A stretch of DNA of 64,000 nucleotides from positions 1 through 64,000 of the forward strand of contig NZ_JARXWB010000019.1 in the NCBI RefSeq assembly GCF_029892425.1. The letters are read 5' to 3'. This document shows, piece after piece, positions 1-64,000 of this stretch. The translations under genes and the position numbers were made by a program. Numbering within the stretch: position 1 is the first letter of the stretch; every line of letters starts with the position of its first letter. The notes below the pieces were generated by a model. It searched no databases and was not told where the DNA came from. It saw nothing but the letters and a program-made list of their open reading frames with translations. Source of the stretch: Bradyrhizobium sp. BR13661. Lineage in GTDB: Bacteria; Pseudomonadota; Alphaproteobacteria; Rhizobiales; Xanthobacteraceae.

Positions 1-180
1 GTCATTGACGATCGGACCCGACGACATCGGCCGACTGCAATGATTGGCGGCAACGGCCGCTCCCGACCTGTGCGTTTGCACACAACCAAGACCCACAGCC
101 GACATTGTAGGCACCCGGACGAACATCTAATGGTGTTCGTGATAGCTCCCGCGCAGGGCGACTATCTCTGAGTTCCACGG

Positions 181-537
181 GTGGAAACATATGCGATGCT
201 AGTCGGCGAATACGTCAGCCCCGATGGTCAGCTGAAATTTCTTGTGACCTGCCCGGACGGCGATTGGACGCTGGGCTTCGACGGATGTCCCGCCCACACG
301 CATGGGAGCATCCTTGCTGATCTGTCTGGTCTCGACGAGGTCACCGCAGTCGAACGCTATCTCGCTGACCTCATCGGTAATGTCAGCGTTATTGCGCTCA
401 GGCGGTTTTCTGGTGTTCTGAGCGATGCTTGGATAACCGATGATCCGGCCGAAGAAGTGGTGAGCTGGCAGAAGTACGGCGCTCCGGACGAGACGGTTGA
501 ATTTCGGCGATGGGATGGGAGCGTCGTACGGCCCTGA
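181..537 (+). CDS. Hypothetical protein, 118 aa
   Basis: I do not recognise this protein. It is an acidic soluble polypeptide with no signal peptide or membrane segment. It reads as a compact beta-rich domain, starting with an EYVSPDGQLKF stretch and ending in EFRRWDGSVV. The first codon given is GTG; an in-frame ATG at 196 would remove five residues and is equally plausible, because neither site has a strong ribosome binding site. It stands alone. The first copy of the dispersed hairpin repeat follows about 130 bases downstream. Codon use is coding-like. No function is proposed. Confidence 0.55.
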   Translation: METYAMLVGEYVSPDGQLKFLVTCPDGDWTLGFDGCPAHTHGSILADLSGLDEVTAVERYLADLIGNVSVIALRRFSGVLSDAWITDDPAEEVVSWQKYGAPDETVEFRRWDGSVVRP

Positions 538-669
538 GTTACGGCGTCCTACATAGATGACCGACCGTGCTCCGTCGCCTGTTGGCCCCTCAGCGGGCAA
601 GCCGGGCGCGATCGTGTAACATCTGCTTTCGGTCCAACACCGGACTTCAAAGTCGACCCATTCATTCGT

Positions 670-755
670 TTGATACGTCGGGCAAAACACCGGCATGATG
701 CCATCATCGAAACGAGTTTGGTTCGCCCGCCCGGTGCATCCGCGGCGGGCTTTCA
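670..755 (+). repeat. Dispersed hairpin repeat, copy 1 (candidate small RNA)
   Basis: First of five related copies. It carries TTGATA at 670-675, an 18-base spacer and CATGAT at 694-699. A hairpin at 725-750 follows, with arms GCCCGCC and GGCGGGC, then TTTC. This layout resembles a sigma70 promoter driving a short transcript that ends at an intrinsic terminator. The -35 and -10 hexamers are poorer here than in copies 4 and 5, so this copy may be decaying. Confidence 0.7.
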
Positions 756-781
756 TATGTCCGTAGTTTACGGGCTCTCAC

Positions 782-1054
782 CTAATAGGGGCTGAGCACG
801 CTATCGAGAAATTGCTCCTTTTCGCCGGGTGCGTAACCCTGACAAGCACCGAAATATGGTTCTGGCCTGTTACAGGGGTTGGCCGACCGATCATATTGCC
901 GCGGCGCATGGGCAAAACCCGAAGTCCGGCCCGACGGGTACACGTGATAATGGGGACGAGCCGCTCCGTGGCGGTGGTGCCCATGATGTTCACTTGCCGC
1001 GTTCGCAACCCCGCTCAGGGTTATCAAAACGCTCAAGGCCAAGATCGAACGCAT
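782..1054 (-). CDS. Small secreted His-rich protein, 90 aa
   Basis: The N-terminus is a clear Sec signal peptide: MRS, a hydrophobic core of about 14 residues, then an ANA-A cleavage site near residue 19. The mature part begins with a histidine-rich stretch (EHHGHHRHG) and holds two cysteines, so it could bind metal or be periplasmic. The ATG is preceded by a strong ribosome binding site (GGAGGAAG, read on the minus strand at about 1062-1070), which fixes the start. Small secreted proteins of this kind are common in Bradyrhizobium. The function is unknown, and metal binding is only an inference from the histidines. Confidence 0.7.
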   Translation of the reverse strand: MRSILALSVLITLSGVANAASEHHGHHRHGAARPHYHVYPSGRTSGFAHAPRQYDRSANPCNRPEPYFGACQGYAPGEKEQFLDSVLSPY

Positions 1055-1228
1055 CGCCGTCTTCCTCCGAAGTGTTCGCTCATTTGATCAATCATTAGCA
1101 CGAGGCAGCGTTCCAAAGACTTCCTTTTGCCCTGAGGCAGGTTCGGCCGATTGGGTTGAACCTGTGCCGCTTCCAGCGACACCAAGACATGCAGAGATAT
1201 TGTCTTGGTCGCCGTTGCCCTTCGCCAG

Positions 1229-1495
1229 ATGTCGCATGTAAATCCCGCTCTTGATCTGCTTTACCGGTTTGCCACGATCGGCTTCAGCATCTACCTGGCC
1301 CGCAAGGCCTGGTATGGCTATGTCGAGCGGAAGATCCTCTTCGTCAGTGACGACTGGCTCGACTGGTCGCGATGGTCGCGGCAGGAGTTTTACCGGGACA
1401 CCATGCCGATCCGCTACTGGATGCAGATGGTCGGCACGGTGTTCGGCTCGCTGCTGTGCCTCGTCGGTGCCATCATCGGCTGGCAGCCGAACTGA
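1229..1495 (+). CDS. Small membrane protein, 88 aa
   Basis: The protein has a hydrophobic segment near residues 8-25 and a second at the C-terminus (MVGTVFGSLLCLVGAIIGW). Between them lies an aromatic, charged stretch rich in tryptophan and tyrosine. It looks like a two-span inner-membrane protein. I chose ATG 1229; the frame stays open back to a TTG at 1205, but that would add eight residues without a better ribosome binding site. It is the first of a run of short same-strand genes. No function is recognised. Confidence 0.6.
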   Translation: MSHVNPALDLLYRFATIGFSIYLARKAWYGYVERKILFVSDDWLDWSRWSRQEFYRDTMPIRYWMQMVGTVFGSLLCLVGAIIGWQPN

Positions 1496-1612
1496 ACATC
1501 CGTCGCCGCGGCCTGCACTGGCGACGAAACAGCTTTGAAACAATCCTGAAACCAGATCTGTGTGAACGCCGTCACGCTTCGCCTCGACCAACGAAGCGAA
1601 AAGGAGACAACC

Positions 1613-1726
1613 ATGATGCAGGTCATTCAGGTCGGTTCGAAGGAAGAAGTCGCGTTGCTGCTGATGTTGTTCGGCACGCACACCCAGCCCGTCAGGAAGC
1701 CCAAGCCGAAATCGCGACAGCGCTGA
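1613..1726 (+). CDS. Small protein, 37 aa
   Basis: A short reading frame starts with two ATG codons directly behind AAAAGGAGAC, one of the best ribosome binding sites in this part of the window. The product has a helical first half (SKEEVALLLMLFG) and a basic proline-rich tail ending KPKPKSRQR. It stops ten bases before the next gene, which suggests co-transcription. It is easily missed because of its length. The function is unknown; the basic tail could bind nucleic acid or a membrane, but nothing further supports this. Confidence 0.5.
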   Translation: MMQVIQVGSKEEVALLLMLFGTHTQPVRKPKPKSRQR

Positions 1727-1736
1727 AGACGAACCC

Positions 1737-1985
1737 ATGTCGGGACTGGCCGATAGCCTGAGCTTTCTGCGTTTGCTGATCGCGCGCGGAGATCCAAAGG
1801 GAATTCCGCTCGCGATGGGCGCCATCGACGATTATCTCGCGATGGCGCCGGTCAGCGCGCGCCATCGCGGCCTGCGCGTGCTGCAGCAGGACGCGCTCGA
1901 TCTGCATGTCACCTCGGTCGGCGTGCAGCGCTCCTTCGCCGAGACGGTGGACGCCTATATCGAGCGGAAGCTGAAGGAAGAGTAG
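1737..1985 (+). CDS. Hypothetical protein, 82 aa
   Basis: A soluble, mostly helical small protein with no signal peptide or membrane segment. It begins MSGLADSLSFLRLLIARGD and ends with a charged helix (DAYIERKLKEE). The start lies ten bases after the preceding 37-aa gene, so the two probably form one transcript. I do not recognise a domain. Codon use is typical of the surrounding chromosome, which argues for a real gene rather than chance. Confidence 0.55.
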   Translation: MSGLADSLSFLRLLIARGDPKGIPLAMGAIDDYLAMAPVSARHRGLRVLQQDALDLHVTSVGVQRSFAETVDAYIERKLKEE

Positions 1986-2087
1986 AGGCTCTGGCTCTGG
2001 TTCGTCCCGGAAGCTGGCATCGCTCTTGCTGCACGAGGTCTTAATCCCGGCCCGGCCCGTCGGGCCGTTTCAGATTGAGGCGATCAC

Positions 2088-2345
2088 ATGCAGTCCATGT
2101 CCCGTTTCGACACCACCGCGTCCCTGCAGCTCCACGCGCTGATCTCCGACCTCTCCTGGCGGATCCAGATGCTCGACGGCGATATCGCCGAGGAGGAGTG
2201 CAGTTCCGGCAATGCCGACCCTCGCAGTCCCACCTATTCCATGCTGGCCCAGGCCTTGCGCGCGCGCCGCGATAATCTGCGGACCTCGATCGCCGTGCTG
2301 GAAGCGCAGATCGAGCGGACAGCGGAGATGTCGCGCGCGGCGTAG
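2088..2345 (+). CDS. Hypothetical helical protein, 85 aa
   Basis: The translation is almost entirely alpha-helical, with heptad-like leucines and an arginine-rich middle (ALRARRDNLRTSIAVLEAQIERT), so a short coiled coil is likely. The first residues MQSMSRFD offer two ATG starts (2088 and 2097), and the ribosome binding site is weak. It sits in a run of small same-strand genes. It is the kind of short, lineage-restricted protein often found in Bradyrhizobium. No catalytic motif is visible. Confidence 0.55.
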   Translation: MQSMSRFDTTASLQLHALISDLSWRIQMLDGDIAEEECSSGNADPRSPTYSMLAQALRARRDNLRTSIAVLEAQIERTAEMSRAA

Positions 2346-2492
2346 ACGAGCGGCCCGCAGGGTTCCAGGCGCACGGACTTGGCATATGTCAGGTTTGCTG
2401 CCGGATTGACCGGGGGGCATTTCGCGCCGTCCTTTAGGAACAAGTGTGCACTTTGACACTTAGGAACCCGCTGGCCAGGGAGGTTTCTGATC

Positions 2493-2666
2493 ATGACCGA
2501 GACGAGGGAAGCCGAGCATCACGTGCCTGGCCGCGCGCCGCCGGGACCATCCTGCCCTGCCTGCAAGACGCCGTCGCGCTACATCAACTCGATGCTCGAC
2601 GTGCGGCGCGAGCGGTCTGTCCTGATCTACCGGTGCGACGCCTGCCGCAAGGACATTTGGCAATGA
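2493..2666 (+). CDS. Zinc-ribbon-like small protein, 57 aa
   Basis: This short frame begins behind a good ribosome binding site (CAGGGAGG, about 2475-2482). It contains two CxxC knuckles: CPAC at residues 21-24 and CDAC at 48-51, about 24 residues apart. That is the spacing of a zinc ribbon. The rest is polar, with a basic DVRRERS stretch. Zinc ribbons usually bind nucleic acid or protein partners. The gene ends 18 bases before the next start, so the two are probably co-transcribed. The fold call rests only on the four cysteines. Confidence 0.6.
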   Translation: MTETREAEHHVPGRAPPGPSCPACKTPSRYINSMLDVRRERSVLIYRCDACRKDIWQ

Positions 2667-2684
2667 TGTCGAGGAGACGATGTC

Positions 2685-2906
2685 ATGATGGATTACCAGA
2701 CGCAGATCGAGAAGCTGCGCAAGGATGCCGCCGAATGCGCGCTGATCCGCGATCTCGCAACGGATAGCGCCAAGCGCGAGCTGTTCGAACGGCTCGCGAG
2801 CCATCTGACCGTTCTTGCGGACCAGGTCGAGCTGGCGATGCGGGACCGCACGTCCGGCGCCGGAGCCAGGGTCGCTTCCGAAAACGACGCTCCGTCATCG
2901 ACCTGA
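2685..2906 (+). CDS. Hypothetical helical protein, 73 aa
   Basis: A soluble protein starting MMDYQTQIEKLRKDAAECA, with heptad-like spacing over about 50 residues and a disordered serine/alanine tail. An AGGAGA ribosome binding site lies just upstream, within the end of the preceding zinc-ribbon gene. The two likely share a transcript. Proteins of this form are common small genes in Bradyrhizobium genomes. No domain is recognised and no function is proposed. Confidence 0.6.
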   Translation: MMDYQTQIEKLRKDAAECALIRDLATDSAKRELFERLASHLTVLADQVELAMRDRTSGAGARVASENDAPSST

Positions 2907-2994
2907 CGTGTCCGGTTGCGGCGGCTGTGGTCTCATCTCTGCTTTGAGGAACGCAGGGCGGCGCTCTGCATTCCCCAGACAGAGGAGGCTGGCC

Positions 2995-3242
2995 ATGCCG
3001 CGCTATTATTTCGATCTGCTGGAAGGCGATCTGCTCGCCGTCGATGAAGAAGGGCAGGAACTCTCGAGCCTGCGCGAGGTGCAGGCGAGGCTGCAAGGTC
3101 ACTCGCCGACATGGCGCGGGATGCGGTGGACGGCTTTCCGCCTGCGACGGGGCGTCAGGACATGGCGATCGAGGTTCGCGATGCATCTGGGCCCGTCATG
3201 CAGGTCAGGTTCACGTTCGAGGTCGAAAGCCTCAGGCACTAG
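2995..3242 (+). pseudogene. DUF6894-like gene broken by a one-base frameshift
   Basis: The start MPRYYFDLLEGDLLAVDEEGQEL follows an AGGAGG-like site and has the typical opening of the DUF6894 family of small rhizobial proteins. Translation in that frame loses sense after REVQAR (near 3088). Adding one G after position 3087 restores a sensible continuation, SLADMARDAVDGF to RFTFEVESLRH, ending at a TAG at 3240-3242. The full product would be about 82 residues, normal for the family. Either the gene is a recent pseudogene or the assembly has a one-base error in a G-rich run. The family name is from memory; the two-frame match is read directly. Confidence 0.7.
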
Positions 3243-3308
3243 CATGATCCGGACCCGAAGGGCCGCGTGAGCGCAAAGTGTGAAGCGGTTTTCCGAAAAG
3301 ATCATGCT
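3241..3308. repeat. Palindrome-bounded intergenic repeat
   Basis: The element starts with AGCATGATC (3241-3249) and ends with its exact reverse complement GATCATGCT (3300-3308). The sequence between contains GAAGCGGTTTTCCGAAAAG. I recall very similar elements scattered through Bradyrhizobium and Rhodopseudomonas intergenic DNA. It overlaps the stop codon of the broken gene before it. It may fold as an mRNA 3'-end structure or be a non-autonomous mobile repeat. Confidence 0.6.
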
Positions 3309-3372
3309 CAAACAAAGAGCGAAAGCGCGATGACGATTCAACCTGATCTCATCGCGCTTGAGCCGCAGGAGT

Positions 3373-3564
3373 TCACGCCTCCGGCGGCCAGGGGCCCTTC
3401 AGCTTGCCGATCTTGCGGCCAAGCTGCCACACCTCAACGTCACCGCGGCGCGTAAACCGCTGCGCAACGGCGAGGGCGGACGTGTCGGACGGGGCCTCGA
3501 ACGCCTCGGCGCCGCGGAAGACACCGTTCTCACCGACCAGATAGGCGCGATACTGCCCGCTCAT
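3373..3564 (-). CDS. Hypothetical protein, 63 aa
   Basis: A small soluble protein (MSGQYRAYLVGENGVFRGAEAFEA...) with alternating hydrophobic residues that suggest a compact beta-rich fold. Its ATG overlaps the stop codon of the upstream minus-strand gene by four bases, so the two are probably translationally coupled. Similar short proteins beginning with a GxYRAYL-type stretch are familiar from Bradyrhizobium. No ligand or catalytic motif is visible and no function is assigned. Confidence 0.6.
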   Translation of the reverse strand: MSGQYRAYLVGENGVFRGAEAFEAPSDTSALAVAQRFTRRGDVEVWQLGRKIGKLKGPWPPEA

Positions 3565-3761
3565 GTTGGCGCCCTCAGGCCCGGCGAATACAGCCAGGCC
3601 TCGATCTGGATCGCCGTCTCGTCCTGCCGCGCGCGGCGCAGCAGAATCTCGCGGCGCTGTCCCGGCGCGAGCGCGCGCGCTTCTTCGCGCAATCGCGCCG
3701 CTTGGTCGGCGAGCCTCTCGTGAAGTGATTTGGTCTGCTTGAAACGACGGCGCTTCAACAT
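3561..3761 (-). CDS. Hypothetical basic helical protein, 66 aa
   Basis: It starts MLKRRRFKQTKSLHERLADQAARLREEA and is strongly basic and helical. The frame stays open upstream, but the extension is low in coding character. AGGGAG lies just before the chosen ATG at 3759-3761. The C-terminus overlaps the start of the next minus-strand gene by four bases, giving a two-gene unit. The arginine-rich start could contact nucleic acid; this is only an impression. No domain is recognised. Confidence 0.6.
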   Translation of the reverse strand: MLKRRRFKQTKSLHERLADQAARLREEARALAPGQRREILLRRARQDETAIQIEAWLYSPGLRAPT

Positions 3762-4123
3762 GGCGCTGCTCCCTTGTTCGAGGTGGGCGGGAGCGCGACG
3801 GGCGTTCTCATCACCGATATGTGCCACGGGCCTTGCGGTGTTGATTAACTGTACGACTCGTACTGCGGAGAGTCTCCAACATTTGAGGGGTCGGCGCGCC
3901 ATCCCGCACACGTCTTTGCGATATGCTATTTGCGCCTTTTCAGCCGCTTACTCATCTTGCTTGCTGGCAAGCCGGCCCGTTCCGCCGTTAGGAACCACGC
4001 CTGGGGCCCCGGCTTGATGGCGTGGCCGGTCTCCCGCCGATTGACCGGCCTGGAATGGCGGCTCCGGCGCCAAAGCCCCCCCCGTCAGCGCCGGGGCCGT
4101 TTCGGTTTATCCTGAAAATGAGC
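3762..4123. other. Intergenic stretch with no gene seen
   Basis: Neither strand gives a convincing reading frame here. The stretch should contain the promoter for the minus-strand pair that starts at 3761. A slightly AT-richer segment at about 3838-3860 (GTTGATTAACTG) is the only promoter-like sequence I can point to. Confidence 0.4.
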
Positions 4124-4212
4124 TTGATGCGTCGGGCAAAACAGGGGCATAATGGCATCATCGGAATTTCTGGTTCAGCCCGCGCGGGAAACGTCCATCG
4201 CGGGATTTTTGC
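4124..4212 (+). repeat. Dispersed hairpin repeat, copy 2 (candidate small RNA)
   Basis: TTGATG at 4124-4129, an 18-base spacer and a good -10 (CATAAT, 4148-4153) precede GGCATCATCGGAA. A hairpin follows, with arms CCCGCG (4179-4184) and CGCGGG (4199-4204), and then five T residues at 4206-4210. The T-run makes this one of the better terminator-like copies. It lies 160 bases before the tRNA relic. Confidence 0.7.
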
Positions 4213-4375
4213 TTTCGAACAAGCGAGAACGCCCCGGGATTCCCGGAAAGGGCGACCGAAACCGGATAAAAAGTGTCAGGGCGCGCCGATCCTCCCGACA
4301 CTCCTGCGTCCTTACACTCCTGTGTCGAAAGGTCCGTATCGGCCAAATTTAAGTGATTGATATTATGTCATTAAA

Positions 4376-4421
4376 TGGCGCGAGAGATGGGGCTCGAACC
4401 CGCGACCTCCGGCGTGACAGA
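4376..4421 (-). pseudogene. tRNA-Asp-like 3' half (relic or attachment site)
   Basis: Read on the minus strand, this gives the anticodon loop CTGTCAC (anticodon GTC, Asp), stem GCCGG, variable AGGTC, a T-arm with loop TTCGAGC, acceptor strand CTCTCGC, G, and CCA. All segment lengths match positions 32-76 of a tRNA. The T-stem has one C-A mismatch. The 5' half does not follow tRNA rules. However, GCGAGAGA, complementary to the acceptor strand, occurs at 4462-4469, which would close a 94-base molecule. A 3' tRNA fragment is the usual mark of integration at a tRNA gene, so this is probably an island boundary or a decayed tRNA. Confidence 0.6.
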
Positions 4422-4626
4422 CCACGGGGCCCCAATCGCATCAACGGTGGCTGACACTTCTGTCTCTCGCGGCGGCCGCGAATTCGATACAAAGTGTCAG
4501 GCCGTTTCATAATTGCTCTTTTCGGAACGTTTACCGGAATGTTGCAGGCTCTTCACTTGTCCTGCTAGGGTTCCACGCCTACCTGTCGCCACTTGCTCGC
4601 CTGCTCAATCAGAGGTTCTTGTTCGG

Positions 4627-5364
4627 ATGCCCGACTGGCTGATCCATCTGGTGCGTCTGACTGTATTTTCGACAGAGGTGATCGCGCCGTCAGAAAAATT
4701 CTGGATGCTCGCCACCGGCGAGCATGAGGCCGAAAACCGTACGTCGGTTGGCGGGGGCAAGCAGTATTCCGGGCACGATTTTGGCGGCTTGGTCCAGGTG
4801 GGCATTGTCGGCAACCGGCTCGATCTACTGTTGTTTGTCGATCCAGAGGTGGCTCAGCCGGGTATCGCGCCGACGGTCGGGCCCGCCAACGTGCTTTTGC
4901 CTGAATTCGAGCGGTTGGCCAGACAACTGCTCTCCGGACTTGAATTCCCCGTCAATCGAATTGCCTTCGGTGGTCAATTCTTTCTCGTGGCCAATTCTCG
5001 GCAGGAAAGCTATGAGCAGATTGTCGGCCTTGCAAAGTCAATCAGTATCGATCCCAATAGGGCTCGCGAGATGATCTTCCGGATCAACTGGCCGCTCGAC
5101 AGCCAGGTCGTGGCCGATCTGACGTTGAACCGGCTGACGACGCTTAGTTCGCTGATATTTGGACAGGTGATGCTTCAGCACCTTGTCCGGCAGGTGAGTG
5201 TTGTTCCGGCATCCAATGACATGGTCCACGTGACTAGCCTGGAGACCGATCACAATACGCCGGCCGAGCACACTGGTCCTTTTGAAAAAGAACAGCTGAT
5301 TCCTATATTTGAAGAGCTGTTCCGATTGAATTCGGAAAATTTGATTTCAGGCGAAGTTCGATGA
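4627..5364 (+). CDS. Unknown protein, first gene of a three-gene cassette
   Basis: About 245 residues with no signal peptide or clear membrane segment. The frame is open back to 4513, but ATG 4627 is preceded by an AGAGG site and starts a more coding-like segment (MPDWLIHLVRLTVFSTEVI). The C-terminal half is helical and acidic, ending with a glutamate-rich helix (EKEQLIPIFEELFRLNSEN). The stop overlaps the next start by four bases. The DNA is visibly less GC-rich than the flanking chromosome. The gene lies just inside the tRNA-like relic, which fits horizontal transfer. I do not recognise any domain. Confidence 0.7.
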   Translation: MPDWLIHLVRLTVFSTEVIAPSEKFWMLATGEHEAENRTSVGGGKQYSGHDFGGLVQVGIVGNRLDLLLFVDPEVAQPGIAPTVGPANVLLPEFERLARQLLSGLEFPVNRIAFGGQFFLVANSRQESYEQIVGLAKSISIDPNRAREMIFRINWPLDSQVVADLTLNRLTTLSSLIFGQVMLQHLVRQVSVVPASNDMVHVTSLETDHNTPAEHTGPFEKEQLIPIFEELFRLNSENLISGEVR

Positions 5365-6197
5365 GAAGCGCAGTTCTGGCACGGGATGATATCGATGCTC
5401 GCACCACGCCGGTGCGTGCGATCGAGGCAGCTACGGATGGGCTCTTCAATTCGATGAACGGTAACGGTGTCACCGTTCGCTGCGTTGATGTCGAGGTGAC
5501 GTCTTTCCAGCCAGTATATCGGTCGGATTTTGATACCTCTGCAACATTCATAGACCTGAATGTAGCTACCACGGTGCGCCGTCGGCACGTATCCGGGATG
5601 ACGGCGATCTATCGATCGGATTTTGAAACCTCCGCGATATTCAACCTCCGCCCCGCGCAGCAATCCGGGATGACGGCTATTATTGGAGGAGGGAGTAATT
5701 TTCTGACGCCGACCTATGGAGTTTTCTCCACATCGTGGGGAGGCAACTCGTCCTCATTTGCCTACATGGGCACCGGAAATGGTTGCATGCAGAGTCCGCT
5801 CCCACCGTCGGGCAATCTCGAAGATCTTCCAGTCTTGATCTTTAATTCCCCCGATCTGACGGCAACTATCGAGCAAATCCGCGAGACGCTTGAGAGTGGC
5901 AAGGTCGACGCCGAAGATCTCGCCGCGGCGACGCGCGCTGTCGACGAGGCTATTATATTCCTTCGTCGGAATAGGCTTCCTGGCAGGCCGCGCGTCATGA
6001 TGTCTGATGATGGCGTTCTCACGCTGCAATGGCGAAGCGAGACTATGGGAGCAGCGCTGATTTTTACCGGCGATGGTACCGTGTCAGTCGCGCTTAAGAA
6101 CGCCGAGACAAGCTACTCAAAAAGCCTCGAAGGCATTGCGCTGGATGCATGGGTGCCAGCGGCATTCGTCTCCATCGTTGAGGATATCGTCGGATAG
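5361..6197 (+). CDS. Unknown protein with internal repeat, second cassette gene
   Basis: 278 residues. The middle carries a degenerate duplication: YRSDFDTSATF at residues 53-63 and YRSDFETSAIF at 84-94, each followed by SGMTAI (78-83 and 102-107). A glycine/serine-rich linker (about 108-145) separates it from a helical segment (ATIEQIRETLESGKVDAEDLAAATRAVDEAIIFLRR). A beta-rich C-terminal part follows (VLTLQWRSETMGAALIFTGDGTV). The start overlaps the previous stop (ATGA). The repeated segment might be a targeting or binding motif. Nothing here matches a family I know. Confidence 0.65.
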   Translation: MRSAVLARDDIDARTTPVRAIEAATDGLFNSMNGNGVTVRCVDVEVTSFQPVYRSDFDTSATFIDLNVATTVRRRHVSGMTAIYRSDFETSAIFNLRPAQQSGMTAIIGGGSNFLTPTYGVFSTSWGGNSSSFAYMGTGNGCMQSPLPPSGNLEDLPVLIFNSPDLTATIEQIRETLESGKVDAEDLAAATRAVDEAIIFLRRNRLPGRPRVMMSDDGVLTLQWRSETMGAALIFTGDGTVSVALKNAETSYSKSLEGIALDAWVPAAFVSIVEDIVG

Positions 6198-6202
6198 CTT
6201 CC

Positions 6203-6757
6203 ATGTCGGAGTGCGACGAGGAGCAAAAGACGCAGCACCATCGCGGCCCTGGCAACGGCTTTGGGCCCGTGCAAGATGAAGAGATTATCTATTTTGCGGT
6301 CTTTGAGCAGACGCCCGTCGACGGAGGGAAGCTGGCGCTTGATTCTTTCGACAGCAAATCCATGAAGCGCGACGGACAGTCTGTCTCTCGTGCGTCGTTT
6401 ACAACGCGGGCGGTGTTCGACCAGGATGTTGTGAAGGCAGGGGCCAACCCGAAAGGGGAGATCAAAGGCGTTTCTTCGGCTCTGGTCCAAAAAGTTCGCT
6501 CACTGCAATCCCCCATCAAGCTGAATGCTTCCGAGGTGTCGGTACGTTCATTTTGCGTGTTGGACCACGTCCTGCCAGGTGACTATGATTCTCACGCAAC
6601 AATTTGTTTCGGAGAGCGGACCACCTCGCACGGCGCTGTCGTGCTTAGTCAAGGGCAAATCAAGTCAATTCGCCAAGCGGCTCGTCTCGAACTCGCCGAT
6701 GCCTTCGGGCCCATTCGGCCGATCGATGATGTCGAGTTTGCCGAGGATAATATTTAA
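6203..6757 (+). CDS. Unknown protein, third cassette gene
   Basis: 184 residues, soluble, starting five bases after the previous stop, so the three genes are almost certainly one operon. The first 25 residues are polar and probably disordered. The rest (IIYFAVFEQTPVDGG... onward) looks like a mixed alpha/beta domain with two conserved-looking cysteines near residues 117 and 135. Codon use and GC content match the two preceding genes and differ from the chromosome. No family is recognised. The operon ends facing the minus-strand SRAP gene. Confidence 0.65.
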   Translation: MSECDEEQKTQHHRGPGNGFGPVQDEEIIYFAVFEQTPVDGGKLALDSFDSKSMKRDGQSVSRASFTTRAVFDQDVVKAGANPKGEIKGVSSALVQKVRSLQSPIKLNASEVSVRSFCVLDHVLPGDYDSHATICFGERTTSHGAVVLSQGQIKSIRQAARLELADAFGPIRPIDDVEFAEDNI

Positions 6758-6800
6758 TCGCACGTTCCGGAATTCTGAAACAACGCGAGCTGCAAACTAC

Positions 6801-7466
6801 TCAAATAATCCCGACGTCTTCCTTGTCGCTCCCGCGGGCCACGATCGCGAGCGTGTCGTCTGGCAACGGTCGTTGCAGCGCCTTCGCTTCGTCCCACGGC
6901 GCCCGCAGCCACACGTCCCGCTCCTCATCCGTAGTCAGGATCACCGGCATCGCCTTCGGATGAATCGGCTCGACCACCGCATTCGGCCTGGTTGTGAGAA
7001 ATCCATAAACCTGATGCGGCCCCGGCACCGGCTTTGACTTCGTGCCGCGATCACCGTTGAAGGTGGTCCAGATGCCGGCGAATGCAAACAGCGGTCGCGA
7101 CTCCGCAAGCGCAAACCATACGATGTCTTTCTTCTTCGTCTCCGGGTTCGGCTCCGGCGCGTACTCGGCAAAGCTGTTGGCCGGCACGAGACACCGATGC
7201 TCCGGCCCGAGCCATTGCCGCCAGTGCTTGAAGGAAGGCATGCGGATGTTGGTCACTGGCGTGCCGCCCTTCTCCGGCGGCGGCGGCATGCCCCAGCGCA
7301 TCATCGCGATCTCGCGCTCGCCGTCGTCGCCATTGCGAATGACGGGGGCGGGGTAGTCCGGAAACACGCCGGGCATCGGCGGCAGATTGCCCTCATAGCG
7401 CCTGATAACGCGGAAGAGATCCGCGATCGCAGCCTGGTTGGTCGTGATCGAGTAGAGATTGCACAT
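6801..7466 (-). CDS. SRAP-family (YedK/HMCES-type) abasic-site peptidase
   Basis: 221 residues, normal for the SOS response-associated peptidase family. The protein starts MCNLYS, so Cys2 becomes the catalytic N-terminal nucleophile after methionine removal. The other family hallmarks are present: Asn73 in VTNIR, Glu101 in ANSFAEY, and His169 in HPKAMPVIL. Members form a covalent thiazolidine link with abasic sites in single-stranded DNA and protect them from nucleases. The gene stands alone, convergent with the unknown cassette and divergent from the small genes downstream. SRAP genes are often found in accessory DNA and on phages. Confidence 0.92.
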
Positions 7467-7603
7467 CAGTACGCCTGACCTTCTGCTGACGACCCTGTCT
7501 CATCCGGGACCAACGCTTATGCGGCGGAATGGATAGAGGGCCAAGCCGGACTTGACTCTATGTTCTCTTTTTGTTCTTTTCGACCAAATCGCAGGTTTGG
7601 TCA

Positions 7604-7837
7604 ATGCCGACACTCGAATACATCCGCTCGGAGATCGAGCACATGCGCACGCAGATAAGCCGTCAGCGCAAAGAAATCCTCCAACTCCAGCGGGCGGGGT
7701 TAGGCACAGCCTCGGCTGAAGCTCTGCTTTCCCGCATGCAGGCGAAGGTGGACGAACTCGTTTCGAAGCGAGACGAGATGAAGAAGGCAGAACCGCGAGG
7801 GGCTAAGAAGCGCGTGCTGGGAGGACGGAAATGGTAG
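7604..7837 (+). CDS. Small coiled-coil protein, 77 aa
   Basis: The translation from ATG 7604 (MPTLEYIRSEIEHMRTQISRQRKEILQLQRAG) is a strong coiled-coil candidate with regular hydrophobic spacing over about 65 residues. A basic tail ends KKRVLGGRKW. The frame stays open back to 7571, but the shorter form has the better sequence start. It overlaps the next gene by seven bases. Such a protein could oligomerise or act as a scaffold, but no family is recognised. Confidence 0.6.
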   Translation: MPTLEYIRSEIEHMRTQISRQRKEILQLQRAGLGTASAEALLSRMQAKVDELVSKRDEMKKAEPRGAKKRVLGGRKW

Positions 7838-8064
7838 CTGAGCGGCCAAGGTATTTTTCCGACATGGAGAGCCCGCCGGAGTTTCTGAGAGCACTCGACC
7901 AAGCCCGGCGCCTTTCAACGCGAGAAGGTTGGTGCCGAGCGCACATCGAGGCCATCCAGGTCTCGATCGATCAATACGCGGAAGCGGCATTTGGTAACCG
8001 GGAATTCTTCCTCAACAAGCCGCACAGCATCGGGCCTAGCCGGAGCAAGAGTGACGTTCCGTGA
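7831..8064 (+). CDS. Conserved small protein, 77 aa
   Basis: The core (CRAHIEAIQVSIDQYAEAAFGNREFFLNKPHSIG) is a string I recall from many Bradyrhizobium small hypothetical proteins, so I regard the gene as real. It is soluble and mostly helical, with one cysteine. Translation starts within the last codons of the preceding coiled-coil gene, suggesting coupling. Repeat copy 3 follows about 45 bases after the stop and may serve as its terminator. Its function is unknown to me. Confidence 0.7.
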   Translation: MVAERPRYFSDMESPPEFLRALDQARRLSTREGWCRAHIEAIQVSIDQYAEAAFGNREFFLNKPHSIGPSRSKSDVP

Positions 8065-8109
8065 AGCGTCACACCACCGGAACAGATTCGGTTTTTCCTC
8101 AGAAAGAAG

Positions 8110-8196
8110 TTGACCCGTCGGGCAAAACACTGGCAGAGTGGCATCATCGAAAAGTTTGGTTCAGCCCGCGCGGAGTGATCGGTGACGGGCATTTTG
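8110..8196 (+). repeat. Dispersed hairpin repeat, copy 3 (degenerate)
   Basis: TTGACC at 8110-8115, an 18-base spacer and a poor -10 (CAGAGT, 8134-8139). The hairpin has shrunk to GCCCG/CGGGC (8164-8190), followed by ATTTTG. It keeps the core GTCGGGCAAAACACTGG and GGCATCATCGAAAAG. This looks like the most decayed copy. Confidence 0.65.
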
Positions 8197-8341
8197 TTAT
8201 GGTGAAATTTGATGGGTTTCGCTTCGCTCAACCGATCCTACGAGCTGACGACTACTTGTCGAGCGTGAGAAAAACAATTAAAGGTAGATAATTATGTGAA
8301 GTACATTGGTCTCGGCGCCTAGCCAATATTTGGAGGCGGCA

Positions 8342-8878
8342 ATGTTTCACCTTGAGCCTATATCTACGACTAACATCATTAGCTTAGTCCAGCTTTGTGC
8401 CGTTATCGCAGGCTTCTATTTCTCTTGGAAATCGCTCGAAGCCTCGAGGACGAGTATCGGATTGGCGACAAACAGCCTGGCTGTGGCGGGTAACAATCTT
8501 GAGCTAGCCACCAAGAGCCTCGGCGTGGCGGGCGACAATCTTGGGCTCGCAACGCGGAACGCGCAGGTACAGCTTTATAACAATCTGCTTACGCAGGGTC
8601 GTGACCTGCAACTCAGGTTTATGGGAGAGTTCATGAAGGGCGACGATGCCCAGACTGACAGAACGAAGTTCTTCATGGGCATTGTTATCGCGTATTACGC
8701 AAGCTGTTTCGAGTTGAGGAATATCCTCGACCTGCCTCCGAACGCAAAAAAGTTGTTGGAGAATGACGTCAAGGAATCGATGCGTCAGGCGCCTTTTAAG
8801 GAGCGATTTGAAGAATTGAGGGATTTGCATAGCAAGGAATTTGGACAGTTCGTTGATGGACTGAGAGGCGTTCAATGA
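8342..8878 (+). CDS. Membrane-anchored protein with internal repeats, 178 aa
   Basis: The chosen ATG follows a GGAGG site. An N-terminal membrane segment (IISLVQLCAVIAGFYFSW, about residues 10-27) is followed by short near-identical repeats, LATNSLAVAGNNL, LATKSLGVAGDNL and LATRNAQVQL (about 38-75), likely to form an amphipathic coiled stalk. The C-terminal part is a soluble helical domain. The stop overlaps the next start (ATGA), giving a coupled two-gene unit. GC content is lower than the chromosome. Membrane anchor plus stalk plus a small partner is an architecture seen in several anti-phage and toxin systems, but no such function is shown. Confidence 0.65.
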   Translation: MFHLEPISTTNIISLVQLCAVIAGFYFSWKSLEASRTSIGLATNSLAVAGNNLELATKSLGVAGDNLGLATRNAQVQLYNNLLTQGRDLQLRFMGEFMKGDDAQTDRTKFFMGIVIAYYASCFELRNILDLPPNAKKLLENDVKESMRQAPFKERFEELRDLHSKEFGQFVDGLRGVQ

Positions 8879-9414
8879 CCTTCTTTGCAAACGCGGGCGT
8901 TAAGTGGCCCAAAGTGCAAACGGAACTCCGGAAAGCGGGTACGAGTGCCATGTCCGGAGGTGCAGAACTCTGGCGGCTCTTCTCCGAGATAGAGGCCTGG
9001 GAGTCGGATCATCGTGCTGGCTCTGGAGAAGATGGGGAAACTAAGAGGAAATGCGTAAACGCGCTGCGAGAAGCGGCAGACAGATACGAGGAGAGCCTGA
9101 GATATATCGACCGCGAATTGACTGGCCCGTTAAGTTCGAGTGAGATTGACTTGGTCGCGCCGCCCTTTCCTTATTTCATTAATCAATTGGACCCCGATCC
9201 ACTTCGTAGGACGAACTTCGAGGTGAGTGAGATCTATGTCCAACTCATTGGAAGACTTAGAGAGCTTGCGTCGGAGATCAATGCTCTTGACCTTGGTCGC
9301 GATCGGCGTGATCTCGCTTCTGAGGTGTTTGGAGCCATGCGCGCATGGGAGTTGATCTCGTGGCTTGCGCGACTGATCGCTGTACTAAATCTACGCAAAG
9401 AATCGGCGCGTTGA
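8875..9414 (+). CDS. Unknown helical protein, partner of the membrane gene
   Basis: 179 residues with no signal peptide. It is helix-rich and acidic, with a long central segment ALREAADRYEESLRYIDREL and a moderately hydrophobic C-terminus (AWELISWLARLIAVLNL) that could pack on a membrane or a partner. It is coupled to the upstream membrane-anchored gene by a four-base overlap, so the two products probably work together. Repeat copy 4 begins 19 bases after the stop and would act as terminator. The family is not recognised. Confidence 0.65.
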   Translation: MTFFANAGVKWPKVQTELRKAGTSAMSGGAELWRLFSEIEAWESDHRAGSGEDGETKRKCVNALREAADRYEESLRYIDRELTGPLSSSEIDLVAPPFPYFINQLDPDPLRRTNFEVSEIYVQLIGRLRELASEINALDLGRDRRDLASEVFGAMRAWELISWLARLIAVLNLRKESAR

Positions 9415-9432
9415 CCCGGGCCGACATGGCGT

Positions 9433-9523
9433 TTGACACGTCGGGCAAAACACTGGCAAAATGGCATCATCGAAAGAGTTCAGTTCAGCCCGCGCGGAGC
9501 AATCCGCCGCGGGCTTTCCTTTT
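9433..9523 (+). repeat. Dispersed hairpin repeat, copy 4 (candidate small RNA)
   Basis: Perfect -35 TTGACA (9433-9438), an 18-base spacer and CAAAAT (9457-9462). The hairpin at 9487-9515 has eight-base arms AGCCCGCG and CGCGGGCT plus an inner CGGA/TCCG pair, followed by TTCCTTTT. It is one of the two best-preserved copies. It lies between the two-gene membrane cassette and the first terminase-small-like gene. Confidence 0.75.
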
Positions 9524-9560
9524 CCGGAGATGCAATTGTCTATCTGAGGAAGATTCTAGA

Positions 9561-9920
9561 ATGACCAGGATTAGGAGACGGGCGCCTGTATATCAGCACG
9601 TCGCTCAGCCAATCACCAATGAAGACTACATGGCTCCAACGTTGGCGGACATCCAGGCGTTGGCGCGGAGCAGGACCGAGACGGCAATCCATGTGCTATC
9701 TTCTATCATGATAAGAGAGACCGCAAACCCGTTTGCGCGTGTGGCCGCTGCAAAGGAACTGCTCGATCGGGGTTGGGGAAAGCCGGCCCAACCGTTGGCT
9801 AACGACCAAGGCCCACTGCAATTGCTGACGCGGATCGAACGCGTGATCGTGCATCCGGATAATCCGTCGCCACTCGTCAATCGAATTGAGACGTCATTAT
9901 CCCGAGAGGAACAGCGATGA
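9561..9920 (+). CDS. Terminase-small-subunit-like protein (paralogue 1)
   Basis: 119 residues from ATG 9561. The core TLADIQALARSRTETAIHVLSSIM, then FARVAAAKELLDRGWGKPAQ and LTRIERVIVHP, closely parallels the protein at 10558-10881, so the two are paralogues. In phages this helical DNA-binding protein precedes the terminase large subunit and takes part in recognising packaging sites. Here the large subunit lies next to the other paralogue. The sequence is more diverged and less GC-rich than its sister, suggesting a separate origin. The function is inferred only from its sister's position. Confidence 0.6.
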   Translation: MTRIRRRAPVYQHVAQPITNEDYMAPTLADIQALARSRTETAIHVLSSIMIRETANPFARVAAAKELLDRGWGKPAQPLANDQGPLQLLTRIERVIVHPDNPSPLVNRIETSLSREEQR

Positions 9921-10132
9921 GCGAGAGAACGCGAGGGATCCCTGTGGGGCCTACGAGCATTGCGCCGGCAAGCCAAACGTCTCAGTCAACCGGTTGGCCC
10001 AAGTGGATGCAAGACGCGTTTGCATATGAGCCGGGGGCGAAGAGCGTGGAGAAGGTCGGTCGAGTTGATCAGCCGACGCACGGCGCTTCCAAGGACGTTC
10101 GGATACTCACGCGAGTATCTCCGCGTCCCTGA
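9917..10132 (+). CDS. Possible small protein, 71 aa
   Basis: The frame starts with an ATG overlapping the previous stop by four bases. It gives a polar, proline/serine-rich product with one aromatic segment (GWPKWMQDAFAYEPG). The overlap favours a real coupled gene. The low-complexity composition and the end shortly before repeat copy 5 leave room for a chance frame. No domain is recognised. Confidence 0.35.
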   Translation: MSERTRGIPVGPTSIAPASQTSQSTGWPKWMQDAFAYEPGAKSVEKVGRVDQPTHGASKDVRILTRVSPRP

Positions 10133-10152
10133 CTTCAGCAGCCGGTGTTCGT

Positions 10153-10240
10153 TTGACACGTCGGGCAAAACACCGGCATAATGGCATCATCGAAACGAGT
10201 ATGTCGGGCCCGCGCGGAAACATCCGCTGCGGGCTTTTTC
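10153..10240 (+). repeat. Dispersed hairpin repeat, copy 5 (best-preserved)
   Basis: TTGACA (10153-10158), an 18-base spacer and CATAAT (10177-10182) form a near-consensus sigma70 promoter. The hairpin has arms GCCCGC (10208-10213) and GCGGGC (10229-10234), with an inner GCGGA/TCCGC pair, and is followed directly by five T residues (10235-10239). A transcript starting near 10189 and ending near 10240 would be about 50 bases. Confidence 0.78.
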
Positions 10241-10489
10241 GTTTCGATTTCAGGAATCGGACGGCGTCCCGCGCATCGCGGCCTCGCCCTCGTTGAAACG
10301 CGTTCATGGAGCGCCGATCAGCGCGCCGCCGTCCGAACCAGCTTTATTGGCCGTGCACGCGCGAACGTGCCGGCCCGCGGCGCGAGCCTTTGCTTGCGCC
10401 GCCGCGGTCCCCGGAGGGGATAAGGTTCGCGCCGAAACGATCGCGTGTCATGCCGCGATCTGCCGCACTGTTATTTCTTTGGAGAAACG
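10241..10489. other. Intergenic stretch with no gene seen
   Basis: I see no convincing coding frame on either strand between repeat copy 5 and the 23-codon membrane peptide. The stretch is GC-rich with several CGCG runs. The ribosome binding site GGAG for the next gene is at 10481-10484. Confidence 0.4.
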
Positions 10490-10561
10490 ATGACGGTCTA
10501 TCTGATATCGCTCGCGCTCGCGGGCCTGGTCGCAATTGTGGTGTGGGAGATTTTTGCATGA
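10490..10561 (+). CDS. Single-span membrane micropeptide, 23 aa
   Basis: A 23-codon frame with ATG behind TTTGGAGAAACG. It encodes one hydrophobic helix (VYLISLALAGLVAIVVWEIF) and little else. Its stop overlaps the ATG of the following terminase-small-like gene (ATGA), so translation is probably coupled. Short hydrophobic peptides at this position in prophages can be holin-like or leader peptides. The size, good ribosome binding site and exact overlap argue that it is real, but there is no homology evidence. Confidence 0.5.
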   Translation: MTVYLISLALAGLVAIVVWEIFA

Positions 10562-10881
10562 GTGATGGTTTTATCAAGATCGATATGTCGGACTTCGACC
10601 CGCCCGTTCCGAAGAGGACGTCGAAGGCGCGCACGTTGACCGAGATACGGTCGGTCGCGCGCGGCCATACCAGGACCGCCATCAATGTTCTCGTCGGCGT
10701 CATGCGCAGCAGCGAGGCGACGCCGGCCGCGCGCGTCTCGGCCGCCAATGCGATCCTCGATCGCGGCTGGGGCAGGGCGGCGCAACAGGCCGAGAACGGT
10801 GAAGACGAGGCGCTGGAATTGATCCACCGGATCGAACGCATCGTCGTGCATCCCGGAAAGTCCAGCGGCGGGGGATCCTAG
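10558..10881 (+). CDS. Terminase-small-subunit-like protein (paralogue 2)
   Basis: 107 residues from the ATG that overlaps the micropeptide stop. The core LTEIRSVARGHTRTAINVLVGVMR, ARVSAANAILDRGWGRAAQ and LIHRIERIVVHPG matches the gene at 9561-9920. It lies 28 bases upstream of the terminase large subunit, the normal place for a small subunit in tailed-phage packaging modules. It is GC-rich like the chromosome. With the large subunit truncated, the module is a prophage remnant and this protein probably no longer packages DNA. Confidence 0.7.
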   Translation: MSDGFIKIDMSDFDPPVPKRTSKARTLTEIRSVARGHTRTAINVLVGVMRSSEATPAARVSAANAILDRGWGRAAQQAENGEDEALELIHRIERIVVHPGKSSGGGS

Positions 10882-10909
10882 CGTCCTCGCTGGAGAAGAG
10901 GCGCTTGCC

Positions 10910-11872
10910 ATGTCGACCTTGAAAATTCCAACCGCAAAAATCTTCGAGCCGCTGCTGAAACCCGCCCGCTACAAGGGCGTTTACGGCGGACGCGGCTCGG
11001 GCAAATCGCATTTCTTCGGCGAGCTGCTGGTCGAGAGCTGCCAGGCCGAGCGCGGCACGCTCGCGGTCTGCATCCGCGAGGCGCAGCGGACGCTGGCGCA
11101 ATCGTCGAAGCGGCTGATCGAAGGCAAGATCGCGAGCCTCAAGCTCGGGCACGGTTTTAAAATCTTCAGTGACAAGATCGAGACGCCCGGCGACGGGCTG
11201 ATCATCTTTCGCGGACTTCAGGATCACACGGCCGACTCGATCAAATCACTGGAGGGATTCCGCATCGCCTGGATCGACGAAGCGCAGTCACTGAGCGCGC
11301 GCAGCCTCGCGCTGCTGCGGCCGACCATTCGCGCCAAGGACTCCGAGCTGTGGGCGAGCTGGAATCCGCGCCGCAAGAGCGATGCGATCGACGATTTTCT
11401 GCGCACGCGCCAGCCTGATGGCGCGCTGGTGGTGAAAGCCAACTGGCGCGACAATCCCTGGTTTCCCGATGTGCTCGAGGAGGAGCGGCTGCTCGACCAG
11501 AAGCTCTATCCGGAGCGCTACGACCACATCTGGGAAGGCGACTATGCGCGCGCCTTCGAGGGCGCCTATTTTGCTTCGCTGCTGTCGGAGGCGCGAGCTG
11601 CGGGGCGGATCGGGAAGGTGGCCGCCGATCCCTTGCTACGCTTGCGCGTCTTCATCGACATCGGCGGCGCCGGCGCTGCGGCGGATGCTTTCACCATGTG
11701 GGTGGTTCAGTGGGTGGGACACGAAATGAGGGCGGACTTTCAGCACCTGCGGCGCTGGCGAAAGAGCGTGGAGCAGGCGCAGAGCTACACCTTCAAGGCT
11801 GTGATTACGGTGATCGCCACCGGCCTGATGGGTGCTGTCTGGCTTGGCGTGAAGGTCGTGCTGGGCAAGTGA
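10910..11872 (+). pseudogene. Truncated PBSX-type terminase large subunit with foreign membrane tail
   Basis: The ATPase half is intact. The Walker A motif GGRGSGKS lies at residues 26-33 and the Walker B IAWIDE at 119-124. An ELWASWNPRR segment at 146-155 follows. The nuclease domain begins (LRVFIDIGGAGAAADAFTMW, with Asp250) but stops making sense near residue 270. The last 50 residues are a basic helix (HLRRWRKSVEQAQSYTFKA) and a membrane span (VITVIATGLMGAVWLGVKV) unlike any terminase. Normal family members exceed 400 residues. A deletion has probably joined the ATPase to the end of another phage gene, perhaps a holin-like one. Packaging activity is unlikely. Confidence 0.8.
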
Positions 11873-11939
11873 GTCTTTCCCGGCGGTGACATCGCCGAGA
11901 GGTCGATCGAGGTCATCGCATCGTTCCTAGGGGCATGCC

Positions 11940-12368
11940 ATGTACAGAATTCGTATGGTCGACGCGTCAGATGATGAGATCGCCGATACCTTGGCCGATC
12001 TGCATCGGCTGACCTTCTGCGATGCTGCGGCCATGCCGCCGTTCGAGAAGGGAACGTGGTGGCTCGCTTACCGCGGCGACGATGCCGTTGCATTCGCGGG
12101 CGTCGTGCCGTCCACCCATTCGCGGAATTGCGGCTACTTCTCCAGGGTCGGCGTCTTGCAGCGCCATTGGGGCCACGGGCTTCAGCTCAGATTGATGCGG
12201 GCTGCCGAAGCGCAGGGACGTCGTGTCGGATGGACCGGCATCGTCTCCGATACGACGGATAATCTTGCCTCAGCGAATAACTTTATCAAGGCTGGCTATC
12301 AGCTCTTCAAGCCCGAGGTCCCCTGGGCCTGGTCGCACACGCTCTACTGGCGAAGGTCGCTTCGCTGA
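11940..12368 (+). CDS. GNAT-family N-acetyltransferase
   Basis: 142 residues, one GNAT domain. The acetyl-CoA binding region appears as VGVLQRHWGHGLQLRLMRAAEAQG, where the RHWGHGL loop stands in for the usual RxxGxG/A motif. The C-terminal NNFIKAGYQLFKP corresponds to the usual NxxxYxxxGF segment. The substrate is unknown. It lies 67 bases after the broken terminase, so it may belong to the prophage remnant; small GNAT genes do occur in prophages. The start MYRIRMVDAS is supported by the standard beginning of the fold. Confidence 0.75.
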   Translation: MYRIRMVDASDDEIADTLADLHRLTFCDAAAMPPFEKGTWWLAYRGDDAVAFAGVVPSTHSRNCGYFSRVGVLQRHWGHGLQLRLMRAAEAQGRRVGWTGIVSDTTDNLASANNFIKAGYQLFKPEVPWAWSHTLYWRRSLR

Positions 12369-12538
12369 ACAGGGTTTCCCGTGAAGCGGAACGTCCATTT
12401 GAGGCTTCACCCCTGCCGGGCTCATTTTACGTATTGAAGCGTTGCCGCTGAAGCACTTGCGAAGCAGGCCGAGCCGGGCTTTAAGTTCGCCTGCTGGAAA
12501 TTCGGCGAGCACAAGCCGATGCAAGGGGAGCCCCAGGG

Positions 12539-13807
12539 ATGTCCACCAAGCCTCAATTGCCGGAGCGTTCGTCGCGGGCGGCAGGAGGGCCAACCGCACT
12601 CGATGGGTTATTGGTCGTCGATTTCACCCGCGTGGTCGCGGGTCCGGCCTGTACACAGACGCTGGCTGATTTCGGTGCGCGCGTCATCAAGATCGAAAAT
12701 CCCGATGGTGGCGACGACACGCGCGGGTACGAGCATGCCGAAATCGGCGGCGAAAGTGCGGCCTATCTGAGCTTGAACCGCAACAAGATCGGCATCGCGC
12801 TCGATCTTGCAGTTCCGGAGGCGCGCGAAATTGCGCTGGATCTGATCCGCAAGGCGGATGTGGTCGTCGAGAATTTTTCCAGCGGCGTGATGAAGAAATT
12901 TGGTCTGGACTATGAGGCCGTCGCTCCGCTCAACCCGCGGCTGGTCTATTGCTCGATCTCCGCCTACGGACGTACCGGACCGTTCGCCTCGCGTCCTGGC
13001 TTCGACCCGATCACGCAAGCCGAGAGTGGCTTCATGTCACTCAACGGGTTTGCCGACGGCCCCGCGGTTCGTACTGGCCCGCCGATCGTCGACATGGCGA
13101 CGGGGATGTCGGCCTGCAATGCGATCCTTCTCGCGCTATTGGCGCGGGATCGGCTCGGCCGTGGCCAGCATGTCGAGGTCGCCCTGTTCGACGTCGCCAT
13201 GGGAATGACCGGCTTCTATGGCATGGCCTATTTGATCAGCGGCCAGAATCCCGGGCGATTTGGCAACTCGCCGAGCGGGTCGCCCACCGTAGGTGTTTAC
13301 GAGGCATCCGATGGCCCGCTTTACATGGCTTGCGCGAATGACCGACTGTATCGACGGCTGGTCGTCCAGGTGCTGAATCGTCCGGATCTCATCAACGCGC
13401 CCCAGTTCGCGACGCGAAAGGCGCGGTCCGAGAACAAGGAACTCCTGCGTGCGGCCATTGCGGAGGTGTTCGCGAGCGACACGCTCGAGAATTGGATGGC
13501 GAAGATGAAGTTGGCCAACATCCCGGTCGGCTATCTCCGGACGGTCGAGGAGGGGTTCAATGCACCCGAAGCGCGGGATCGGGCGCGCCTGAGCCGGATC
13601 CCGCATCGCACGGCGGAGTGGGTACCGAACATCGAGCCGCCGATCAGCATGAGCCTAACGGCGGCCATCGACCCGGTGGCGGCACCATTGCTGGGCGAGC
13701 ATACGGAAGGCGTCCTGCGCGAGACGCTCGGTTACGATGAAAGCCGGATTGCGGCCTTGGCCGATAAAGGGGCGTTCGGGCTGCGCAAGGCCGCGACCTC
13801 GGACTGA
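12539..13807 (+). CDS. CaiB/BaiF-family (class III) CoA-transferase
   Basis: 422 residues, the usual length. The N-terminal region LDGLLVVDFTRVVAGPACTQTLADFGARVIKIE is the family signature. Asp185 in PPIVDMATG is the expected catalytic aspartate that forms the acyl-anhydride. Members move CoA between carboxylic acids, often to activate a catabolic substrate without ATP. It opens a same-strand run with a flavin monooxygenase and flavin reductase, so it probably activates or recycles an acid in that pathway. The start is preceded by AGGGGAG and a GGGA closer to the ATG. The substrate cannot be read from the sequence. Confidence 0.9.
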   Translation: MSTKPQLPERSSRAAGGPTALDGLLVVDFTRVVAGPACTQTLADFGARVIKIENPDGGDDTRGYEHAEIGGESAAYLSLNRNKIGIALDLAVPEAREIALDLIRKADVVVENFSSGVMKKFGLDYEAVAPLNPRLVYCSISAYGRTGPFASRPGFDPITQAESGFMSLNGFADGPAVRTGPPIVDMATGMSACNAILLALLARDRLGRGQHVEVALFDVAMGMTGFYGMAYLISGQNPGRFGNSPSGSPTVGVYEASDGPLYMACANDRLYRRLVVQVLNRPDLINAPQFATRKARSENKELLRAAIAEVFASDTLENWMAKMKLANIPVGYLRTVEEGFNAPEARDRARLSRIPHRTAEWVPNIEPPISMSLTAAIDPVAAPLLGEHTEGVLRETLGYDESRIAALADKGAFGLRKAATSD

Positions 13808-13871
13808 GGGCGGCGGCAGCTTGATTTGGCAGGGTTCCCGCCGCATAAATATGTGAGAGCGAGGGACAGGA

Positions 13872-15095
13872 ATGGCGCCTGGTCAAGAGCCGAGTATGGG
13901 GCAGTCGGCAGGCTCCGGCGAACGAGCCTATGCGACGATGATTGCCAAGGCCCGGTCGCTTGTGCCGCAACTACGGGAGCGCGCGGCGCGCACTGAGGAG
14001 CTCCGGCACCTGCCGCCGGAGACGGAGCGTGATCTGCACGATGCCGGCCTGTTCCGCATGCTTCAGCCGAAGCGCGTTGGCGGCGCCGAGCTCGACTATG
14101 TGGCCCTGATCGATTGTGCCGAGTTGATCAGCCGGGCCGACGCATCGGTGGCCTGGAATCTTGCTAATCTGGCAAGCCATCACTGGATGCTCGGCATGTT
14201 CGCGCAGCGCGCACAGGATCTGGTCTGGGGCACGGACCCGGATGTGCTGATCGCGTCATCGTTTATCTTTCCCGCCGGCCGCGCCAGCAGGGTTGAGGGC
14301 GGTTACCGGTTACGCGGCAGTTGGCCATTCTCGTCGGGCGTCGGCTCCTGCGCCTGGAACATGCTCGCAAGCGTCGTCTCATCGGACGATGAAGCCGACG
14401 GCATCGAGTATCGCATCTTTCTGCTGCCCAGGGCCGACTACAAGATCCTCGATACCTGGAACGTCGCGGGACTACGCGGCACAGGGTCATCGGACGTCGA
14501 AGTCAGGGACGCCTTTGTCCCCGAGCACTTGACGGTCGCCGTGGGTGACCTTGCAGGGGGCGCAACGCCAGGCAGCAAGGTGAATCCCAATCCTCTCTAT
14601 GCGCTGCCGGTGTTCTCGTTGTTTCCTTACGTTCTCTCCGGCGTCGCGCTGGGGAATGCGCAGGCCTGCCTGGATGATTATACGGAAGTCGCGCGTCACC
14701 GTATCTCGACCTACAACCGCGCCAAGCTGAGCGACTTCCAGAGCACGCAGATCAAAATCGCGGAAGCCTCCGCCAAGATCGATGCTGCGCGCCTCGTCAT
14801 GCGCGCGGCCTGTACCGAGGCGATGCAGGATGCGCGACGCAACTACTCGCCCGACATGACGACCAAGACCAGATATCGGCGCGATGGTGCCTTCTCGGTC
14901 AATTTGTGCACTGACGCCGTTTCGATGCTGTTTGCGGCGAGCGGGGCGCGCGGATTGTTCACGACGGGCGTGCTACAGCGGCAGTTCCGCGATGCGCATG
15001 CGATCAATTCCCACCTCGCGTTTAATTTTGATGCGGCCGGAACGAACTATGGACGCGTGGCACTCGGACTGCCGTCCGAGAATCTCACCTTGTGA
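13872..15095 (+). CDS. Group D flavin-dependent monooxygenase (acyl-CoA dehydrogenase fold)
   Basis: 407 residues with the acyl-CoA dehydrogenase fold. It lacks the usual dehydrogenase active-site pattern and resembles the HsaA / 4-hydroxyphenylacetate C2 / IacA oxygenases, which use free reduced flavin. Typical segments are LPPETERDLHDAGLFRML near the N-terminus, GSWPFSSGVGSCAW in the middle and DAHAINSHLAFNFDAAGTNYG at the end. A flavin reductase gene starts ten bases after its stop, the standard partner. It probably hydroxylates an aromatic or heteroaromatic ring in the cytoplasm. The exact substrate is unknown. Confidence 0.85.
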   Translation: MAPGQEPSMGQSAGSGERAYATMIAKARSLVPQLRERAARTEELRHLPPETERDLHDAGLFRMLQPKRVGGAELDYVALIDCAELISRADASVAWNLANLASHHWMLGMFAQRAQDLVWGTDPDVLIASSFIFPAGRASRVEGGYRLRGSWPFSSGVGSCAWNMLASVVSSDDEADGIEYRIFLLPRADYKILDTWNVAGLRGTGSSDVEVRDAFVPEHLTVAVGDLAGGATPGSKVNPNPLYALPVFSLFPYVLSGVALGNAQACLDDYTEVARHRISTYNRAKLSDFQSTQIKIAEASAKIDAARLVMRAACTEAMQDARRNYSPDMTTKTRYRRDGAFSVNLCTDAVSMLFAASGARGLFTTGVLQRQFRDAHAINSHLAFNFDAAGTNYGRVALGLPSENLTL

Positions 15096-15104
15096 GGCCG
15101 GCCG

Positions 15105-15665
15105 ATGAATGATCAGCCAAAGCAGCCGGCCGCCCCGGATCCCGCCAACGAGCTCGCGAGCGACAGCTCGTCGATCGATCCCCGTGACTTCCGCAATGCG
15201 CTCGGCACCTATGGAACGGGCGTCACGATCATCACGGCCACGGCCGCCGATGGCAAGCCGTACGGCATCACCTGCAACTCGTTCGCGTCGGTCTCCTTGA
15301 ATCCCCCCCTGGTTCTCTGGAGCCTCGGCGTCTATTCATCGAGCCTGACCGTGTTTCAGAGCGCCAGTCATTTCACCGTCCACGTGCTGGGTACCTCGCA
15401 GCAGGCTCTCGCGAATAAATTTGCGAAATCGTCCGAGGACAAGTTTACCGGTGTCGACTGGACACCGGGCCTTGGCAACGCGCCGGTACTTGCCGAAAGC
15501 GTGGCGAATTTTCAGTGCCGATCCGTCAACCGCTATTATGGCGGTGATCACGTGATCTTTCTCGGTGCGGTCGAGGCCTATGCCTACAACGCAAAAGAGC
15601 CGTTGCTGTTTGCGCGAGGGACGTATGGCCAGTTTCTGGCTGACGACGAGCGCAAGAAGTCGTGA
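15105..15665 (+). CDS. Flavin reductase of a two-component monooxygenase
   Basis: 186 residues of the HpaC/HsaB flavin reductase-like family. After a disordered N-terminus of about 25 residues, the domain starts at DFRNALGTYGTGVTIITATAADGKPYGITCNSFASVSLNPPL, the family signature. GDHVIFLGAVEAY lies near the C-terminus. It reduces FMN or FAD with NAD(P)H and passes reduced flavin to the oxygenase encoded just upstream. The two genes are nine bases apart and surely co-transcribed. The gene converges on the minus-strand dehydrogenase that ends at 15672. Confidence 0.92.
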   Translation: MNDQPKQPAAPDPANELASDSSSIDPRDFRNALGTYGTGVTIITATAADGKPYGITCNSFASVSLNPPLVLWSLGVYSSSLTVFQSASHFTVHVLGTSQQALANKFAKSSEDKFTGVDWTPGLGNAPVLAESVANFQCRSVNRYYGGDHVIFLGAVEAYAYNAKEPLLFARGTYGQFLADDERKKS

Positions 15666-15671
15666 GGCGAT

Positions 15672-16580
15672 TCAATGCTGTGCGGCGGAGAGCTTGTAGA
15701 TCTCCAAGGCGTCCGCGTCAGCACCGCGCGCAGCCTTGGCAAGCCTGAAGATCTGCCCGGCGAGGGTCGCCATCGGCACTGGCGTTGACGTCGCCTGTGC
15801 TACATCGGCGATCGTATCGAGATCCTTCAGCATCGTCGCAATATGGCCGAGCGGCGGCGAGTGGATGCCCTGGACCATGCGCGGGACGAAGAGCTGAAGC
15901 GGGATCGAATCCGCAAAGCCACCGGCGAGCGCTTCGGGGAGCCGGCTCGCGTCAATCCCCGCATTCGAGGCAAGGCGCGTTGCTTCCGCAAGCACGGCCA
16001 TTGCGCATCCGACGATCACCTGGTTGCACAGCTTTGTGGTTTGGCCAGCCCCGGTCGGACCCATGTGGGTGAACCTGCGTGCCATCGCGAGGACGTAGGG
16101 CCGCGTCCTTTCGATATCCCCCGCTTCTCCGCCCGCCATGATGGCAAGCGTGCCTTCCTCGGCACCCTTGGTGCCACCGGACACCGGTGCGTCAATCCAG
16201 CCGGCACCGTTCGCGCCTCTCAATCGCGCTGCAAGCTCGCGTGCGGCGTCCGGATGGATCGACGAGAAATCGACCACGAGCTTGCCCGTGCCGGGGGCTG
16301 CCGCGAGACCCTCGGGTCCGAAGATGACTTCTTCGACGGCGGCAGCATCCGTCACGCACATAAAGACGATGTCGCAGTTCGCCAGCAAGTCGCGTGGCGT
16401 TTCCGCGCGCTTGGCGCCGGCTTCGACGAGCGGAGCGACTTTGCCCTCCGAGCGATTCCAGACACTGACTTGATAGCCGGCCATGAGCAGGCGCCGGGTC
16501 ATCGGCGTTCCCATCAGTCCAAGGCCCAGATAGCCGAGTCTCTCGACGCCTTGTGGGTTTGCCTTGGTCGCATCAGCCAT
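15672..16580 (-). CDS. 3-hydroxyisobutyrate dehydrogenase-family NAD(P)-dependent oxidoreductase
   Basis: 302 residues. The Rossmann motif GYLGLGLMG lies at residues 16-24, the substrate-binding DAPVSGG at 130-136, and the catalytic lysine is Lys183 in TKLCNQ. The start at 16578-16580 follows GGAGAAGGA on the minus strand; a longer upstream frame is not coding-like. Enzymes of this family oxidise beta-hydroxyacids or reduce the semialdehydes. The gene is divergent from the solute-binding protein at 16759, so the 180-base gap holds both promoters. The substrate is probably an intermediate of the neighbouring catabolic pathway. Confidence 0.9.
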   Translation of the reverse strand: MADATKANPQGVERLGYLGLGLMGTPMTRRLLMAGYQVSVWNRSEGKVAPLVEAGAKRAETPRDLLANCDIVFMCVTDAAAVEEVIFGPEGLAAAPGTGKLVVDFSSIHPDAARELAARLRGANGAGWIDAPVSGGTKGAEEGTLAIMAGGEAGDIERTRPYVLAMARRFTHMGPTGAGQTTKLCNQVIVGCAMAVLAEATRLASNAGIDASRLPEALAGGFADSIPLQLFVPRMVQGIHSPPLGHIATMLKDLDTIADVAQATSTPVPMATLAGQIFRLAKAARGADADALEIYKLSAAQH

Positions 16581-16683
16581 AGGTTGTTTCCTTCTCCCGT
16601 AGCGCGACGGCGCGCGAGCTCTGCAGCACCATACATGACGCGGTCCGCGACTAAAGTGGGCCGGCATGCATGGCTTGCCTGAT

Positions 16684-16701
16684 TGTTTGAACCATGAAAC
16701 A
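16684..16701. promoter_or_regulatory. Possible operator palindrome in divergent promoter
   Basis: TGTTT and AAACA arms are separated by eight bases in the gap between two divergent genes. The position suits a regulator controlling both. The arms are short, so chance is possible, and no cognate regulator gene lies nearby. Confidence 0.3.
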
Positions 16702-16758
16702 TTTGGGACGGTCGGGTGGAGTGGCGTCGGTCGGCGCCGTAGCAACGGAGTGGGCACG

Positions 16759-17742
16759 ATGCGGGAAGGTTCGAGGTGGATGCTGGCAATGGGGGCCATG
16801 GCGGCCATGATCGCGTGCGCTGGCCCCTTACGGGCGCAGCAGACGATCCGAGTGGGCTGGACCATCCCGGCGGAGGAATCCAAATACTGGATGATGCGCA
16901 GGCCGGCCGAATTTCCCGATATCGGCAAGATCTACAACATCGAATGGACCCAGTTTCAGGGCACTGCGCCTATGACGCAGGCACTGGCCGCCGGCGCACT
17001 CGATTGTGCGACGCAGGCGCCGCTCTCGCTGGCCAACGGCGTGGTCGGCGGCAATCTCAAGGCCTACATTGTGGCCCAGCATGTGTTCGAGAAGCCCGGC
17101 GGCTTCTCGGTCTACTGGGCGGTGATGGATGACTCGCCGATCAAGGCGATTGCGGATCTCAAAGGCAAGACGGTCGGCATTTCCGTGATCGGCGGCGGCA
17201 CGCAAGGCCCGTTCAACCTGCTGCTGAAGCAGAATGGTGTCGATCCGGCAAAGGACATCAAGCTGGTCGAGGTCGGCTTTGCCGTTTCCGAAGATGCGCT
17301 ACGCCAGGGCCGGGTCGACGCGGTGAACATGAACCAGCCGTTTGCCGCACGCGCGGAGGCGAAGGGCGGCACTCGCAAGCTGTTCTCGTTGTCGCAGGCC
17401 ATGCCGAACATCGTGCACATCCTTGAGGCCTGCCGCGCCGATTTCGTCGACAAGAACCCGGAGTTGGTCAAGGCCTATGTCCGCGACATCACATCGGGCA
17501 TGAAGAAGGTGCTGGCGAACCGCGAGGAGACGTTGAAGGTCGTCAATGAAGTCCTGAAGGCGCCGATTCCGGTGCTCGAGACCTACCTGCTTAAGGACAA
17601 CGATTTCGGTCGCGATCCCGGCGCGGCGCCGAATTTCCCTGCGATCCAGAAGATGCTGGACATCTATGCGGAGACGGGAATGCTGCCAAAGCTGGATGTC
17701 GCGCAGTTCAAGCACCCGACGATCGTCGCGCCGCTGCAATAG
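16759..17742 (+). CDS. SsuA/NMT1-type ABC transporter substrate-binding protein
   Basis: 327 residues from ATG 16759, with a signal peptide ([20 protein letters not shown], cleavage near residue 27). The mature part begins [18 protein letters not shown] and contains [24 protein letters not shown] and [19 protein letters not shown], all typical of periplasmic aliphatic sulfonate/nitrate/taurine/thiamine-precursor binding proteins. The matching ATPase and two permeases are encoded at 19612-22024 after an IlvD-type dehydratase. The ligand is unknown, but the catabolic neighbours suggest an aromatic or heteroaromatic acid. Confidence 0.9.
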
Positions 17743-17773
17743 GCAGTCGATCGTCTGTGAGATCAACGAGGTC

Positions 17774-17802
17774 GCAATGTCCCGCCACGTGCGGGACATT
17801 GC
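17774..17802. promoter_or_regulatory. Perfect 12-bp inverted repeat ahead of the dehydratase
   Basis: The arms GCAATGTCCCGC (17774-17785) and GCGGGACATTGC (17791-17802) are exact reverse complements with the five-base loop CACGT. The element lies 31 bases after the binding-protein stop and 17 bases before the dehydratase start. It could be a dimeric regulator's operator, or an mRNA hairpin that lowers expression of the downstream genes relative to the binding protein, as often seen after solute-binding genes. There is no T-run, so a simple terminator is less likely. Confidence 0.6.
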
Positions 17803-17819
17803 ATGAAGATGATGCAAGC

Positions 17820-19514
17820 ATGAAGAAGTTGCGATCACGGATAACGACTGATGGGCTCGACCGGGCTCCGCATCGCGCATTCATGCGTGCGATGGGGCTG
17901 GACGACGCGGCTATCGCCAGGCCGATGGTGGGCATTGTCAGCATGAAGGGCGAGCAGACGCCCTGCAATATGACCCACGACTTCCAGGTGGCCGCGGCGA
18001 AGACCGGGATCGAGGGAGCCGGCGGCACGCCGAGGGAATTCTCGACGATCTCGGTGTCCGACGGAATCAGCATGAACCACGAGGGGATGAAGTTCTCGCT
18101 GTTTTCGCGCGAACTGATCGCTGATTCCATCGAGGCTGTCGTGCACGGCCTCGCTTACGATGCGCTAATTGGATACGGCGGATGCGACAAGACGCTTCCG
18201 GGCGTGATGATGGGCATGGTTCGTTGCAACGTACCTTCCATCTTCATTTACGGGGGCAGCTCGCTGCCGGGGCGCGTGGACGGGAGGACGTTGACCGTCC
18301 TTGACTCCTACGAGGCTGTTGGCAGCTTCATGACCGGCGAGATCGATGCCCCGACGCTTGAGCGGATCGAGCGCGCCTGCTTACCGACCATCGGTGCCTG
18401 CGCCGGTCAGTTTACCGCGAACACCATGGGGATGGTGTCGGAGGCGATGGGCCTGACCATTCCCAACGTGTCGATGGTGCCTGGGGTCTATGCCGAGCGC
18501 GCCCAGATCTCGCGGCGCGCGGGACGGCTGATTATGGAGATGCTGGAGCGTGGTGGGCCGCTGCCGCGCGAGATCGTGACACGAAAATCGCTGGAGAACG
18601 GAGCCGCGATCGTCGCTGCAACGGGAGGCTCGACCAATGCCGCATTGCATTTGCCGGCGATCGCGAACGAGGCCGGTATTGCGTTCACGATCGATGACGT
18701 CGGTGAGGTCTTTGCCAGGACGCCGCTGATCGGAAATCTGCGGCCGGGCGGCAAGTACACGGCCAAGGATGTCTACGATATCGGTGGTGCCGCCGTTGTG
18801 ATCCGCGAGCTGATTGAGAGCGGGCATATCGATGGCAGTTGCCTAACCATCACGGGCCGCACGCTTGCGGAAGAATATGGTGCGGCCAATGCGCCCGATG
18901 GCGAGGTCGTTTACGCCGCTCGCGCACCGATCATGCCCGATGGCGGCGTTGCGGTGCTGAAGGGAAACCTCTGCCCCGATGGCGCCGTCATCAAGGTTGC
19001 AGGCTTGAAGAGTCAGTTTTTCGAGGGCGTTGCGCGCGTTTTCGAGGATGAAGAGGCTTGCGTCGCGGCCGTTCGTAACCGCAGCTACAAGGCTGGCGAG
19101 GTTTTGGTGATCCGCAATGAAGGGCCGGTCGGAGGTCCCGGCATGCGCGAGATGCTTGGCGTCACTGCGTTGATCTACGGCCAGGGCATGGGCGAGAAGG
19201 TCGCCCTGATCACAGACGGACGGTTCTCCGGTGCCACGCGCGGCATGTGCATCGGCTATGTCTCGCCCGAGGCGTTTGTCGGCGGTCCGCTGGCGCTCGT
19301 GCACGATGGCGACAAAATCAGGATTGATGCCGCTGGCCGCCGGATGGATCTGCTGGTCGACGAACAGGAACTTGCGACGCGGCAACGTAACTGGAAGCAA
19401 CGTCCGCCGCGCCATCGCGCGGGCGCACTCGCAAAATATGCGCGTCTGGTCGGTCAGGCGCCGGGCGGAGCGATCACGCATGAGGGACCGGCGGAGTGGC
19501 CGTGGTTCGACTGA
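17820..19514 (+). CDS. IlvD/Edd-family dehydratase
   Basis: 564 residues. Three cysteines expected to hold the iron-sulfur cluster are present: Cys49 (QTPCNMTH), Cys122 (GGCDKTLPG) and Cys194 ([12 protein letters not shown]). The C-terminal signature [20 protein letters not shown] is also there. The family includes dihydroxy-acid dehydratase of branched-chain synthesis and several sugar-acid dehydratases. Its place between a transporter binding protein and its ATPase suggests a catabolic hydroxyacid rather than housekeeping IlvD, which would normally be elsewhere. The start ATG 17820 fits the family N-terminus. Confidence 0.9.
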
Positions 19515-19611
19515 GCGCGCACAAGGGGCGCCCTGTTTGGCAAGTTTCTTGCTAAGCTCGTGCCGCTGTTGGAGGACATTCAGCAGTACTGTTGCGTGAC
19601 GTCGTCCGCGC

Positions 19612-20478
19612 ATGAGTGAAGCGAGAGACGGGATGAAGGTAGTGCCTTCGAGATCGAGCGAATGGGTGAGACCGGTGACGTCACAAAAGCCGGCTTCTGC
19701 AATCATCGAGATCGACCGCGTCTCGCAGGTCTTCCAGACCTCGGCGCGCAAGGACCATTTGGCGTTGTCGGATATCTCCGTGACGATCGAGGATGGGGCG
19801 TTCGTCTCCATCCTCGGCCCGTCCGGCTGCGGCAAGTCGACGCTGCTCTACATCGTCGGTGGCTTTGTCAGTCCCACCAGCGGCGCTGCAAGGATGAAGG
19901 GAAAGGCTATCACGGGCCCGGGGCCGGATCGTGGGCCGGTGTTCCAGGAGTTCGCACTGTTCCCGTGGAAGACCGTGCTGGGCAATGTGATGTATGGTCC
20001 GCGCCAGCAGGGCGTGCGAGCCACCGAAGCCGAAGCGCAGAGTCGCGCTCTGATCGAGATGGTCGGCCTCAAGGGCTATGAGAATTTTTACCCGAAGGAG
20101 CTGTCGGGAGGCATGAAGCAGCGCGTCGCTCTGGCCCGGACGCTCGCCTACCATCCTGAAGTTCTGTTGATGGACGAGCCGTTCGGTGCGCTCGATGCTC
20201 ACACCCGCACGCGGCTCCAGAACGATCTCCTCAATATCTGGGAACGTGACCGAAAGACTGTGCTGTTCGTCACCCACTCGGTCGATGAAGCCGTCTTCCT
20301 TTCGGATAAGGTCGTGATGATGTCGAAGTCGCCGGGCCGTATTCGGGAGGTCATTGACATCGATCTGCCGCGACCACGCCGCCGCAATGAGCTGTTGCTC
20401 GACCCGCGCTACCAGAAACACGTCGTCGATATCGAACGTATGTTCGATGAGAGCGACGCAGCCGGCTCTTCCTCATGA
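19612..20478 (+). CDS. SsuB/TauB-type ABC transporter ATP-binding protein
   Basis: 288 residues. Walker A is GPSGCGKST, the Q-loop is in FQEFALFPWKTV, the signature is LSGGMKQRVALARTL, and Walker B is VLLMDEPFGALD, followed by an H-loop in THSVDEAV. This is the nitrate/sulfonate/taurine subfamily. The N-terminus is about 30 residues longer than usual, and a second ATG at 19633 is possible. Its stop overlaps the first permease start by four bases. It energises import of the ligand of the binding protein at 16759. Confidence 0.93.
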   Translation: MSEARDGMKVVPSRSSEWVRPVTSQKPASAIIEIDRVSQVFQTSARKDHLALSDISVTIEDGAFVSILGPSGCGKSTLLYIVGGFVSPTSGAARMKGKAITGPGPDRGPVFQEFALFPWKTVLGNVMYGPRQQGVRATEAEAQSRALIEMVGLKGYENFYPKELSGGMKQRVALARTLAYHPEVLLMDEPFGALDAHTRTRLQNDLLNIWERDRKTVLFVTHSVDEAVFLSDKVVMMSKSPGRIREVIDIDLPRPRRRNELLLDPRYQKHVVDIERMFDESDAAGSSS

Positions 20479-21260
20479 TGTCGCCTGCTGCCTTGGCAAA
20501 GCGTGCGGCACCGGTTCTGGCTTGCATCGGATTGATGGCGGTGTGGCAGGTTGCGGCACTGGTGCTGAAGAACGACAGCTTTCCGACAGCGCTTGAGGCA
20601 ATTCGCGCGATCCCGGACATCCTGGGCGACAAGGAATCCCTGATCAACATCATGGCCTCGCTTCGTCGCATGGCGATCGGGTTTGGCATAGCCGTGCTTT
20701 TCTCGATCCCTTTGGGTTTGTTGATGGGGCGGAGCCGGGCGGTCGAAGCGTTCTTCAATCCGCTTCTGATGATCATCTATCCAGTGCCGAAGGCCGCGCT
20801 CATGCCAATCATCATGCTTTGGCTCGGCGTCGGCGAAGCGACAAAAATTCTGGTGATCTTCCTCGGGGTCAGCCTGCCGGTGATCTATCACAGTTTTGAA
20901 GGTGCCAAGGCGGTCGAAGAGAAGATGCTGTGGTCGAGTGCGGCCATGGGGCTGTCGCCGTTGCAGCGCCTGGTCCGGATCGTTCTGCCGGCCGCGCTCC
21001 CGGAGATCCTGACCGGGTGTCGGACCGGCCTGGTGCTCGCGCTCATCACGATGATCACCAGCGAGATGATCGCTCGACAGTCTGGGGCGGGGAACATTTT
21101 GTTCAACGCGCTCGACATGGGGCAATACGACACCGTCTTCGCGATGATCATCATCGTGGGCGCCATGGGAATTATTCTTGATGCGATCTTCGAGCGCGTC
21201 CGCGCCCGGCTCGTGCGCTGGTCCGAGCCTCAGTTCGACATGCCGATGAGTTTCTCATGA
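20475..21260 (+). CDS. SsuC/TauC-type ABC transporter permease 1
   Basis: 261 residues with about six predicted membrane segments. The EAA-type cytoplasmic loop is EEKMLWSSAAMGLSPLQRLVRIVLPAALPEILTGCRTG, which contacts the ATPase. It overlaps the ATPase gene upstream and the second permease gene downstream, each by four bases, so all three are translationally coupled. It probably forms a heterodimeric channel with the next gene product, since this operon has two related permeases. Confidence 0.93.
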   Translation: MMSPAALAKRAAPVLACIGLMAVWQVAALVLKNDSFPTALEAIRAIPDILGDKESLINIMASLRRMAIGFGIAVLFSIPLGLLMGRSRAVEAFFNPLLMIIYPVPKAALMPIIMLWLGVGEATKILVIFLGVSLPVIYHSFEGAKAVEEKMLWSSAAMGLSPLQRLVRIVLPAALPEILTGCRTGLVLALITMITSEMIARQSGAGNILFNALDMGQYDTVFAMIIIVGAMGIILDAIFERVRARLVRWSEPQFDMPMSFS

Positions 21261-22024
21261 CATCGCGTCTTTCCCCAACGAACGTCGTCCTAGGGCTCGC
21301 GCCGATTGTGCTGGTGATCGCGGTCTGGCAGGGCCTCGTATCGTCGGGCCTTGCGCCCGCGGCGTTACTACCGCCGCCGGGAGTGGTTTTCAGCCGCCTG
21401 ATCCAGCAACTCGTGACGTGGACATTTGAGCAGGAGATCGCGGCGACTCTCGTCCGGTTGTTTGCCGGCTTTGCGATTGCGGTCGTGCTTGGTGTCGCTA
21501 TCGGGATCGCGGCTGCTGCCAGCCCCGTGGTCAATGCCGTGGTTCGGCCGATCGTGCGGGTGCTGGCGCCATTGCCGAAAGTCGCGCTGTATCCGGCGCT
21601 GTTACTTCTGCTCGGTTTCGGCCACGGATCGAAGATCACGCTGGTGGCGGCGGACGCACTTTTCCCGATTTTGCTGTCCACCTATTACGGCGCATCGACC
21701 GTCGAGCAGAAGCTGATCTGGTCGGCCATGGCGGCGGGGACGCCGCGATATGAAATCCTGTTCAAGGTCGTCTTGCCGGCGGCGATGCCGTCGATCCTGA
21801 CCGGGTGCCGGATCGGCCTTGTCATTTCCTGCATCGTGGTGTTTCTGGCTGAGATGATCACGTCGACGGATGGATTGGGGCACGCGCTCGTGACCGCGGC
21901 CCGCACCTTCCAGGCCGTTGACATGTTCGTGCCGCTGATCACGATCTCGCTGCTGGGGTTGATCCTGAATGCCCTGCTGGGCGCCTTGCGATCTTACCTC
22001 TTACGGGGCTTTCCCGAAGCGTGA
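21257..22024 (+). CDS. SsuC/TauC-type ABC transporter permease 2
   Basis: 255 residues and about six membrane segments. The EAA loop is EQKLIWSAMAAGTPRYEILFKVVLPAAMPSILTGCRIG. It is related to the preceding permease, and they probably pair. The start overlaps the upstream stop by four bases. The NicX-like gene begins 33 bases after its stop, so transport and ring-cleavage genes are likely on one transcript. Confidence 0.93.
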   Translation: MTSRLSPTNVVLGLAPIVLVIAVWQGLVSSGLAPAALLPPPGVVFSRLIQQLVTWTFEQEIAATLVRLFAGFAIAVVLGVAIGIAAAASPVVNAVVRPIVRVLAPLPKVALYPALLLLLGFGHGSKITLVAADALFPILLSTYYGASTVEQKLIWSAMAAGTPRYEILFKVVLPAAMPSILTGCRIGLVISCIVVFLAEMITSTDGLGHALVTAARTFQAVDMFVPLITISLLGLILNALLGALRSYLLRGFPEA

Positions 22025-22057
22025 CTGAAGAAGAAACCATAAGACCGGGAGTCGACC

Positions 22058-23104
22058 ATGCTGGCGGATCGCATCGAGGCAAAATGGATTGACGCGTTTT
22101 GCGAGATCTTTGAGCGTTGCGCCGTCAAGGCCGGCGATACCGCGGCGATTCTCTCGGAGACGCAGTCGCGCGCGTTGAATGTTCATTTGGCGGAATTGGC
22201 GCTGCTGCGCATGGGCGCAAGGCCGTTCCACGTCGTCATGCCGACGCCACGTAACCGCAACGTCGTGCCGGTTCGCTCGACAGGGGCCAGCGAAGCCATC
22301 CAGAAGCTCGGTCCGGTCATCACCGCGCTTCAACAAGCGGGATTCGTGGTGGACTGCACCATCGAGGGCTTGATGCATGCGGTAGAGACGCCGGAGATCC
22401 TGAAGGCCGGTGCTCGCATTCTGGTCATCTCCAACGAGCACCCCGAGGCACTGGAGCGGATGGTGCCGGATCCGGCACTCGAGAAGCGTGTTCGCGCGGC
22501 AGCAAAGATGTTGCGTGGGACCAAGCGGATGCGGGTCACCTCGAACGCCGGTACGGCACTGGATGTGGACATGGTCGGCGCTTCAACGGTCGGCGTCTGG
22601 GGCTGGACCGACAAGCCCGGCACGCTGGCGCATTGGCCGGGCGGCATCGTCGTCAGCTTCCCCAAGAGCGGAACGATCAACGGCTCGCTGGTGATGGCGC
22701 CTGGCGACATCAATCTCACGTTCAAGCGCTACCTGACGTCACCGGTGAAGATGACGTTGAAGGACGATTACGTCGTCGAGCTGGAGGGCGACGGCACGGA
22801 TGCCGCGATGATGCGCGCCTATCTCGCCGCCTGGGGCGACCGCGAAGCCTATGCAGTCTCGCATGTCGGATTCGGCATGAATCCGGCCGCCCGCTACGAA
22901 GCGCTCTCGATGTATGACCAGCGCGACACCAACGGTACTGAGATCCGGGCCGTCTCCGGCAATTTCCTGTTTTCAACAGGTGCCAACGAATTTGCCGGCC
23001 GCTACACGGCCGGCCATTTCGACCTGCCGATGATGGGCACGACCATCGAGCTTGACGGAGTCGCGGTCGTTCGGGACGGCGTGCTCCAGGACGTCTTCGG
23101 TTAA
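22058..23104 (+). CDS. NicX-family protein (2,5-dihydroxypyridine 5,6-dioxygenase-like)
   Basis: 348 residues, nearly the same length as Pseudomonas NicX. The C-terminal third closely follows the family pattern: YAVSHVGFGMNPAARYEALSMYDQRD, GNFLFSTGAN and HFDLPM. His269, His320 and Asp322 sit where NicX has its Fe(II) ligands (His265, His318, Asp320). NicX opens 2,5-dihydroxypyridine to N-formylmaleamate in nicotinate degradation. Here it follows an importer operon and shares the cluster with a flavin monooxygenase pair, so a hydroxylated N-heterocycle is a reasonable substrate. Its stop overlaps the convergent dehydrogenase gene by four bases. Confidence 0.8.
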   Translation: MLADRIEAKWIDAFCEIFERCAVKAGDTAAILSETQSRALNVHLAELALLRMGARPFHVVMPTPRNRNVVPVRSTGASEAIQKLGPVITALQQAGFVVDCTIEGLMHAVETPEILKAGARILVISNEHPEALERMVPDPALEKRVRAAAKMLRGTKRMRVTSNAGTALDVDMVGASTVGVWGWTDKPGTLAHWPGGIVVSFPKSGTINGSLVMAPGDINLTFKRYLTSPVKMTLKDDYVVELEGDGTDAAMMRAYLAAWGDREAYAVSHVGFGMNPAARYEALSMYDQRDTNGTEIRAVSGNFLFSTGANEFAGRYTAGHFDLPMMGTTIELDGVAVVRDGVLQDVFG

Positions 23105-24093
23105 GCGCGGTCAACGACCGGCGGACGAGCCAGGTTGAAGTGCCGGAGCAGGTCGACCATGGCCTGCAATCGCTTTACGCGATAGGCGTCGACATCCATC
23201 CCTGAATAGTCGAGGAAGCCAGCGCCGGTGCGCAGGCCGATCCGGCCTTCGTGCATATTGCGTGAGATGACGTCTGGTGCCCGATAGCGGTCGCTGCCGA
23301 GCGCGCCCTCCAGATACTGGCTGGCGTAGTATAGAATGTCTCCGCCGCCCCAATCGATGAATTCAAGCAATCCGAGTACAGCATAGCGAAAGCCGAACCC
23401 GTAGCGGATCGCCTTGTCGATCTCCTCGGCGCTGGCGACGCCTTCCTCGACCATGCGCGCGGCCTCGTTCATTGCGAGCGCCTGGATGCGTGGAACGATG
23501 AAGCCTGGCGTGGCAGCACAAATCACCGGTACCTTGCCGATGGCTTCGAGCAGCGCCTTGACCTCGTCGATGATGACAGGATCGGTGGCTTTGCCGGGCG
23601 AGACTTCCACGAGTGGAATCAGATAGGCTGGATTGAGCCAGTGCACGTTGAGGAAGCGACGCGGGTTGACGATTGCGCCGGCGAGATCGTCGACGAGGAT
23701 GGTCGACGTCGTCGATGCGATGATCGTGTCTGGGTTGACCTGTTTTGAAGCCACCCCCAGCACCTCGCGCTTGAGCTCGACGACCTCAGGAACGCCCTCG
23801 AACACCATTCCGGCTTCGGCCAGCGCCGCGGCACTCTTGCTCGCTGGCACCACCGAGATTCGCGCGACGAGCGGATCGACATCTGCTTCGGTCAGAAGCC
23901 CCAGCTTAGACAGGCTGGCAAAGGTCTTCCTGACTTCGCCGAGCGCGTCGGCTTCGAGCTTGGTAAAATCGCCCTCCGAGCGGGTCTTGATGTCGATCAT
24001 CGTGACCATGTGCCCCGCATAAGCGAACGCGACGGCGATGCCTCGGCCCATGCGACCCGCGCCGAGACAGGCGATATTGGCGCGGCTGGTCAT
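23101..24093 (-). CDS. 3-hydroxyacyl-CoA dehydrogenase
   Basis: 330 residues. The NAD-binding motif GAGRMGRGIAV lies at residues 11-21. The catalytic His151 is in LNVHWLNPAYLIPLVEV with Glu163 behind it, and the serine stretch ASTTSTI is near 127-133. A 3HCDH C-terminal domain follows. It oxidises a beta-hydroxyacyl-CoA to the ketoacyl-CoA. It is the last gene of a five-gene minus-strand operon that starts at 28826 (hydrolase, acyl-CoA dehydrogenase, CoA ligase, opine-type dehydrogenase, this gene), so it probably completes a beta-oxidation-like sequence. Confidence 0.9.
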   Translation of the reverse strand: MTSRANIACLGAGRMGRGIAVAFAYAGHMVTMIDIKTRSEGDFTKLEADALGEVRKTFASLSKLGLLTEADVDPLVARISVVPASKSAAALAEAGMVFEGVPEVVELKREVLGVASKQVNPDTIIASTTSTILVDDLAGAIVNPRRFLNVHWLNPAYLIPLVEVSPGKATDPVIIDEVKALLEAIGKVPVICAATPGFIVPRIQALAMNEAARMVEEGVASAEEIDKAIRYGFGFRYAVLGLLEFIDWGGGDILYYASQYLEGALGSDRYRAPDVISRNMHEGRIGLRTGAGFLDYSGMDVDAYRVKRLQAMVDLLRHFNLARPPVVDRA

Positions 24094-24096
24094 TGA

Positions 24097-25185
24097 TTAG
24101 AATCCCTCACGAAGCAGCGTCTGCAACTCGGTCTTGTGAAGCTTACCAAGGCCGAGCGTTTCCAACGTTCGGCCGCCTTGGGCAAAGTCCTCGCCGCAGA
24201 TGGCGCCGCCTATGGCCAGAAAGGCCTTGGCAAGTGGTGTGGCGACCCCCGCCACACCGGCCACGGATACCAGCAGCGATAGCCCCAATCGCAAATCCTC
24301 GCGCATGTAGCGGTGCTCGGTTAGCACGATCCTCTCACGCCAGTCTCCGGAATCGGTCAGTCGGTCATGCGAGCCGCGGCCATACATCCACATCTCACCT
24401 TCCTTGGCGTAATGATGGGCGAGTGGAAAATGCGGTGCGCCATATCCTAGCGCCTCGCGTACGGCGATCCGTTCGGTATCAAGCGCGTCAGTCACGCGTC
24501 GGATCGCGGCCTGCGTACCCTCCTTATGAATATCCCACCGCTCGAAATGCTCGATCGGGCCCGCGTTCATGACAATCAAGGGCGGATGGATGATGCAGCC
24601 CGCATTCATCAGCGCGCCGGACAGTGCATCCCCGCAGGGCTCGATCACATCAGGGAATGCGCGTCCAATCACCTCAAGCGCATGTGGTGCCTGATCGAGG
24701 GGGAATACGCCGACCGGCAGCCGTTTGGCGCGGATCGTAATCGCAACTTCGAAGGGCCCGTGCTTGCGGGTAAGCCACGGCAGCGTCCCCGTTTCGGCAA
24801 AGCTCGCCTTGGCGCGATTGCCAGCATTCCGCGCCGCCTGCGCGAAGATCATTGAGCCAAATGTCGCGGGCGGGAGAAACACGACTTGGCCGTCGCGCAG
24901 GTGCGGTGCAAGCTGGCGAGCGATGTCCTGCTGTGCGAAAGCGGGGGCAGGGCAGAGGATCAACTCGACTCCCTTGACCGCTTCGGCGACGTCAGCGGTC
25001 ACCAGCGCCAACTTCACATCGTGGCGACCATTGTGATCCTTAACGAGAATGCGGGAGCCGGCGGTGCGGTGTGCTTCGACTTGCTCTGCGTCGCGACGCC
25101 AGAGTCGGACCTCATGCCCCGACAGCGCAAAATCGCCTGCGGCCGCGAAAGAGCCGTTTCCTCCCCCAAGTACCGCAATCTTCAA
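24097..25185 (-). CDS. NAD/NADP octopine/nopaline dehydrogenase-family oxidoreductase
   Basis: 362 residues. The N-terminal Rossmann motif is VLGGGNGSFAAAGDFALSGHEVRLW. The C-terminal opine-dehydrogenase domain contains NAGCIIHPPLIVMNAG, with the histidine expected in catalysis. Members join or split amino acids and 2-oxoacids by reductive condensation, but many homologues have unknown substrates. The start overlaps the upstream CoA ligase stop by four bases and the stop lies three bases from the next gene. An opine-type enzyme among CoA-thioester genes suggests a nitrogen-containing substrate; that is an inference. Confidence 0.85.
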   Translation of the reverse strand: MKIAVLGGGNGSFAAAGDFALSGHEVRLWRRDAEQVEAHRTAGSRILVKDHNGRHDVKLALVTADVAEAVKGVELILCPAPAFAQQDIARQLAPHLRDGQVVFLPPATFGSMIFAQAARNAGNRAKASFAETGTLPWLTRKHGPFEVAITIRAKRLPVGVFPLDQAPHALEVIGRAFPDVIEPCGDALSGALMNAGCIIHPPLIVMNAGPIEHFERWDIHKEGTQAAIRRVTDALDTERIAVREALGYGAPHFPLAHHYAKEGEMWMYGRGSHDRLTDSGDWRERIVLTEHRYMREDLRLGLSLLVSVAGVAGVATPLAKAFLAIGGAICGEDFAQGGRTLETLGLGKLHKTELQTLLREGF

Positions 25186-26708
25186 GATGCTTCTCCTTGC
25201 GCGCGCGACTGCGCATCACGTTGCTTCAGCAGGAAGTGCTGGACCTTGCCCAGCGCCGTGCGCGGCATGTCCGCGACGAAGATGATGTCGCGTGGAACCT
25301 TGTAGCGGGCGAGCTGGGCCTGAACGTGCGCCTTCAGCTCGTCCGCTTCGATCCGACAGCTCGATCGCCGGATGACATAGGCAATCGGCACCTCGTCCCA
25401 GCGCGGATCCGGCCGGCCGATGACAGCGCATTCGCTGACGTCGGGATGCTCGAGCAGGACGCGCTCGACTTCCGCGGGGTAAACGTTTTCGCCGCCGGAG
25501 ATGATCATGTTCTTCTTGCGATCGCGGACCCAGAAATAGCCATCGGAGTCGCACAGGCCGATATCGCCGGTGCGATACCAGCCGTCATGCAGCGCCTCGC
25601 GCGTCGCATCTGCGTTGCCCCAATATTCGAAGAACACATTGGGCCCGCGCACCGCGATCTCGCCCGGTGTGCCCGCCGGTACCTCGTTGCCAGCTTGATC
25701 GATCACTTTTGCTTCGCAGCACAGGCCGGCGAGCCCGGTCGATCCCATCCGCGACAGGTCGCCGCCAAGGCGGGTATAGACCGCGATGGGGCAGGTTTCC
25801 GTCGAGCCGTAGACCTGGAGCACGGGCACGCCACGGGCGACAAAGCGATCTATCAGATGCGGCGGCACGATCGTCGAGCCGGTCGCGACGGCCTTTAGCG
25901 ACGAGAGATCGGTCGTGGCCCAGGCGGGGTGCTCACTGACGGCCTGGATGATCGCGGGCACCATGACCGTCAGGGTCGGGCGCTCCCGTTCGATGGCCGC
26001 AAGCGTCGCATCCGGGGTGAAGCGGGCGTGGATCGTGACGGTGGCACCAAGCTGAAGCGCCGCAGTCGTCTGAATGTTGAGCCCGCCGACATGGAAGAAC
26101 GGCAGTACCGTGAGCACGTGATCGTCTGACGTCATGTTGTGCATGTGCTGACTCATGACGCCGTTCCAGAAAAGAGCTTCCTGGCGCAGTACCGCGCCTT
26201 TCGGGCGTCCGGTTGTCCCAGACGTGTAGACGATGAGCAGCGGGCAGGAGAGATCGGTATGGGGATTCTGGCTGCTGCCGTCGCCGTATGCCAACAAGCT
26301 TTCGAATGTCGTGCCGCAGGGCGGTGTGAAGTCGAGGCCGACAACAGACGTCCCCGGCGTGAGCTCAGCAAGAACTTCATCAAAAGCCTGATCGAGCACC
26401 AGCACCTTGGCGCCGGCATCGGTGAGGATGAAGAGCTGCTCGGCGACTGCCAGACGCCAGTTCAGCGGCACCAGCATCGCGCCAAGGCGCGCACAGGCAT
26501 AAAGCAGGACCAGATAGTCCGGACGATTCAGGCTCAGGATAGCGACGCGATCGCCGCGGCCGACATTGAATCCCTGTTTCAAAGCCGTGGCAGTTCGCTT
26601 GATACGCGCGGCGAATGCGGCGTAGCTCAGCCGGTTGCCTTCAAAGGCGATGGCTGTCTTGTCTGGCGCGAACGCCGCGTTGCGATCGATCAGACTGCAG
26701 AGGTCCAC
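25182..26708 (-). CDS. AMP-forming acyl/aryl-CoA ligase
   Basis: 508 residues from a GTG at 26706-26708, just after the acyl-CoA dehydrogenase stop; no ATG is well placed. The adenylate-forming motifs are present: VYTSGTTGRPKGAV (P-loop), YGSTETCP, YRTGDIG and DRKKNMIISGGENVYPAEVE, with the C-terminal lysine in PRTALGKVQHF. It activates a carboxylic acid to its CoA thioester with ATP. It lies mid-operon between an acyl-CoA dehydrogenase and an opine-type dehydrogenase. The sequence does not reveal chain length or ring specificity. Confidence 0.9.
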   Translation of the reverse strand: MDLCSLIDRNAAFAPDKTAIAFEGNRLSYAAFAARIKRTATALKQGFNVGRGDRVAILSLNRPDYLVLLYACARLGAMLVPLNWRLAVAEQLFILTDAGAKVLVLDQAFDEVLAELTPGTSVVGLDFTPPCGTTFESLLAYGDGSSQNPHTDLSCPLLIVYTSGTTGRPKGAVLRQEALFWNGVMSQHMHNMTSDDHVLTVLPFFHVGGLNIQTTAALQLGATVTIHARFTPDATLAAIERERPTLTVMVPAIIQAVSEHPAWATTDLSSLKAVATGSTIVPPHLIDRFVARGVPVLQVYGSTETCPIAVYTRLGGDLSRMGSTGLAGLCCEAKVIDQAGNEVPAGTPGEIAVRGPNVFFEYWGNADATREALHDGWYRTGDIGLCDSDGYFWVRDRKKNMIISGGENVYPAEVERVLLEHPDVSECAVIGRPDPRWDEVPIAYVIRRSSCRIEADELKAHVQAQLARYKVPRDIIFVADMPRTALGKVQHFLLKQRDAQSRAQGEAS

Positions 26709-26710
26709 TG

Positions 26711-28000
26711 TCAGTCGTCCATTTCGCCGGCCTCGTACAGCGCTTCGCGGCCGATCCGGTCGAGGCACAACTCGGCCGTCCAGGGCAACATCAGCGACCC
26801 GCAGCGACTGTCGCGATAGATGCGCTCCAGCGGCAGCGATCGCAGCATGGCCTGACCGCCGCAGGTGCGGATCGCGAGCGCCGCGAGCTCATTGGCACCT
26901 TCCATCACCGAATATTGTGCGGCATAGGCGCGCAGCACCTGCTCCTTGCTCGGATTGGCGCATGCTTCGGTGACGGCCTGAAACCAAATCCCCTTGATTT
27001 GCTCCAGCTTGATCTGCATCTGCGCGACCGCGATCTGCTTGGTCGGATACATCCGCCGCTTGACCGGCGGCATGCCCGGAACCTCGCCACGCAGATAACG
27101 CACCGTGAAATCGTAGGCAGCTTGCGCGAGGCCCATATAGGTGGGTGACAAGGTCAGGAACATGTGCGGCCAGCGCATTGCGGCCTGGAAGTAGACGCCG
27201 CGAGGCATCAGGGCCGAATCATCCGGGACGAACACGTCCTTGAACAGCAGCGTCCGCGAGATCGTGCCGCGCATGCCGAGCGGATCCCAGTCGCCGACGA
27301 CCGAGACACCTTGCGACTTAGCGGGAATGGCGAGGTAAAGTGTGTTGCGGCGCGAGGCCTTCTCGCCTTCCTTGATCTCGGTGCAGAGCACGCCGTAATA
27401 GTCGGCGTGACCGGAGAGCGATGCAAAGATCTTCTTGCCGTTGACGATCCAGCCGCCTTCGACAGGCTTTGCTTCCGTGCCGAAGGCAACGCCGCCCGCA
27501 GCTGCTGCACCCCCCTCGGAGAAAGGTTGCGAGTAGATCGCGCCGTCCTCGACGATACGCTTGTAGTGGACCGCGCGTCGCTTTTCGTGCTCCGCGCGGG
27601 TCGCCGCGTCCATGTTGAGATCGTCAGCCAAGGGCCCCGACCACAGCGTCGAGCAGACATGCATGTTCCAGGTCAGAGCGGTCGCGCCGCAATAGCGGCC
27701 GATCTCGGCAGCCGCCAGAGCATAGGTCTGGTAGTTCGCGCCCAAGCCGCCATGCTTCTTGGGTACAGCGATGCCCAGCAATCCGACACGATGTAGGTCG
27801 CGATAGTTCTCGGTCGGAAATATTGCCTCGCGATCGTACTTGGCTGCGCGGCCCGCGAACACGCTCTGTCCGATTTCCCGCGCCTGCGCGATGATGCCGG
27901 CCTGCTCATCGGTCAGGCGAAACGCCACGGGATCGAAGATTGGCGCATCCAGCGCGACATTGCCGGTCGCAGTGATCGTCTCGCTGACTTGCATGGTCAT
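26711..28000 (-). CDS. Acyl-CoA dehydrogenase
   Basis: 429 residues from ATG 27998-28000; a longer frame upstream overlaps the hydrolase gene and is rejected. The family features are GLLGIAVPKKHGGLGANYQTYALAAAEIGRYCGATALTW, YSQPFSEGGAAAAGGVAFGTEA and the C-terminal YSVMEGANELAALAIRTCGGQAMLRSLPLERIYRDSR, which binds FAD. It introduces a double bond next to a CoA thioester. It is the second gene of the minus-strand operon, seven bases after the hydrolase. The partner electron-transfer flavoprotein is not in this window. Confidence 0.9.
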   Translation of the reverse strand: MTMQVSETITATGNVALDAPIFDPVAFRLTDEQAGIIAQAREIGQSVFAGRAAKYDREAIFPTENYRDLHRVGLLGIAVPKKHGGLGANYQTYALAAAEIGRYCGATALTWNMHVCSTLWSGPLADDLNMDAATRAEHEKRRAVHYKRIVEDGAIYSQPFSEGGAAAAGGVAFGTEAKPVEGGWIVNGKKIFASLSGHADYYGVLCTEIKEGEKASRRNTLYLAIPAKSQGVSVVGDWDPLGMRGTISRTLLFKDVFVPDDSALMPRGVYFQAAMRWPHMFLTLSPTYMGLAQAAYDFTVRYLRGEVPGMPPVKRRMYPTKQIAVAQMQIKLEQIKGIWFQAVTEACANPSKEQVLRAYAAQYSVMEGANELAALAIRTCGGQAMLRSLPLERIYRDSRCGSLMLPWTAELCLDRIGREALYEAGEMDD

Positions 28001-28007
28001 TGCGTAG

Positions 28008-28826
28008 TCACCCGTGTTTTGCAACGAAGGGATCGACGAAGTTGGCGAGCGCCTTGTCGAAGGCACCGGGACGTTCAAGGTTGGCGAGATGACCGACACC
28101 GGGGAGTTCGACATATTCGGCCGCGGGAATGTAGGTCGCGGTCTTTGCCATCATCGGCGCCGGCGCATTGTTATCCCTGGAACCGGACAACAGCAGCGTC
28201 GGCACCGCGATATCCTTGAGCGTTTTGCGCTGATCGAAGCCGATCAATGCCAGCATCATGGCGCGATAGCTCGCTTCAGGCACGCTTGCCATGCACTCAC
28301 GCGCGAGCTCCATGCCCTTCGGATCCGGATCGTCGCCGACGAGCTCCTTCACGAGGGAAGGTGCCAGCGACTTCATCGTCTCGCCGCGATCGAGCGGGCC
28401 CAGCCGCGCAGAGATAAACGACTTCTGCCAATCGCCATCAGCCTTGCCGAATGCCGGGCTGGTCTGCGCAAGCACGACCGCGCGCGCCAGTTTCGGCGAT
28501 TGCACCAGCCACTTCTGGACGATCATACCGCCAATGGAGTGGCCGACCAGAATGGGGTTCGCCGCACCGAGTTGATCGGTGAACTGCAGGAGTGCATCAG
28601 CCAGGGCAGCGATACTGACGTTGGGTAAGGGCGCTGATCCTCCATAGCCCGGCATATCCCATGCAATGGCGCGAAAACGATTGCCGAATGTAGCGAGCTG
28701 CTGCCGCCAGGCTCTTGCCGCGCCACCGATGCCATGCAGGAAGATCAGGGGTATTGCGTCCGGGTCGCCCGCGGTTTCATAGGCGAAGCGACCGTCCCCT
28801 GTTATCATTGAAGCAGGTTGCGACAC
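28008..28826 (-). CDS. Alpha/beta-hydrolase
   Basis: 272 residues starting with GTG at 28824-28826. The nucleophile elbow GHSIGG places Ser97. Asp218 (GSRDNNAP) and His246 (GVGHLANLE) complete the triad, and HGIGG at 31-35 supplies the oxyanion hole. Family members include ring-cleavage product hydrolases, 3-oxoadipate enol-lactonases and the N-formylmaleamate deformylase NicD. A NicD-like role would fit the NicX-like gene nearby, but the sequence alone does not decide. It leads the minus-strand operon and faces the SDR/hydratase pair across a shared promoter region. Confidence 0.88.
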   Translation of the reverse strand: MSQPASMITGDGRFAYETAGDPDAIPLIFLHGIGGAARAWRQQLATFGNRFRAIAWDMPGYGGSAPLPNVSIAALADALLQFTDQLGAANPILVGHSIGGMIVQKWLVQSPKLARAVVLAQTSPAFGKADGDWQKSFISARLGPLDRGETMKSLAPSLVKELVGDDPDPKGMELARECMASVPEASYRAMMLALIGFDQRKTLKDIAVPTLLLSGSRDNNAPAPMMAKTATYIPAAEYVELPGVGHLANLERPGAFDKALANFVDPFVAKHG

Positions 28827-28883
28827 GCGACATCCTTTAGCTTGGCCCGGCGATGCTAACAGGCCTGTGGGGGATGGGAAGAG

Positions 28884-28908
28884 ATAATTTTATACTTAAA
28901 GCAATTTT
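28884..28908. promoter_or_regulatory. Putative MarR operator, site 1
   Basis: On the minus strand it reads TTGCTTTAAGTATAAAAT, matching the shared core TTnAAGnnTAAAAT. It lies 58 bases upstream of the hydrolase operon start, in the divergent promoter region. Confidence 0.6.
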
Positions 28909-28965
28909 CGGGCCGGTCCCCTTCGCGACGGCGTTCTCGACCTCGATCGGCGCTTTCGTTGCAAA

Positions 28966-28987
28966 AGCTTGAAGGTTAAAATATATC
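28966..28987. promoter_or_regulatory. Putative MarR operator, site 2
   Basis: GCTTGAAGGTTAAAATATAT on the plus strand carries the core TTGAAGnnTAAAAT. It lies about 36 bases upstream of the SDR start, so it would overlap that promoter. Confidence 0.55.
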
Positions 28988-29022
28988 GGAAGAACGATCA
29001 GCAGATCTAAAGGAGCCAGCGC

Positions 29023-29784
29023 ATGTCCGCACTGTCGCATTCGCCGCACGCGCTGGTGACCGGTGGGGGGCGCGGCATCGGCCGCGCGATCGCGGCGGCT
29101 CTCGTCAGTGGCGGTGCCACAGTGACGGTGCTCGGCCGGAACGCCGCTGTTCTCGACGAAGCGGTCAACTCAGGTGCCGCGCATTTTGCGGCTGTCGCCG
29201 ACGTTTCGGACGAAGCCGCTCTCAAGACCGCCATTGCAGCGGCGCATGCACGAAAGCCGATCGACATCCTGATCGCCAACGCCGGCAGCGCCGAATCCGC
29301 GCCTTTTGCGAAGTCGGACAGTGCTCTCTTTGCGCGTATGATGGACGTCAATTTCATGGGCGTGGTGCACGCCGTTCGCGCAGTGCTGCCGGGGATGAAG
29401 GATCGGCCCTATGGCCGCATTGTTGCAGTTGCATCGACAGCCGGACTCAAGGGCTATGCCTACGTGAGCGCGTACGCGGCCGCAAAGCACGCTGTGGTCG
29501 GTCTCGTGCGTTCGCTCGCACTGGAGATGGCCGCCAGCAATGTGACCGTGAATGCGATATGCCCCGGCTTCACCGACACCGATCTGGTGGCGGGTAGTAT
29601 CGACAACATCATGAAGAAGACCGGGCGAACCCGTGAGCAGGCGATCGCCGAGCTCGCGAAGCACAATCCGCAAGGGCGCCTCATCACGCCGCAGGAAGTG
29701 GCGAATGCTGTGCTGTGGCTATGCAGCAAGGATGCTGGTGCGATCACGGGGCAGGCGATCGCGGTTGCCGGTGGCGAAATCTGA
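29023..29784 (+). CDS. SDR-family oxidoreductase
   Basis: 253 residues of the classical short-chain dehydrogenase type. The nucleotide-binding glycine motif TGGGRGIG lies at residues 13-20, NAG at 86-88, and the catalytic Ser138, Tyr151 and Lys155 (YAAAK) are in place. CPGFTDT lies further on. A clear AAAGGAG site precedes the ATG. It probably oxidises a 3-hydroxyacyl-CoA in the aryl-CoA pathway. The enoyl-CoA hydratase gene follows 43 bases later in the same operon. Confidence 0.92.
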   Translation: MSALSHSPHALVTGGGRGIGRAIAAALVSGGATVTVLGRNAAVLDEAVNSGAAHFAAVADVSDEAALKTAIAAAHARKPIDILIANAGSAESAPFAKSDSALFARMMDVNFMGVVHAVRAVLPGMKDRPYGRIVAVASTAGLKGYAYVSAYAAAKHAVVGLVRSLALEMAASNVTVNAICPGFTDTDLVAGSIDNIMKKTGRTREQAIAELAKHNPQGRLITPQEVANAVLWLCSKDAGAITGQAIAVAGGEI

Positions 29785-29827
29785 CGTGGATGGCGAAAGC
29801 GCGGAATAAGGAAGCTAAGGAGATCGC

Positions 29828-30664
29828 ATGAGTAGACCAGCCAATCCCGTCACCTTGCCGCTCGCGGACTATTCGCCGCAACATTTCCTCCTGGCCGTGG
29901 TCGACGGTGTTGCTACCGTGACGCTCAACCGTCCGGAACGGAAGAATCCGCTGACGTTCGAGAGCTACCGCGAGCTGACTGATTTCTTCCGCGCCTGCGC
30001 GTTTGACGATGCGGTCAAAGCTATCGTCGTCACCGGCGCCGGCGGTAATTTTTCGTCCGGCGGCGACGTGTTCGAGATCATCGGGCCGCTCGTGAAGATG
30101 GACACCAAGGGTCTGACGGCGTTCACGCGGATGACCGGCGATCTCGTCAAGGCGATGCGGGCCTGTCCGCAGCCGATCGTGGCGGCGGTCGAGGGCATTT
30201 GTGCCGGCGCCGGCGCGATCATTGCCATGGCATCTGACATGCGGCTCGCGGCAAGCGGCGCCAAGGTGGCGTTCCTGTTCAACAAGGTCGGTCTTGGCGG
30301 CTGTGACATGGGCGCCTGCGCGATCCTGCCGCGGATCATCGGCCAGTCCCGCGCATCCGAGTTGCTTTACACTGGCCGGTTCATGACAGCGGAGGAGGGC
30401 GAGCGCTGGGGCTTCTTCAGCCGGATCGTTACGCCGGAGCAGGTGCTGCCCCAGGCGCAATTGCTGGCCAAGCAGGTCGCAGAGGGGCCGACTTTCGGCA
30501 ACACCATGACCAAGCGGATGCTGGCCATGGAATGGGCGATGTCGGTGGAAGAGGCGATCGAAGCGGAGGCCGTTGCCCAGGCACTGTGTATGACCACGGC
30601 GGATTTTGAGCGCGCCTTCCACGCCTTCGCCAATAAGGTCAAGCCGGTCTTCAGGGGCGACTGA
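29828..30664 (+). CDS. Enoyl-CoA hydratase/isomerase-family protein
   Basis: 278 residues of the crotonase fold. The oxyanion-hole segments GNFSSGGD (73-80) and GICAGAGA (123-130) are intact. The two glutamates used by classical hydratases appear to be missing: the region aligned to the first reads [11 protein letters not shown], and that of the second [22 protein letters not shown], with Asp160 nearby. So this is a family member with altered chemistry, possibly acting on a cyclic aryl-derived CoA ester. It is co-transcribed with the SDR and precedes the bifunctional monooxygenase/reductase. Confidence 0.85.
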
Positions 30665-30709
30665 GCGGCGGCTCTCGGCTGCCACTGCGCAAACGAGGAC
30701 TTGCCAGAA

Positions 30710-30734
30710 ATTATTTTAGGCTTAAAATAGTTTT
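30710..30734. promoter_or_regulatory. Putative MarR operator, site 3
   Basis: On the minus strand it reads CTATTTTAAGCCTAAAATAA, one of the two strongest matches in the set. It lies 29-53 bases upstream of the bifunctional hydroxylase/reductase start. Confidence 0.7.
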
Positions 30735-30762
30735 CATGGCCGGGTGAATTGGCGAGGCTCCC

Positions 30763-33114
30763 ATGAAAGTCGCGATCATCGGTGGTGGACCCGCGGGTCT
30801 CTACGCAGCAATCCTGCTCAAGAAGCAGCAACCGCGCGCCGACATCAGCGTGTATGAGCGCAACCGCGCCGATGATACGTTTGGATTCGGCGTGGTGTTC
30901 TCGGACGCTACGCTCGACAACTTTGAAAAGCACGACCTGCCGAGCTATCGCCGCATCACCCAGGAATTCGCCTATTGGGACGACATCGCCGTGCATTTTC
31001 GCGGCACGGTGCACCGGGTCGGCGGCAACGGCTTTTGCGGTTGCTCGCGGCAAAAACTGCTGCTGATCCTGCAGGAGCGGGCGCGCGAGCTTGACGTCAG
31101 CCTGCATTTCGAAGTCGATATCGACGACGAATCTCGTTTCGCCGATGCAGATCTCATTTTGCTCGCAGATGGCGTCAATAGCCGCTTCAGAGAGAAGCAC
31201 GTCGATCACTTCCAGCCCGAAGTTGACCTCCGCACCAACAAGTTTGCCTGGATGGGCTCAACCAAGCCCCTCGACGCCTTCACCTTCGTCTTCCAGGAGA
31301 CCGAGTGGGGGCCGTTCATCGCCCACGCCTATCAGTACGAGGCCGGGCACTCGACCTGGATTTTCGAGACCGATCCGGAGACGTTCGAGCGTGCGGGGCT
31401 GACGGGGCTGGATGAGACCCAGTCCGCCGCGCGGATGGCTGAGATATTTGGCGGATTCCTCGGCGGGCACAAGCTGCTGACCAACCGTTCGATGTGGCGC
31501 AACTTCCCGATGATTCGCAGCAAGCGCTGGGTCAAGGACAATATGGTCCTGCTCGGCGACGCCAAGGCGAGCGCGCATTTTTCGATTGGCTCGGGCACCA
31601 AGCTTGCGATGGAAGATGCGATTGCGCTGGCCGAAGCCATGGCGAAGGCGCCCGACATCAGGACCGCGCTGGATCTTTATGAGCACGGCCGACGCGAGGA
31701 GGTCGAGAAGACGCAGCACGCAGCCGACGTCTCTCTGGTCTGGTTCGAGCATGTCGATCGCTTCTGGGATTTTGATCCGGTGCAGTTCGCCTTTGGCGTG
31801 ATGACGCGCTCGAAAGCAATCACCTACGATAATCTAAAACTTCGCGCGCCCGATTTCGTCGCCGAGGTCGAGAGGTCATTCGCCAACCAAGTGCGCAGCA
31901 ACGGCTTCGACGTCAGCACCGACAAGCCGATGGTGCCGCTGTTCCAGCCGTTTCGTCTGCGTGAGATGGAGGTCGCCAACCGCGCCGTCATGTCGCCGAT
32001 GTGCATGTACTCGGCGAAAGAGGGCGTCCCTGGTGACTTCCACCTCGTCCATTACGGTTCGCGCGCGATCGGCGGCGCCGGCTTGATCTTCACGGAGATG
32101 ACCTGTGTCAGTCGCGACGCGCGCATCACGCCCGGCTGCGCCGGTCTGTGGAATGACGAGCAAGAAGCGTCCTGGCGTCGCATCGTCGATTTCGTGCACG
32201 GCAACTCGGCTGCAAAAATCTGCCTGCAACTCGGGCATGCCGGCCGCAAGGGCGCGACCAAGCTGATGTGGGATGGCATCGACCGCCCGCTCGACGAAGG
32301 CGGCTGGGACGTGGTCTCGGCATCGCCGCTGCCTTATTTCCCGGATAGCCGGATACCGCGCGAGCTCGACCGCGCCGGGATGAACGCGGTGAGGGATTCC
32401 TTCGTCGCGGCAGCAGAGCGCGGCGAGCGCTGTGGCTTCGACATGCTCGAGCTGCATTGCGCACACGGTTACCTCCTTGCGAGCTTCATTTCACCACTGA
32501 CGAACACCCGCACGGACGAGTATGGCGGCTCGCTTGAGAACCGGATGCGGTTTCCGCTCGAGGTTTTTGAGGCACTGCGGGCGGCATGGCCGAAGCACAA
32601 GCCGATGTCGGTGCGTATTTCCGCCACCGACTGGGCCGATGGCGGCATCACCGGTGACGATGCGGTAGCGATCGCACGCGCGTTCGCCGAGGCTGGCGTC
32701 GATCTGGTCGATGTCTCGACGGGGCAGACTGTGCGCGACGGTCAGCCGGTCTATGGTCGCATGTTCCAGACGCCGTTCTCGGACCAGGTCCGCAACGAGG
32801 CCCGGGTGGCCACCATGTGCGTCGGTAACATCACGACGGCGGACCAGGCCAACACCATTCTGGCCGCTGGCCGGGCCGATCTCGTCGCGCTGGGGCGCCC
32901 GCATCTGGTCGATCCCTTCTTCACCATGAAGGCGGCGGCCTGGTATGGGGCGAATGACGCGTTCTGCCCGCCGCAATATTTGCCCGGCAAAGACCAGATT
33001 TTCCGCAATAGCGTGCGCGATCGGCAGGATCTCGAGGAGCTGAGAATTAAGGCTAAGCCCAAGACCCGGGCCGAGCTCAAGGCGGAGGCTACAAAGCCGC
33101 TTGCGGCCGAGTGA
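30763..33114 (+). CDS. Bifunctional aminobenzoyl-CoA / salicylyl-CoA monooxygenase-reductase
   Basis: 783 residues in two parts. The N-terminal half (about 1-385) is an FAD hydroxylase with [12 protein letters not shown] at residues 5-16 and [25 protein letters not shown]. The C-terminal half (about 390-760) is an Old Yellow Enzyme-type FMN reductase, starting [27 protein letters not shown], with [14 protein letters not shown] and [12 protein letters not shown]. This fusion is known from 2-aminobenzoyl-CoA monooxygenase/reductase, which hydroxylates and then reduces the ring, and from annotated salicylyl-CoA 5-hydroxylases. The nearby aminobenzoate-CoA-ligase-like gene favours the first. A putative MarR operator overlaps its promoter. 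Confidence 0.9.
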
Positions 33115-33166
33115 CCGACCGTGCGACGTTAACCCATTGCCTGTGTATTGAGTGGAGTTGAGGGCG

Positions 33167-34417
33167 ATGAAGGCGATTATCGTCGGCGGCGGTATCGGTG
33201 GTCTCACCACGGCTTTGATGCTGCGGGCCCGCGGCATTGGCTGCGAGATCTTCGAGCAGTCCGATACGATCCGCGAACTCGGCGTCGGCATCAACACGCT
33301 GCCGCATGCCATGCGTGAGCTCGCCAGCCTCGGCCTGCTGCAAAAGCTCGACGACGTCGCGATCCGCACCGACCAGCTCTACTACCTCAACCGGCATGGC
33401 CAGGAGGTCTGGCGCGAGGCCCGTGGCGTGGACGCTGGCTATGATGTGCCACAATTCTCGATCCACCGCGGCCGCCTCCAGGGCGTGATCCATCGCGCCG
33501 TCGAGGAGCGGCTTGGGACGGAAGCGATTCACACCGGTTGTAGGCTCGGCGCGTTTACCCAGGACGAGGGCGGTGTCACGGCCTATTTCTTCGATCGTGC
33601 CGGCTCGCACATCCACACCGCGCGCGGCGACATCCTGATCGGCGCCGACGGCATCCATTCGCGGGTTCGCGACACGCTGTTCCCGAATGAAGGGCCGCCG
33701 TGCTGGAACGGTCTGATGCTGTGGCGCGGTGCGCGCGATTGGCCGCTGTTCCTCACCGGCAAATCGATGATTGTTGCCGGTGGTCTCAACGCCAAGGTCG
33801 TAGTCTATCCGATCGCTGAGGGTTCGAGCCCGGCGAGCCGCCTCACCAATTGGGCAGTGCTGGTGAAGGTCGGCGAAGGCAATGCTCCGCCGCCGCGGAA
33901 AGAGGACTGGTCACGGCCGGGCCGGCGCGAGGAGCTAATGCCGCATGTCGCACGTTTCTCGGTGCCATACATCGATGTGAAGAGCCTGATCTCCGCAACG
34001 CCCGAATTCTACGAATATCCGACCTGCGATCGCGATCCCTTGCCCTATTGGTCGTCGGGACGCGTCACCCTGCTCGGCGATGCCGCGCATCCGATGTATC
34101 CGGTCGGTTCCAACGGCGCATCGCAGGCGATCCTGGACGCGCGCTGCCTTGCCGACGCGCTGGTGCGGGCCGAGCATCCGCGTCAGGCGCTGATGGAATA
34201 CGAGAAGAAGCGCCTGCCGATGACCGCGGACATCGTCCGCTCCAACCGCCGTGGCGGCCCCGAGGGCGTCATTGATGCCGTCGAGCAACTCGCGCCCGAC
34301 GGCTTCGACAATGTCGACAACGTGCTGAGCTATTCCCAGCGCGAGGCGATCGTGCGTGGCTATGCCACCAAGGCCGGCTTCGCCGCGGTCCCGGGACTCG
34401 CGGCGGTTCGGGCCTGA
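33167..34417 (+). CDS. FAD-dependent aromatic-ring monooxygenase
   Basis: 416 residues of the group A flavoprotein hydroxylases (UbiH/salicylate hydroxylase type). The dinucleotide motif is IIVGGGIGGLTTAL, the DG-type motif is DILIGADGIHSRVRD, and the GD motif is VTLLGDAAHPMYPVGSNGASQAILDA. ATG 33167 follows a GAGTTGAGGG-type site; a GTG five codons earlier is possible. It lies 52 bases after the bifunctional enzyme and is probably in the same operon. It may hydroxylate a free aromatic acid that enters the pathway, but the substrate is not evident. Confidence 0.9.
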   Translation: MKAIIVGGGIGGLTTALMLRARGIGCEIFEQSDTIRELGVGINTLPHAMRELASLGLLQKLDDVAIRTDQLYYLNRHGQEVWREARGVDAGYDVPQFSIHRGRLQGVIHRAVEERLGTEAIHTGCRLGAFTQDEGGVTAYFFDRAGSHIHTARGDILIGADGIHSRVRDTLFPNEGPPCWNGLMLWRGARDWPLFLTGKSMIVAGGLNAKVVVYPIAEGSSPASRLTNWAVLVKVGEGNAPPPRKEDWSRPGRREELMPHVARFSVPYIDVKSLISATPEFYEYPTCDRDPLPYWSSGRVTLLGDAAHPMYPVGSNGASQAILDARCLADALVRAEHPRQALMEYEKKRLPMTADIVRSNRRGGPEGVIDAVEQLAPDGFDNVDNVLSYSQREAIVRGYATKAGFAAVPGLAAVRA

Positions 34418-34426
34418 CGCGAGCCG

Positions 34427-34885
34427 CTAGCCGGCGCCTGGGGGCGGCGGCAGGAAGTGAATGTTGAACTCGGCGGCCATCGCCACGACGTCCTCCGGTT
34501 TCTGTTCCTTCATGTTGTGAAGGCCCCAGAACAGGTCGAACAGTTTTTTGGTCGGCGACACCCAGAACAGCACTTTTGCGGTCTGATCCGACTTGTTGAA
34601 GATGCCGTGCGGCACGCCCATGCCAAGCCGGATCAGATCGCCGGGCGTTGCCTGCGCGTCCGAATTGCCGAGCACGAAGTCGAGCTTGCCCTCCAGCATG
34701 TAGAGATACTCGTCCTGATCCGGATGAATATGCGGCGGCACGAACGTGCCCGGCGGCAGCGTGGCGTGCCAGGAGAAGCTGTTTTCGCTATTGCTCTTCG
34801 GCACATAGGTCTGGCCGAGGATGTTCCAGGAGATGCCCTGGATCCCCTCATTGGCCCGTGTGATGCCGGTGATTTCGCTCTTCAT
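34427..34885 (-). CDS. Cupin-domain protein
   Basis: 152 residues with one conserved cupin. The first motif is PPHIHPDQDEYLYMLEG (metal-binding histidines and glutamate) and the second is in PGDLIRLGMGVPHGIFNKS. The start follows GGAGGACTGCA. Small cupins in aromatic pathways can be ring-cleaving dioxygenases, isomerases or sensors. This one keeps two HxH-type histidines, a glutamate and a later histidine, so metal binding is plausible. It lies 29 bases downstream of the solute-binding gene on the same strand. Confidence 0.85.
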   Translation of the reverse strand: MKSEITGITRANEGIQGISWNILGQTYVPKSNSENSFSWHATLPPGTFVPPHIHPDQDEYLYMLEGKLDFVLGNSDAQATPGDLIRLGMGVPHGIFNKSDQTAKVLFWVSPTKKLFDLFWGLHNMKEQKPEDVVAMAAEFNIHFLPPPPGAG

Positions 34886-34914
34886 TGCAGTCCTCCCTAA
34901 CGCGACGCGCGGCC

Positions 34915-36090
34915 TTAGTTCGCCGCCTTGCAGTCCTTGGCATAGCGGTCGCCGTAATTCTCGAAAACCTTTTGAACGATCTCGGTCTGGAACTTGCCGT
35001 CCGGACGCTTGGCGACCTTGGTCAGATAAAAATCCTGGATCGGATAGCCGTTGGTGTTGAATTTGAACGAACCGCGCAGCGAGGTAAAATCTGCCTTCTT
35101 CAAGGCAGCCCCGACGGCATCCTTGTTGGAAAGGTCGCCCTTCACACCCTTGATTGTGCTGTCGATCAGCATCGCAGCGTCATACGCCTGCATGGCATAG
35201 GTGCCGGGCACGCTGTTATAGGCGGCCTCATAGGCGGCGACGAATTTCTTGTTCTGGGGATTGTCGAGATTGGGCGCCCAGTTGGCACCGCCGAACATGC
35301 CGACGGCCGCGTCCTGTTGCGCCGGCAGGGTCGATTCATCCACCGTGAAAGCCGAAAGCACCGGAATGCCGTCGGTGAGGCCGGCCTGCTTGTACTGCTT
35401 GACGAGGTTGACGCCGAGGCCGCCCGGCATGAACGTGAAGAGAGCATCGGGCTTCTGCGAAGAGATCTTGGACAGCTCCGGCTGGAAGTCCAGCGTGTTG
35501 AGCGGCATGTAGGATTCTTCAACAATCTCGCCCTTGTAGTCGAGCTTGAAGCCGGCGACCGAATCCTTGCCGGCCTGATAGTTCGGCACCATCAGATACA
35601 TCCGCTTGTAGCCGCGATCCTGCGCGACCTTGCCGAGGATCTCGTGCACCTGATCGTTCTGATAGGACGTCACATAGAAGAACGGATTGCAGTCCTTGCC
35701 GGCAAAGGTCGACGGACCGGCATTCGGACTGATCAGGAAGGTCTTTGATTCCGTGACCGGCCGGTGGATCGCTTGGAGGATGTTGGAGAAGATCGGGCCG
35801 ACCACGAAGTCGACCTTGTCGCGCTCAAGCAGGCCCTTGACCTTGGTCACCGCTGCATCAGGCTTCAATTCGTCGTCGACTACGACGACCTCGACGTCGC
35901 GCCCGCCCATCTTGTTGCCGAGATCCCTCACCGCGAGCGCAAAGCCGTCGCGGACCTGTTGGCCAAGCGCGGCGGCGGGGCCCGACAGGGTCACGATCAC
36001 CCCTAGCTTGATCTTCTCCTGGGCGAGGGCAGGGCTCATCGCGGTGCCAAGCAGCAAGGCGGCCGCAGCCAAAGTCATTTGCGTCTTCAT
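34915..36090 (-). CDS. LivJ/LivK-type ABC transporter substrate-binding protein
   Basis: 391 residues. A signal peptide (MKTQMTLAAAALLLGTAMSPALA-Q) is followed by the Peripla_BP_6 domain (IKLGVIVTLSGPAAALGQQVRDGFALAVRDLG). The family binds branched-chain amino acids and, in these bacteria, often aromatic acids such as benzoate or coumarate derivatives. No Liv-type permeases or ATPases are in the window, so it must use a transporter encoded elsewhere. It is divergent from the MarR gene, and two putative MarR operators lie between them, so the compound it binds may be the pathway's starting acid. Confidence 0.92.
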   Translation of the reverse strand: MKTQMTLAAAALLLGTAMSPALAQEKIKLGVIVTLSGPAAALGQQVRDGFALAVRDLGNKMGGRDVEVVVVDDELKPDAAVTKVKGLLERDKVDFVVGPIFSNILQAIHRPVTESKTFLISPNAGPSTFAGKDCNPFFYVTSYQNDQVHEILGKVAQDRGYKRMYLMVPNYQAGKDSVAGFKLDYKGEIVEESYMPLNTLDFQPELSKISSQKPDALFTFMPGGLGVNLVKQYKQAGLTDGIPVLSAFTVDESTLPAQQDAAVGMFGGANWAPNLDNPQNKKFVAAYEAAYNSVPGTYAMQAYDAAMLIDSTIKGVKGDLSNKDAVGAALKKADFTSLRGSFKFNTNGYPIQDFYLTKVAKRPDGKFQTEIVQKVFENYGDRYAKDCKAAN

Positions 36091-36228
36091 GATCGATCCC
36101 CCGAGACATCAGGGCTTGCGTTGCAAGCCGCGTACTTCGATCCAAGCTTATGCCGATGATGGCTGCCGCGGCAAGCAAGCTCGAGGCCTCACCATCTCGC
36201 GGCCAGCACCGCATGCAAGCGGCGCGCC

Positions 36229-36251
36229 AATTATTTGAAGCCTAAAGAAAT
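36229..36251. promoter_or_regulatory. Putative MarR operator, site 4
   Basis: AATTATTTGAAGCCTAAAGA carries the core TTGAAGCCTAAA. It is in the gap between the solute-binding gene and the marR gene and could serve both. Confidence 0.65.
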
Positions 36252-36296
36252 CCGCATGTGGTCGATTGTTGCAGCTTTGGGCTTGCGGCCAGCGCC

Positions 36297-36321
36297 GATT
36301 TATTTGAAGCTCAAAATGTTG
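36297..36321. promoter_or_regulatory. Putative MarR operator, site 5
   Basis: TTTATTTGAAGCTCAAAATG carries the core TTGAAGCnnAAAAT. It lies about 48 bases upstream of the chosen marR start and suggests autoregulation. It also argues against the longer marR frame beginning at 36258. Confidence 0.65.
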
Positions 36322-36368
36322 GGGAATCCGAACCGGCGCAGGTGCCGGACGCGAGTGATTGCATCGAG

Positions 36369-36860
36369 ATGCTCGATTCCGAGACCAAGGCCACGGAAAC
36401 TCCGGAGGACCACGCCGACGAGCTGCGGCTGTGGTTGCGCCTGCTCACCTGCACGACCCTGATCGAGGGTGAGGTCCGCGGCCGGTTGCGGGAGCGCTTC
36501 GACGTCACGCTGCCCCGTTTCGATCTGATGGCACAGCTCGACAAGGCGCCCGATGGCATGACGCTGTCGGATGTTTCCAAGCGCATGATGGTGTCCAACG
36601 GCAATGTCACCGGCCTCGTCGAGCGCCTCGTGGAATCCGGTCATCTCGACCGTCGCACCTCGGAAACCGACCGCCGCGTCCAGGTGATCCGCCTCACAAA
36701 GCTCGGTCGCGCCGAATTTCGTCGGATGGCCTCGGAACACGAGACCTGGATCGCAGACCTCTTCGCCGATTTGACGCCGAAAGATGTGCGCGAACTGATG
36801 CGGCTTCTCGCCAAGACCAAGGCGTCGGCGCAGAAATCGGCCGCGCGCCGCCGGCCCTAA
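36369..36860 (+). CDS. MarR-family transcriptional regulator
   Basis: 163 residues from ATG 36369. The winged-helix core is LRERFDVTLPRFDLMAQLDKAPDGMTLSDVSKRMMVSNGNVTGLVERLVESGHLDRRTSETDRRVQVIRLT, with the wing arginines typical of MarR. Members are usually repressors released by an aromatic acid or its CoA ester; CouR and BadR of Rhodopseudomonas are comparable. The repeated motif TTnAAGCCTAAAAT upstream of this gene and of five other promoter positions in the cluster is the likely binding site. The CoA ligase gene follows in the same direction. Confidence 0.92.
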   Translation: MLDSETKATETPEDHADELRLWLRLLTCTTLIEGEVRGRLRERFDVTLPRFDLMAQLDKAPDGMTLSDVSKRMMVSNGNVTGLVERLVESGHLDRRTSETDRRVQVIRLTKLGRAEFRRMASEHETWIADLFADLTPKDVRELMRLLAKTKASAQKSAARRRP

Positions 36861-36937
36861 GTCCGCGGGGCGGCCAGCCCCCGAATCCCTTCTGCCGCAG
36901 GAAAATGCATGGGATGCCCAAAATCCGCTATTGCGCC

Positions 36938-36963
36938 AAATTGTTTTAAGCCTAAAATGTTTT
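36938..36963. promoter_or_regulatory. Putative MarR operator, site 6
   Basis: ATTGTTTTAAGCCTAAAATG matches site 3 over its whole core. It lies 46-71 bases upstream of the CoA ligase start. Confidence 0.7.
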
Positions 36964-37008
36964 CCAGTGAGTGCTGCCGGGTGCTTTCCATGCGCAAAGG
37001 AGCGTGCG

Positions 37009-38700
37009 ATGGCCAACGCCGCCAAGGTTCAAGTGACGGGCTCGTGTGACGGCAACGCCGTGACCGCCCATGTTGACACGTTTGCGCGGCAACATTTGCC
37101 GCCGCCTGATCTCTGGCCGGAGTTCATCTTCACGCGGCCGGAGTTGCTCTATCCTCCGAGGTTGAACTGCGTCAGCTATTTCCTGGATCGCTGGGTCGAG
37201 CAGGGGCACGGTGATGCGCCTTGCGTCATCAGTCCCACAGTCAGCTACACCTATCGCGGCCTGCAGGCGCTCGTGAATCGCATCGCCAATGTGCTGGTCG
37301 GCAAGCTTGGTCTCGTCACCGGCGGACGCGTGCTGCTGCGTTCCGCCAACAGCCCGATGATGGTTGCGGCCTATCTCGCTGTGATCAAGGCCGGCGGCAT
37401 TTGCGTGGCGACGATGCCGCTGTTGCGCGCCAAGGAGTTGTCCTACCCGATCCAAAAAGCGGAGATCACGCTCGCGCTGTGCGACGGAAAACTCTCCGAC
37501 GAGATGGAAAAGGTGAAACTGGCTGCGCCAGGTCTCAAGCATGTGGTCTATTGGGGCAGCGGCGCGCCCGACTCGCTTGAGGCGCTGATTGCTGATGCGA
37601 GCCCTGAGTTCGAGGCGGTCGATACGGCTTCGGACGACATCTGCCTGATCGCCTTCACGTCGGGCACGACAGGCGATCCCAAGGGCACCATGCATTTCCA
37701 CCGGGACATGCTGGCTGTGTGTGACGGTTATGCGCGCAACATCTTGCGGGCCGAGCAGAAGGATCGTTTCGTCGGCTCGGCGCCGCTTGCCTTCACTTTT
37801 GGCTTTGGCGGCGTGCTATTCCCCATGCACATCGGTGCCTCTTTCGTCGTGCTGGAGAAGACGACGCCCGATGACATCCTGACGGCAATTGAACAATACA
37901 AGGCCACGGTCTGCTTTACGGCACCGACCGCGTATCGCGCGATGATCGGCAAGCTTCCGGGCCGCGACATCTCCTCGCTGCGTAAGTGCGTCTCCGCCGG
38001 CGAGACGCTACCCAAGCCGACATTTGACGCCTGGCTCAAGGCCACGGGCATCAAGCTGATGGACGGTATTGGTTCGACCGAGCTGCTGCACATCTTCATC
38101 AGTGCGACCGAGGACGAAATCCGCCCCGGCGCGACCGGCAAGCCCGTACCGGGTTATGAAGCCAAGATCGTTGACGACGACGGCAACGATGTGCCGGCTG
38201 GCACGATGGGGAAGCTCGCGGTGCGTGGGCCGACCGGCTGTCGCTATCTCGCCGACGAGCGGCAGCGGAAATACGTCCAGAACGGCTGGAACATCACCGG
38301 CGACACCTACCTGATGGATAGCGACGGCTACTTCTGGTACCAGTCGCGATCCGACGACATGATCGTGTCATCCGGGTACAATATCGCGGGTACCGATGTT
38401 GAAGCAGCGCTGCTCACGCATCCGTCGGTCGCCGAGTGCGGCGTCGTCGGCGCGCCGGACGAGGCACGCGGGATGATCGTGAAGGCCTTCGTCATTGCCG
38501 CGCCCGGTGTGACGCCGGATGCCAAGCTCGCAGCCGAGCTGCAGGAGCACGTCAAACGCGAGATCGCGCCGTACAAATATCCGCGCGCGATCGAGTTCGT
38601 GACGCAGCTGCCGAAGACCGAGACCGGAAAATTGAAACGTTTCGCCTTGCGGCAATTGGCGCAGGCGGCGGCGACGTCCTCGGGCGTCGCTGCAGAATGA
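37009..38700 (+). CDS. 2-aminobenzoate-CoA ligase-like (benzoate-CoA ligase family)
   Basis: 563 residues from ATG 37009, which follows AAAGGAG. The adenylate-forming motifs are IAFTSGTTGDPKGTMHFH, GIGSTELLHIFISA, NITGDTYLMDSDGYFWYQSRSDDMIVSSGYNIAGTDVE and the C-terminal PKTETGKLKRF with the catalytic lysine. The overall sequence is of the benzoate/2-aminobenzoate-CoA ligase group. Together with the aminobenzoyl-CoA monooxygenase-reductase-like gene it points to anthranilate as the substrate, but benzoate or salicylate are not excluded. It is followed 15 bases later by a RidA-like gene. Confidence 0.87.
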   Translation: MANAAKVQVTGSCDGNAVTAHVDTFARQHLPPPDLWPEFIFTRPELLYPPRLNCVSYFLDRWVEQGHGDAPCVISPTVSYTYRGLQALVNRIANVLVGKLGLVTGGRVLLRSANSPMMVAAYLAVIKAGGICVATMPLLRAKELSYPIQKAEITLALCDGKLSDEMEKVKLAAPGLKHVVYWGSGAPDSLEALIADASPEFEAVDTASDDICLIAFTSGTTGDPKGTMHFHRDMLAVCDGYARNILRAEQKDRFVGSAPLAFTFGFGGVLFPMHIGASFVVLEKTTPDDILTAIEQYKATVCFTAPTAYRAMIGKLPGRDISSLRKCVSAGETLPKPTFDAWLKATGIKLMDGIGSTELLHIFISATEDEIRPGATGKPVPGYEAKIVDDDGNDVPAGTMGKLAVRGPTGCRYLADERQRKYVQNGWNITGDTYLMDSDGYFWYQSRSDDMIVSSGYNIAGTDVEAALLTHPSVAECGVVGAPDEARGMIVKAFVIAAPGVTPDAKLAAELQEHVKREIAPYKYPRAIEFVTQLPKTETGKLKRFALRQLAQAAATSSGVAAE

Positions 38701-38715
38701 GATGAGGATCAAGAA

Positions 38716-39177
38716 TTGTCCGTGACGACGCCGAAAGGCCCCCAGCTTGCGGTGCTGCCGACCGACGATAACGAGACCCGCGCGAAGGCGCAGGTGCTCC
38801 AGCCCTCCGGCTGGCCGATGCCGAAGGGCTATGCCAACGGCATTGCCGCCGAGGGACGCATTGTTGTGACTGGTGGCGTGATCGGCTGGGATGCCGAGGA
38901 GCGCCTTGCGGACGGCTTTGTCGCACAGGTTCGCCAAACCCTGAGCAACATCGCCGAAATTCTTGGAGAGGCCGGTGCGCGGCCCGAGCATCTGGTGCGC
39001 CTAACTTGGTATGTCGTCGATATGGAAGAATACCTGACGAACCTGAAGGAACTCGGCAAGATCTACCGTGCTGTCTTTGGCGCGCATTATCCAGCGATGG
39101 CGCTGGTTCAGGTGGTGCGTCTCGTCGAGAAAGCGGCGCGCGTCGAGATCGAGGCCACCGCGATCATTCCACGCTGA
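38716..39177 (+). CDS. RidA-family protein (enamine/imine deaminase-like)
   Basis: 153 residues. The start is TTG at 38716, with GAGGA ten bases upstream; a GTG at 38722 is an alternative. The domain covers GWPMPKGYANGIAAEGRIVVTGGVIGWD to RVEIEATAII, where the arginine before VEIEA is the conserved RidA substrate-binding residue. RidA proteins hydrolyse reactive enamines/imines to ketones and ammonia. Ring reduction of aminobenzoyl-CoA leaves an enamine-type amino group, so a dedicated RidA is consistent with that pathway. It is co-transcribed with the ligase. Confidence 0.9.
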   Translation: MSVTTPKGPQLAVLPTDDNETRAKAQVLQPSGWPMPKGYANGIAAEGRIVVTGGVIGWDAEERLADGFVAQVRQTLSNIAEILGEAGARPEHLVRLTWYVVDMEEYLTNLKELGKIYRAVFGAHYPAMALVQVVRLVEKAARVEIEATAIIPR

Positions 39178-39184
39178 ATCGTCC

Positions 39185-39913
39185 TCAGCTCGCCTTGGAG
39201 AGATTTTCGTCCTCAGGCGAGTTCAGATACACGCCCGACAAGGTGTCGACCCAGCACAGATGATCGTGCACTTTCTTGACGCCTTCGACGTTCTCGGCGG
39301 CAACGATCGCCGCCTGCCGCGCCCGCTCCTCGGTGATGACCCCACTGAGGTGAACGATGCCATCGCGAACGATGACGTTCAGCCCGAACGGGCACCAATC
39401 ATTCTTCTCCATGGCGTCGATGATGCGACCGCGGATGTGATCGTCGTCTGCGGTAGGATCCGGCACTTCGCGCGCGAGACCAGCCACCGCCTGTAGCAGG
39501 TTCGCCCGCGACACGATGCCGACGACCTGATCGCCGCGAACGACCGGCAGGCGCTTCACGTTGTTCCGCTCCATCAAGTCAACGATCTCGGCGAGTGCCG
39601 TATCTTCGGTGATGGTAATGGGCGAGGAGGTCATCACCTCCGAAACCTTGCGGCCGTGCTCGTGGACGAACTCGCCGGCCGATTTGCCCGCACCGAGAAT
39701 GAATCGCAGCCAGCGGCCGCGCCTGCGTCCGGTGCCGATTTCGCTGCGGCGGATGAAGTCACCCTCCGAGACCACGCCGACCAACTTGCCGCTGTCGTCG
39801 ACCACGGTGAGGCCGCTGACGTGACGCTTCAGCATGATATTTGCGGCTTCGACGATGCTGGTGTCGGGGGTAACCGAGATGACCGACCGGGTCATGATCT
39901 GGTGGGCGCGCAT
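39185..39913 (-). CDS. CBS-pair and BON-domain protein
   Basis: 242 residues. Two CBS domains occupy about 1-60 (ITMSV-type start MTRSVISVTPDTSIVEAANIML) and 90-150 (EVMTSSPITITEDTALAEIVDLMERNNVKRLPVV). A C-terminal BON domain covers about 170-225 (VIVRDGIVHLSGVITEERARQAAIVAAENVEGV). CBS pairs bind adenine nucleotides and may sense energy state. BON domains often bind phospholipid surfaces. It is divergent from the PHA synthase. The TTG-N8-CAA box at 39978-39991 lies 65 bases from its start, so low-oxygen induction is likely. Confidence 0.9.
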   Translation of the reverse strand: MRAHQIMTRSVISVTPDTSIVEAANIMLKRHVSGLTVVDDSGKLVGVVSEGDFIRRSEIGTGRRRGRWLRFILGAGKSAGEFVHEHGRKVSEVMTSSPITITEDTALAEIVDLMERNNVKRLPVVRGDQVVGIVSRANLLQAVAGLAREVPDPTADDDHIRGRIIDAMEKNDWCPFGLNVIVRDGIVHLSGVITEERARQAAIVAAENVEGVKKVHDHLCWVDTLSGVYLNSPEDENLSKAS

Positions 39914-39977
39914 GGACTACTCCGCTGGCTTGTCGAATTTCGTTGGGGAATCTCTAAATCAAGCTTCGCTGTGCGGT

Positions 39978-39991
39978 TTGACGTAGGTCAA
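39978..39991. promoter_or_regulatory. FixK/FNR-type box, TTGACGTAGGTCAA
   Basis: An exact TTG-N8-CAA palindrome between the CBS-BON gene and the PHA synthase. It lies 65 bases upstream of the CBS-BON start and is placed to activate that gene. Confidence 0.75.
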
Positions 39992-40042
39992 GCGGATGAG
40001 GTTGGCTCTTCTTGGTGAAGCGATCGTGATCGGCCTCGGGAA

Positions 40043-40056
40043 TTGATGCAGCTCAA
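40043..40056. promoter_or_regulatory. FixK/FNR-type box, TTGATGCAGCTCAA
   Basis: An exact TTG-N8-CAA site 64 bases upstream of the PHA synthase start. Activation from -41.5 would place the transcript start near 40091. Confidence 0.72.
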
Positions 40057-40119
40057 CGTCTTTGAAGCGGCTGGCCCTATCTTGCCGCCGACAGACCAGA
40101 TGCGAGTGGGAATCCTTCG

Positions 40120-41964
40120 ATGAGCGTCGTTCAAATCCTTCCTCGGACCGAAGAGCCGGTGTTGCCGGCGCTCCGCGTCGAACCCGTCGCGGACGTCGTT
40201 CCCGCGGCGACTCGTGACGAACCGATCGCCGAGAAGCCGTCCGCCAAGCCGGTGTCGGAATCTTACCCCTTCGACCGCTCGTTCCACGCGATGTTGGCGC
40301 GGTTCACAAGTGGAATCTCGCCGGCGGCCTTGTTGCTGGCCTGGCTCGATTGGAGCATCCACCTTGCCGCCGCGCCACAGCGTCGAACGGAGATCGCAAG
40401 CGATATCCTTCGCGATACTGGCCGCTTTCTGGAGGCTGCTGCGCACGCGATGTCTCCGGGCCAAAAGCCCTGGTCCGTGATCCGGCCGGTGGGACGAGAC
40501 CGTCGTTTCAGGGAACCGCAATGGGAGGCCGCACCGTTCAATGTTCTTGCGCAGGCGTTTCTGCTCGGCGAGCACTGGTGGCACGATGCGACGACAGGGG
40601 TGCGTGGCGTCTCGCGGGCGAACGAGGCCATTGTCGAATTTTCGGTACGCCAGATGCTGGACATGCTGGCGCCCTCGAATTTCGCGCTGACCAACCCGGA
40701 AGTGCTGGAGAAAACCTTTCAGAGCGGTGGCGAGAACTTCTTCTTCGGCTGGCAGAATTGGTGTGGCGACTTGATGCGGATGCTCTCGGTCGCAGAGTCC
40801 GCCGGCAATAATCAATTTGTCGTCGGCCAGACGGTTGCGGTGTCGCCCGGCAAGGTCGTCTACCGCAACGACCTGATAGAGCTGATCCAGTATTATCCGA
40901 CGACTGCGAAAGTGCGGCCCGAGCCGATCCTGATCGTGCCGGCCTGGATCATGAAATACTATATCCTTGATCTGTCGCCTGATAATTCGCTGGTCAAATA
41001 TCTCACCGACCAGGGCTTCACCGTATTCGCGATCTCGTGGCGCAATCCGGACGCCAGGGATCGGGACGTCGCCTTCGACGACTACCGCAAGCTCGGCGTC
41101 ATGGCCGCGCTGGATGCCATCACCCGAATTGTGCCGAGCCAGAAGGTCCATGCGCTCGGCTATTGTCTGGGCGGCACATTGCTGTCGATCGCTGCTGCCA
41201 CGATGGCGCGCGACGGCGACGGCCGTCTCGGTACCATCACTCTGCTCGCCGCGCAGACCGACTTCACCGAGGCCGGCGAACTGACGCTCTTCATCAATGA
41301 AAGCCAGGTTGCCTTCCTCGAAGACATGATGTGGCAGCGAGGCTATCTCGATACGGCAAAGATGGCTGGTGCGTTCGCGCTGCTGCGCTCGAACGATCTG
41401 ATCTGGTCGCGGCTCTCGCACGATTATCTGATGGGCGAGGCTGCACCGTCGAGCGATCTGATGGCCTGGAACGCAGATGCGACGCGATTGCCCTATCGGA
41501 TGCATTCGGAGTATTTGCGCAAGCTGTTCCTCGACAACGATCTCGCCGAGGGACGTTACATTGTCGAGGGCAGGAGCATTTCGCTGTCCGACATTCATAC
41601 ACCCATGTTCGTGGTCGGCACGCTCGCCGACCACGTGGCGCCGTGGCGATCCGTGCACAAGCTTCACTACCAGGTCGATGCCGACCTGACCTTCCTGTTG
41701 ACCAGCGGCGGTCACAATGCCGGCGTCGTCGCGCCGCCCGACGAGCCCGGACACAGCTATCAGGTGATGACCAAGCCCGAGGATGCGCCCCATGTCGGCC
41801 CGGATGAATGGCTGAAGCTGGCGCCGCGCTCAGAGGGTTCGTGGTGGCCAGAATGGACCCGCTGGCTCGCCGCGAAATCCGGAGAGGTCGGTCATCCGCC
41901 GCAGATCGGATCTGGAGACGTCGATACCCTGCCAGATGCACCCGGCGATTACGTCCGCACCTAG
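40120..41964 (+). CDS. phaC: Class I poly(3-hydroxyalkanoate) synthase
   Basis: 614 residues, within the class I range. The lipase-like box GYCLGG gives the catalytic Cys349. The aspartate in VGTLADHVAPW and the histidine in SGGHNAGVV complete the triad, and the N-terminal half (PFNVLAQAFLLGEHWWHDATTGVRGVS) is typical. It polymerises hydroxyacyl-CoA on granules. No phaA, phaB or phasin gene is adjacent, so this is a solitary extra synthase. A FixK/FNR-type box 64 bases upstream suggests induction when oxygen is low. It converges on the CHAD gene with a four-base overlap. Confidence 0.95.
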   Translation: MSVVQILPRTEEPVLPALRVEPVADVVPAATRDEPIAEKPSAKPVSESYPFDRSFHAMLARFTSGISPAALLLAWLDWSIHLAAAPQRRTEIASDILRDTGRFLEAAAHAMSPGQKPWSVIRPVGRDRRFREPQWEAAPFNVLAQAFLLGEHWWHDATTGVRGVSRANEAIVEFSVRQMLDMLAPSNFALTNPEVLEKTFQSGGENFFFGWQNWCGDLMRMLSVAESAGNNQFVVGQTVAVSPGKVVYRNDLIELIQYYPTTAKVRPEPILIVPAWIMKYYILDLSPDNSLVKYLTDQGFTVFAISWRNPDARDRDVAFDDYRKLGVMAALDAITRIVPSQKVHALGYCLGGTLLSIAAATMARDGDGRLGTITLLAAQTDFTEAGELTLFINESQVAFLEDMMWQRGYLDTAKMAGAFALLRSNDLIWSRLSHDYLMGEAAPSSDLMAWNADATRLPYRMHSEYLRKLFLDNDLAEGRYIVEGRSISLSDIHTPMFVVGTLADHVAPWRSVHKLHYQVDADLTFLLTSGGHNAGVVAPPDEPGHSYQVMTKPEDAPHVGPDEWLKLAPRSEGSWWPEWTRWLAAKSGEVGHPPQIGSGDVDTLPDAPGDYVRT

Positions 41965-42935
41965 TCCTCCGGCTCCGCGTCCGGTGTCAAATCAGAGGAG
42001 CAGAATGGCTTGGCTTTGTCGAGCTTGCGATAGGCAGTCCACGCGGTTCGCAGCAGCTTTTTCTCCCGCTTGCGGTCGAGAAAGCGAATGTCAGCCTCGG
42101 GAACGGTTTTGTACAAGGACGCTGCCAGGGCTTGCCCTCGCGCATCGTCGTTCAACTGTCCAAGGGACTTCTGGGCCCTGCGCAATTGCTTGAGGATCGC
42201 CTTCAGCTTGGTCAGCGACTTGTCGGAGAATAGGTCTTCCAGCGACTCGATCGAATAGGTCAGTCGCTTGTTGAGAATCCGCAGCTTGTGCCGCTTTTCG
42301 ACGCCAAGCTTGCGCAGCTTTTTGGCTTTCCTGAGCAGAGTCCTTTCCCATCCGGTCAGCTGGGCCGTCGCGTGGTCGGCGAGCGGGCAGCGGCGCAGCC
42401 TGATGGCCACTTTGCTGCGGCGCGTCGACCAGGGGCCGCTCTCGATCCAGCTCGAGGTCTGTTCGACCAGCCGGCGATATCGTGCCGACTGCAGCGCGCG
42501 AGCCAGCAGGCGATGGCTCTCGGCGCGCTTCTCGTCCCAGTGCTGGAGTTCGGCGATCACCGAGAGCTCGCCGCTGGTCTCTGCCACGATGCGTTCAATG
42601 GCGACGTCGAGGTCACGCACCATGCCGAGCTGGTTATTCAGCCACTTCAACTCGGCCCAGACTTTGGGACGCAACACATCGTCGACCATGGGCGAGAAGA
42701 AGCGAATCGTGGTCCGCAAATGGGTCAGGGCGATTCGAATCTCGTGCAGCGCATCCGGATCGCCACGGCAGGTGCCGTCATGCTGGGCCAGGACCGCCGC
42801 GAGGTGACGGCGTGCGATGATCCGGAAGGCTGTGTCGCAGGCCATGCCGGGGCTGAGACGGCCGGGCAGCGTATTGCGGCTCGCCGCCGGTTTGGGACGG
42901 GCGGTCGACGTCGAATTCGTGGTGGGTCGCGCCAT
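41961..42935 (-). CDS. CHAD-domain protein
   Basis: 324 residues. The conserved histidine-rich helical domain runs from about 35 to 290. It contains ALHEIRIALTHLRTTIRFF near the start and HKLRILNKRLTYSIESLEDL later, with regularly spaced basic residues that bind polyphosphate. CHAD proteins associate with polyphosphate granules. ATG 42933-42935 is chosen over a TTG five codons upstream. The gene overlaps the PHA synthase end and lies 26 bases after the kinase-like gene on the same strand. Proximity of a PHA and a polyphosphate protein suggests shared storage functions. Confidence 0.9.
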   Translation of the reverse strand: MARPTTNSTSTARPKPAASRNTLPGRLSPGMACDTAFRIIARRHLAAVLAQHDGTCRGDPDALHEIRIALTHLRTTIRFFSPMVDDVLRPKVWAELKWLNNQLGMVRDLDVAIERIVAETSGELSVIAELQHWDEKRAESHRLLARALQSARYRRLVEQTSSWIESGPWSTRRSKVAIRLRRCPLADHATAQLTGWERTLLRKAKKLRKLGVEKRHKLRILNKRLTYSIESLEDLFSDKSLTKLKAILKQLRRAQKSLGQLNDDARGQALAASLYKTVPEADIRFLDRKREKKLLRTAWTAYRKLDKAKPFCSSDLTPDAEPED

Positions 42936-42960
42936 CCTAACCCGAGCCAATCAGATTGCC

Positions 42961-44496
42961 TTATTTGCCCTCAGTGACCGCGTCCCGGCAGCCCTGGAGC
43001 GTCTGCGCTTGTGTTCCGGATGCATCGATCATGGTCCAACCGATATGGCCGATATTATAGTGCTCTTGCAACGCGGCAACCTCTTGCGTGGCATCGGATG
43101 CATCGCCGCGGCGACCGCCGATTCGGGCCTGCCGGGTCGCCAGATCTGCGACCAGGAATAAGCCGGTGAAGCGCACGTTGCTGTCCCGGGCGAGACTGGC
43201 GAAGGCGTCGCGCTCGACATCGCGAGCGAACACGCCGTCGACGATTGCCGAATGGCCTTGGGCCAGCACGCGGTGGGCGCGCTCGGCCAACGTCGCGTAA
43301 ACGCGCTCCGCAAGCTCCGGCGTATAGGCGGACGGCGGAAGGCGCTCCATATCGACGACCCCCAACATCTGCTTGCGAATGACGTCGCTGCGTAGCACCA
43401 CGGCGCCCGGTTGTGGTGCGACGCTTGGCGCGAGCGCGCGCGCCAGAACCGTCTTGCCGGTGCCGGACAATCCGCCCACGGCGATCAGACGCGGAGCGGG
43501 AGGCGCGATCAGCGTTCGGGCCAGGTCAAAATAACTACGCGCCTCGCCGAGAATGCCGGCCTCGTTGGAATGAGTGGGATTCAGCCGCGCCAACGCCACC
43601 TGGGCTCGGATCGCCGCGCGGATCGACATGAACAGCGGCAAGGCCCCAAGCGCGTCGAGATTGTCGATAGGCGTCGCGGCAAGATATCCGTTCAAGACAG
43701 CGTTGGCTGCCAGCGTTTGATCGTGGCGTAACAGATCCATCAGGGTGAAGGCGAGGTCATAGAGCACGTCGACAGTCGCCATCTGTGCGTCGAACTCGAT
43801 GGCGTCGAACAGCACGGGCTGCCGCTCGATCAGAACAATATTTGCAAGATGCAGGTCGCCGTGGCAGCGGCGTACGAAACCTCTTCGGGCGCGCTCTTCG
43901 AGCAAGGGGCGGGCGCGAAGGAATGCGGCGCGCGAGGACTGCGCGAGCTGCTCGATCTCTGCAGTTGGAAAATGATTGCCGGTGTGCAAGCCATTGCCGT
44001 TGCCGTCGATCAGGGCAGGGATGGAGGACACCCATACCGTGCCATCGGCGGGTATCGCGGCGGCATGCGAAGCCGCGATGGCGTCGGCAATGGCCGACGC
44101 AAGATCCGCATCGAACGATGCGGCCTTTGCCAGATGGTCCAGCGTCCGACTCTCGTCGAAACGTGACATGTCGACGGCATATTCGATCGGACGACCACGG
44201 CCTTCGATTGCTATTGATCCATCCGGCTCCTCCGTGATGGCCACGATACGATGATAGATTTGGGGTGCATGCGGCCGGTTGATCCGGATTTCCTCTTCGC
44301 AGGCGGCCTTCCGCTTCTCGAGTGTCGAATAGTCAAGAAACGGATACTTGACCGCCCGCTTGATCTTCAGCGCGCGCGTTCCGTCAAGGAAAACCGAGGC
44401 TGCGTGCGTATCGATTCGCTTCACGCCGGCATGAGTGCTCAATGCCGCAAAGATCCGTTCCTGGGTCGCAGAACTGTCTATCATTCCTGCCAGCAT
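42961..44496 (-). CDS. Aminoglycoside-phosphotransferase-like and AAA ATPase fusion
   Basis: About 511 residues. The N-terminal half resembles APH-type kinases, with the catalytic loop RRCHGDLHLANIVLIERQPVLFDAIEFD. The C-terminal half is a P-loop kinase (LIAVGGLSGTGKTVLARALA, Walker A GLSGTGKT; SAIVDGVF as a Walker B-like strand). This fusion is common in proteobacteria and of unclear function; antibiotic resistance should not be assumed. ATG 44496 and ATG 44484 are possible starts, and a TTG at 44526 would lie closer to the FNR box. It is divergent from the universal stress protein across that box. Confidence 0.85.
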   Translation of the reverse strand: MLAGMIDSSATQERIFAALSTHAGVKRIDTHAASVFLDGTRALKIKRAVKYPFLDYSTLEKRKAACEEEIRINRPHAPQIYHRIVAITEEPDGSIAIEGRGRPIEYAVDMSRFDESRTLDHLAKAASFDADLASAIADAIAASHAAAIPADGTVWVSSIPALIDGNGNGLHTGNHFPTAEIEQLAQSSRAAFLRARPLLEERARRGFVRRCHGDLHLANIVLIERQPVLFDAIEFDAQMATVDVLYDLAFTLMDLLRHDQTLAANAVLNGYLAATPIDNLDALGALPLFMSIRAAIRAQVALARLNPTHSNEAGILGEARSYFDLARTLIAPPAPRLIAVGGLSGTGKTVLARALAPSVAPQPGAVVLRSDVIRKQMLGVVDMERLPPSAYTPELAERVYATLAERAHRVLAQGHSAIVDGVFARDVERDAFASLARDSNVRFTGLFLVADLATRQARIGGRRGDASDATQEVAALQEHYNIGHIGWTMIDASGTQAQTLQGCRDAVTEGK

Positions 44497-44563
44497 ATTA
44501 CAGATGAAGGCGCCAAACGGTTTCAAACCAGGATAATTCCTAAGCCGGGATCACGACCGGTCC

Positions 44564-44577
44564 TTGACTTCCGTCAA
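44564..44577. promoter_or_regulatory. FixK/FNR-type box, TTGACTTCCGTCAA
   Basis: An exact TTG-N8-CAA site in the divergent promoter between the kinase fusion and the universal stress protein. It lies 98 bases upstream of the stress protein start and could serve either gene. Confidence 0.72.
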
Positions 44578-44674
44578 GGCCTGTCGTGGGCTGGAGAAGC
44601 GGAGTTTTCCCGGCTTGAGGAGGATCAAGCGGCTGGAGCAAGGGCGGCCTATTCTGGCCCGTAAGGAGAATCCG

Positions 44675-45511
44675 ATGCCCATCAAGGATGTCTTTCTGCC
44701 GCTATTCGGCGAGCCGCGTGATCCCACCCTGGCTGCGATCGGGAAGTGCGTGGCCGTTGCCGCCGATCTCGGCGCCAGGATCACCGGGCTTGCGCTCGAG
44801 GACGACGTTTTCGTGCGCCCGAAGCCGGTGTTTCCCGATGATCCGGAGCCCACCGACCTCGGCCTTCGCGAAGCGGGCGACATGCAGCAGCTCCTGAACG
44901 CATTCACCAATGCGGCTTCTCGTGTCGGCATTCGCGCGCAGAGCCGTTCAGGCAGGGTACCGGCGGACGAGATCGCATTGACCCTGGCCGAACATGGACG
45001 CTTTAGCGATCTCACCCTGATCCCCGTGAAACCGCACGACAGCAAGACCGAGAACATCGTTGAAACGTTCCTGTTCCAATCTGGCCGGCCCCTGCTGCTC
45101 TGTCCGGAACAGCATGTTGAAGCGTTGCGGCCGGAGTTCGAGAATATCGTGATTGCGTGGGACCATTCGGCGCGCGCTGCGCGGGCGGTCGGTGACGCAT
45201 TGCCAATCTTGCAAGCTGCCGCCGTGGTGCGCGTCGTCACGGTGACGGACGACAAGGACGAAGCGATTACGCAGTCCGGTACCAGCCTCGTCCATCATCT
45301 CAGGGAGCACGGGATCTATGCGTCCTTCGAAACCGTGGACGCCGGTGGCAGTTCAATCGGCAAGGTGTTGGGAAGCTTCGCGCAGTCCCATGCTGTCGAT
45401 GCCATCGTCATGGGCGCCTACCATCATTCGCGCCTGAACGAGACCGTCTGGGGCGGTGTGACCAAGACTGTCATCGGCCAGCCACCGTGCTGGGTGATGA
45501 TGTCTCACTAG
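44675..45511 (+). CDS. Universal stress protein, tandem domains
   Basis: 278 residues, two UspA-like halves. The first starts MPIKDVFLPLFGEPRDPTLAAIGKCVAVAADLGARITGLALED. The second has FENIVIAWDHSARAARAVGDALPIL and ends with VDAIVMGAYHHSRLNETVWGGVTKTVI, a GxxxH/S-type nucleotide-binding end. The ATG follows TAAGGAGAA. Tandem Usp proteins are commonly induced by low oxygen and starvation in alphaproteobacteria. The FNR-type box upstream agrees. The acyl-CoA synthetase-GNAT gene follows 69 bases later and may be co-transcribed. Confidence 0.92.
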   Translation: MPIKDVFLPLFGEPRDPTLAAIGKCVAVAADLGARITGLALEDDVFVRPKPVFPDDPEPTDLGLREAGDMQQLLNAFTNAASRVGIRAQSRSGRVPADEIALTLAEHGRFSDLTLIPVKPHDSKTENIVETFLFQSGRPLLLCPEQHVEALRPEFENIVIAWDHSARAARAVGDALPILQAAAVVRVVTVTDDKDEAITQSGTSLVHHLREHGIYASFETVDAGGSSIGKVLGSFAQSHAVDAIVMGAYHHSRLNETVWGGVTKTVIGQPPCWVMMSH

Positions 45512-45580
45512 GGACGCGTTTCAAACCCGCATCCGGGTTGGCTTCTGTCGGACCTGTTGCCCGAACGGACGAATATAGTC

Positions 45581-48271
45581 ATGTCGACTTACCGCCTGAA
45601 AAACGTGCTATCGCCAAGATCTGTCGCGCTAGTCGGCGCAAGCTCTCGCCCGGTCTCTGTCGGGCGCGCGGTCCTGGAGAACATTCGTAAGGCTGGATTC
45701 AAGGGGCAGTTTGGCCTGGTGAACCCGCGCCATGCCGAGATCGGCGGCATGGCTGCAGCGAGTAGCCTTGCGCAATTGTCCTTCGTGCCCGAGCTCGTTG
45801 TCGTCACCGCGCCAGCGCGTGAGATCCCTGATATCATCGACCAGGCCGGCCGTCGCGGCTCGGCCGGTGCCTTGATTATCTCGGCCGGACTTGGCCATGG
45901 CCCGGGATCCTTGCAGGAGGCCGCCATCGCTGCCGCCCGCAATCATGGAATGCGGCTGATTGGTCCCAATTGCCTTGGCATCATGATGCCCGGCGCAAAC
46001 CTCAATGCGAGCTTCGCCGCACACACGCCTGCGGCAGGAAACCTTGCTTTGATTTCGCAATCGGGCGCGATCGCGGCCGGCATGGTGGATTGGGCCGCGC
46101 AGCGCGGCGTCGGCTTTTCGGGCATCGTCACGATTGGCGACCAGATCGATGTCGACATTGCGGATCTGCTCGACCATTTCGCGATGGACCACAACACCCG
46201 CGCGATCCTGCTCTATATCGAGGCGATCAAGGACGCACGGAAATTCATGTCGGCGGCGCGCGCGGCTGCGCGCGTCAAGCCCGTCGTGGTGGTGAAGTCC
46301 GGCCGCATGGCACAGGGTGCGAAGGCGGCCGCGACGCATACCGGAGCGCTCGCTGGCGCCGACGCTGTCTATGATGCAGCCTTCCGCCGCGCTGGCGTCC
46401 TTCGGGTGTCGGATCTGCGCGAGCTGTTCGATTGTGCCGAAACGCTCGGCCGGATCGGATCGCCGGCGGGAAAGCGCCTCGCCATTTTGACCAATGGCGG
46501 CGGCATAGGCGTTCTGGCCGTCGACCGGCTGGTCGACCTCGGCGGACTCCCGGCACCCATGACACCGGAGACACGTGCGAAGCTCGATGCTGTGCTGCCG
46601 TCGACCTGGTCCGGCGCCAATCCCGTCGATATCGTCGGAGACGCCGATGCGTCGCGTTATGCCGCAGCGCTGGAGGTGTTGCTCGACGATCCCAGCAATG
46701 ATGCAATCCTCGTGCTGAACGTACAGACCGCGATCGCATCGGCTGCAGCGATCGCGACAACCGTGACGGAGCTCGTCGTCAAATATCGCGAGAAGCACCG
46801 CAGTTGGGCCAAGCCCGTGCTCGCCGCCTGGGTCGGAGCCGATCAGGAGATCATTGCGACGCTGTCCGGCGCCGGCATTCCGAACTATCCGACCGAAGAC
46901 GACGCGGTGCGTGGCTTCATGCATTTGGTCCGGCATCGCGAGGCGGTCGATGAGCTGAGCCAGGTTCCTCCGGCGATGCCCGACACCTTCGTGCCTGACG
47001 TCGCCGCGGCGAAGCAGATCATGACGAGGGCCATCGCCGACGGACGCAAATGGCTTGATCCGGTCGAGATCAAACATCTGCTCGGGTGCTATGACATCGC
47101 CATGGTGCCGACCTATGCAGCTGCAGATGCCGAGCAGGCGGTCGCGTGCGCGAATGAAATATTTGCGCAAGGCGCCACCGTCGTGCTCAAGATCATGTCG
47201 CGCGATATCGTGCATAAATCCGATGTCGGCGGTGTCGTGCTCAATCTGACCACGCCGCCTGCGGTGCGTGCGGCGGCGGCTGATATCCTCGCGCGGGCCA
47301 GGAAACTAAGGCCCGAAGCCCGCATCGATGGAGTCATCGTCCAGGCGATGGTCGTGAAACCCAAGGCGCGCGAGTTGATCCTGGGCCTCGCCGATGATCC
47401 AACCTTCGGCACCGTCGTCGTGTTCGGTCGCGGCGGGACGGCTGTCGAGATCATCAACGACAAGGCGCTGGCATTGCCGCCGCTGGACTTGCAGCTCGCC
47501 CGAGACTTGATCGGACGTACGCGGGTGTCGCGATTATTAGCTGCGTACCGGGACGTACCGGCCGTCAAGCAGGACGCCGTCGCCATGGTGTTGGTCAAGC
47601 TGGCGCAGATGGCGACGGACATTCCCGAGATCCGTGAGCTCGATATCAACCCGCTGCTCGCGGACGAAACTGGCGTAACGGCAGTCGATGCGCGCGTCGC
47701 GGTAGGGTCGCCACAGCGGAAATTCGCGGGCTCAGGCCCCGCCAACTTCGCTGTTCGTGCTTATCCGTCGCAGTGGGAGCGCCGCCTCACGCTCAAGGAC
47801 GGTTGGCACATCTCGGTGCGCCCCCTCCGTCCCGAGGACGAGCCGACTATCCACGAATTCCTGCGTCACGTCACGCCAGAGGATCTCCGTCTGCGCTTCT
47901 TCGCCCTGATGAAGGAGTTCACTCATGAGTTCGTCGCGCGTCTGACCCAGCTCGACTATGCGCGCGCCATGGCGTTCATTGCGTTCGATGACAGCAATGA
48001 AATGGTTGGAGTGGTGCGGATCCACTCGGATTCGGTCTATGAGAGCGGTGAATACGCGATCCTGCTGCGGTCCGACCTCAAGGGCAGGGGGCTCGGCTGG
48101 GCCCTGATGCAACTGATCATCGAATACGCGAGGTCGGAAGGACTCAAGACCATCTCAGGCGACGTGCTCAAGGAGAACGTCGTGATGCTCGAGATGTGCA
48201 GGCAGCTCGGCTTCGAGGTGAAGCCGGATCCGACCGAACCCGATATCTGCGACGTCCGGCTGAGGCTCTGA
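45581..48271 (+). CDS. Acyl-CoA synthetase (NDP-forming) and GNAT acetyltransferase fusion
   Basis: 896 residues. The first part (1-~690) has the ADP-forming acetate-CoA ligase order: CoA-binding domain (LSPRSVALVGASSRPVSVGRAVLENI), succinyl-CoA synthetase-like domains with the THTGALAGAD motif, and an ATP-grasp domain. The C-terminal 160 residues are a GNAT domain (ISVRPLRPEDEPTIHEFLRHVT to SDLKGRGLGWALMQLIIEYARSEGL). This is the Pat/PatZ architecture of protein lysine acetyltransferases that control acetyl-CoA synthetase. In Pat the ligase histidine is lost. The equivalent here is not certain, so either ligase or regulatory activity is possible. Confidence 0.92.
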   Translation: MSTYRLKNVLSPRSVALVGASSRPVSVGRAVLENIRKAGFKGQFGLVNPRHAEIGGMAAASSLAQLSFVPELVVVTAPAREIPDIIDQAGRRGSAGALIISAGLGHGPGSLQEAAIAAARNHGMRLIGPNCLGIMMPGANLNASFAAHTPAAGNLALISQSGAIAAGMVDWAAQRGVGFSGIVTIGDQIDVDIADLLDHFAMDHNTRAILLYIEAIKDARKFMSAARAAARVKPVVVVKSGRMAQGAKAAATHTGALAGADAVYDAAFRRAGVLRVSDLRELFDCAETLGRIGSPAGKRLAILTNGGGIGVLAVDRLVDLGGLPAPMTPETRAKLDAVLPSTWSGANPVDIVGDADASRYAAALEVLLDDPSNDAILVLNVQTAIASAAAIATTVTELVVKYREKHRSWAKPVLAAWVGADQEIIATLSGAGIPNYPTEDDAVRGFMHLVRHREAVDELSQVPPAMPDTFVPDVAAAKQIMTRAIADGRKWLDPVEIKHLLGCYDIAMVPTYAAADAEQAVACANEIFAQGATVVLKIMSRDIVHKSDVGGVVLNLTTPPAVRAAAADILARARKLRPEARIDGVIVQAMVVKPKARELILGLADDPTFGTVVVFGRGGTAVEIINDKALALPPLDLQLARDLIGRTRVSRLLAAYRDVPAVKQDAVAMVLVKLAQMATDIPEIRELDINPLLADETGVTAVDARVAVGSPQRKFAGSGPANFAVRAYPSQWERRLTLKDGWHISVRPLRPEDEPTIHEFLRHVTPEDLRLRFFALMKEFTHEFVARLTQLDYARAMAFIAFDDSNEMVGVVRIHSDSVYESGEYAILLRSDLKGRGLGWALMQLIIEYARSEGLKTISGDVLKENVVMLEMCRQLGFEVKPDPTEPDICDVRLRL

Positions 48272-48281
48272 GGCGCGCTGG

Positions 48282-48770
48282 TTATGGCCGTGCTTCGGAC
48301 GTCGTGTCTGCGGAGGGATCTCTGGCCGTCTTTCGCATATTCTTGACGATGATCGCGATCAGCGGCACCAGGACAGGCACGATCGTGTTGAGCGGATGAT
48401 GGACTGCGCCGGTCAACTGGGCCTGAAACGCTCGGGCTTCGACCTGAAGAGCTTCGATTGACGTATCGTGGATTTCATTGGCCAGTTCGATGTCGCGCCC
48501 CGAGGGCGCGCGTCCCGCGACGATGAACAGAACAACCGCGATGGTGAAATTGATCGCTCCGAGCGCGGCGGCCGCGGCGATCGCGCTCCAGATCTGGACC
48601 AGAGCGAAATAGGCGGAGAGCTCCAGCATAAGGAGCCCGAATGCAGCGATCAGTGCCGCGAAGGCGCGCAGGCCAAGTCCGACCAGCAAATGGCGCAGCC
48701 GGATATCCGCGATGATTCTGTCCGTGCGCCAAAGGGCGCGCAGATGTTTGACCACATTCTCTGTATTCAC
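48282..48770 (-). CDS. Phage-holin-family-like membrane protein
   Basis: 162 residues starting with GTG directly after the upstream stop. Two hydrophobic segments (AFAALIAAFGLLMLELSAYFALVQIW and AIAAAAALGAINFTIAVVLFIVA, about 34-90) are followed by an amphipathic region, with a final hydrophobic stretch (LNTIVPVLVPLIAIIVKNM). The pattern fits the YqjE/DUF1469-type family annotated as phage holin-like. Despite the name these proteins are usually chromosomal and pair with a DUF883 protein, as here. The role is probably envelope or stress related. Confidence 0.8.
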   Translation of the reverse strand: MNTENVVKHLRALWRTDRIIADIRLRHLLVGLGLRAFAALIAAFGLLMLELSAYFALVQIWSAIAAAAALGAINFTIAVVLFIVAGRAPSGRDIELANEIHDTSIEALQVEARAFQAQLTGAVHHPLNTIVPVLVPLIAIIVKNMRKTARDPSADTTSEARP

Positions 48771-49046
48771 CTAGTGCCTCCTCAGCATGAAGCCGACGAC
48801 CACGCCGAGCGCAAAGGCGGACGCGAGCGAGGCCACCGGGCGCTCCGTGACGAGATCATGGAGCTGCTCCTGTTCTTCGCTCACGGTCTCGCCCAGTTCG
48901 GCCAGCGCGGCCTTGATCTGATCGGCGAGAGCCTCGGTGCGGTCCTTCGATGTCTCGAACATCTCCGCGCCAGCGCTGCTCAGCAGACGCGTGACGTCGA
49001 CCTTTAGTGCTTTCAGCTCGTCGCTCATTCTGGCGGTGTCGAACAT
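48771..49046 (-). CDS. DUF883 (ElaB/YqjD)-like membrane-anchored protein
   Basis: 91 residues: a long helical soluble part (SDELKALKVDVTRLLSSAGAEMFETSKDRTEALADQIKAALAELGETV) and a C-terminal single span with glycines (ASAFALGVVVGFMLRRH). This is the ElaB/YqjD type, which in E. coli binds ribosomes at the membrane in stationary phase. Its stop touches the GTG start of the holin-like gene, giving a two-gene operon. The TTG-N8-CAA box at 49098-49111 lies 52 bases upstream, so expression at low oxygen is likely. Confidence 0.85.
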   Translation of the reverse strand: MFDTARMSDELKALKVDVTRLLSSAGAEMFETSKDRTEALADQIKAALAELGETVSEEQEQLHDLVTERPVASLASAFALGVVVGFMLRRH

Positions 49047-49097
49047 TGGCGGTCTCCATTGGATGGCGCGAGCCTATGCGGGCGGTCCTGAGGGCCA

Positions 49098-49111
49098 TTG
49101 ATTTGCGTCAA
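49098..49111. promoter_or_regulatory. FixK/FNR-type box, TTGATTTGCGTCAA
   Basis: An exact TTG-N8-CAA site. It lies 52 bases upstream of the DUF883-like gene on the minus strand and is probably its activator site. Confidence 0.75.
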
Positions 49112-49134
49112 GAGGAACGGACGCGAACTCATGT

Positions 49135-49148
49135 TTGAGGCAGGTCAA
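49135..49148. promoter_or_regulatory. FixK/FNR-type box, TTGAGGCAGGTCAA
   Basis: A second exact site only 37 bases from the previous one, 58 bases upstream of the MlaE gene. Two boxes back to back suggest each divergent operon has its own. Confidence 0.75.
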
Positions 49149-49205
49149 TCGGGCCACCCGATCCCGGCCTAGAAGAACCGTTGGGGCTGGTCGTCCCATG
49201 AGGAT

Positions 49206-50348
49206 ATGCGCGTGAATTCGGAACCCCTGCTGCTGGCAACCCCGTCCGGAGATGGGATCAAGTTGCGACCCGAAGGGCCGTGGATTGCAGCCAATGTGTC
49301 AGTGCTCGAAACCCTGTGCCGATCGGTGGGCGCAGATGTCGATCGATCGCGACGTGTAACGCTGGACATGTCGGGTATCAGCGCGCTCGACACGCTCGGT
49401 GCCTGGATTCTGGAGAAACTGTCGCGCAAGGCTGCGTCATCCGGAAGGCTAGCTGAGGTGGTCGGTGTAGCCGATCATTTCAGCGGCCTGTTGGAGGAGG
49501 TGCGGCAGGTCAATCGTCACGCGCCGGCGCCGGCAGCTGCACCTAATCCGGTCCTGCTCAGGTTGACCGATCTCGGCAAGGCTACGGTCAGCGCCCGCGA
49601 AGACATCGCGATCTTCCTGCAAATGCTCGGCGCCTTGTTCATGGCGGTGGTCGGTGTCGTGCGCAGGCCCCGCGCGCTACGGTTGACATCACTGGTCTAC
49701 CAGCTCAACCGAATCGGTTTTCAGGCGATTCCGATCATCGTGCTGATCACGTTCCTGATCGGCGCTATCATCGCCCAGCAGGGGTTCTTCCATTTCCGCA
49801 GGTTCGGCGCAGAATCATACACGGTCGATATGGTCGGCATCCTCGTCCTGCGCGAGCTCGGCGTCCTGATCGTCGCCATCATGGTCGCTGGCCGCTCGGG
49901 AAGCGCTTACACCGCTGAGCTTGGCTCAATGAAGATGCGCGAGGAGATCGACGCGCTCTCGACCATGGGGCTCGATCCCGTCGACGTCCTGATCTTGCCG
50001 CGCGTGGCCGCGCTCGTCATCGCGCTGCCCATCCTCGCTTTCATCGGATCGATGGCCGCTCTCTACGGCGGCGGCCTCGTCGCGCAGTTTTACGGCGACA
50101 TGGGGCCGGCGATCTACATAGCCCGGCTGCATGAGGCGATCTCCGTCACCCATTTCGAGGTCGGCATCCTCAAGGCGCCGTTCATGGCGCTGGTGATCGG
50201 GATCGTTGCCTGCAGCGAGGGATTGCGCGTGAAGGGGAGCGCGGAGTCGCTCGGTCGGCAGACGACGACGTCGGTGGTGAAATCGATCTTCCTGGTGATC
50301 GTGCTCGACGGCCTGTTCGCGATCTTTTTCGCTTCGATCGGAATGTGA
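49206..50348 (+). CDS. mlaE: MlaE-family ABC permease with N-terminal STAS domain
   Basis: 380 residues. An N-terminal STAS-like domain (about 1-105; VTLDMSGISALDTLGAWILEKLSRK) precedes the MlaE permease (about 140-380; GFQAIPIIVLITFLIGAIIAQQ, RELGVLIVAIMVAGRSGSAYTAELGSMKMREEIDALSTMGLDPV). MlaE/F/D systems move phospholipids between membranes. The fused STAS domain replaces the separate MlaB seen in E. coli. The stop overlaps the next gene. The FixK/FNR-type box 58 bases upstream suggests that lipid transport is raised at low oxygen. Confidence 0.92.
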   Translation: MRVNSEPLLLATPSGDGIKLRPEGPWIAANVSVLETLCRSVGADVDRSRRVTLDMSGISALDTLGAWILEKLSRKAASSGRLAEVVGVADHFSGLLEEVRQVNRHAPAPAAAPNPVLLRLTDLGKATVSAREDIAIFLQMLGALFMAVVGVVRRPRALRLTSLVYQLNRIGFQAIPIIVLITFLIGAIIAQQGFFHFRRFGAESYTVDMVGILVLRELGVLIVAIMVAGRSGSAYTAELGSMKMREEIDALSTMGLDPVDVLILPRVAALVIALPILAFIGSMAALYGGGLVAQFYGDMGPAIYIARLHEAISVTHFEVGILKAPFMALVIGIVACSEGLRVKGSAESLGRQTTTSVVKSIFLVIVLDGLFAIFFASIGM

Positions 50349-51121
50349 CCATGCCCGAACAGCGAGAAGAGTTCGCGATCCGCGTTCGTGATCTCGTGGT
50401 CGGCTTCGGCCACCAAACCGTGCTCGACCATCTGTCGCTCGATGTCCGCCGTGGTGAGATTCTTGGGCTGGTGGGCGCGTCCGGTGGCGGCAAATCGGTG
50501 TTGATGCGCACCATCATCGGCCTCATCCCGCGTCGCAGTGGCGCTATCGAAATCATGGGGCAGCCGATCGGTGGAGCGCATGATCGCAGCACGGCCGCGA
50601 CATGGGGCATCCTGTTCCAGCAGGGCGCGCTGTTCTCGTCGCTCACGGTCCGGCAGAACGTGCAATTTCCGTTTCGCGAAAATCTCGTGCTGTCGCCGGA
50701 GCTGATGGACGAAATCGCGATCGCCAAGCTCGAAATGGTCGGGCTGCGGGCGGAGGACGGCGACAAATATCCGTCAGAGCTCTCCGGCGGCATGACCAAG
50801 CGCGTCGCGCTTGCACGCGCGCTCGCGCTCGATCCGCCGATCCTGTTCCTGGACGAGCCGACATCCGGCCTTGATCCGATTGCCGCCGGCGATTTCGACG
50901 CGCTGATCAGGACGCTGCAAAAGACGCTGGGGCTCACCGTGTTCATGGTCACCCACGATCTCGCTAGCCTCAACACGGTCTGCGACCGCGTCGCCGCGCT
51001 CGCCGACGGCAAGATCGTGGCGATTGGCCCGATGCGTGAGCTGCTGCAATCCGAGCATCCCTGGGTGCGGGCCTATTTCCACGGCAAGCGCTCGCAGATG
51101 CTGCAACCACAGATGAGATGA
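50345..51121 (+). CDS. mlaF: MlaF-type ABC transporter ATP-binding protein
   Basis: 258 residues. Walker A is GASGGGKS, the Q-loop FQQGALFSSLTV, the signature LSGGMTKRVALARALALD, and Walker B ILFLDEPTSGLDPI. GASGGGKS and SSLTV are typical of the MlaF/Ttg2A group. The start is GTG 50345 overlapping the permease stop, or ATG 50351. It powers lipid movement through the MlaE permease with the MlaD-like protein that follows three bases later. Confidence 0.93.
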   Translation: MTMPEQREEFAIRVRDLVVGFGHQTVLDHLSLDVRRGEILGLVGASGGGKSVLMRTIIGLIPRRSGAIEIMGQPIGGAHDRSTAATWGILFQQGALFSSLTVRQNVQFPFRENLVLSPELMDEIAIAKLEMVGLRAEDGDKYPSELSGGMTKRVALARALALDPPILFLDEPTSGLDPIAAGDFDALIRTLQKTLGLTVFMVTHDLASLNTVCDRVAALADGKIVAIGPMRELLQSEHPWVRAYFHGKRSQMLQPQMR

Positions 51122-51124
51122 AAC

Positions 51125-52228
51125 ATGGAAACCCGAGCTCCCTACGTGCTGGTCGGCACCTTCGTGCTCGCTGCGATCCTCGCGGTGTTCGGCTTCGTCT
51201 ATTGGCTGAACAACACGGGCGGCATCGGGCCGCGCACGAATTACCATGTGCAATTCCAAGGGCCGGTGCCGGGCCTACTGGTCGGTGCCGGCGTGCTGTT
51301 CAATGGCATCCGCGTCGGTGAGGTGACGCAGCTTGGTCTCGCGTCTGACAATCCGCGTTTCGTCAACGCGACGATCTCCGTTGCCTCGGCAACACCGGTG
51401 CGTACCGATACCAAGGTCGGACTCGAGTTTCAGGGACTGACAGGCGTACCGGTGGTGACGCTGGAGGGCGGCATGATCGTTGCCAAGTCCGGCGAACCGC
51501 TGACCTTGATCGCCGAGGCCGGCGCGGGCCAAAGCATGACGCAGGCGGCACGCGAGGCATTGCGGCGGGTCGACACCGTGCTCGAGGACAATTCGGGTCC
51601 GCTCAAGGACACCATCGCCAATCTCAAGACATTCTCTGACGGCCTTGCGCGCAACACCGGCAAGATCGACGGCATTCTGGCGGGCCTTGAGAAGATGACC
51701 GGCGGTGGTGCGCCCGCGCCAAAAATCACCTACGACCTCCACTCGCCGAAGAATCTCGGGCCCGTCGGCAAGACGCTCTCCGCGTCGCTTGCCATCCCCG
51801 AGCCGACCGCAGTCGCGATGCTCCAGACGCAGCGTATGCTGTTCACCCCGGTTGGCGACGTCACGGGCTTTGCCGACTTCCTGTGGGCCGACAGTATTCC
51901 AAAGCTGGTGCAGGCGCGGCTGATCGACAGTTTTGAGAACTACGACATCGGACACGCCCCGCTACGGACGACCGACCTGGGGGCGGCGGACTATCAACTC
52001 CTGATCGACATCAGGCATTTCCGCATTGCAACTGAGGGCGAGCCGCGCGTCGAGATCGGACTGTCGGCGCGGATCGTCGACAAGAATGGCAAGGTGGTTG
52101 GATCACGTCTTATGGAGGCCAGCGAGAAGCTGGACAAGATCAATGCCGCCGCTGCGGTTGAAGCGTTCGACGCGGCCTTTGCGCGCATCGCCAGGGAGCT
52201 GATCGGCTGGACGGTGAACGCGGTGTGA
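51125..52228 (+). CDS. mlaD: MlaD (MCE) protein fused to a PqiC-like auxiliary domain
   Basis: 367 residues. An N-terminal anchor (YVLVGTFVLAAILAVFGFVYWL) is followed by an MCE domain (about 40-120: YHVQFQGPVPGLLVGAGVLFNGIRVGEV) and a helical linker. The last 165 residues (TYDLHSPKNL to RELIGWTVNAV) look like the ABC-type transport auxiliary/PqiC domain, normally a separate lipoprotein. The MCE part forms the periplasmic lipid ring, and the PqiC-like part could link it to the outer membrane. Start and spacing (three bases after MlaF) support one operon. The second domain is judged by pattern only. Confidence 0.85.
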   Translation: METRAPYVLVGTFVLAAILAVFGFVYWLNNTGGIGPRTNYHVQFQGPVPGLLVGAGVLFNGIRVGEVTQLGLASDNPRFVNATISVASATPVRTDTKVGLEFQGLTGVPVVTLEGGMIVAKSGEPLTLIAEAGAGQSMTQAAREALRRVDTVLEDNSGPLKDTIANLKTFSDGLARNTGKIDGILAGLEKMTGGGAPAPKITYDLHSPKNLGPVGKTLSASLAIPEPTAVAMLQTQRMLFTPVGDVTGFADFLWADSIPKLVQARLIDSFENYDIGHAPLRTTDLGAADYQLLIDIRHFRIATEGEPRVEIGLSARIVDKNGKVVGSRLMEASEKLDKINAAAAVEAFDAAFARIARELIGWTVNAV

Positions 52229-52239
52229 TGTTCCCGAGG

Positions 52240-52557
52240 CTACTCGAGCGTTTTGAGATAGGACAGAAGGTCGTGGATCTCGTCCGGCTCGAGCTCGAAA
52301 GCGGGCATGTCGGCGTGGCCGGTATAGATGCCCTCGGCGAGTGCTTCCTGAAGAGAGTCTATCGGGTAGCGCTGGTGCAGGGTCCTGAACGGCGGCGCGA
52401 TCTTGAGCGGGCTTTCGGACCGACGGTCAATCGCATGGCAGCGCGCGCAGTTGGCGCGTGCATAGGCCTTGCCGCGTTGCGCAGCATTCGGTGCGGCGAG
52501 CGCAGGAGTAGTCAAGAGCAGCCCAATCAGGCCGTGGCGCAGCGCGGTTTGAAGCAT
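52240..52557 (-). CDS. Small monoheme c-type cytochrome
   Basis: 105 residues. A signal peptide (HGLIGLLLTTPALA, cleavage near residue 21) is followed by the heme site CARCH (37-41). The probable axial Met84 is in HADMPAF, and the protein ends with an EIHDLLSYLKTLE helix. It is a class I cytochrome c exported to the periplasm and probably an electron carrier. It is divergent from the FNR-type regulator, and the box at 52615-52628 lies 58 bases from its start. Induction in low oxygen is therefore likely. Confidence 0.93.
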   Translation of the reverse strand: MLQTALRHGLIGLLLTTPALAAPNAAQRGKAYARANCARCHAIDRRSESPLKIAPPFRTLHQRYPIDSLQEALAEGIYTGHADMPAFELEPDEIHDLLSYLKTLE

Positions 52558-52614
52558 GGAAATTGGCCCCGTCGAACCCTCGACGAAGAATAGGGCGGGA
52601 TACAGGCGCCAAAT

Positions 52615-52628
52615 TTGATCTGGGTCAA
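52615..52628. promoter_or_regulatory. FixK/FNR-type box, TTGATCTGGGTCAA
   Basis: An exact TTG-N8-CAA site between the divergent cytochrome c and FNR-type regulator genes, 58 and 85 bases from their starts. It could allow autoregulation of the regulator. Confidence 0.78.
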
Positions 52629-52712
52629 TCGGCTTTGGCGGGTTGCAGTAAAATGCACGTGGCGCGGTGGACTCCCTCTGGTGCGGAGATTCGGCGACGC
52701 TTGGAGCGGTGG

Positions 52713-53426
52713 ATGAAGGCTTCCGTGGCGATGATTGAACCGAACTGCCATTTTTGTAGCGACTGTGCGGTCCGCGGCTTCGCGGTTTGTGCGTCGCTGG
52801 ACCCGGCCGAGCTCCGTGAGTTCGAGCATCTCGGGCGACGCGTTCATTTCGGTTCGGGAGAGACGGTGTTTTCCGAGGAGGACATCACGACCTCGTTCTA
52901 CAACCTCCTCGAAGGCGTGATGCGGCTTTATAAGCTGCTGCCAGACGGCCGCCGGCAGATCGTCGGCTTTGCCTTGCCCGGCGATTTCCTGGGGATGAAT
53001 ACGTCCGGCCGCCACAATTTTTCGGCCGATGCGATTGGCGCGGTGACTGTGTGTCAGTTCGCCAAGGTGCCGTTCGGGCGCTTCATGGAGGAGCGGCCGC
53101 ACCTGCTACGGCGGATCAACGAACTCGCCGTTCGCGAACTGAGCCAGGCACGCGACCACATGGTTCTGCTGGGTCGCCGGGCGGCGGACGAGAAGTTGGC
53201 AAGCTTTCTGCTCGGCTGGCGCCTGCGGCTGCAGTCGCTCAATGGGGTGTCGGATATGGTTCCGCTTCCAATGAGCCGGCAGGACATTGCGGACTATCTC
53301 GGCCTGACCATCGAAACGGTCAGCCGCACCTTTACCAAGCTGGAACGGCACGGGGCAATCGAGATCGTCCATGGCGGCATCAGCTTGCGCGATCCAGCAC
53401 TGGTCGAGGCTTTGGCCGCGGCCTGA
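52713..53426 (+). CDS. FNR/FixK1/AadR-type oxygen-sensing Crp-Fnr regulator
   Basis: 237 residues from ATG 52713 (ATG 52731 also possible). The N-terminal Cys12, Cys15, Cys18 and Cys26 (CHFCSDCAVRGFAVC) plus Cys114 provide the FNR-type [4Fe-4S] ligands. The effector domain contains FALPGDFLGMNTSGRHNFSADAIGAVTVC. The helix-turn-helix is MSRQDIADYLGLTIETVSRTFTKLERHGAI, where ETVSR is the FNR recognition pattern for TTGAT half-sites. It should be active without oxygen. It probably acts on the seven TTG-N8-CAA boxes found from 39.9 to 53.5 kb, including the one beside its own gene. Confidence 0.93.
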   Translation: MKASVAMIEPNCHFCSDCAVRGFAVCASLDPAELREFEHLGRRVHFGSGETVFSEEDITTSFYNLLEGVMRLYKLLPDGRRQIVGFALPGDFLGMNTSGRHNFSADAIGAVTVCQFAKVPFGRFMEERPHLLRRINELAVRELSQARDHMVLLGRRAADEKLASFLLGWRLRLQSLNGVSDMVPLPMSRQDIADYLGLTIETVSRTFTKLERHGAIEIVHGGISLRDPALVEALAAA

Positions 53427-53457
53427 GTTCCGGCCTTGCCGGAGTCGCCGCTGATTT

Positions 53458-53471
53458 TTGATCGGGATCAA
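53458..53471. promoter_or_regulatory. FNR-type box, TTGATCGGGATCAA
   Basis: A near-perfect palindrome matching the classical FNR site TTGAT-N4-ATCAA. It lies 53 bases upstream of the 42-aa membrane protein and is the strongest of the seven boxes. Confidence 0.82.
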
Positions 53472-53523
53472 TGACGACAGGTGCGCCTCGCCAATAAATG
53501 CCCGGAACAAAGCTGGGGAGGGC

Positions 53524-53652
53524 ATGATGCCGACTGACGCGCTGCTGGTGACCATGGCCGTCGTGATCGTTTTTGTCGTATTCGCGGCAGCGCTGGCTTG
53601 GGCGGACCGACAAACCAGTGTGGGCAGGCCCGATTCGGACGCGAAGCGCTGA
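53524..53652 (+). CDS. Small single-span membrane protein, 42 aa
   Basis: Starts MMPTD behind GGGAGGGC. One membrane helix (LLVTMAVVIVFVVFAAALAWA, about residues 7-27) is followed by a polar tail with RQTSVGRPDSDAKR. The FNR-type box 53 bases upstream suggests expression at low oxygen. Peptides of this size are known accessory subunits of terminal oxidases, such as CydX or CcoQ-like proteins, but no oxidase gene is in this window. The coding evidence is position, ribosome binding site and composition. Confidence 0.65.
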   Translation: MMPTDALLVTMAVVIVFVVFAAALAWADRQTSVGRPDSDAKR

Positions 53653-53877
53653 GATTCCTGCGATAACCATCGCATTCTGACGTGCGATCAGCCGGCCTAT
53701 TGCTGCAACTCTGCATGGTTTGAATTGCATCGGCGCACCCTTCGGGTGCGATTCGCGGTGCGACCGGGGCATTTTAACCGCATTTGCATCAAACCGTGTC
53801 CGCGCTTTCCGGTTGAAAAGCCAGGCAACACTGACTACGCAGGAACTCCAGTGCCTCGCAGTCTCAGGAGTCCCGGC

Positions 53878-54606
53878 GTGCCTCAGGACAAGACCGGCGA
53901 CCCCCGACAGTCGTCGGGCAACAAACTCTCGGTTCTGCGCAAGCACCCGATCTTCGCGGATCTGGATCCGGACGCGCTCGATCAACTGTGCCGCTACGCC
54001 AAGCACACCACGGTCAAGCGCGGGGCGACGATCGCCGCCAAGGGCGATCCCGGCAACAATCTGTTCGCAGTGATCACGGGAACAGTCAAAATATCCTCCT
54101 CGTCACCTGATGGTCGGAACGCCATTCTCAACCTGATCGGTCCCGGAGAGATCTTCGGCGAGATCGCCGTGCTTGATGGTGCGCCGCGATCGGCGGATGC
54201 CACCGCGAACACCAATTGCGAACTCTACATCATCGACCGCCGCGACTTCCTTCCATTCGTGAAGAGTCAGCCGGCCCTGGCGATGAAGTTCATCGAGCTG
54301 CTTTGTGCGCGGTTGCGCTGGACCAGCCAGCAGGTCGAGCAGGTGATCTTGCAGAATCTGCCGGGCCGGCTGGCGAGCGCGCTGCTCGGCCTTACCGAGG
54401 AGCGCAAGTTCGACTCCGGCAGCGGCACGCTCGCGATTACCCAGCAGGAGATCAGCGAGATGGTGGGCATGACGCGCGAGAGTATCAACAAGCAATTGCG
54501 CGCCTGGGCCGGCCGTAACTGGGTGCGGCTCGAGCACGGTGCCATCGTCGTGCTCGACATCGATGCGCTGCGCGAGCTTGCCGAGAGTGGCCTCGACGGC
54601 GAGTGA
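53878..54606 (+). CDS. Crp/Fnr-family transcriptional regulator
   Basis: About 242 residues. I chose GTG 53878, which follows TCAGGAG; GTG 53851 and an ATG at 53725 are in frame but give unlikely N-termini. The cyclic-nucleotide-binding-type domain runs FADLDPDALDQLCRYAKHTTVKRGATIAAKGDPGNNLFAVITGTVKIS to GEIFGEIAVLDGAPRSADATA. The HTH is ITQQEISEMVGMTRESINKQLRAWAG. No FNR cysteine cluster is present, so it does not sense oxygen in the FNR manner. The GEIFGEIAVLDGAPRSA stretch resembles CRP, so a nucleotide or a stress signal is possible. Confidence 0.9.
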   Translation: MPQDKTGDPRQSSGNKLSVLRKHPIFADLDPDALDQLCRYAKHTTVKRGATIAAKGDPGNNLFAVITGTVKISSSSPDGRNAILNLIGPGEIFGEIAVLDGAPRSADATANTNCELYIIDRRDFLPFVKSQPALAMKFIELLCARLRWTSQQVEQVILQNLPGRLASALLGLTEERKFDSGSGTLAITQQEISEMVGMTRESINKQLRAWAGRNWVRLEHGAIVVLDIDALRELAESGLDGE

Positions 54607-55181
54607 GCCTGGCCGCGCCAAGCCGTGATGATCGCGACCGCGCGCTGGCCGCCGTGGATATTTCGTAAAAGCAGAATATTTTGCCGATTGCCCTTCCCGG
54701 GGGGCTGGGGATCAATGCAAGTCCAGCATCGATCGATGCCGCATTTGGCTTGGACTCAGAATGTCGCCCGCCCTAGGGACGACGTTGGAGATATCGTGCC
54801 GGTATGCCGCGTTCAAAATGAATGAGGCCATCGTCTCGCCCGAACTCCAAGCCGCAACCAATAGCGGTCGAGCACAAGCCAGAGGAACGTCCATGGATAC
54901 GATGAGCATCGTTACCGCGCATCCGGCGTTGGCCGATGGCGCGGCCCGATTGCCGGGGAGCCGGCACCTGCCGCACGGGTCTCCCGCAGGAGCGGGCGCG
55001 ACGAGCACCGCACGGTCCCGGGCAGCGATCGTTAACCAGCCGAATCCACTCGGTCCCGCAGCGCTATCCTACGAAGGTGGTGCAGTTGCAACGCTTGACT
55101 TCACACCCGAAGTGGCGCGACGCAAGGTGGTCTGTAGCACCAGCCCAACGACGACATAATCAACTCAGGAGGAAGCCCCAG
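54607..55181. other. 575-base stretch with no confident gene
   Basis: Frames exist on both strands, but their composition is low-complexity and none has a good ribosome binding site. The GGAGG at about 55168-55173 serves the TRAP binding protein. The AT-rich AGAATATTTTGCC at about 54673 could be part of a promoter. I did not find a TTG-N8-CAA site here. Confidence 0.4.
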
Positions 55182-56153
55182 ATGAAGACGATCATCGGTA
55201 TCATCGCAGCCGCTACGCTGGCTGTCTCGGCGCCGTTCGCGACTGCACGCGATTTCCGCTCGGCCGACGTCCATCCGGTCGACTATCCGACCGTTGAAGC
55301 GGTCAAGTTCATGGGCAAGCAGCTCGCGACTGCGAGCGGCGGTAAGCTCGGCGTCAAGGTGTTTCCGAACGGCGCTCTGGGCTCGGAGAAGGACACTATC
55401 GAGCAGCTCAAGATCGGCGCGCTCGACATGATGCGGATCAACGCCTCGCCGTTGAACAATTTCGTACCGGAAACCGTCGCCTTGTGCCTGCCGTTCGTCT
55501 TCCGCGATACGCAGCATATGCGCACCGTTCTCGACGGGCCGATCGGCGATGAGATCCTTGCGGCCATGGAGCCGGCGGGTTTGATCGGCCTCGCTTACTA
55601 CGACAGCGGCGCCCGTTCGATCTACACCGTCAAGGCGCCGATCAAGTCGCTCGCGGACGTCAAGGGCCTGAAGATCCGCGTCCAGCAGTCCGACCTCTGG
55701 GTCGGCATGATCCAGAGCCTCGGCGCCAATCCGACGCCGATGCCGTATGGCGAGGTCTACACCGCGCTCAAGACCGGCCTGGTCGATGCTGCCGAGAACA
55801 ACTGGCCCTCCTACGAGTCCTCGCGTCATTTCGAGGCCGCCAAGTTCTACAACGTCACCGAGCACTCGTTGGCGCCGGAAGTCCTCGTGATGTCCAAGAA
55901 GGTCTGGGACACGCTGACCAAGGAAGATCAGGCGATGATCCGCAAGGCCGCAAAGGAATCGGTGCCGGTCATGCGCAAGCTCTGGGACGAACGCGAGCAG
56001 GCGTCCCGCAAGACCGTCGAAGCCGCCGGCGTTCAGGTCGTCACGGTCGCCAACAAGCAGGAGTTCGTCGACGCGATGAAGCCGGTGTACCAGAAGTTCG
56101 CCGGTGATGAGAAGCTCTCGAGCCTCGTCAAGCGCATCCAGGATACCAAGTAA
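55182..56153 (+). CDS. dctP: TRAP transporter DctP-type solute-binding protein
   Basis: 323 residues. A signal peptide (MKTIIGIIAAATLAVSAPFATA-R) is followed by the DctP domain: ADVHPVDYPTVEAVKFMGKQLATASGGKLGVKVFPNGALGSEKDTIEQLKIGALDM. LADVKGLKIRVQQSD contains the arginine that pairs with a ligand carboxylate. ATG 55182 follows CAGGAGGAAG. The ligand is probably a dicarboxylate or sugar acid, typical for the group. The membrane subunits follow directly, making a complete secondary transporter that uses a sodium or proton gradient. Confidence 0.95.
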   Translation: MKTIIGIIAAATLAVSAPFATARDFRSADVHPVDYPTVEAVKFMGKQLATASGGKLGVKVFPNGALGSEKDTIEQLKIGALDMMRINASPLNNFVPETVALCLPFVFRDTQHMRTVLDGPIGDEILAAMEPAGLIGLAYYDSGARSIYTVKAPIKSLADVKGLKIRVQQSDLWVGMIQSLGANPTPMPYGEVYTALKTGLVDAAENNWPSYESSRHFEAAKFYNVTEHSLAPEVLVMSKKVWDTLTKEDQAMIRKAAKESVPVMRKLWDEREQASRKTVEAAGVQVVTVANKQEFVDAMKPVYQKFAGDEKLSSLVKRIQDTK

Positions 56154-56218
56154 GAGCACGAGGGACCGGGTCCGGCATCGCCTCTGCGCGGCGCCGGATC
56201 CTCACCAGGAGGGGCGGG

Positions 56219-56764
56219 ATGACAGACCCACACGTCGCAGACAACGAGCAGCAGCCAGGACGTCCGTCCACCGGTCTGCTGTCGCGGATCAATGCGCCCA
56301 TCGCCCGGGCGGGCATGTACCTGTCCGTGACCGGACTGCTCGTCATCGTCACCATCGTGTTCTACCAGGTGTTCGGCCGCTACGTGCTCAACTCCAGCCC
56401 GACTTGGACCGAAAACCTCGCCCTGGTCCTGATCCTCTATGTCACGCTGATCGGTGCTGCCGTCGGCGTTCGCGATGCCGGACATATCGGCATGGACAGT
56501 CTGCTGGTGATGCTCCCGGATCACCTGCGAGAGAAGGTCGAGCTCGTGATCCATGTCCTGGTGGCTCTGTTCGGTGTTGCCATGGTCTACAACGGCTGGA
56601 TCCTCGGTGCGTCGGTCGGGACCGTGCATATCCCCAATCTCGGCTTCCCTGAGGTTGTTCGCTACGTGCCGCTGGTTGCGTCTGGCGTTCTGATCGTCTC
56701 CTTTTCAATCGAGCACATCATTGCTCTCCTGCGTGGCGAAGAGGTCGTTCCCTCATGGAACTGA
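56219..56764 (+). CDS. dctQ: TRAP transporter small permease DctQ
   Basis: 181 residues, four membrane segments. The typical DctQ stretch is FGRYVLNSSPTWTENLALVLILYVTLIGAAVGVRDAGHIGMD. It starts behind AGGAGGGGCGGG and overlaps the DctM start by ten bases. The small subunit holds the large one in place for solute transfer from the binding protein. It lies 65 bases after the binding-protein gene. Confidence 0.94.
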   Translation: MTDPHVADNEQQPGRPSTGLLSRINAPIARAGMYLSVTGLLVIVTIVFYQVFGRYVLNSSPTWTENLALVLILYVTLIGAAVGVRDAGHIGMDSLLVMLPDHLREKVELVIHVLVALFGVAMVYNGWILGASVGTVHIPNLGFPEVVRYVPLVASGVLIVSFSIEHIIALLRGEEVVPSWN

Positions 56765-58047
56765 TAATTCTCGGCGCCACGTTCTTCGGCTTCCTGGTCC
56801 TGGGCGTGCCTGTCGCCTTCGCGATTGGCCTCTCGGCGATCTGCACCATCCTCTACGAAGGCCTGCCGGTCGCGGTCATCTTCCAGCAGATGATGTCGGG
56901 GATGAACATCTTCTCGTTCCTGGCTATTCCGTTCTTCGTCTTCAGCGGTGAGCTGATGCTGCATGGCGGCGTCGCCGACAAGATCGTGCAGCTTGCCAAG
57001 AATCTCGTCGGCCACATCCGCGGCGGCCTCGGCATGTCGAACGTGGTCGCCTGTACGCTGTTCGGTGGCGTCTCCGGCTCGCCCGTGGCCGACGTGTCGG
57101 CGATGGGCGCGGTGATGATCCCGATGATGAAAAAAGAGGGGTTTGACACCGACTACGCCGTCAACGTCACCACGCACGCCTCGCTCGTTGGCGCGCTGAT
57201 GCCGACCAGCCACAACATGATCATCTATGCGCTCGCCGCCGGCGGCAAGGTCTCGATCGGCGCGCTGATCGCCGCGGGCCTGCTGCCGGCGCTTGTCCTG
57301 ATGATTTGCATGCTGGTCGCCGCCTACGCGGTCGCCGTGAAGCGCGGCTATCCCGCTGGCAAATTCCCCGGCTGGGCCGAGGTCGCCCGCTCGTTCGCGG
57401 CCGCTCTGCCCGGCCTTTTGATCGTCGGCATCATCCTGACGGGCATCCTGTCCGGCGTTTTCACGGCCACTGAATCCGCGGCCGTGGCCGTCACCTACAC
57501 GATAGTGCTGACGTTCTTCATCTATCGGACCATGACCTGGAACAACTTCCTGCACGCCGCCGCCAAGGCGGTGAAGACGACCGGCGTGGTATTGCTGCTG
57601 ATCGGCGTCTCCACCATGTTCCAGTATCTGATGGGCCTCTACGAAGTTGCCGACTTCGCCGGCGACCTGATGAGCAAGGTGTCCACGCAGCCCTGGATGA
57701 TCTTCCTGCTAATCAACATCATCCTGTTCGTGCTCGGCACGTTCATGGACATGGCGGCGACCATCCTGATCTGCACTCCGATCTTCCTGCCGATCGCGAT
57801 GAAGGCCGGCATGGATCCCGTGCAGTTCGGCATGCTGATGCTGATCAACTGCGCCCTGGGGCTGAACACCCCGCCGGTCGGAACCACTCAGTTCGTCGGC
57901 TGCGCCATCGGCGGCATCTCGGTCGGCGCGGTGATGCGCACCATCCTGCCGTTCTACGCCGCACTGATCGCAGCTCTGATGTTCGTGACCTATGTCCCGG
58001 CGTTCTCGTTGTGGCTGCCCCGCCTGCTGATGGGATACAAGGGATAG
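56755..58047 (+). CDS. dctM: TRAP transporter large permease DctM
   Basis: 430 residues with about 12 hydrophobic segments. The family signature is LAIPFFVFSGELMLHGGVADKIVQLAKNLVGHIRGGLGMSNVVACTLFGGVSGSPVADVSAMGAVMIP. LGLNTPPVGTTQFVGCAIGGIS lies near the C-terminus. It overlaps DctQ and forms the transport path of the DctPQM system. A hairpin just after its stop may end the transcript. Downstream genes are on the opposite strand. Confidence 0.95.
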   Translation: MELIILGATFFGFLVLGVPVAFAIGLSAICTILYEGLPVAVIFQQMMSGMNIFSFLAIPFFVFSGELMLHGGVADKIVQLAKNLVGHIRGGLGMSNVVACTLFGGVSGSPVADVSAMGAVMIPMMKKEGFDTDYAVNVTTHASLVGALMPTSHNMIIYALAAGGKVSIGALIAAGLLPALVLMICMLVAAYAVAVKRGYPAGKFPGWAEVARSFAAALPGLLIVGIILTGILSGVFTATESAAVAVTYTIVLTFFIYRTMTWNNFLHAAAKAVKTTGVVLLLIGVSTMFQYLMGLYEVADFAGDLMSKVSTQPWMIFLLINIILFVLGTFMDMAATILICTPIFLPIAMKAGMDPVQFGMLMLINCALGLNTPPVGTTQFVGCAIGGISVGAVMRTILPFYAALIAALMFVTYVPAFSLWLPRLLMGYKG

Positions 58048-58059
58048 CTGTCGTGCGCT

Positions 58060-58077
58060 CGCCGGTATTGGCCGGCG
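58060..58077. terminator. Hairpin between convergent operons
   Basis: CGCCGG (58060-58065) and CCGGCG (58072-58077) pair with a six-base loop, extended by one T-A pair. No T-run follows on either strand. It may still help end the TRAP and molybdenum-hydroxylase transcripts, which converge here. Confidence 0.35.
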
Positions 58078-58142
58078 AACCGCGCTTGCGATAGTTTGCG
58101 TCCGCCGACCGGTCTTACCCAGCTGCACAAGTGAGCTTCGCA

Positions 58143-58841
58143 TCAGCTGGCAAAGCCCACGCGCTGGCGCAGGTCCCTGTGATCTGCGCCGGTCAGGAGC
58201 GCAATCAGTGCCGCCGCCTCCTTCGGATGCGCCGCCTGCGTCGTGACGCCGGCCGTGTACATGGTCACCAGCTCGGATCCTGGCGGCAGCGAGCCTGATA
58301 GCACGATGCCGTCGGTGGCGATGATTTCGGTCGCCTGCGTGCATCCGATCGGCCTTGTCGCGGTGGACGCCGCCAGTTCGTGCATCGCCGTTGCACCGTT
58401 CGGAAAGATCTTCAGGCGTGATGTGACCTCGTAGGCGATGCCAAGGTGATCCAGCACTTTTGCGACGTGCTGGCCCGCGGTCGAGGCCTTGGTATCAGGG
58501 ACGTAGATCGCATCCGCGGAGCGCAGGACCTCGCGCAGATCGGCTTCCGTCTTCACGTTCACCCTGGGATCGTGGCTGCGGACGGCGAGAGCGGTCTCTA
58601 CGCGGCCTATGTCGGCGATCGAGGAGGGGGCCACGAGCTTCTCTGCGGCGAGCCTGGCAACGAGGGCCCGCGTCAGGATCACGAGATCGGCCGGCGTGCT
58701 TGCACGCAGCTTGTCCGCCATCAAGCCGACCGCGCCGAATTCGCCATCTATGCCGAAGCCGGTCTGCGCCTTGAAGGCCTCGCTGAGGCCGCGCACCAGG
58801 CCTTGCGCCGCGCCGCCGCTCAAAATGTTCACTGTCGTCAC
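58143..58841 (-). CDS. ModA-like substrate-binding-fold protein without signal peptide
   Basis: 232 residues of the molybdate-binding-protein fold (NILSGGAAQGLVRGLSEAFKAQTGFGIDGEFGAVGLMADKL to ELVTMYTAGVTTQAAHPKEAAALIALLTG). It starts MTTVNIL with no export signal. Its start overlaps the molybdenum hydroxylase stop by four bases, so no signal is hidden upstream. ModA proteins are normally periplasmic, so this one is probably cytosolic. As the last gene of a molybdenum hydroxylase operon it may assist metal or cofactor delivery. Ligand residues cannot be confirmed by eye. Confidence 0.82.
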   Translation of the reverse strand: MTTVNILSGGAAQGLVRGLSEAFKAQTGFGIDGEFGAVGLMADKLRASTPADLVILTRALVARLAAEKLVAPSSIADIGRVETALAVRSHDPRVNVKTEADLREVLRSADAIYVPDTKASTAGQHVAKVLDHLGIAYEVTSRLKIFPNGATAMHELAASTATRPIGCTQATEIIATDGIVLSGSLPPGSELVTMYTAGVTTQAAHPKEAAALIALLTGADHRDLRQRVGFAS

Positions 58842-60967
58842 GATGCAGGCTCCATGGCTGCAATGATCTTGTCTCGCGTCATCGGAAGGTCGCGCACGCG
58901 TACGCTGAGACAGTCGAAGACGGCATTCGCGATCGCCGCCGTCACCGGACCATGCGCGGCCTCACCGGCGCCGACCGGCTCGACCTCCGGCCGCTGGATG
59001 ATCTCGACATCCACCGCCGGAACCTCGCTGAACGTCAGGATCGGATAGTTCGACCATGAGGTCGATGTGATGCGCCTCTGGTCGAAGCGAACGCTCTCCT
59101 TCAGCACCCAGCTCGTCGCCTGGATCGCGCCGCCCTCGATCTGGTTGATCACGCCGTCAGGGTTGATGGCCTCGCCGACGTCGACCGCGAGCGTCAGGCG
59201 CCTCACGCGGATGTCGTCGGCACCTTCAACCTCGGCGATGGCAGCGCAATAGGCGCCGGTGTTCTTGTAGCGGGCGAAGCCGACCCCGTAGCCGATGCCG
59301 GCCTGCTTCACGGGTTTCCATCTTGCGCGTTGCGCGGCGGTGCGGATGACATCCTTCGCCCGCTCGTCGCGGAGGTGGCGCAAGCGGAACGCGATCGGAT
59401 CCTCGCCGCGCAGGGCAGCGATCTCGTCGAGCAGGGATTCGATCGCGAATACGTTGCCCTGTGCGCCGAGTGTCCGCAGCGCCGAGGTGCGTACCGGCAT
59501 GGTCAGCAAGCGATGGCTCGTGATCGTCCAGGCCGGGAAGTCGTAGAGCGGGACGGAGTTGCGGTCTCCGCCGCCGCCATTGGCGGCCGGCGGATTCGTC
59601 GAGATCATGCGCGGATAGGGATTGGCGATCTCGCTGGCCGCCAGCAGTGCGGGTTGTGCCGCGCGCCCCGGCCGCGCGGCGTGGCCGTTGCTCCAGATCG
59701 CGTGATGCCAGCCGACGATCTCGTTGTCGGCATCCAGCTCGGCCTCGATCTCGATCGCCATCGCTGCACCGAACGGCGCGTGGGACATCTCGTCGTGACG
59801 CGTCCATTGCACCCGCACCGGGCGGCCGCCGGCAGCTTTGGCGAGTAGCACGGCATCGAGCGCGACGTCGTCAGCAGCGTTATGCCCGTAGCAGCCCGCG
59901 CCCTCCATGTGCTCGACGACGATGTTTTCAACCGGCAGCTTGAGGACGATCGCGAGATCGGCGCGCAGCAGGTAGACGCCCTGGCTGTGGGTCCAGACAT
60001 GGACACGGTCGCCGTCCCATTGCGCCATCGCGCAGGACGGGGCGATCGAGGCATGCGCGATGTAAGGGCGGGTGTATTGCCGGCGGAGCGTGCGTGTAGC
60101 CTTTGTCGCGGCTGCTGCCCTGGTGTCAATGATTGTCGTTTCGACCGGCTGGCTCTTCAGGAAGCCGGCGAGATCGTTCTCATCAGGCAGCGGTTCGCCG
60201 GCCGACCATTTCGCGCCTTTGCGCATGGCTTTCAGCGCTGCTTCCGCCGCGGCTTCGGTGCCGGCGACGACGCCCGCGAAGCTGCCGTCGCGGACGATTG
60301 CCACGAATCCCGAGACCGTGCGCGCGGCGCTTTCGTCGAGGGCGATCAGCCTGGCGCCCGAGACGTCCGGCCGGAGCACGCGCCCGTGCGCTAGCCCCTG
60401 TAACGCATGATCATGAATGAAGCGTGGCCGCGCGAACACTTTGTCTGGAATATCGACGCGCTGGATCGACTGTCCAGCCACGCTGCGTGTGACGGCGGAT
60501 TTGGCAATCGCGCCCGCGACGGCATCCTGGTCGAGCGAGACGTCACGCGACAGCTCCCAATAGCTGGTCCTGACATTGCCGGGACCCGAGATCGTGCCAT
60601 CCTCGACACCAAGCAGCGAGGCGTCTACGCCAAGACGTTCCGATGCTGCAGCGAGGAAACGCTGGCGCACTTCGGCACAGGCGTGGCGCAGCGCGCGGCC
60701 GGATTGCTGGATCGACAGGCTGCCGGAGGTGACGCCCTCGTTCGGGCTTGTCGCGGTCGAGGCGCGGATCATCTCGATGCGGCCGATCTCGATGTCGAGC
60801 TCGTCCGCCGCGATCTGCGCCAGCGCCGTCACGATGCCCTGGCCGATTTCAACCTTGCCGGGTGAGATCGCCACGCGGCCTTCAACAGTGAACTTCACCC
60901 AGGACGACAGTCTTGGATTGGCGGCCAGGCTGACCGGCAGCTTCGGGGCAGGGGGCGCCGTACTCAT
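58838..60967 (-). CDS. Xanthine dehydrogenase-family molybdopterin-binding subunit
   Basis: 709 residues from ATG 60965-60967. A molybdenum hydroxylase large subunit of the isoquinoline oxidoreductase/NicB type, with VAISPGKVEIGQGIVTALAQIAADELDI near the N-terminus and HMEGAGCYGHNAADDVALDAVLLAKAAGGRPVRVQWTRHDE in the middle. GAGEAAHGPVTAAIANAVFD near the end carries the catalytic glutamate region. There is no Tat signal and no cytochrome domain, unlike Pseudomonas NicB. It works with the 2Fe-2S subunit encoded upstream (four-base overlap) to hydroxylate an N-heterocycle or oxidise an aldehyde. Confidence 0.92.
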   Translation of the reverse strand: MSTAPPAPKLPVSLAANPRLSSWVKFTVEGRVAISPGKVEIGQGIVTALAQIAADELDIEIGRIEMIRASTATSPNEGVTSGSLSIQQSGRALRHACAEVRQRFLAAASERLGVDASLLGVEDGTISGPGNVRTSYWELSRDVSLDQDAVAGAIAKSAVTRSVAGQSIQRVDIPDKVFARPRFIHDHALQGLAHGRVLRPDVSGARLIALDESAARTVSGFVAIVRDGSFAGVVAGTEAAAEAALKAMRKGAKWSAGEPLPDENDLAGFLKSQPVETTIIDTRAAAATKATRTLRRQYTRPYIAHASIAPSCAMAQWDGDRVHVWTHSQGVYLLRADLAIVLKLPVENIVVEHMEGAGCYGHNAADDVALDAVLLAKAAGGRPVRVQWTRHDEMSHAPFGAAMAIEIEAELDADNEIVGWHHAIWSNGHAARPGRAAQPALLAASEIANPYPRMISTNPPAANGGGGDRNSVPLYDFPAWTITSHRLLTMPVRTSALRTLGAQGNVFAIESLLDEIAALRGEDPIAFRLRHLRDERAKDVIRTAAQRARWKPVKQAGIGYGVGFARYKNTGAYCAAIAEVEGADDIRVRRLTLAVDVGEAINPDGVINQIEGGAIQATSWVLKESVRFDQRRITSTSWSNYPILTFSEVPAVDVEIIQRPEVEPVGAGEAAHGPVTAAIANAVFDCLSVRVRDLPMTRDKIIAAMEPAS

Positions 60968-61434
60968 GATGTCGCCATCTCCGATGCCGCTCGCAGCACA
61001 GCGCGGACCATGCGATTGTGCGATCCGCAGCGGCACAGATTGCGATCGAGCGCAGCTCTGACTTCCGCCTCTGTCGGCGATGGATTGCGCTTCAGCAGCG
61101 CCGCAGCACTGATCAGGATTCCCGAGACGCAATAGCCGCACTGCATCGCCTGTTCGGTGATGAACGTGCGTTGCAGTGGATGCGGCTGCTCGGCCGTCCC
61201 GAGGCCCTCCAGTGTCACGACGGCCTTGTCGGCCACGGACCACATCGGCATATCGCAGGACGCCATCGCGTGGTTGTCGACCATCACATGACAGGCCCCG
61301 CATTCACCGGCCCCGCAACCAAAATGCGGACTGACGATGCCGAGCCGGCTGCGCAGCACATCGAGCAGCGTCTCGTCAGGACCGGCGTCCACCGCCACCG
61401 TCGCGCCGTTGAGCTGGAATTGAATGACGGGCAT
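60964..61434 (-). CDS. 2Fe-2S subunit of molybdenum hydroxylase
   Basis: 156 residues. The plant-type ferredoxin cluster motif is FGCGAGECGACHVMVDNHAMASC. A second cluster uses QCGYCVSG and NLCRCGSH. This is the standard small subunit (NicA/IorA/CoxS type) that passes electrons from the molybdenum site. Its length and pattern resemble NicA of nicotinate dehydrogenase. It overlaps the large-subunit start by four bases and follows the TctC-type gene by 12 bases. Confidence 0.95.
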   Translation of the reverse strand: MPVIQFQLNGATVAVDAGPDETLLDVLRSRLGIVSPHFGCGAGECGACHVMVDNHAMASCDMPMWSVADKAVVTLEGLGTAEQPHPLQRTFITEQAMQCGYCVSGILISAAALLKRNPSPTEAEVRAALDRNLCRCGSHNRMVRAVLRAASEMATS

Positions 61435-61446
61435 GACTATCAGGCC

Positions 61447-62418
61447 TTAGGACTTGCTAAACTTCTTGACCACGTCGGCCCATTTCGCGATGTCGCCGCG
61501 CAGGAATTTTCCAAACTCCTCCGGCGACATCGACATGGGTAGGGCACCCTGCTCGGTCCAGAGCTTGACGATGTCGGGTCGCTTCACCATCGCGGTCACG
61601 GCTGCATTGAGCTTGTCGACGACGGGCTTTGGTGTGCCCACCGGGGTCATCAGGCCGAGCCAGATCGTCGCCTCATAGCCGGGAACGCCAGCCTCGCCGG
61701 CAGTCGGGATATTCGGCAGCACCGCAGAGCGCTGCTGGCCGGTGGTTGCGAGCGCGCGAACCTGGTTCTCGCCGATGTTCGGCGCCATCGCCGGCACGGC
61801 GTCGATCATCATCTGCACCTGTCCGCCGATGACGCCGCTGCGGGCTTCGCCGCTGTTGCGGTAGGGGACATGGACGACGTCGATGCCGGCCATGGCTTTG
61901 AACAGCTCGCCGGCCATGTGGTACGGCGTGCCCTGGCCGGAGGACGCGTAGTTCAACTTGCCGGGCTGCGCCTTGGCCAGCGCGATGAATTCCTGCAGCG
62001 TCTTCGCCGGGACTTGCGGGTTCACCACGATGACGAGATCGGAATAATTCACCGGCGCGATCGGCGCGAGGTCGCGCATCAAATCATATTTGCGCTGCTC
62101 CGGCGTCAGCAGCGATTCATTGGCCGTCTGCGTGTTGGACATCATCAGCAAGGTGTAGCCGTCGGCCGGCGACTTCGCCGCCTCGACGGTGCCGATGACG
62201 CCGCCCGCGCCGGTGCGGTTCTCGACCACGAAGGGTTGGCCGAAGCGCTCCTGCAGCGCCTGCCCGATCAGCCGGGCCGCGACGTCGGCAGGTCCGCCCG
62301 CGCCGAACGGCACGACAATGCGGACCGCGTGCGCCGGATAATCCTGCGCCGGGGATGGGCTAGCCGAGAATGCGGTGAGCAGGCCGGCGGCCAGCGCCAG
62401 CATCAGATGTCGGGCCAT
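61447..62418 (-). CDS. Tripartite tricarboxylate transporter TctC-type binding protein
   Basis: 323 residues from ATG 62416-62418. Signal peptide MARHLMLALAAGLLTAFSASPSPA-Q, then YPAHAVRIVVPFGAGGPADVAARLIGQALQERFGQPFVVENRTGAGGVIGTVEAAKSPADGYTLLM, the classical Bug family start. Such extracytoplasmic receptors bind carboxylates including nicotinate-like acids. No TctA/TctB membrane genes are in the window, as is common for orphan Bug proteins. It leads the molybdenum hydroxylase operon, so it may capture that enzyme's substrate. Confidence 0.94.
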   Translation of the reverse strand: MARHLMLALAAGLLTAFSASPSPAQDYPAHAVRIVVPFGAGGPADVAARLIGQALQERFGQPFVVENRTGAGGVIGTVEAAKSPADGYTLLMMSNTQTANESLLTPEQRKYDLMRDLAPIAPVNYSDLVIVVNPQVPAKTLQEFIALAKAQPGKLNYASSGQGTPYHMAGELFKAMAGIDVVHVPYRNSGEARSGVIGGQVQMMIDAVPAMAPNIGENQVRALATTGQQRSAVLPNIPTAGEAGVPGYEATIWLGLMTPVGTPKPVVDKLNAAVTAMVKRPDIVKLWTEQGALPMSMSPEEFGKFLRGDIAKWADVVKKFSKS

Positions 62419-62634
62419 CGCACCCACCTCCCTGAACTCGTTTTTGTTGGCCGGCACTCTAGCGGCGGTGGACGCAGACTGTCGACGCCTCACAAAGTCG
62501 ATTCTGGCAGGAATATCGGATCGTTTTCGGGGTAGCGGGAGGAACACGCCGCGCGCATGGCTTGAGCATTTTGCATGGGCGTTGCCGGATAAATGCCCTC
62601 GGCTCACAGGTATTTTGGTGTTACGAAATCGGCC

Positions 62635-64000
62635 ATGAACCAGCGCGCCAAGATCGAGATCCGCCACTCCACCTGTCCGCACGATTGCCCATCGGCTTGT
62701 GCGCTCGATGTCGAGGTGGTCGAAGGCCGCAGCATAGGCCGCGTTCGCGGTTCGAAAAAACAGACCTACACGGCTGGCGTGGTCTGCGCCAAGGTCGCTC
62801 GCTATGCCGAGCGTATCCATCATCCCGAGCGCTTGATGTATCCGATGCGCCGCACAGGCGCGAAGGGATCCGGTCAGTTCGCGCGGATCTCCTGGGACGA
62901 GGCGCTGGACGAGATCGGGCATCGCTTCAATCAGGCTGAACGCGAGTTCGGTCCGGAGTCGATCTGGCCTTACTACTATGCCGGCACGATGGGGCTGGTG
63001 ATGCGAGACGGTCTCAACCGTCTCACGCATGTGAAGAAGTATTCGCGCTTCTATCAAACTATCTGCGCCAATGTCGGGCGCATCGGCTTTGCGATCGGCA
63101 CCGGCAAGATTGCCGGCGTCGATCCGCGCGAGATGGCGCTGTCCGATCTCGTCGTGATCTGGGGCACTAATCCCGTCAACACCCAGGTCAACGTGATGAC
63201 GCATGCCGCGCGTGCGCGGAAGGAGCGCGGCGCGAAGATCGCAGCCGTCGACATCTACGACAACGAGACCATGAAGCAGGCGGACATCAAGATTCTGCTG
63301 CGGCCCGGCACCGACGGCGCGTTTGCCTGTGGTGTGATGCACGTGCTGTTCCGCGACGGCTATGCCGATCGCGCCTATATGGACAAGTACACCGATTGCC
63401 CTGGTGAGCTCGAGGCGCATCTGAAGTCGCGCACGCCGGAATGGGCGTCCGCGATCTGCGGCGTGCCGGTGGCCGAGATCGAGGCCTTTGCCAAGGCCGT
63501 CGGCGAGACCCAGCGGACGTTTTTCCGCCTTGGCTACGGCTTCACCCGCTCGCGCAACGGTGCGACGCAGATGCATGCGGCACTCTGCATTCCCGCGGTG
63601 ACCGGCGCCTGGCAGTACGAAGGCGGCGGCGCCTTCTTCAACAATTACGCGCTGTGGCACTTCAATGAATCCGTCATCGAAGGGCACGATGCGCTCGACA
63701 AGACGGTCCGCGCGCTCGACCAGTCGCAGATCGGCCGCATCCTCACCGGCGATGCCGAGGCGCTGCTCGGCAAGGGCCCGGTCAAGGCGATGCTGATCCA
63801 GAACACCAACCCGATGACGGTGGCGCCGGAGCAGGCGCTCGTGCGCCAAGGCTTTGCGCGCGAGGATTTGTTCGTCGCGGTGCACGAGCAGTTCATGACC
63901 GAGACGGCTGAGATGGCCGACATCGTGCTGCCGGCCACCATGTTCATGGAGCATGACGACCTCTATTATGGTGGCGGCCATCAGCACATCTCGGTCGGTC
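62635..64000 (+). CDS. Molybdopterin oxidoreductase (DMSO reductase family), partial
   Basis: The first 455 codons are present; the gene runs past the window end. The N-terminal [4Fe-4S] motif is Cys14, Cys18, Cys22 and Cys51 (STCPHDCPSACALDVE ... GVVCAKV). The molybdopterin-binding parts include ISWDEALDEI and VVIWGTNPVNTQ, and then AMLIQNTNPMTVAPEQ. No Tat signal is visible, so the enzyme is probably cytosolic. The family covers formate dehydrogenase-like and other anaerobic oxidoreductases; the substrate cannot be set from this part. It is divergent from the TctC operon. ATG 62635 is preceded by only a weak ribosome binding site. Confidence 0.9.
   Translation, partial: MNQRAKIEIRHSTCPHDCPSACALDVEVVEGRSIGRVRGSKKQTYTAGVVCAKVARYAERIHHPERLMYPMRRTGAKGSGQFARISWDEALDEIGHRFNQAEREFGPESIWPYYYAGTMGLVMRDGLNRLTHVKKYSRFYQTICANVGRIGFAIGTGKIAGVDPREMALSDLVVIWGTNPVNTQVNVMTHAARARKERGAKIAAVDIYDNETMKQADIKILLRPGTDGAFACGVMHVLFRDGYADRAYMDKYTDCPGELEAHLKSRTPEWASAICGVPVAEIEAFAKAVGETQRTFFRLGYGFTRSRNGATQMHAALCIPAVTGAWQYEGGGAFFNNYALWHFNESVIEGHDALDKTVRALDQSQIGRILTGDAEALLGKGPVKAMLIQNTNPMTVAPEQALVRQGFAREDLFVAVHEQFMTETAEMADIVLPATMFMEHDDLYYGGGHQHISVG

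Follow-up and report, generated by a model that had tools for sequence, protein, structure and literature searches.

Which regulator reads the sequence motif that recurs in the promoter regions of a Bradyrhizobium aryl-CoA gene cluster, and which loci does it tie together? In the 64-kb stretch of DNA that we analyzed (the window), the initial annotation had listed six sites sharing one motif and had named the product of a marR gene among them, the only regulator gene seen in the cluster, as the likely reader, with an aryl-CoA as the likely inducer.

Six operator-like sites and the genes behind them

We found that all six sites exist (Table 1), with true starts 1 to 5 bases away from those first given, and that they occupy the promoter regions claimed for them: S1 and S2 between the divergent hydrolase and SDR genes, S3 before the ABMR-type fusion gene, S4 and S5 between the divergent substrate-binding-protein (SBP) and marR genes, and S6 before the CoA ligase gene. 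The 14-mer TTnAAGnnTAAAAT, described as common to all of them, is exact at four of the six, with one mismatch in S5 and two in S4, while the identity of S3 and S6 over 15 bases is as reported. The motif is best described as a 16-bp palindrome near ATTTTAAGCYTAAAAT, of which the 14-mer is a part; this palindromy had been missed and is an addition to the initial annotation. Palindromic sites are found both at marR's own promoter (S4 and S5) and at the target promoters. Within the divergent regions, S1 and S2 are spaced 80 bp and S4 and S5 69 bp apart, and start codons lie 34 to 51 bp past the ends of S2, S3, S5, and S6. The motif is AT-rich and carries a -10-like TAAAAT at its end.

Table 1. Sites and genes discussed in the text, with positions in the window unless a contig is named.
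Feature	Position	Strand	Sequence	Remarks
S1	28887-28902	-	GCTTTAAGTATAAAAT	Operator-like, 16 bp, before hydrolase operon (ATG 28808, minus strand)
S2	28967-28982	+	GCTTGAAGGTTAAAAT	Operator-like, ends 40 bp before SDR gene
S3	30713-30728	-	ATTTTAAGCCTAAAAT	Operator-like, 34 bp before ABMR; top score among the six
S4	36233-36248	+	ATTTGAAGCCTAAAGA	Operator-like, between divergent SBP and marR genes
S5	36302-36317	+	ATTTGAAGCTCAAAAT	Operator-like, 51 bp before marR (ATG 36369)
S6	36943-36958	+	GTTTTAAGCCTAAAAT	Operator-like, 50 bp before aryl-CoA ligase gene
Acyl-CoA ligase + octopine-dehydrogenase-like protein + 3-hydroxyacyl-CoA dehydrogenase (PRK08269)	23101..26768	-
Acyl-CoA dehydrogenase family	26711..28000	-		PF02771, PF02770, PF00441
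Alpha/beta hydrolase	28008..28808	-		First gene behind S1; PF12697, PF00561
SDR-family dehydrogenase	29023..29784	+		PF00106, 181.9 bits
Enoyl-CoA hydratase family (PRK08258)	29828..30664	+		NF006107, 465.7 bits (cut-off 330)
ABMR-type fusion	30763..33114	+		783 aa; FAD monooxygenase + old-yellow-enzyme reductase; PF01494, PF00724
FAD-dependent monooxygenase (PRK07538 subfamily)	33152..34417	+		NF005720, 579.5 bits (cut-off 400)
Cupin-domain protein	34427..34885	-		PF07883
ABC-type substrate-binding protein	34915..36090	-		PF13458, 258 bits
MarR-family regulator	36369..36860	+		163 aa; proposed reader; PF12802, 46.3 bits (cut-off 27); PF01047, 38.7 (24.6)
Aryl-CoA ligase	37009..38700	+		TIGR02262, 389.2 bits (cut-off 375.25)
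RidA / L-PSP family protein	38716..39177	+		Downstream of ligase; PF01042, 75.5 bits
MarR paralogue, second locus	C50:22141-22530			51% identical to cluster MarR

In a profile search, the ABMR fusion scored 1132.8 bits against NF006101 (cut-off 1078), for which the NCBIfam name is bifunctional salicylyl-CoA 5-hydroxylase/oxidoreductase. The profile assignment of the ligase, the next gene downstream of marR, goes no further than "benzoate-CoA ligase family"; judged from its context, its substrate is perhaps 2-aminobenzoate, with salicylate or a different aryl acid as alternatives, and the aryl-CoA pathway of the cluster is probably the 2-aminobenzoate pathway. The genes at 23101..26768 are probably the rest of the hydrolase operon, since they are on the same strand with adjoining or overlapping ORFs.

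The marR gene has an alternative start, GTG 36258, and S5 is intergenic only with ATG 36369. We favor the ATG because the MarR domain falls at residues 82 to 141 of the longer reading and because residue 13 of the shorter one aligns with residue 12 of 3boq. This entry is the nearest solved structure by sequence (E 2.4e-21, 79.8 bits, residues 13 to 153), and its recognition-helix stretch, VTNGNVSGLV, is similar to that of the cluster MarR; a single-sequence structure prediction of the latter (mean pLDDT 55.4) was too poor for use. Among the other scanned ORFs of the window, the nearest HTH genes are two of the Crp type, at 52563 and 53725. Among the ORFs scanned, MarR is the only regulator of the cluster, as claimed, but elsewhere the genome encodes a paralogue whose promoter carries the motif too.

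Rarity and conservation of the motif

Exact matches to TTnAAGnnTAAAAT averaged 0.00 over 100 dinucleotide shuffles, compared with the four observed. A scoring matrix derived from the same six sites gave them scores of 20.7 to 27.6, while the best other 16-mer in the 64 kb scored 13.7. We also ran a genome-wide check of whether the motif is rarer outside the cluster. The degenerate form RYTTKAAGNNYAAARW has seven exact matches in the 8.94-Mb genome, compared with one for the pattern read backwards; these are the six sites and one more, and the check did not refute the proposed regulon. Since RYTTKAAGNNYAAARW was drawn from the six sites, the seventh match is the sole independent one; its neighbors are an acyl-CoA dehydrogenase gene on one side and the paralogous MarR gene on the other. 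With one mismatch allowed, the 14-base pattern is unspecific genome-wide (40 matches, versus 17 for the backwards control), and we therefore used exact or matrix-scored matches.

In close relatives of the cluster, five or six sites are kept at 75 of 80 loci. One or two sites are present upstream of the hydrolase gene at all 75 close loci having that region and within 160 bp upstream of the SDR gene at 76 of 77, and two sites are present within 160 bp upstream of marR at 77 of 80. The site corresponding to S3 is found at 64 of 65 close loci having the region upstream of ABMR (one locus, L031, has an ABMR remnant only), and that corresponding to S6 at 79 of 79 having the region upstream of the ligase gene. 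Column conservation is 0.93 to 0.99 in the sites and 0.66 to 0.95 in their 20-bp flanks, with a small gap between site and flank in one class, 0.96 versus 0.95.

At 75 more distant loci (a count made without L113, L147-L149, and L197 and including three of the window's genus, L115, L116, and L118), we found 94 sites scoring at least 18, compared with 1 in the reversed control. In the sampled relatives, the motif is kept with the MarR subfamily across the same genus, family, order, class, and partly the phylum, and it is also found at MarR loci away from ABMR. We scored ABMR promoters at 63 of 80 loci, the other 17 having either no ABMR alignment that starts within the first 25 residues or less than 100 bp of upstream sequence. 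When the local MarR has a recognition helix other than GGN, a site scoring at least 15 precedes ABMR at 47 of 48 loci, the exception being L170 (helix VTEGN), where the motif is absent; with a GGN helix, this is so at one of six. Compared with mononucleotide shuffles of their own sequences, which preserve base composition only, three of the six GGN promoters still score higher (p ≤ 0.01), and two reach scores of 14.7 and 16.1; the loss of the motif is therefore partial. In a tree made without fragments shorter than 120 residues and without two of the three L169 matches, the GGN MarRs form one clade (support 100/97), so the change in helix and motif counts as one event.

Some loci have no local MarR, meaning none in the stretch taken (the MarR of L166 lies just outside, and L188 is a 6.3-kb contig). 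In all seven such loci with a site, the genome has a MarR 50 to 57% identical elsewhere, and six of these seven MarR loci elsewhere have a site scoring at least 14. Both motif-less loci without a local MarR (G377 and G514) are in genomes with MarR homologues 44 to 45% identical, so the presence of a MarR alone is not discriminating. By eye, when inspecting for palindromes, we also saw a CTAAACTAT-like element in several promoters without the motif.

Candidate readers and a second locus

The regulon proposed for the cluster is supported comparatively by the 80 close loci, the distant loci, and the seventh genomic site. We consider it likely, judging from sequence comparison, that S1 to S6 are operators of the MarR dimer encoded in the cluster, and the reader very probably belongs to this MarR subfamily. 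Conservation, the place of the seventh site, and the weaker motif in the GGN clade support MarR as the reader. Since the paralogue has the motif at its own promoter, where the site scores 26.9 and is nearly identical to S3, it may be a second reader beside the cluster MarR. It is rather unlikely that the paralogue is the main reader or that both MarRs compete for the sites: the recognition helices differ (RMMVSNGNVTGLVERLV in the cluster MarR versus RLMVSAGNLTPIVDRLV in the paralogue), and the motif is equally kept at clusters of many genomes of other genera with a single MarR match at E 1e-20 or better. A further point in favor of such a role comes from 13 Bradyrhizobium genomes without the cluster ABMR. 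All 13 have a second-type ABMR elsewhere behind one strong site (24.7 to 26.9), and in 12 of them the paralogue's orthologue is divergent from it and adjoining. The second-type ABMR is 51 to 52% identical in 12 genomes and split into two pieces in one. Among the 54 Bradyrhizobium-type genomes searched, both types occur together in 2 of the 41 with the cluster ABMR, in a count that leaves out 24 of 80 loci plus L072, L079, and L083; the search for the second type in 37 genomes used a cut-off of 1e-150, which split or partial copies could escape. Relatedness is ignored by the Fisher test.

With nearly the same operator at the paralogue, the two loci are probably one regulon. Whether the full picture holds, in which two diverged MarRs would read each other's sites at two distant loci through one shared operator and the key enzyme would swap between the loci without rewiring, is to us somewhat short of an even bet.

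The cluster MarR most likely acts as a repressor at its predicted sites. That it activates, or acts in both ways, at some of them is improbable: the paired sites in each divergent region, 80 and 69 bp apart, would suit such a role, as would the scarcity of -35-like boxes in register with TAAAAT (16 of 70 promoters), but the distances from S2, S3, S5, and S6 to the start codons are frequent ones for repressor sites, and characterized MarR regulators, as described in PMC9613470, are mostly repressors. The same weak register led us to reject the reading of the motif as a conserved promoter element, which its base composition and -10-like end had suggested. That the motif is such an element or belongs to an unrelated regulator is very improbable given its palindromy, its seven genomic matches with the seventh at a MarR paralogue, its presence at MarR loci away from ABMR, its weakening in the GGN clade, and the distance to the Crp-type genes, the nearest other HTH genes among the scanned ORFs. 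It is more improbable still that we are dealing with an auxin (iad/iac) degradation locus whose MarR senses indole-3-acetic acid (IAA). Bradyrhizobium does have an iad-like locus whose MarR has been crystallized, and iad loci lead to anthranilic acid according to a section heading of the same source; these systems likewise place a MarR repressor in a catabolic locus able to feed anthranilate (PMC9613470). However, matches of the scanned ORFs of the window include no Rieske-type oxygenase family and none of the IadD/IadE or IacC/IacD families, and the nine-entry MarR set headed by 7kfo is only distantly related to the cluster MarR (E 7.1e-06). We take 7kfo to be the Variovorax IAA regulator, and if it is such a protein, the auxin MarRs are distant from the one studied here. 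Gene content and sequence distance led us to reject this reading.

Proposed mechanism and relation to known systems

In the mechanism that we propose, one MarR dimer would bind each palindrome, covering or abutting the promoter and repressing it. After uptake of the substrate and its activation by the CoA ligase, MarR would be released by a metabolite of the pathway, for which 2-aminobenzoyl-CoA or one of its products is the most likely candidate, and the units would be switched on, presumably including marR itself by autoregulation. CouR of Rhodococcus and Rhodopseudomonas and FerC of Sphingobium are MarR repressors released by hydroxycinnamoyl-CoA (PMC5487221, PMC4737184), while for HcaR, a functionally related MarR, the ligand appears to be the free acid (PMC5487221). 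Like CouR and FerC, the cluster MarR is a MarR-family regulator of a CoA-ligase pathway, and by this analogy we lean, by a modest margin, toward a CoA thioester of the pathway as the inducer; the CouR entry 5CYV is absent from the 39 PDB sequences matching the cluster MarR at E 0.001 or better.

The cluster resembles the abm cluster for aerobic 2-aminobenzoyl-CoA metabolism of Azoarcus evansii in its CoA ligase, monooxygenase/reductase, and beta-oxidation-type enzymes, and the abm flavin monooxygenase/reductase is described as a 170-kDa homodimer of ~85-kDa subunits (PMC4539516). It differs in having several site-bearing promoter regions and a predicted operator and in the extra alpha/beta hydrolase, SDR, second FAD monooxygenase, and cupin genes. 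Schuehle et al. reportedly also described in 2001, as parts of the abm cluster, a MarR-like regulator, a substrate-binding protein, and a RidA-family "translation inhibitor." In the abm monooxygenase/reductase, a single polypeptide combines a monooxygenase part with an old-yellow-enzyme part, a layout to which the cluster ABMR conforms in its length and its two domains. Among the matches listed from titles and abstract openings of the open-licence literature, we recognized no earlier description of this operator.

The regulatory logic, with a MarR, a palindrome, and autoregulation, is ordinary; what is newly predicted is the operator sequence. This sequence gives the regulator of an aerobic aryl-CoA pathway a testable operator, which can serve in the search for further regulon members or in a biosensor. 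It also connects two loci that would stay separate in an annotation. If the link is true, the shared operator would let either ABMR copy serve the same pathway, and the near either/or spread of the two ABMR types under one operator makes a compact case for the study of pathway-enzyme replacement.

Palindromic sites in the aryl-CoA cluster and the rest of the genome

All six motif copies reported by the initial annotation are present, but its exact 14-base consensus occurs in only four of them. In a 16-base register, the motif has the shape of an imperfect palindrome, a feature absent from that annotation. With a symmetric matrix made from the six sites, S1 to S6 score 20.7 to 27.6, and no other place in the 64-kb window exceeds 13.7. 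Sites S2, S3, S5, and S6 end 34 to 51 bp upstream of start codons, a spacing often seen for repressor sites, but only 16 of 70 promoters showed a -35-like box in register with TAAAAT.

Operator-like sites, read directly from the sequence in a 16-base register, and cluster genes assigned by family searches
Feature	Position	Strand	Genes behind or around the site
S1	28887-28902	-	Behind: alpha/beta hydrolase, acyl-CoA dehydrogenase, acyl-CoA ligase, octopine-dehydrogenase-like protein, 3-hydroxyacyl-CoA dehydrogenase
S2	28967-28982	+	Behind: SDR, enoyl-CoA hydratase
S3	30713-30728	-	Behind: 783-aa FAD monooxygenase/old-yellow-enzyme reductase fusion (ABMR), then second FAD monooxygenase
S4	36233-36248	+	Around S4/S5: substrate-binding protein, MarR
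S5	36302-36317	+	Around S4/S5: substrate-binding protein, MarR
S6	36943-36958	+	Behind: benzoate-CoA-ligase-family enzyme, RidA protein
ABMR	30763-33114	+	
Cluster MarR	36369-36860	+	

A scan of the genome (8.94 Mb, 91 contigs) bore out the rarity of the motif outside the cluster. The pattern RYTTKAAGNNYAAARW, derived from S1 to S6, has 7 exact matches compared to 1 for the backwards pattern; six of the seven are, by construction, S1 to S6 themselves. The seventh, at positions 21849-21864 of contig C50, is flanked by an acyl-CoA dehydrogenase gene and a second MarR gene, whose product is 51% identical to the cluster MarR over residues 11 to 140 and is the closest of the five other homologues encoded in the genome. 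Because the sole other genomic match falls in the promoter of the closest paralogue, this MarR subfamily probably reads the motif, and this is the strongest single-genome argument for that reading. A shorter pattern with one mismatch allowed was not specific genome-wide (40 matches, 17 in the control). The view that MarR is the only regulator in the cluster holds among the ORFs scanned, a part of those in the window, where the nearest other HTH regulators are two Crp-type genes at 52563 and 53725, but the motif-bearing paralogue on C50 qualifies it.

A 2001 Azoarcus evansii paper reportedly gives a gene list matching that of this cluster. The gene content agrees with the aerobic 2-aminobenzoyl-CoA pathway of that organism, the chemistry of which is described in PMC4539516. 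2-Aminobenzoate would fit as the pathway substrate; the NCBIfam name of the fusion, salicylyl-CoA 5-hydroxylase, points to salicylyl-CoA.

Conservation of the motif and its association with the MarR recognition helix

The comparison of loci establishes the motif, its position, its conservation, and its association with the MarR subfamily. In 80 close loci (MarR 91 to 98% identical; 78 titled Bradyrhizobium, one Frankia, and one Hyphomicrobiales), we found six sites scoring at least 15 in 65 loci, five in 10, four in 1, three in 3, and one in 1, with some loci cut by contig ends. Among loci having the region, a site is present upstream of the CoA ligase in 79 of 79, ABMR in 64 of 65, and the hydrolase in 75 of 75; one or two lie upstream of the SDR gene in 76 of 77, and two upstream of marR in 77 of 80. 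Column conservation is 0.93 to 0.99 in the sites and 0.66 to 0.95 in the 20-base flanks, with a small gap at the farther marR site (0.96 compared to 0.95 on one flank); picking sites by score biases these values slightly in their favor, although loci without a site are few. The record titled Frankia sp. RB7 (L037) contains the cluster, its MarR being 98% identical to that of BR13661, and is perhaps mislabelled or contaminated.

At a cut-off of E 1e-20, 146 of 296 genomes in the family have a MarR homologue; at 1e-150, 71 of 398 in the phylum have an ABMR homologue. From a sample of 40 plus 40 more distant loci, 75 were counted (L113, L147 to L149, and L197 were dropped), 3 of them from the window's genus. 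Scored with the original six-site matrix, these contain 94 sites at 18 or above, compared to 1 in reversed sequences; pooled, the sites sharpen to ATTTTAAGCTTAAAAT and include ten perfect palindromes.

Within the 300 bp upstream of ABMR, scored in 63 of these 80 sampled loci, a site of at least 15 is present in 47 of 48 promoters accompanied by a local non-GGN-helix MarR (the exception is L170), in 1 of 6 with a GGN-helix MarR, and in 7 of 9 for which the sampled stretch contains no MarR. Each of these seven comes from a genome that encodes a MarR 50 to 57% identical elsewhere (immediately beyond the sampled stretch in G458); the MarR locus has a site of at least 14 in six cases, and the seventh, L218, has none. 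The genomes of both motif-less loci lacking a local MarR also have MarR homologues (44 to 45%), so MarR presence alone does not discriminate. In one of these two genomes, G377, the motif is found at the MarR locus (25.7) and is absent at ABMR. The motif-less ABMR promoter of L164 has another strong palindrome, ATATGTGCTATAACACATAT, ~50 bp upstream of the gene, perhaps the operator of another regulator.

The six MarRs with a VTGGN helix, rather than VSNGN or similar, form one clade (100/97), placing a single change on the tree. Their ABMR promoters score 5.5, 9.6, 9.9, 10.9, 14.7, and 16.1, a weakened motif; since three of these promoters still score above their own shuffled sequences (p of 0.01 or less), the operator looks altered rather than erased. 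This co-change, one event only, is consistent with the recognition helix of MarR reading the motif. By eye, the ABMR promoters of four GGN loci (L186, L191, L196, and L198) have in common CTAAACTAT or a close variant of it (in L191, CTAAACTAA), which in some of them lies between TTGACA and a -10-like box; this element is possibly the altered operator of the GGN-helix MarRs.

A second locus and the possible exchange of ABMR

Thirteen Bradyrhizobium loci (L031, L048, L049, L054, L060, L065, L069, L071, L076, L081, L095, L098, and L101) have no ABMR between the hydratase and monooxygenase genes. The gap differs in length among them (129 to 462 bp), which suggests repeated loss of the cluster ABMR; by eye, the ABMR 3' end is still in 12 of the 13 gaps, and that of L031 has a 65-residue remnant. 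An S3-like site is strong in L031 (23.0) and L098 (25.4) and weak in L069 (14.3), and none of at least 12 was found in the other 10 loci.

Each of the 13 genomes encodes a second ABMR, 51 to 52% identical in 12; in the genome of L060 it is split, with its two parts 49% and 59% identical. Each second locus has one strong site (24.7 to 26.9) upstream of ABMR, which is followed by acyl-CoA dehydrogenase and RidA genes, and a divergent MarR paralogue in 12 of 13 (none in the stretch fetched for L203). Among 41 genomes keeping the cluster ABMR, searched in two sets (4 and 37, the latter with a strict cut-off), no second type was detected in 39, and 2 have both (those of L070 and L078). This either/or distribution gives p = 9.5e-11 by Fisher's exact test, with relatedness ignored.

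In BR13661 the second locus is retained, together with its operator-like site and MarR, and ABMR is absent there. This locus (L147, C50:14000-30000) has the MarR paralogue, acyl-CoA dehydrogenase, CoA ligase, a substrate-binding protein, a PF04199 cyclase, an SDR/ChsH2-like fusion, and a thiolase. The PF04199 family takes in kynurenine formamidase and isatin hydrolase, enzymes that could yield anthranilate. In a wider search of the genus that allowed one mismatch, ATTTTAAGCNTAAAAT occurs in 36 of 40 genomes (101 matches over both strands, palindromes being counted twice, compared to 7 backwards). One further ABMR-SDR-hydratase locus, L251, has a perfect palindrome. Strong sites (27.5) also occur in the genus at position 4562 of L252 and position 5092 of L256, stretches with no match to the cluster proteins searched for; these are possible further regulon members.

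Predicted regulation of the cluster

Among the matches listed from open-licence papers, we recognised no description of this operator. In the proposed mechanism, a MarR dimer would bind the palindrome and repress the cluster units, marR would be autoregulated via S4 and S5, and a pathway metabolite would release MarR. Our best guess for the inducer is a CoA thioester, by analogy with CouR and FerC, which respond to such compounds; a free acid may serve instead, since HcaR appears to bind one (PMC5487221). The regulon put forward by the initial annotation, with the cluster MarR as its probable though perhaps not its sole reader, is well supported by comparison, through the conserved sites, the match at the paralogue promoter, and the weakening of the motif in the GGN clade.
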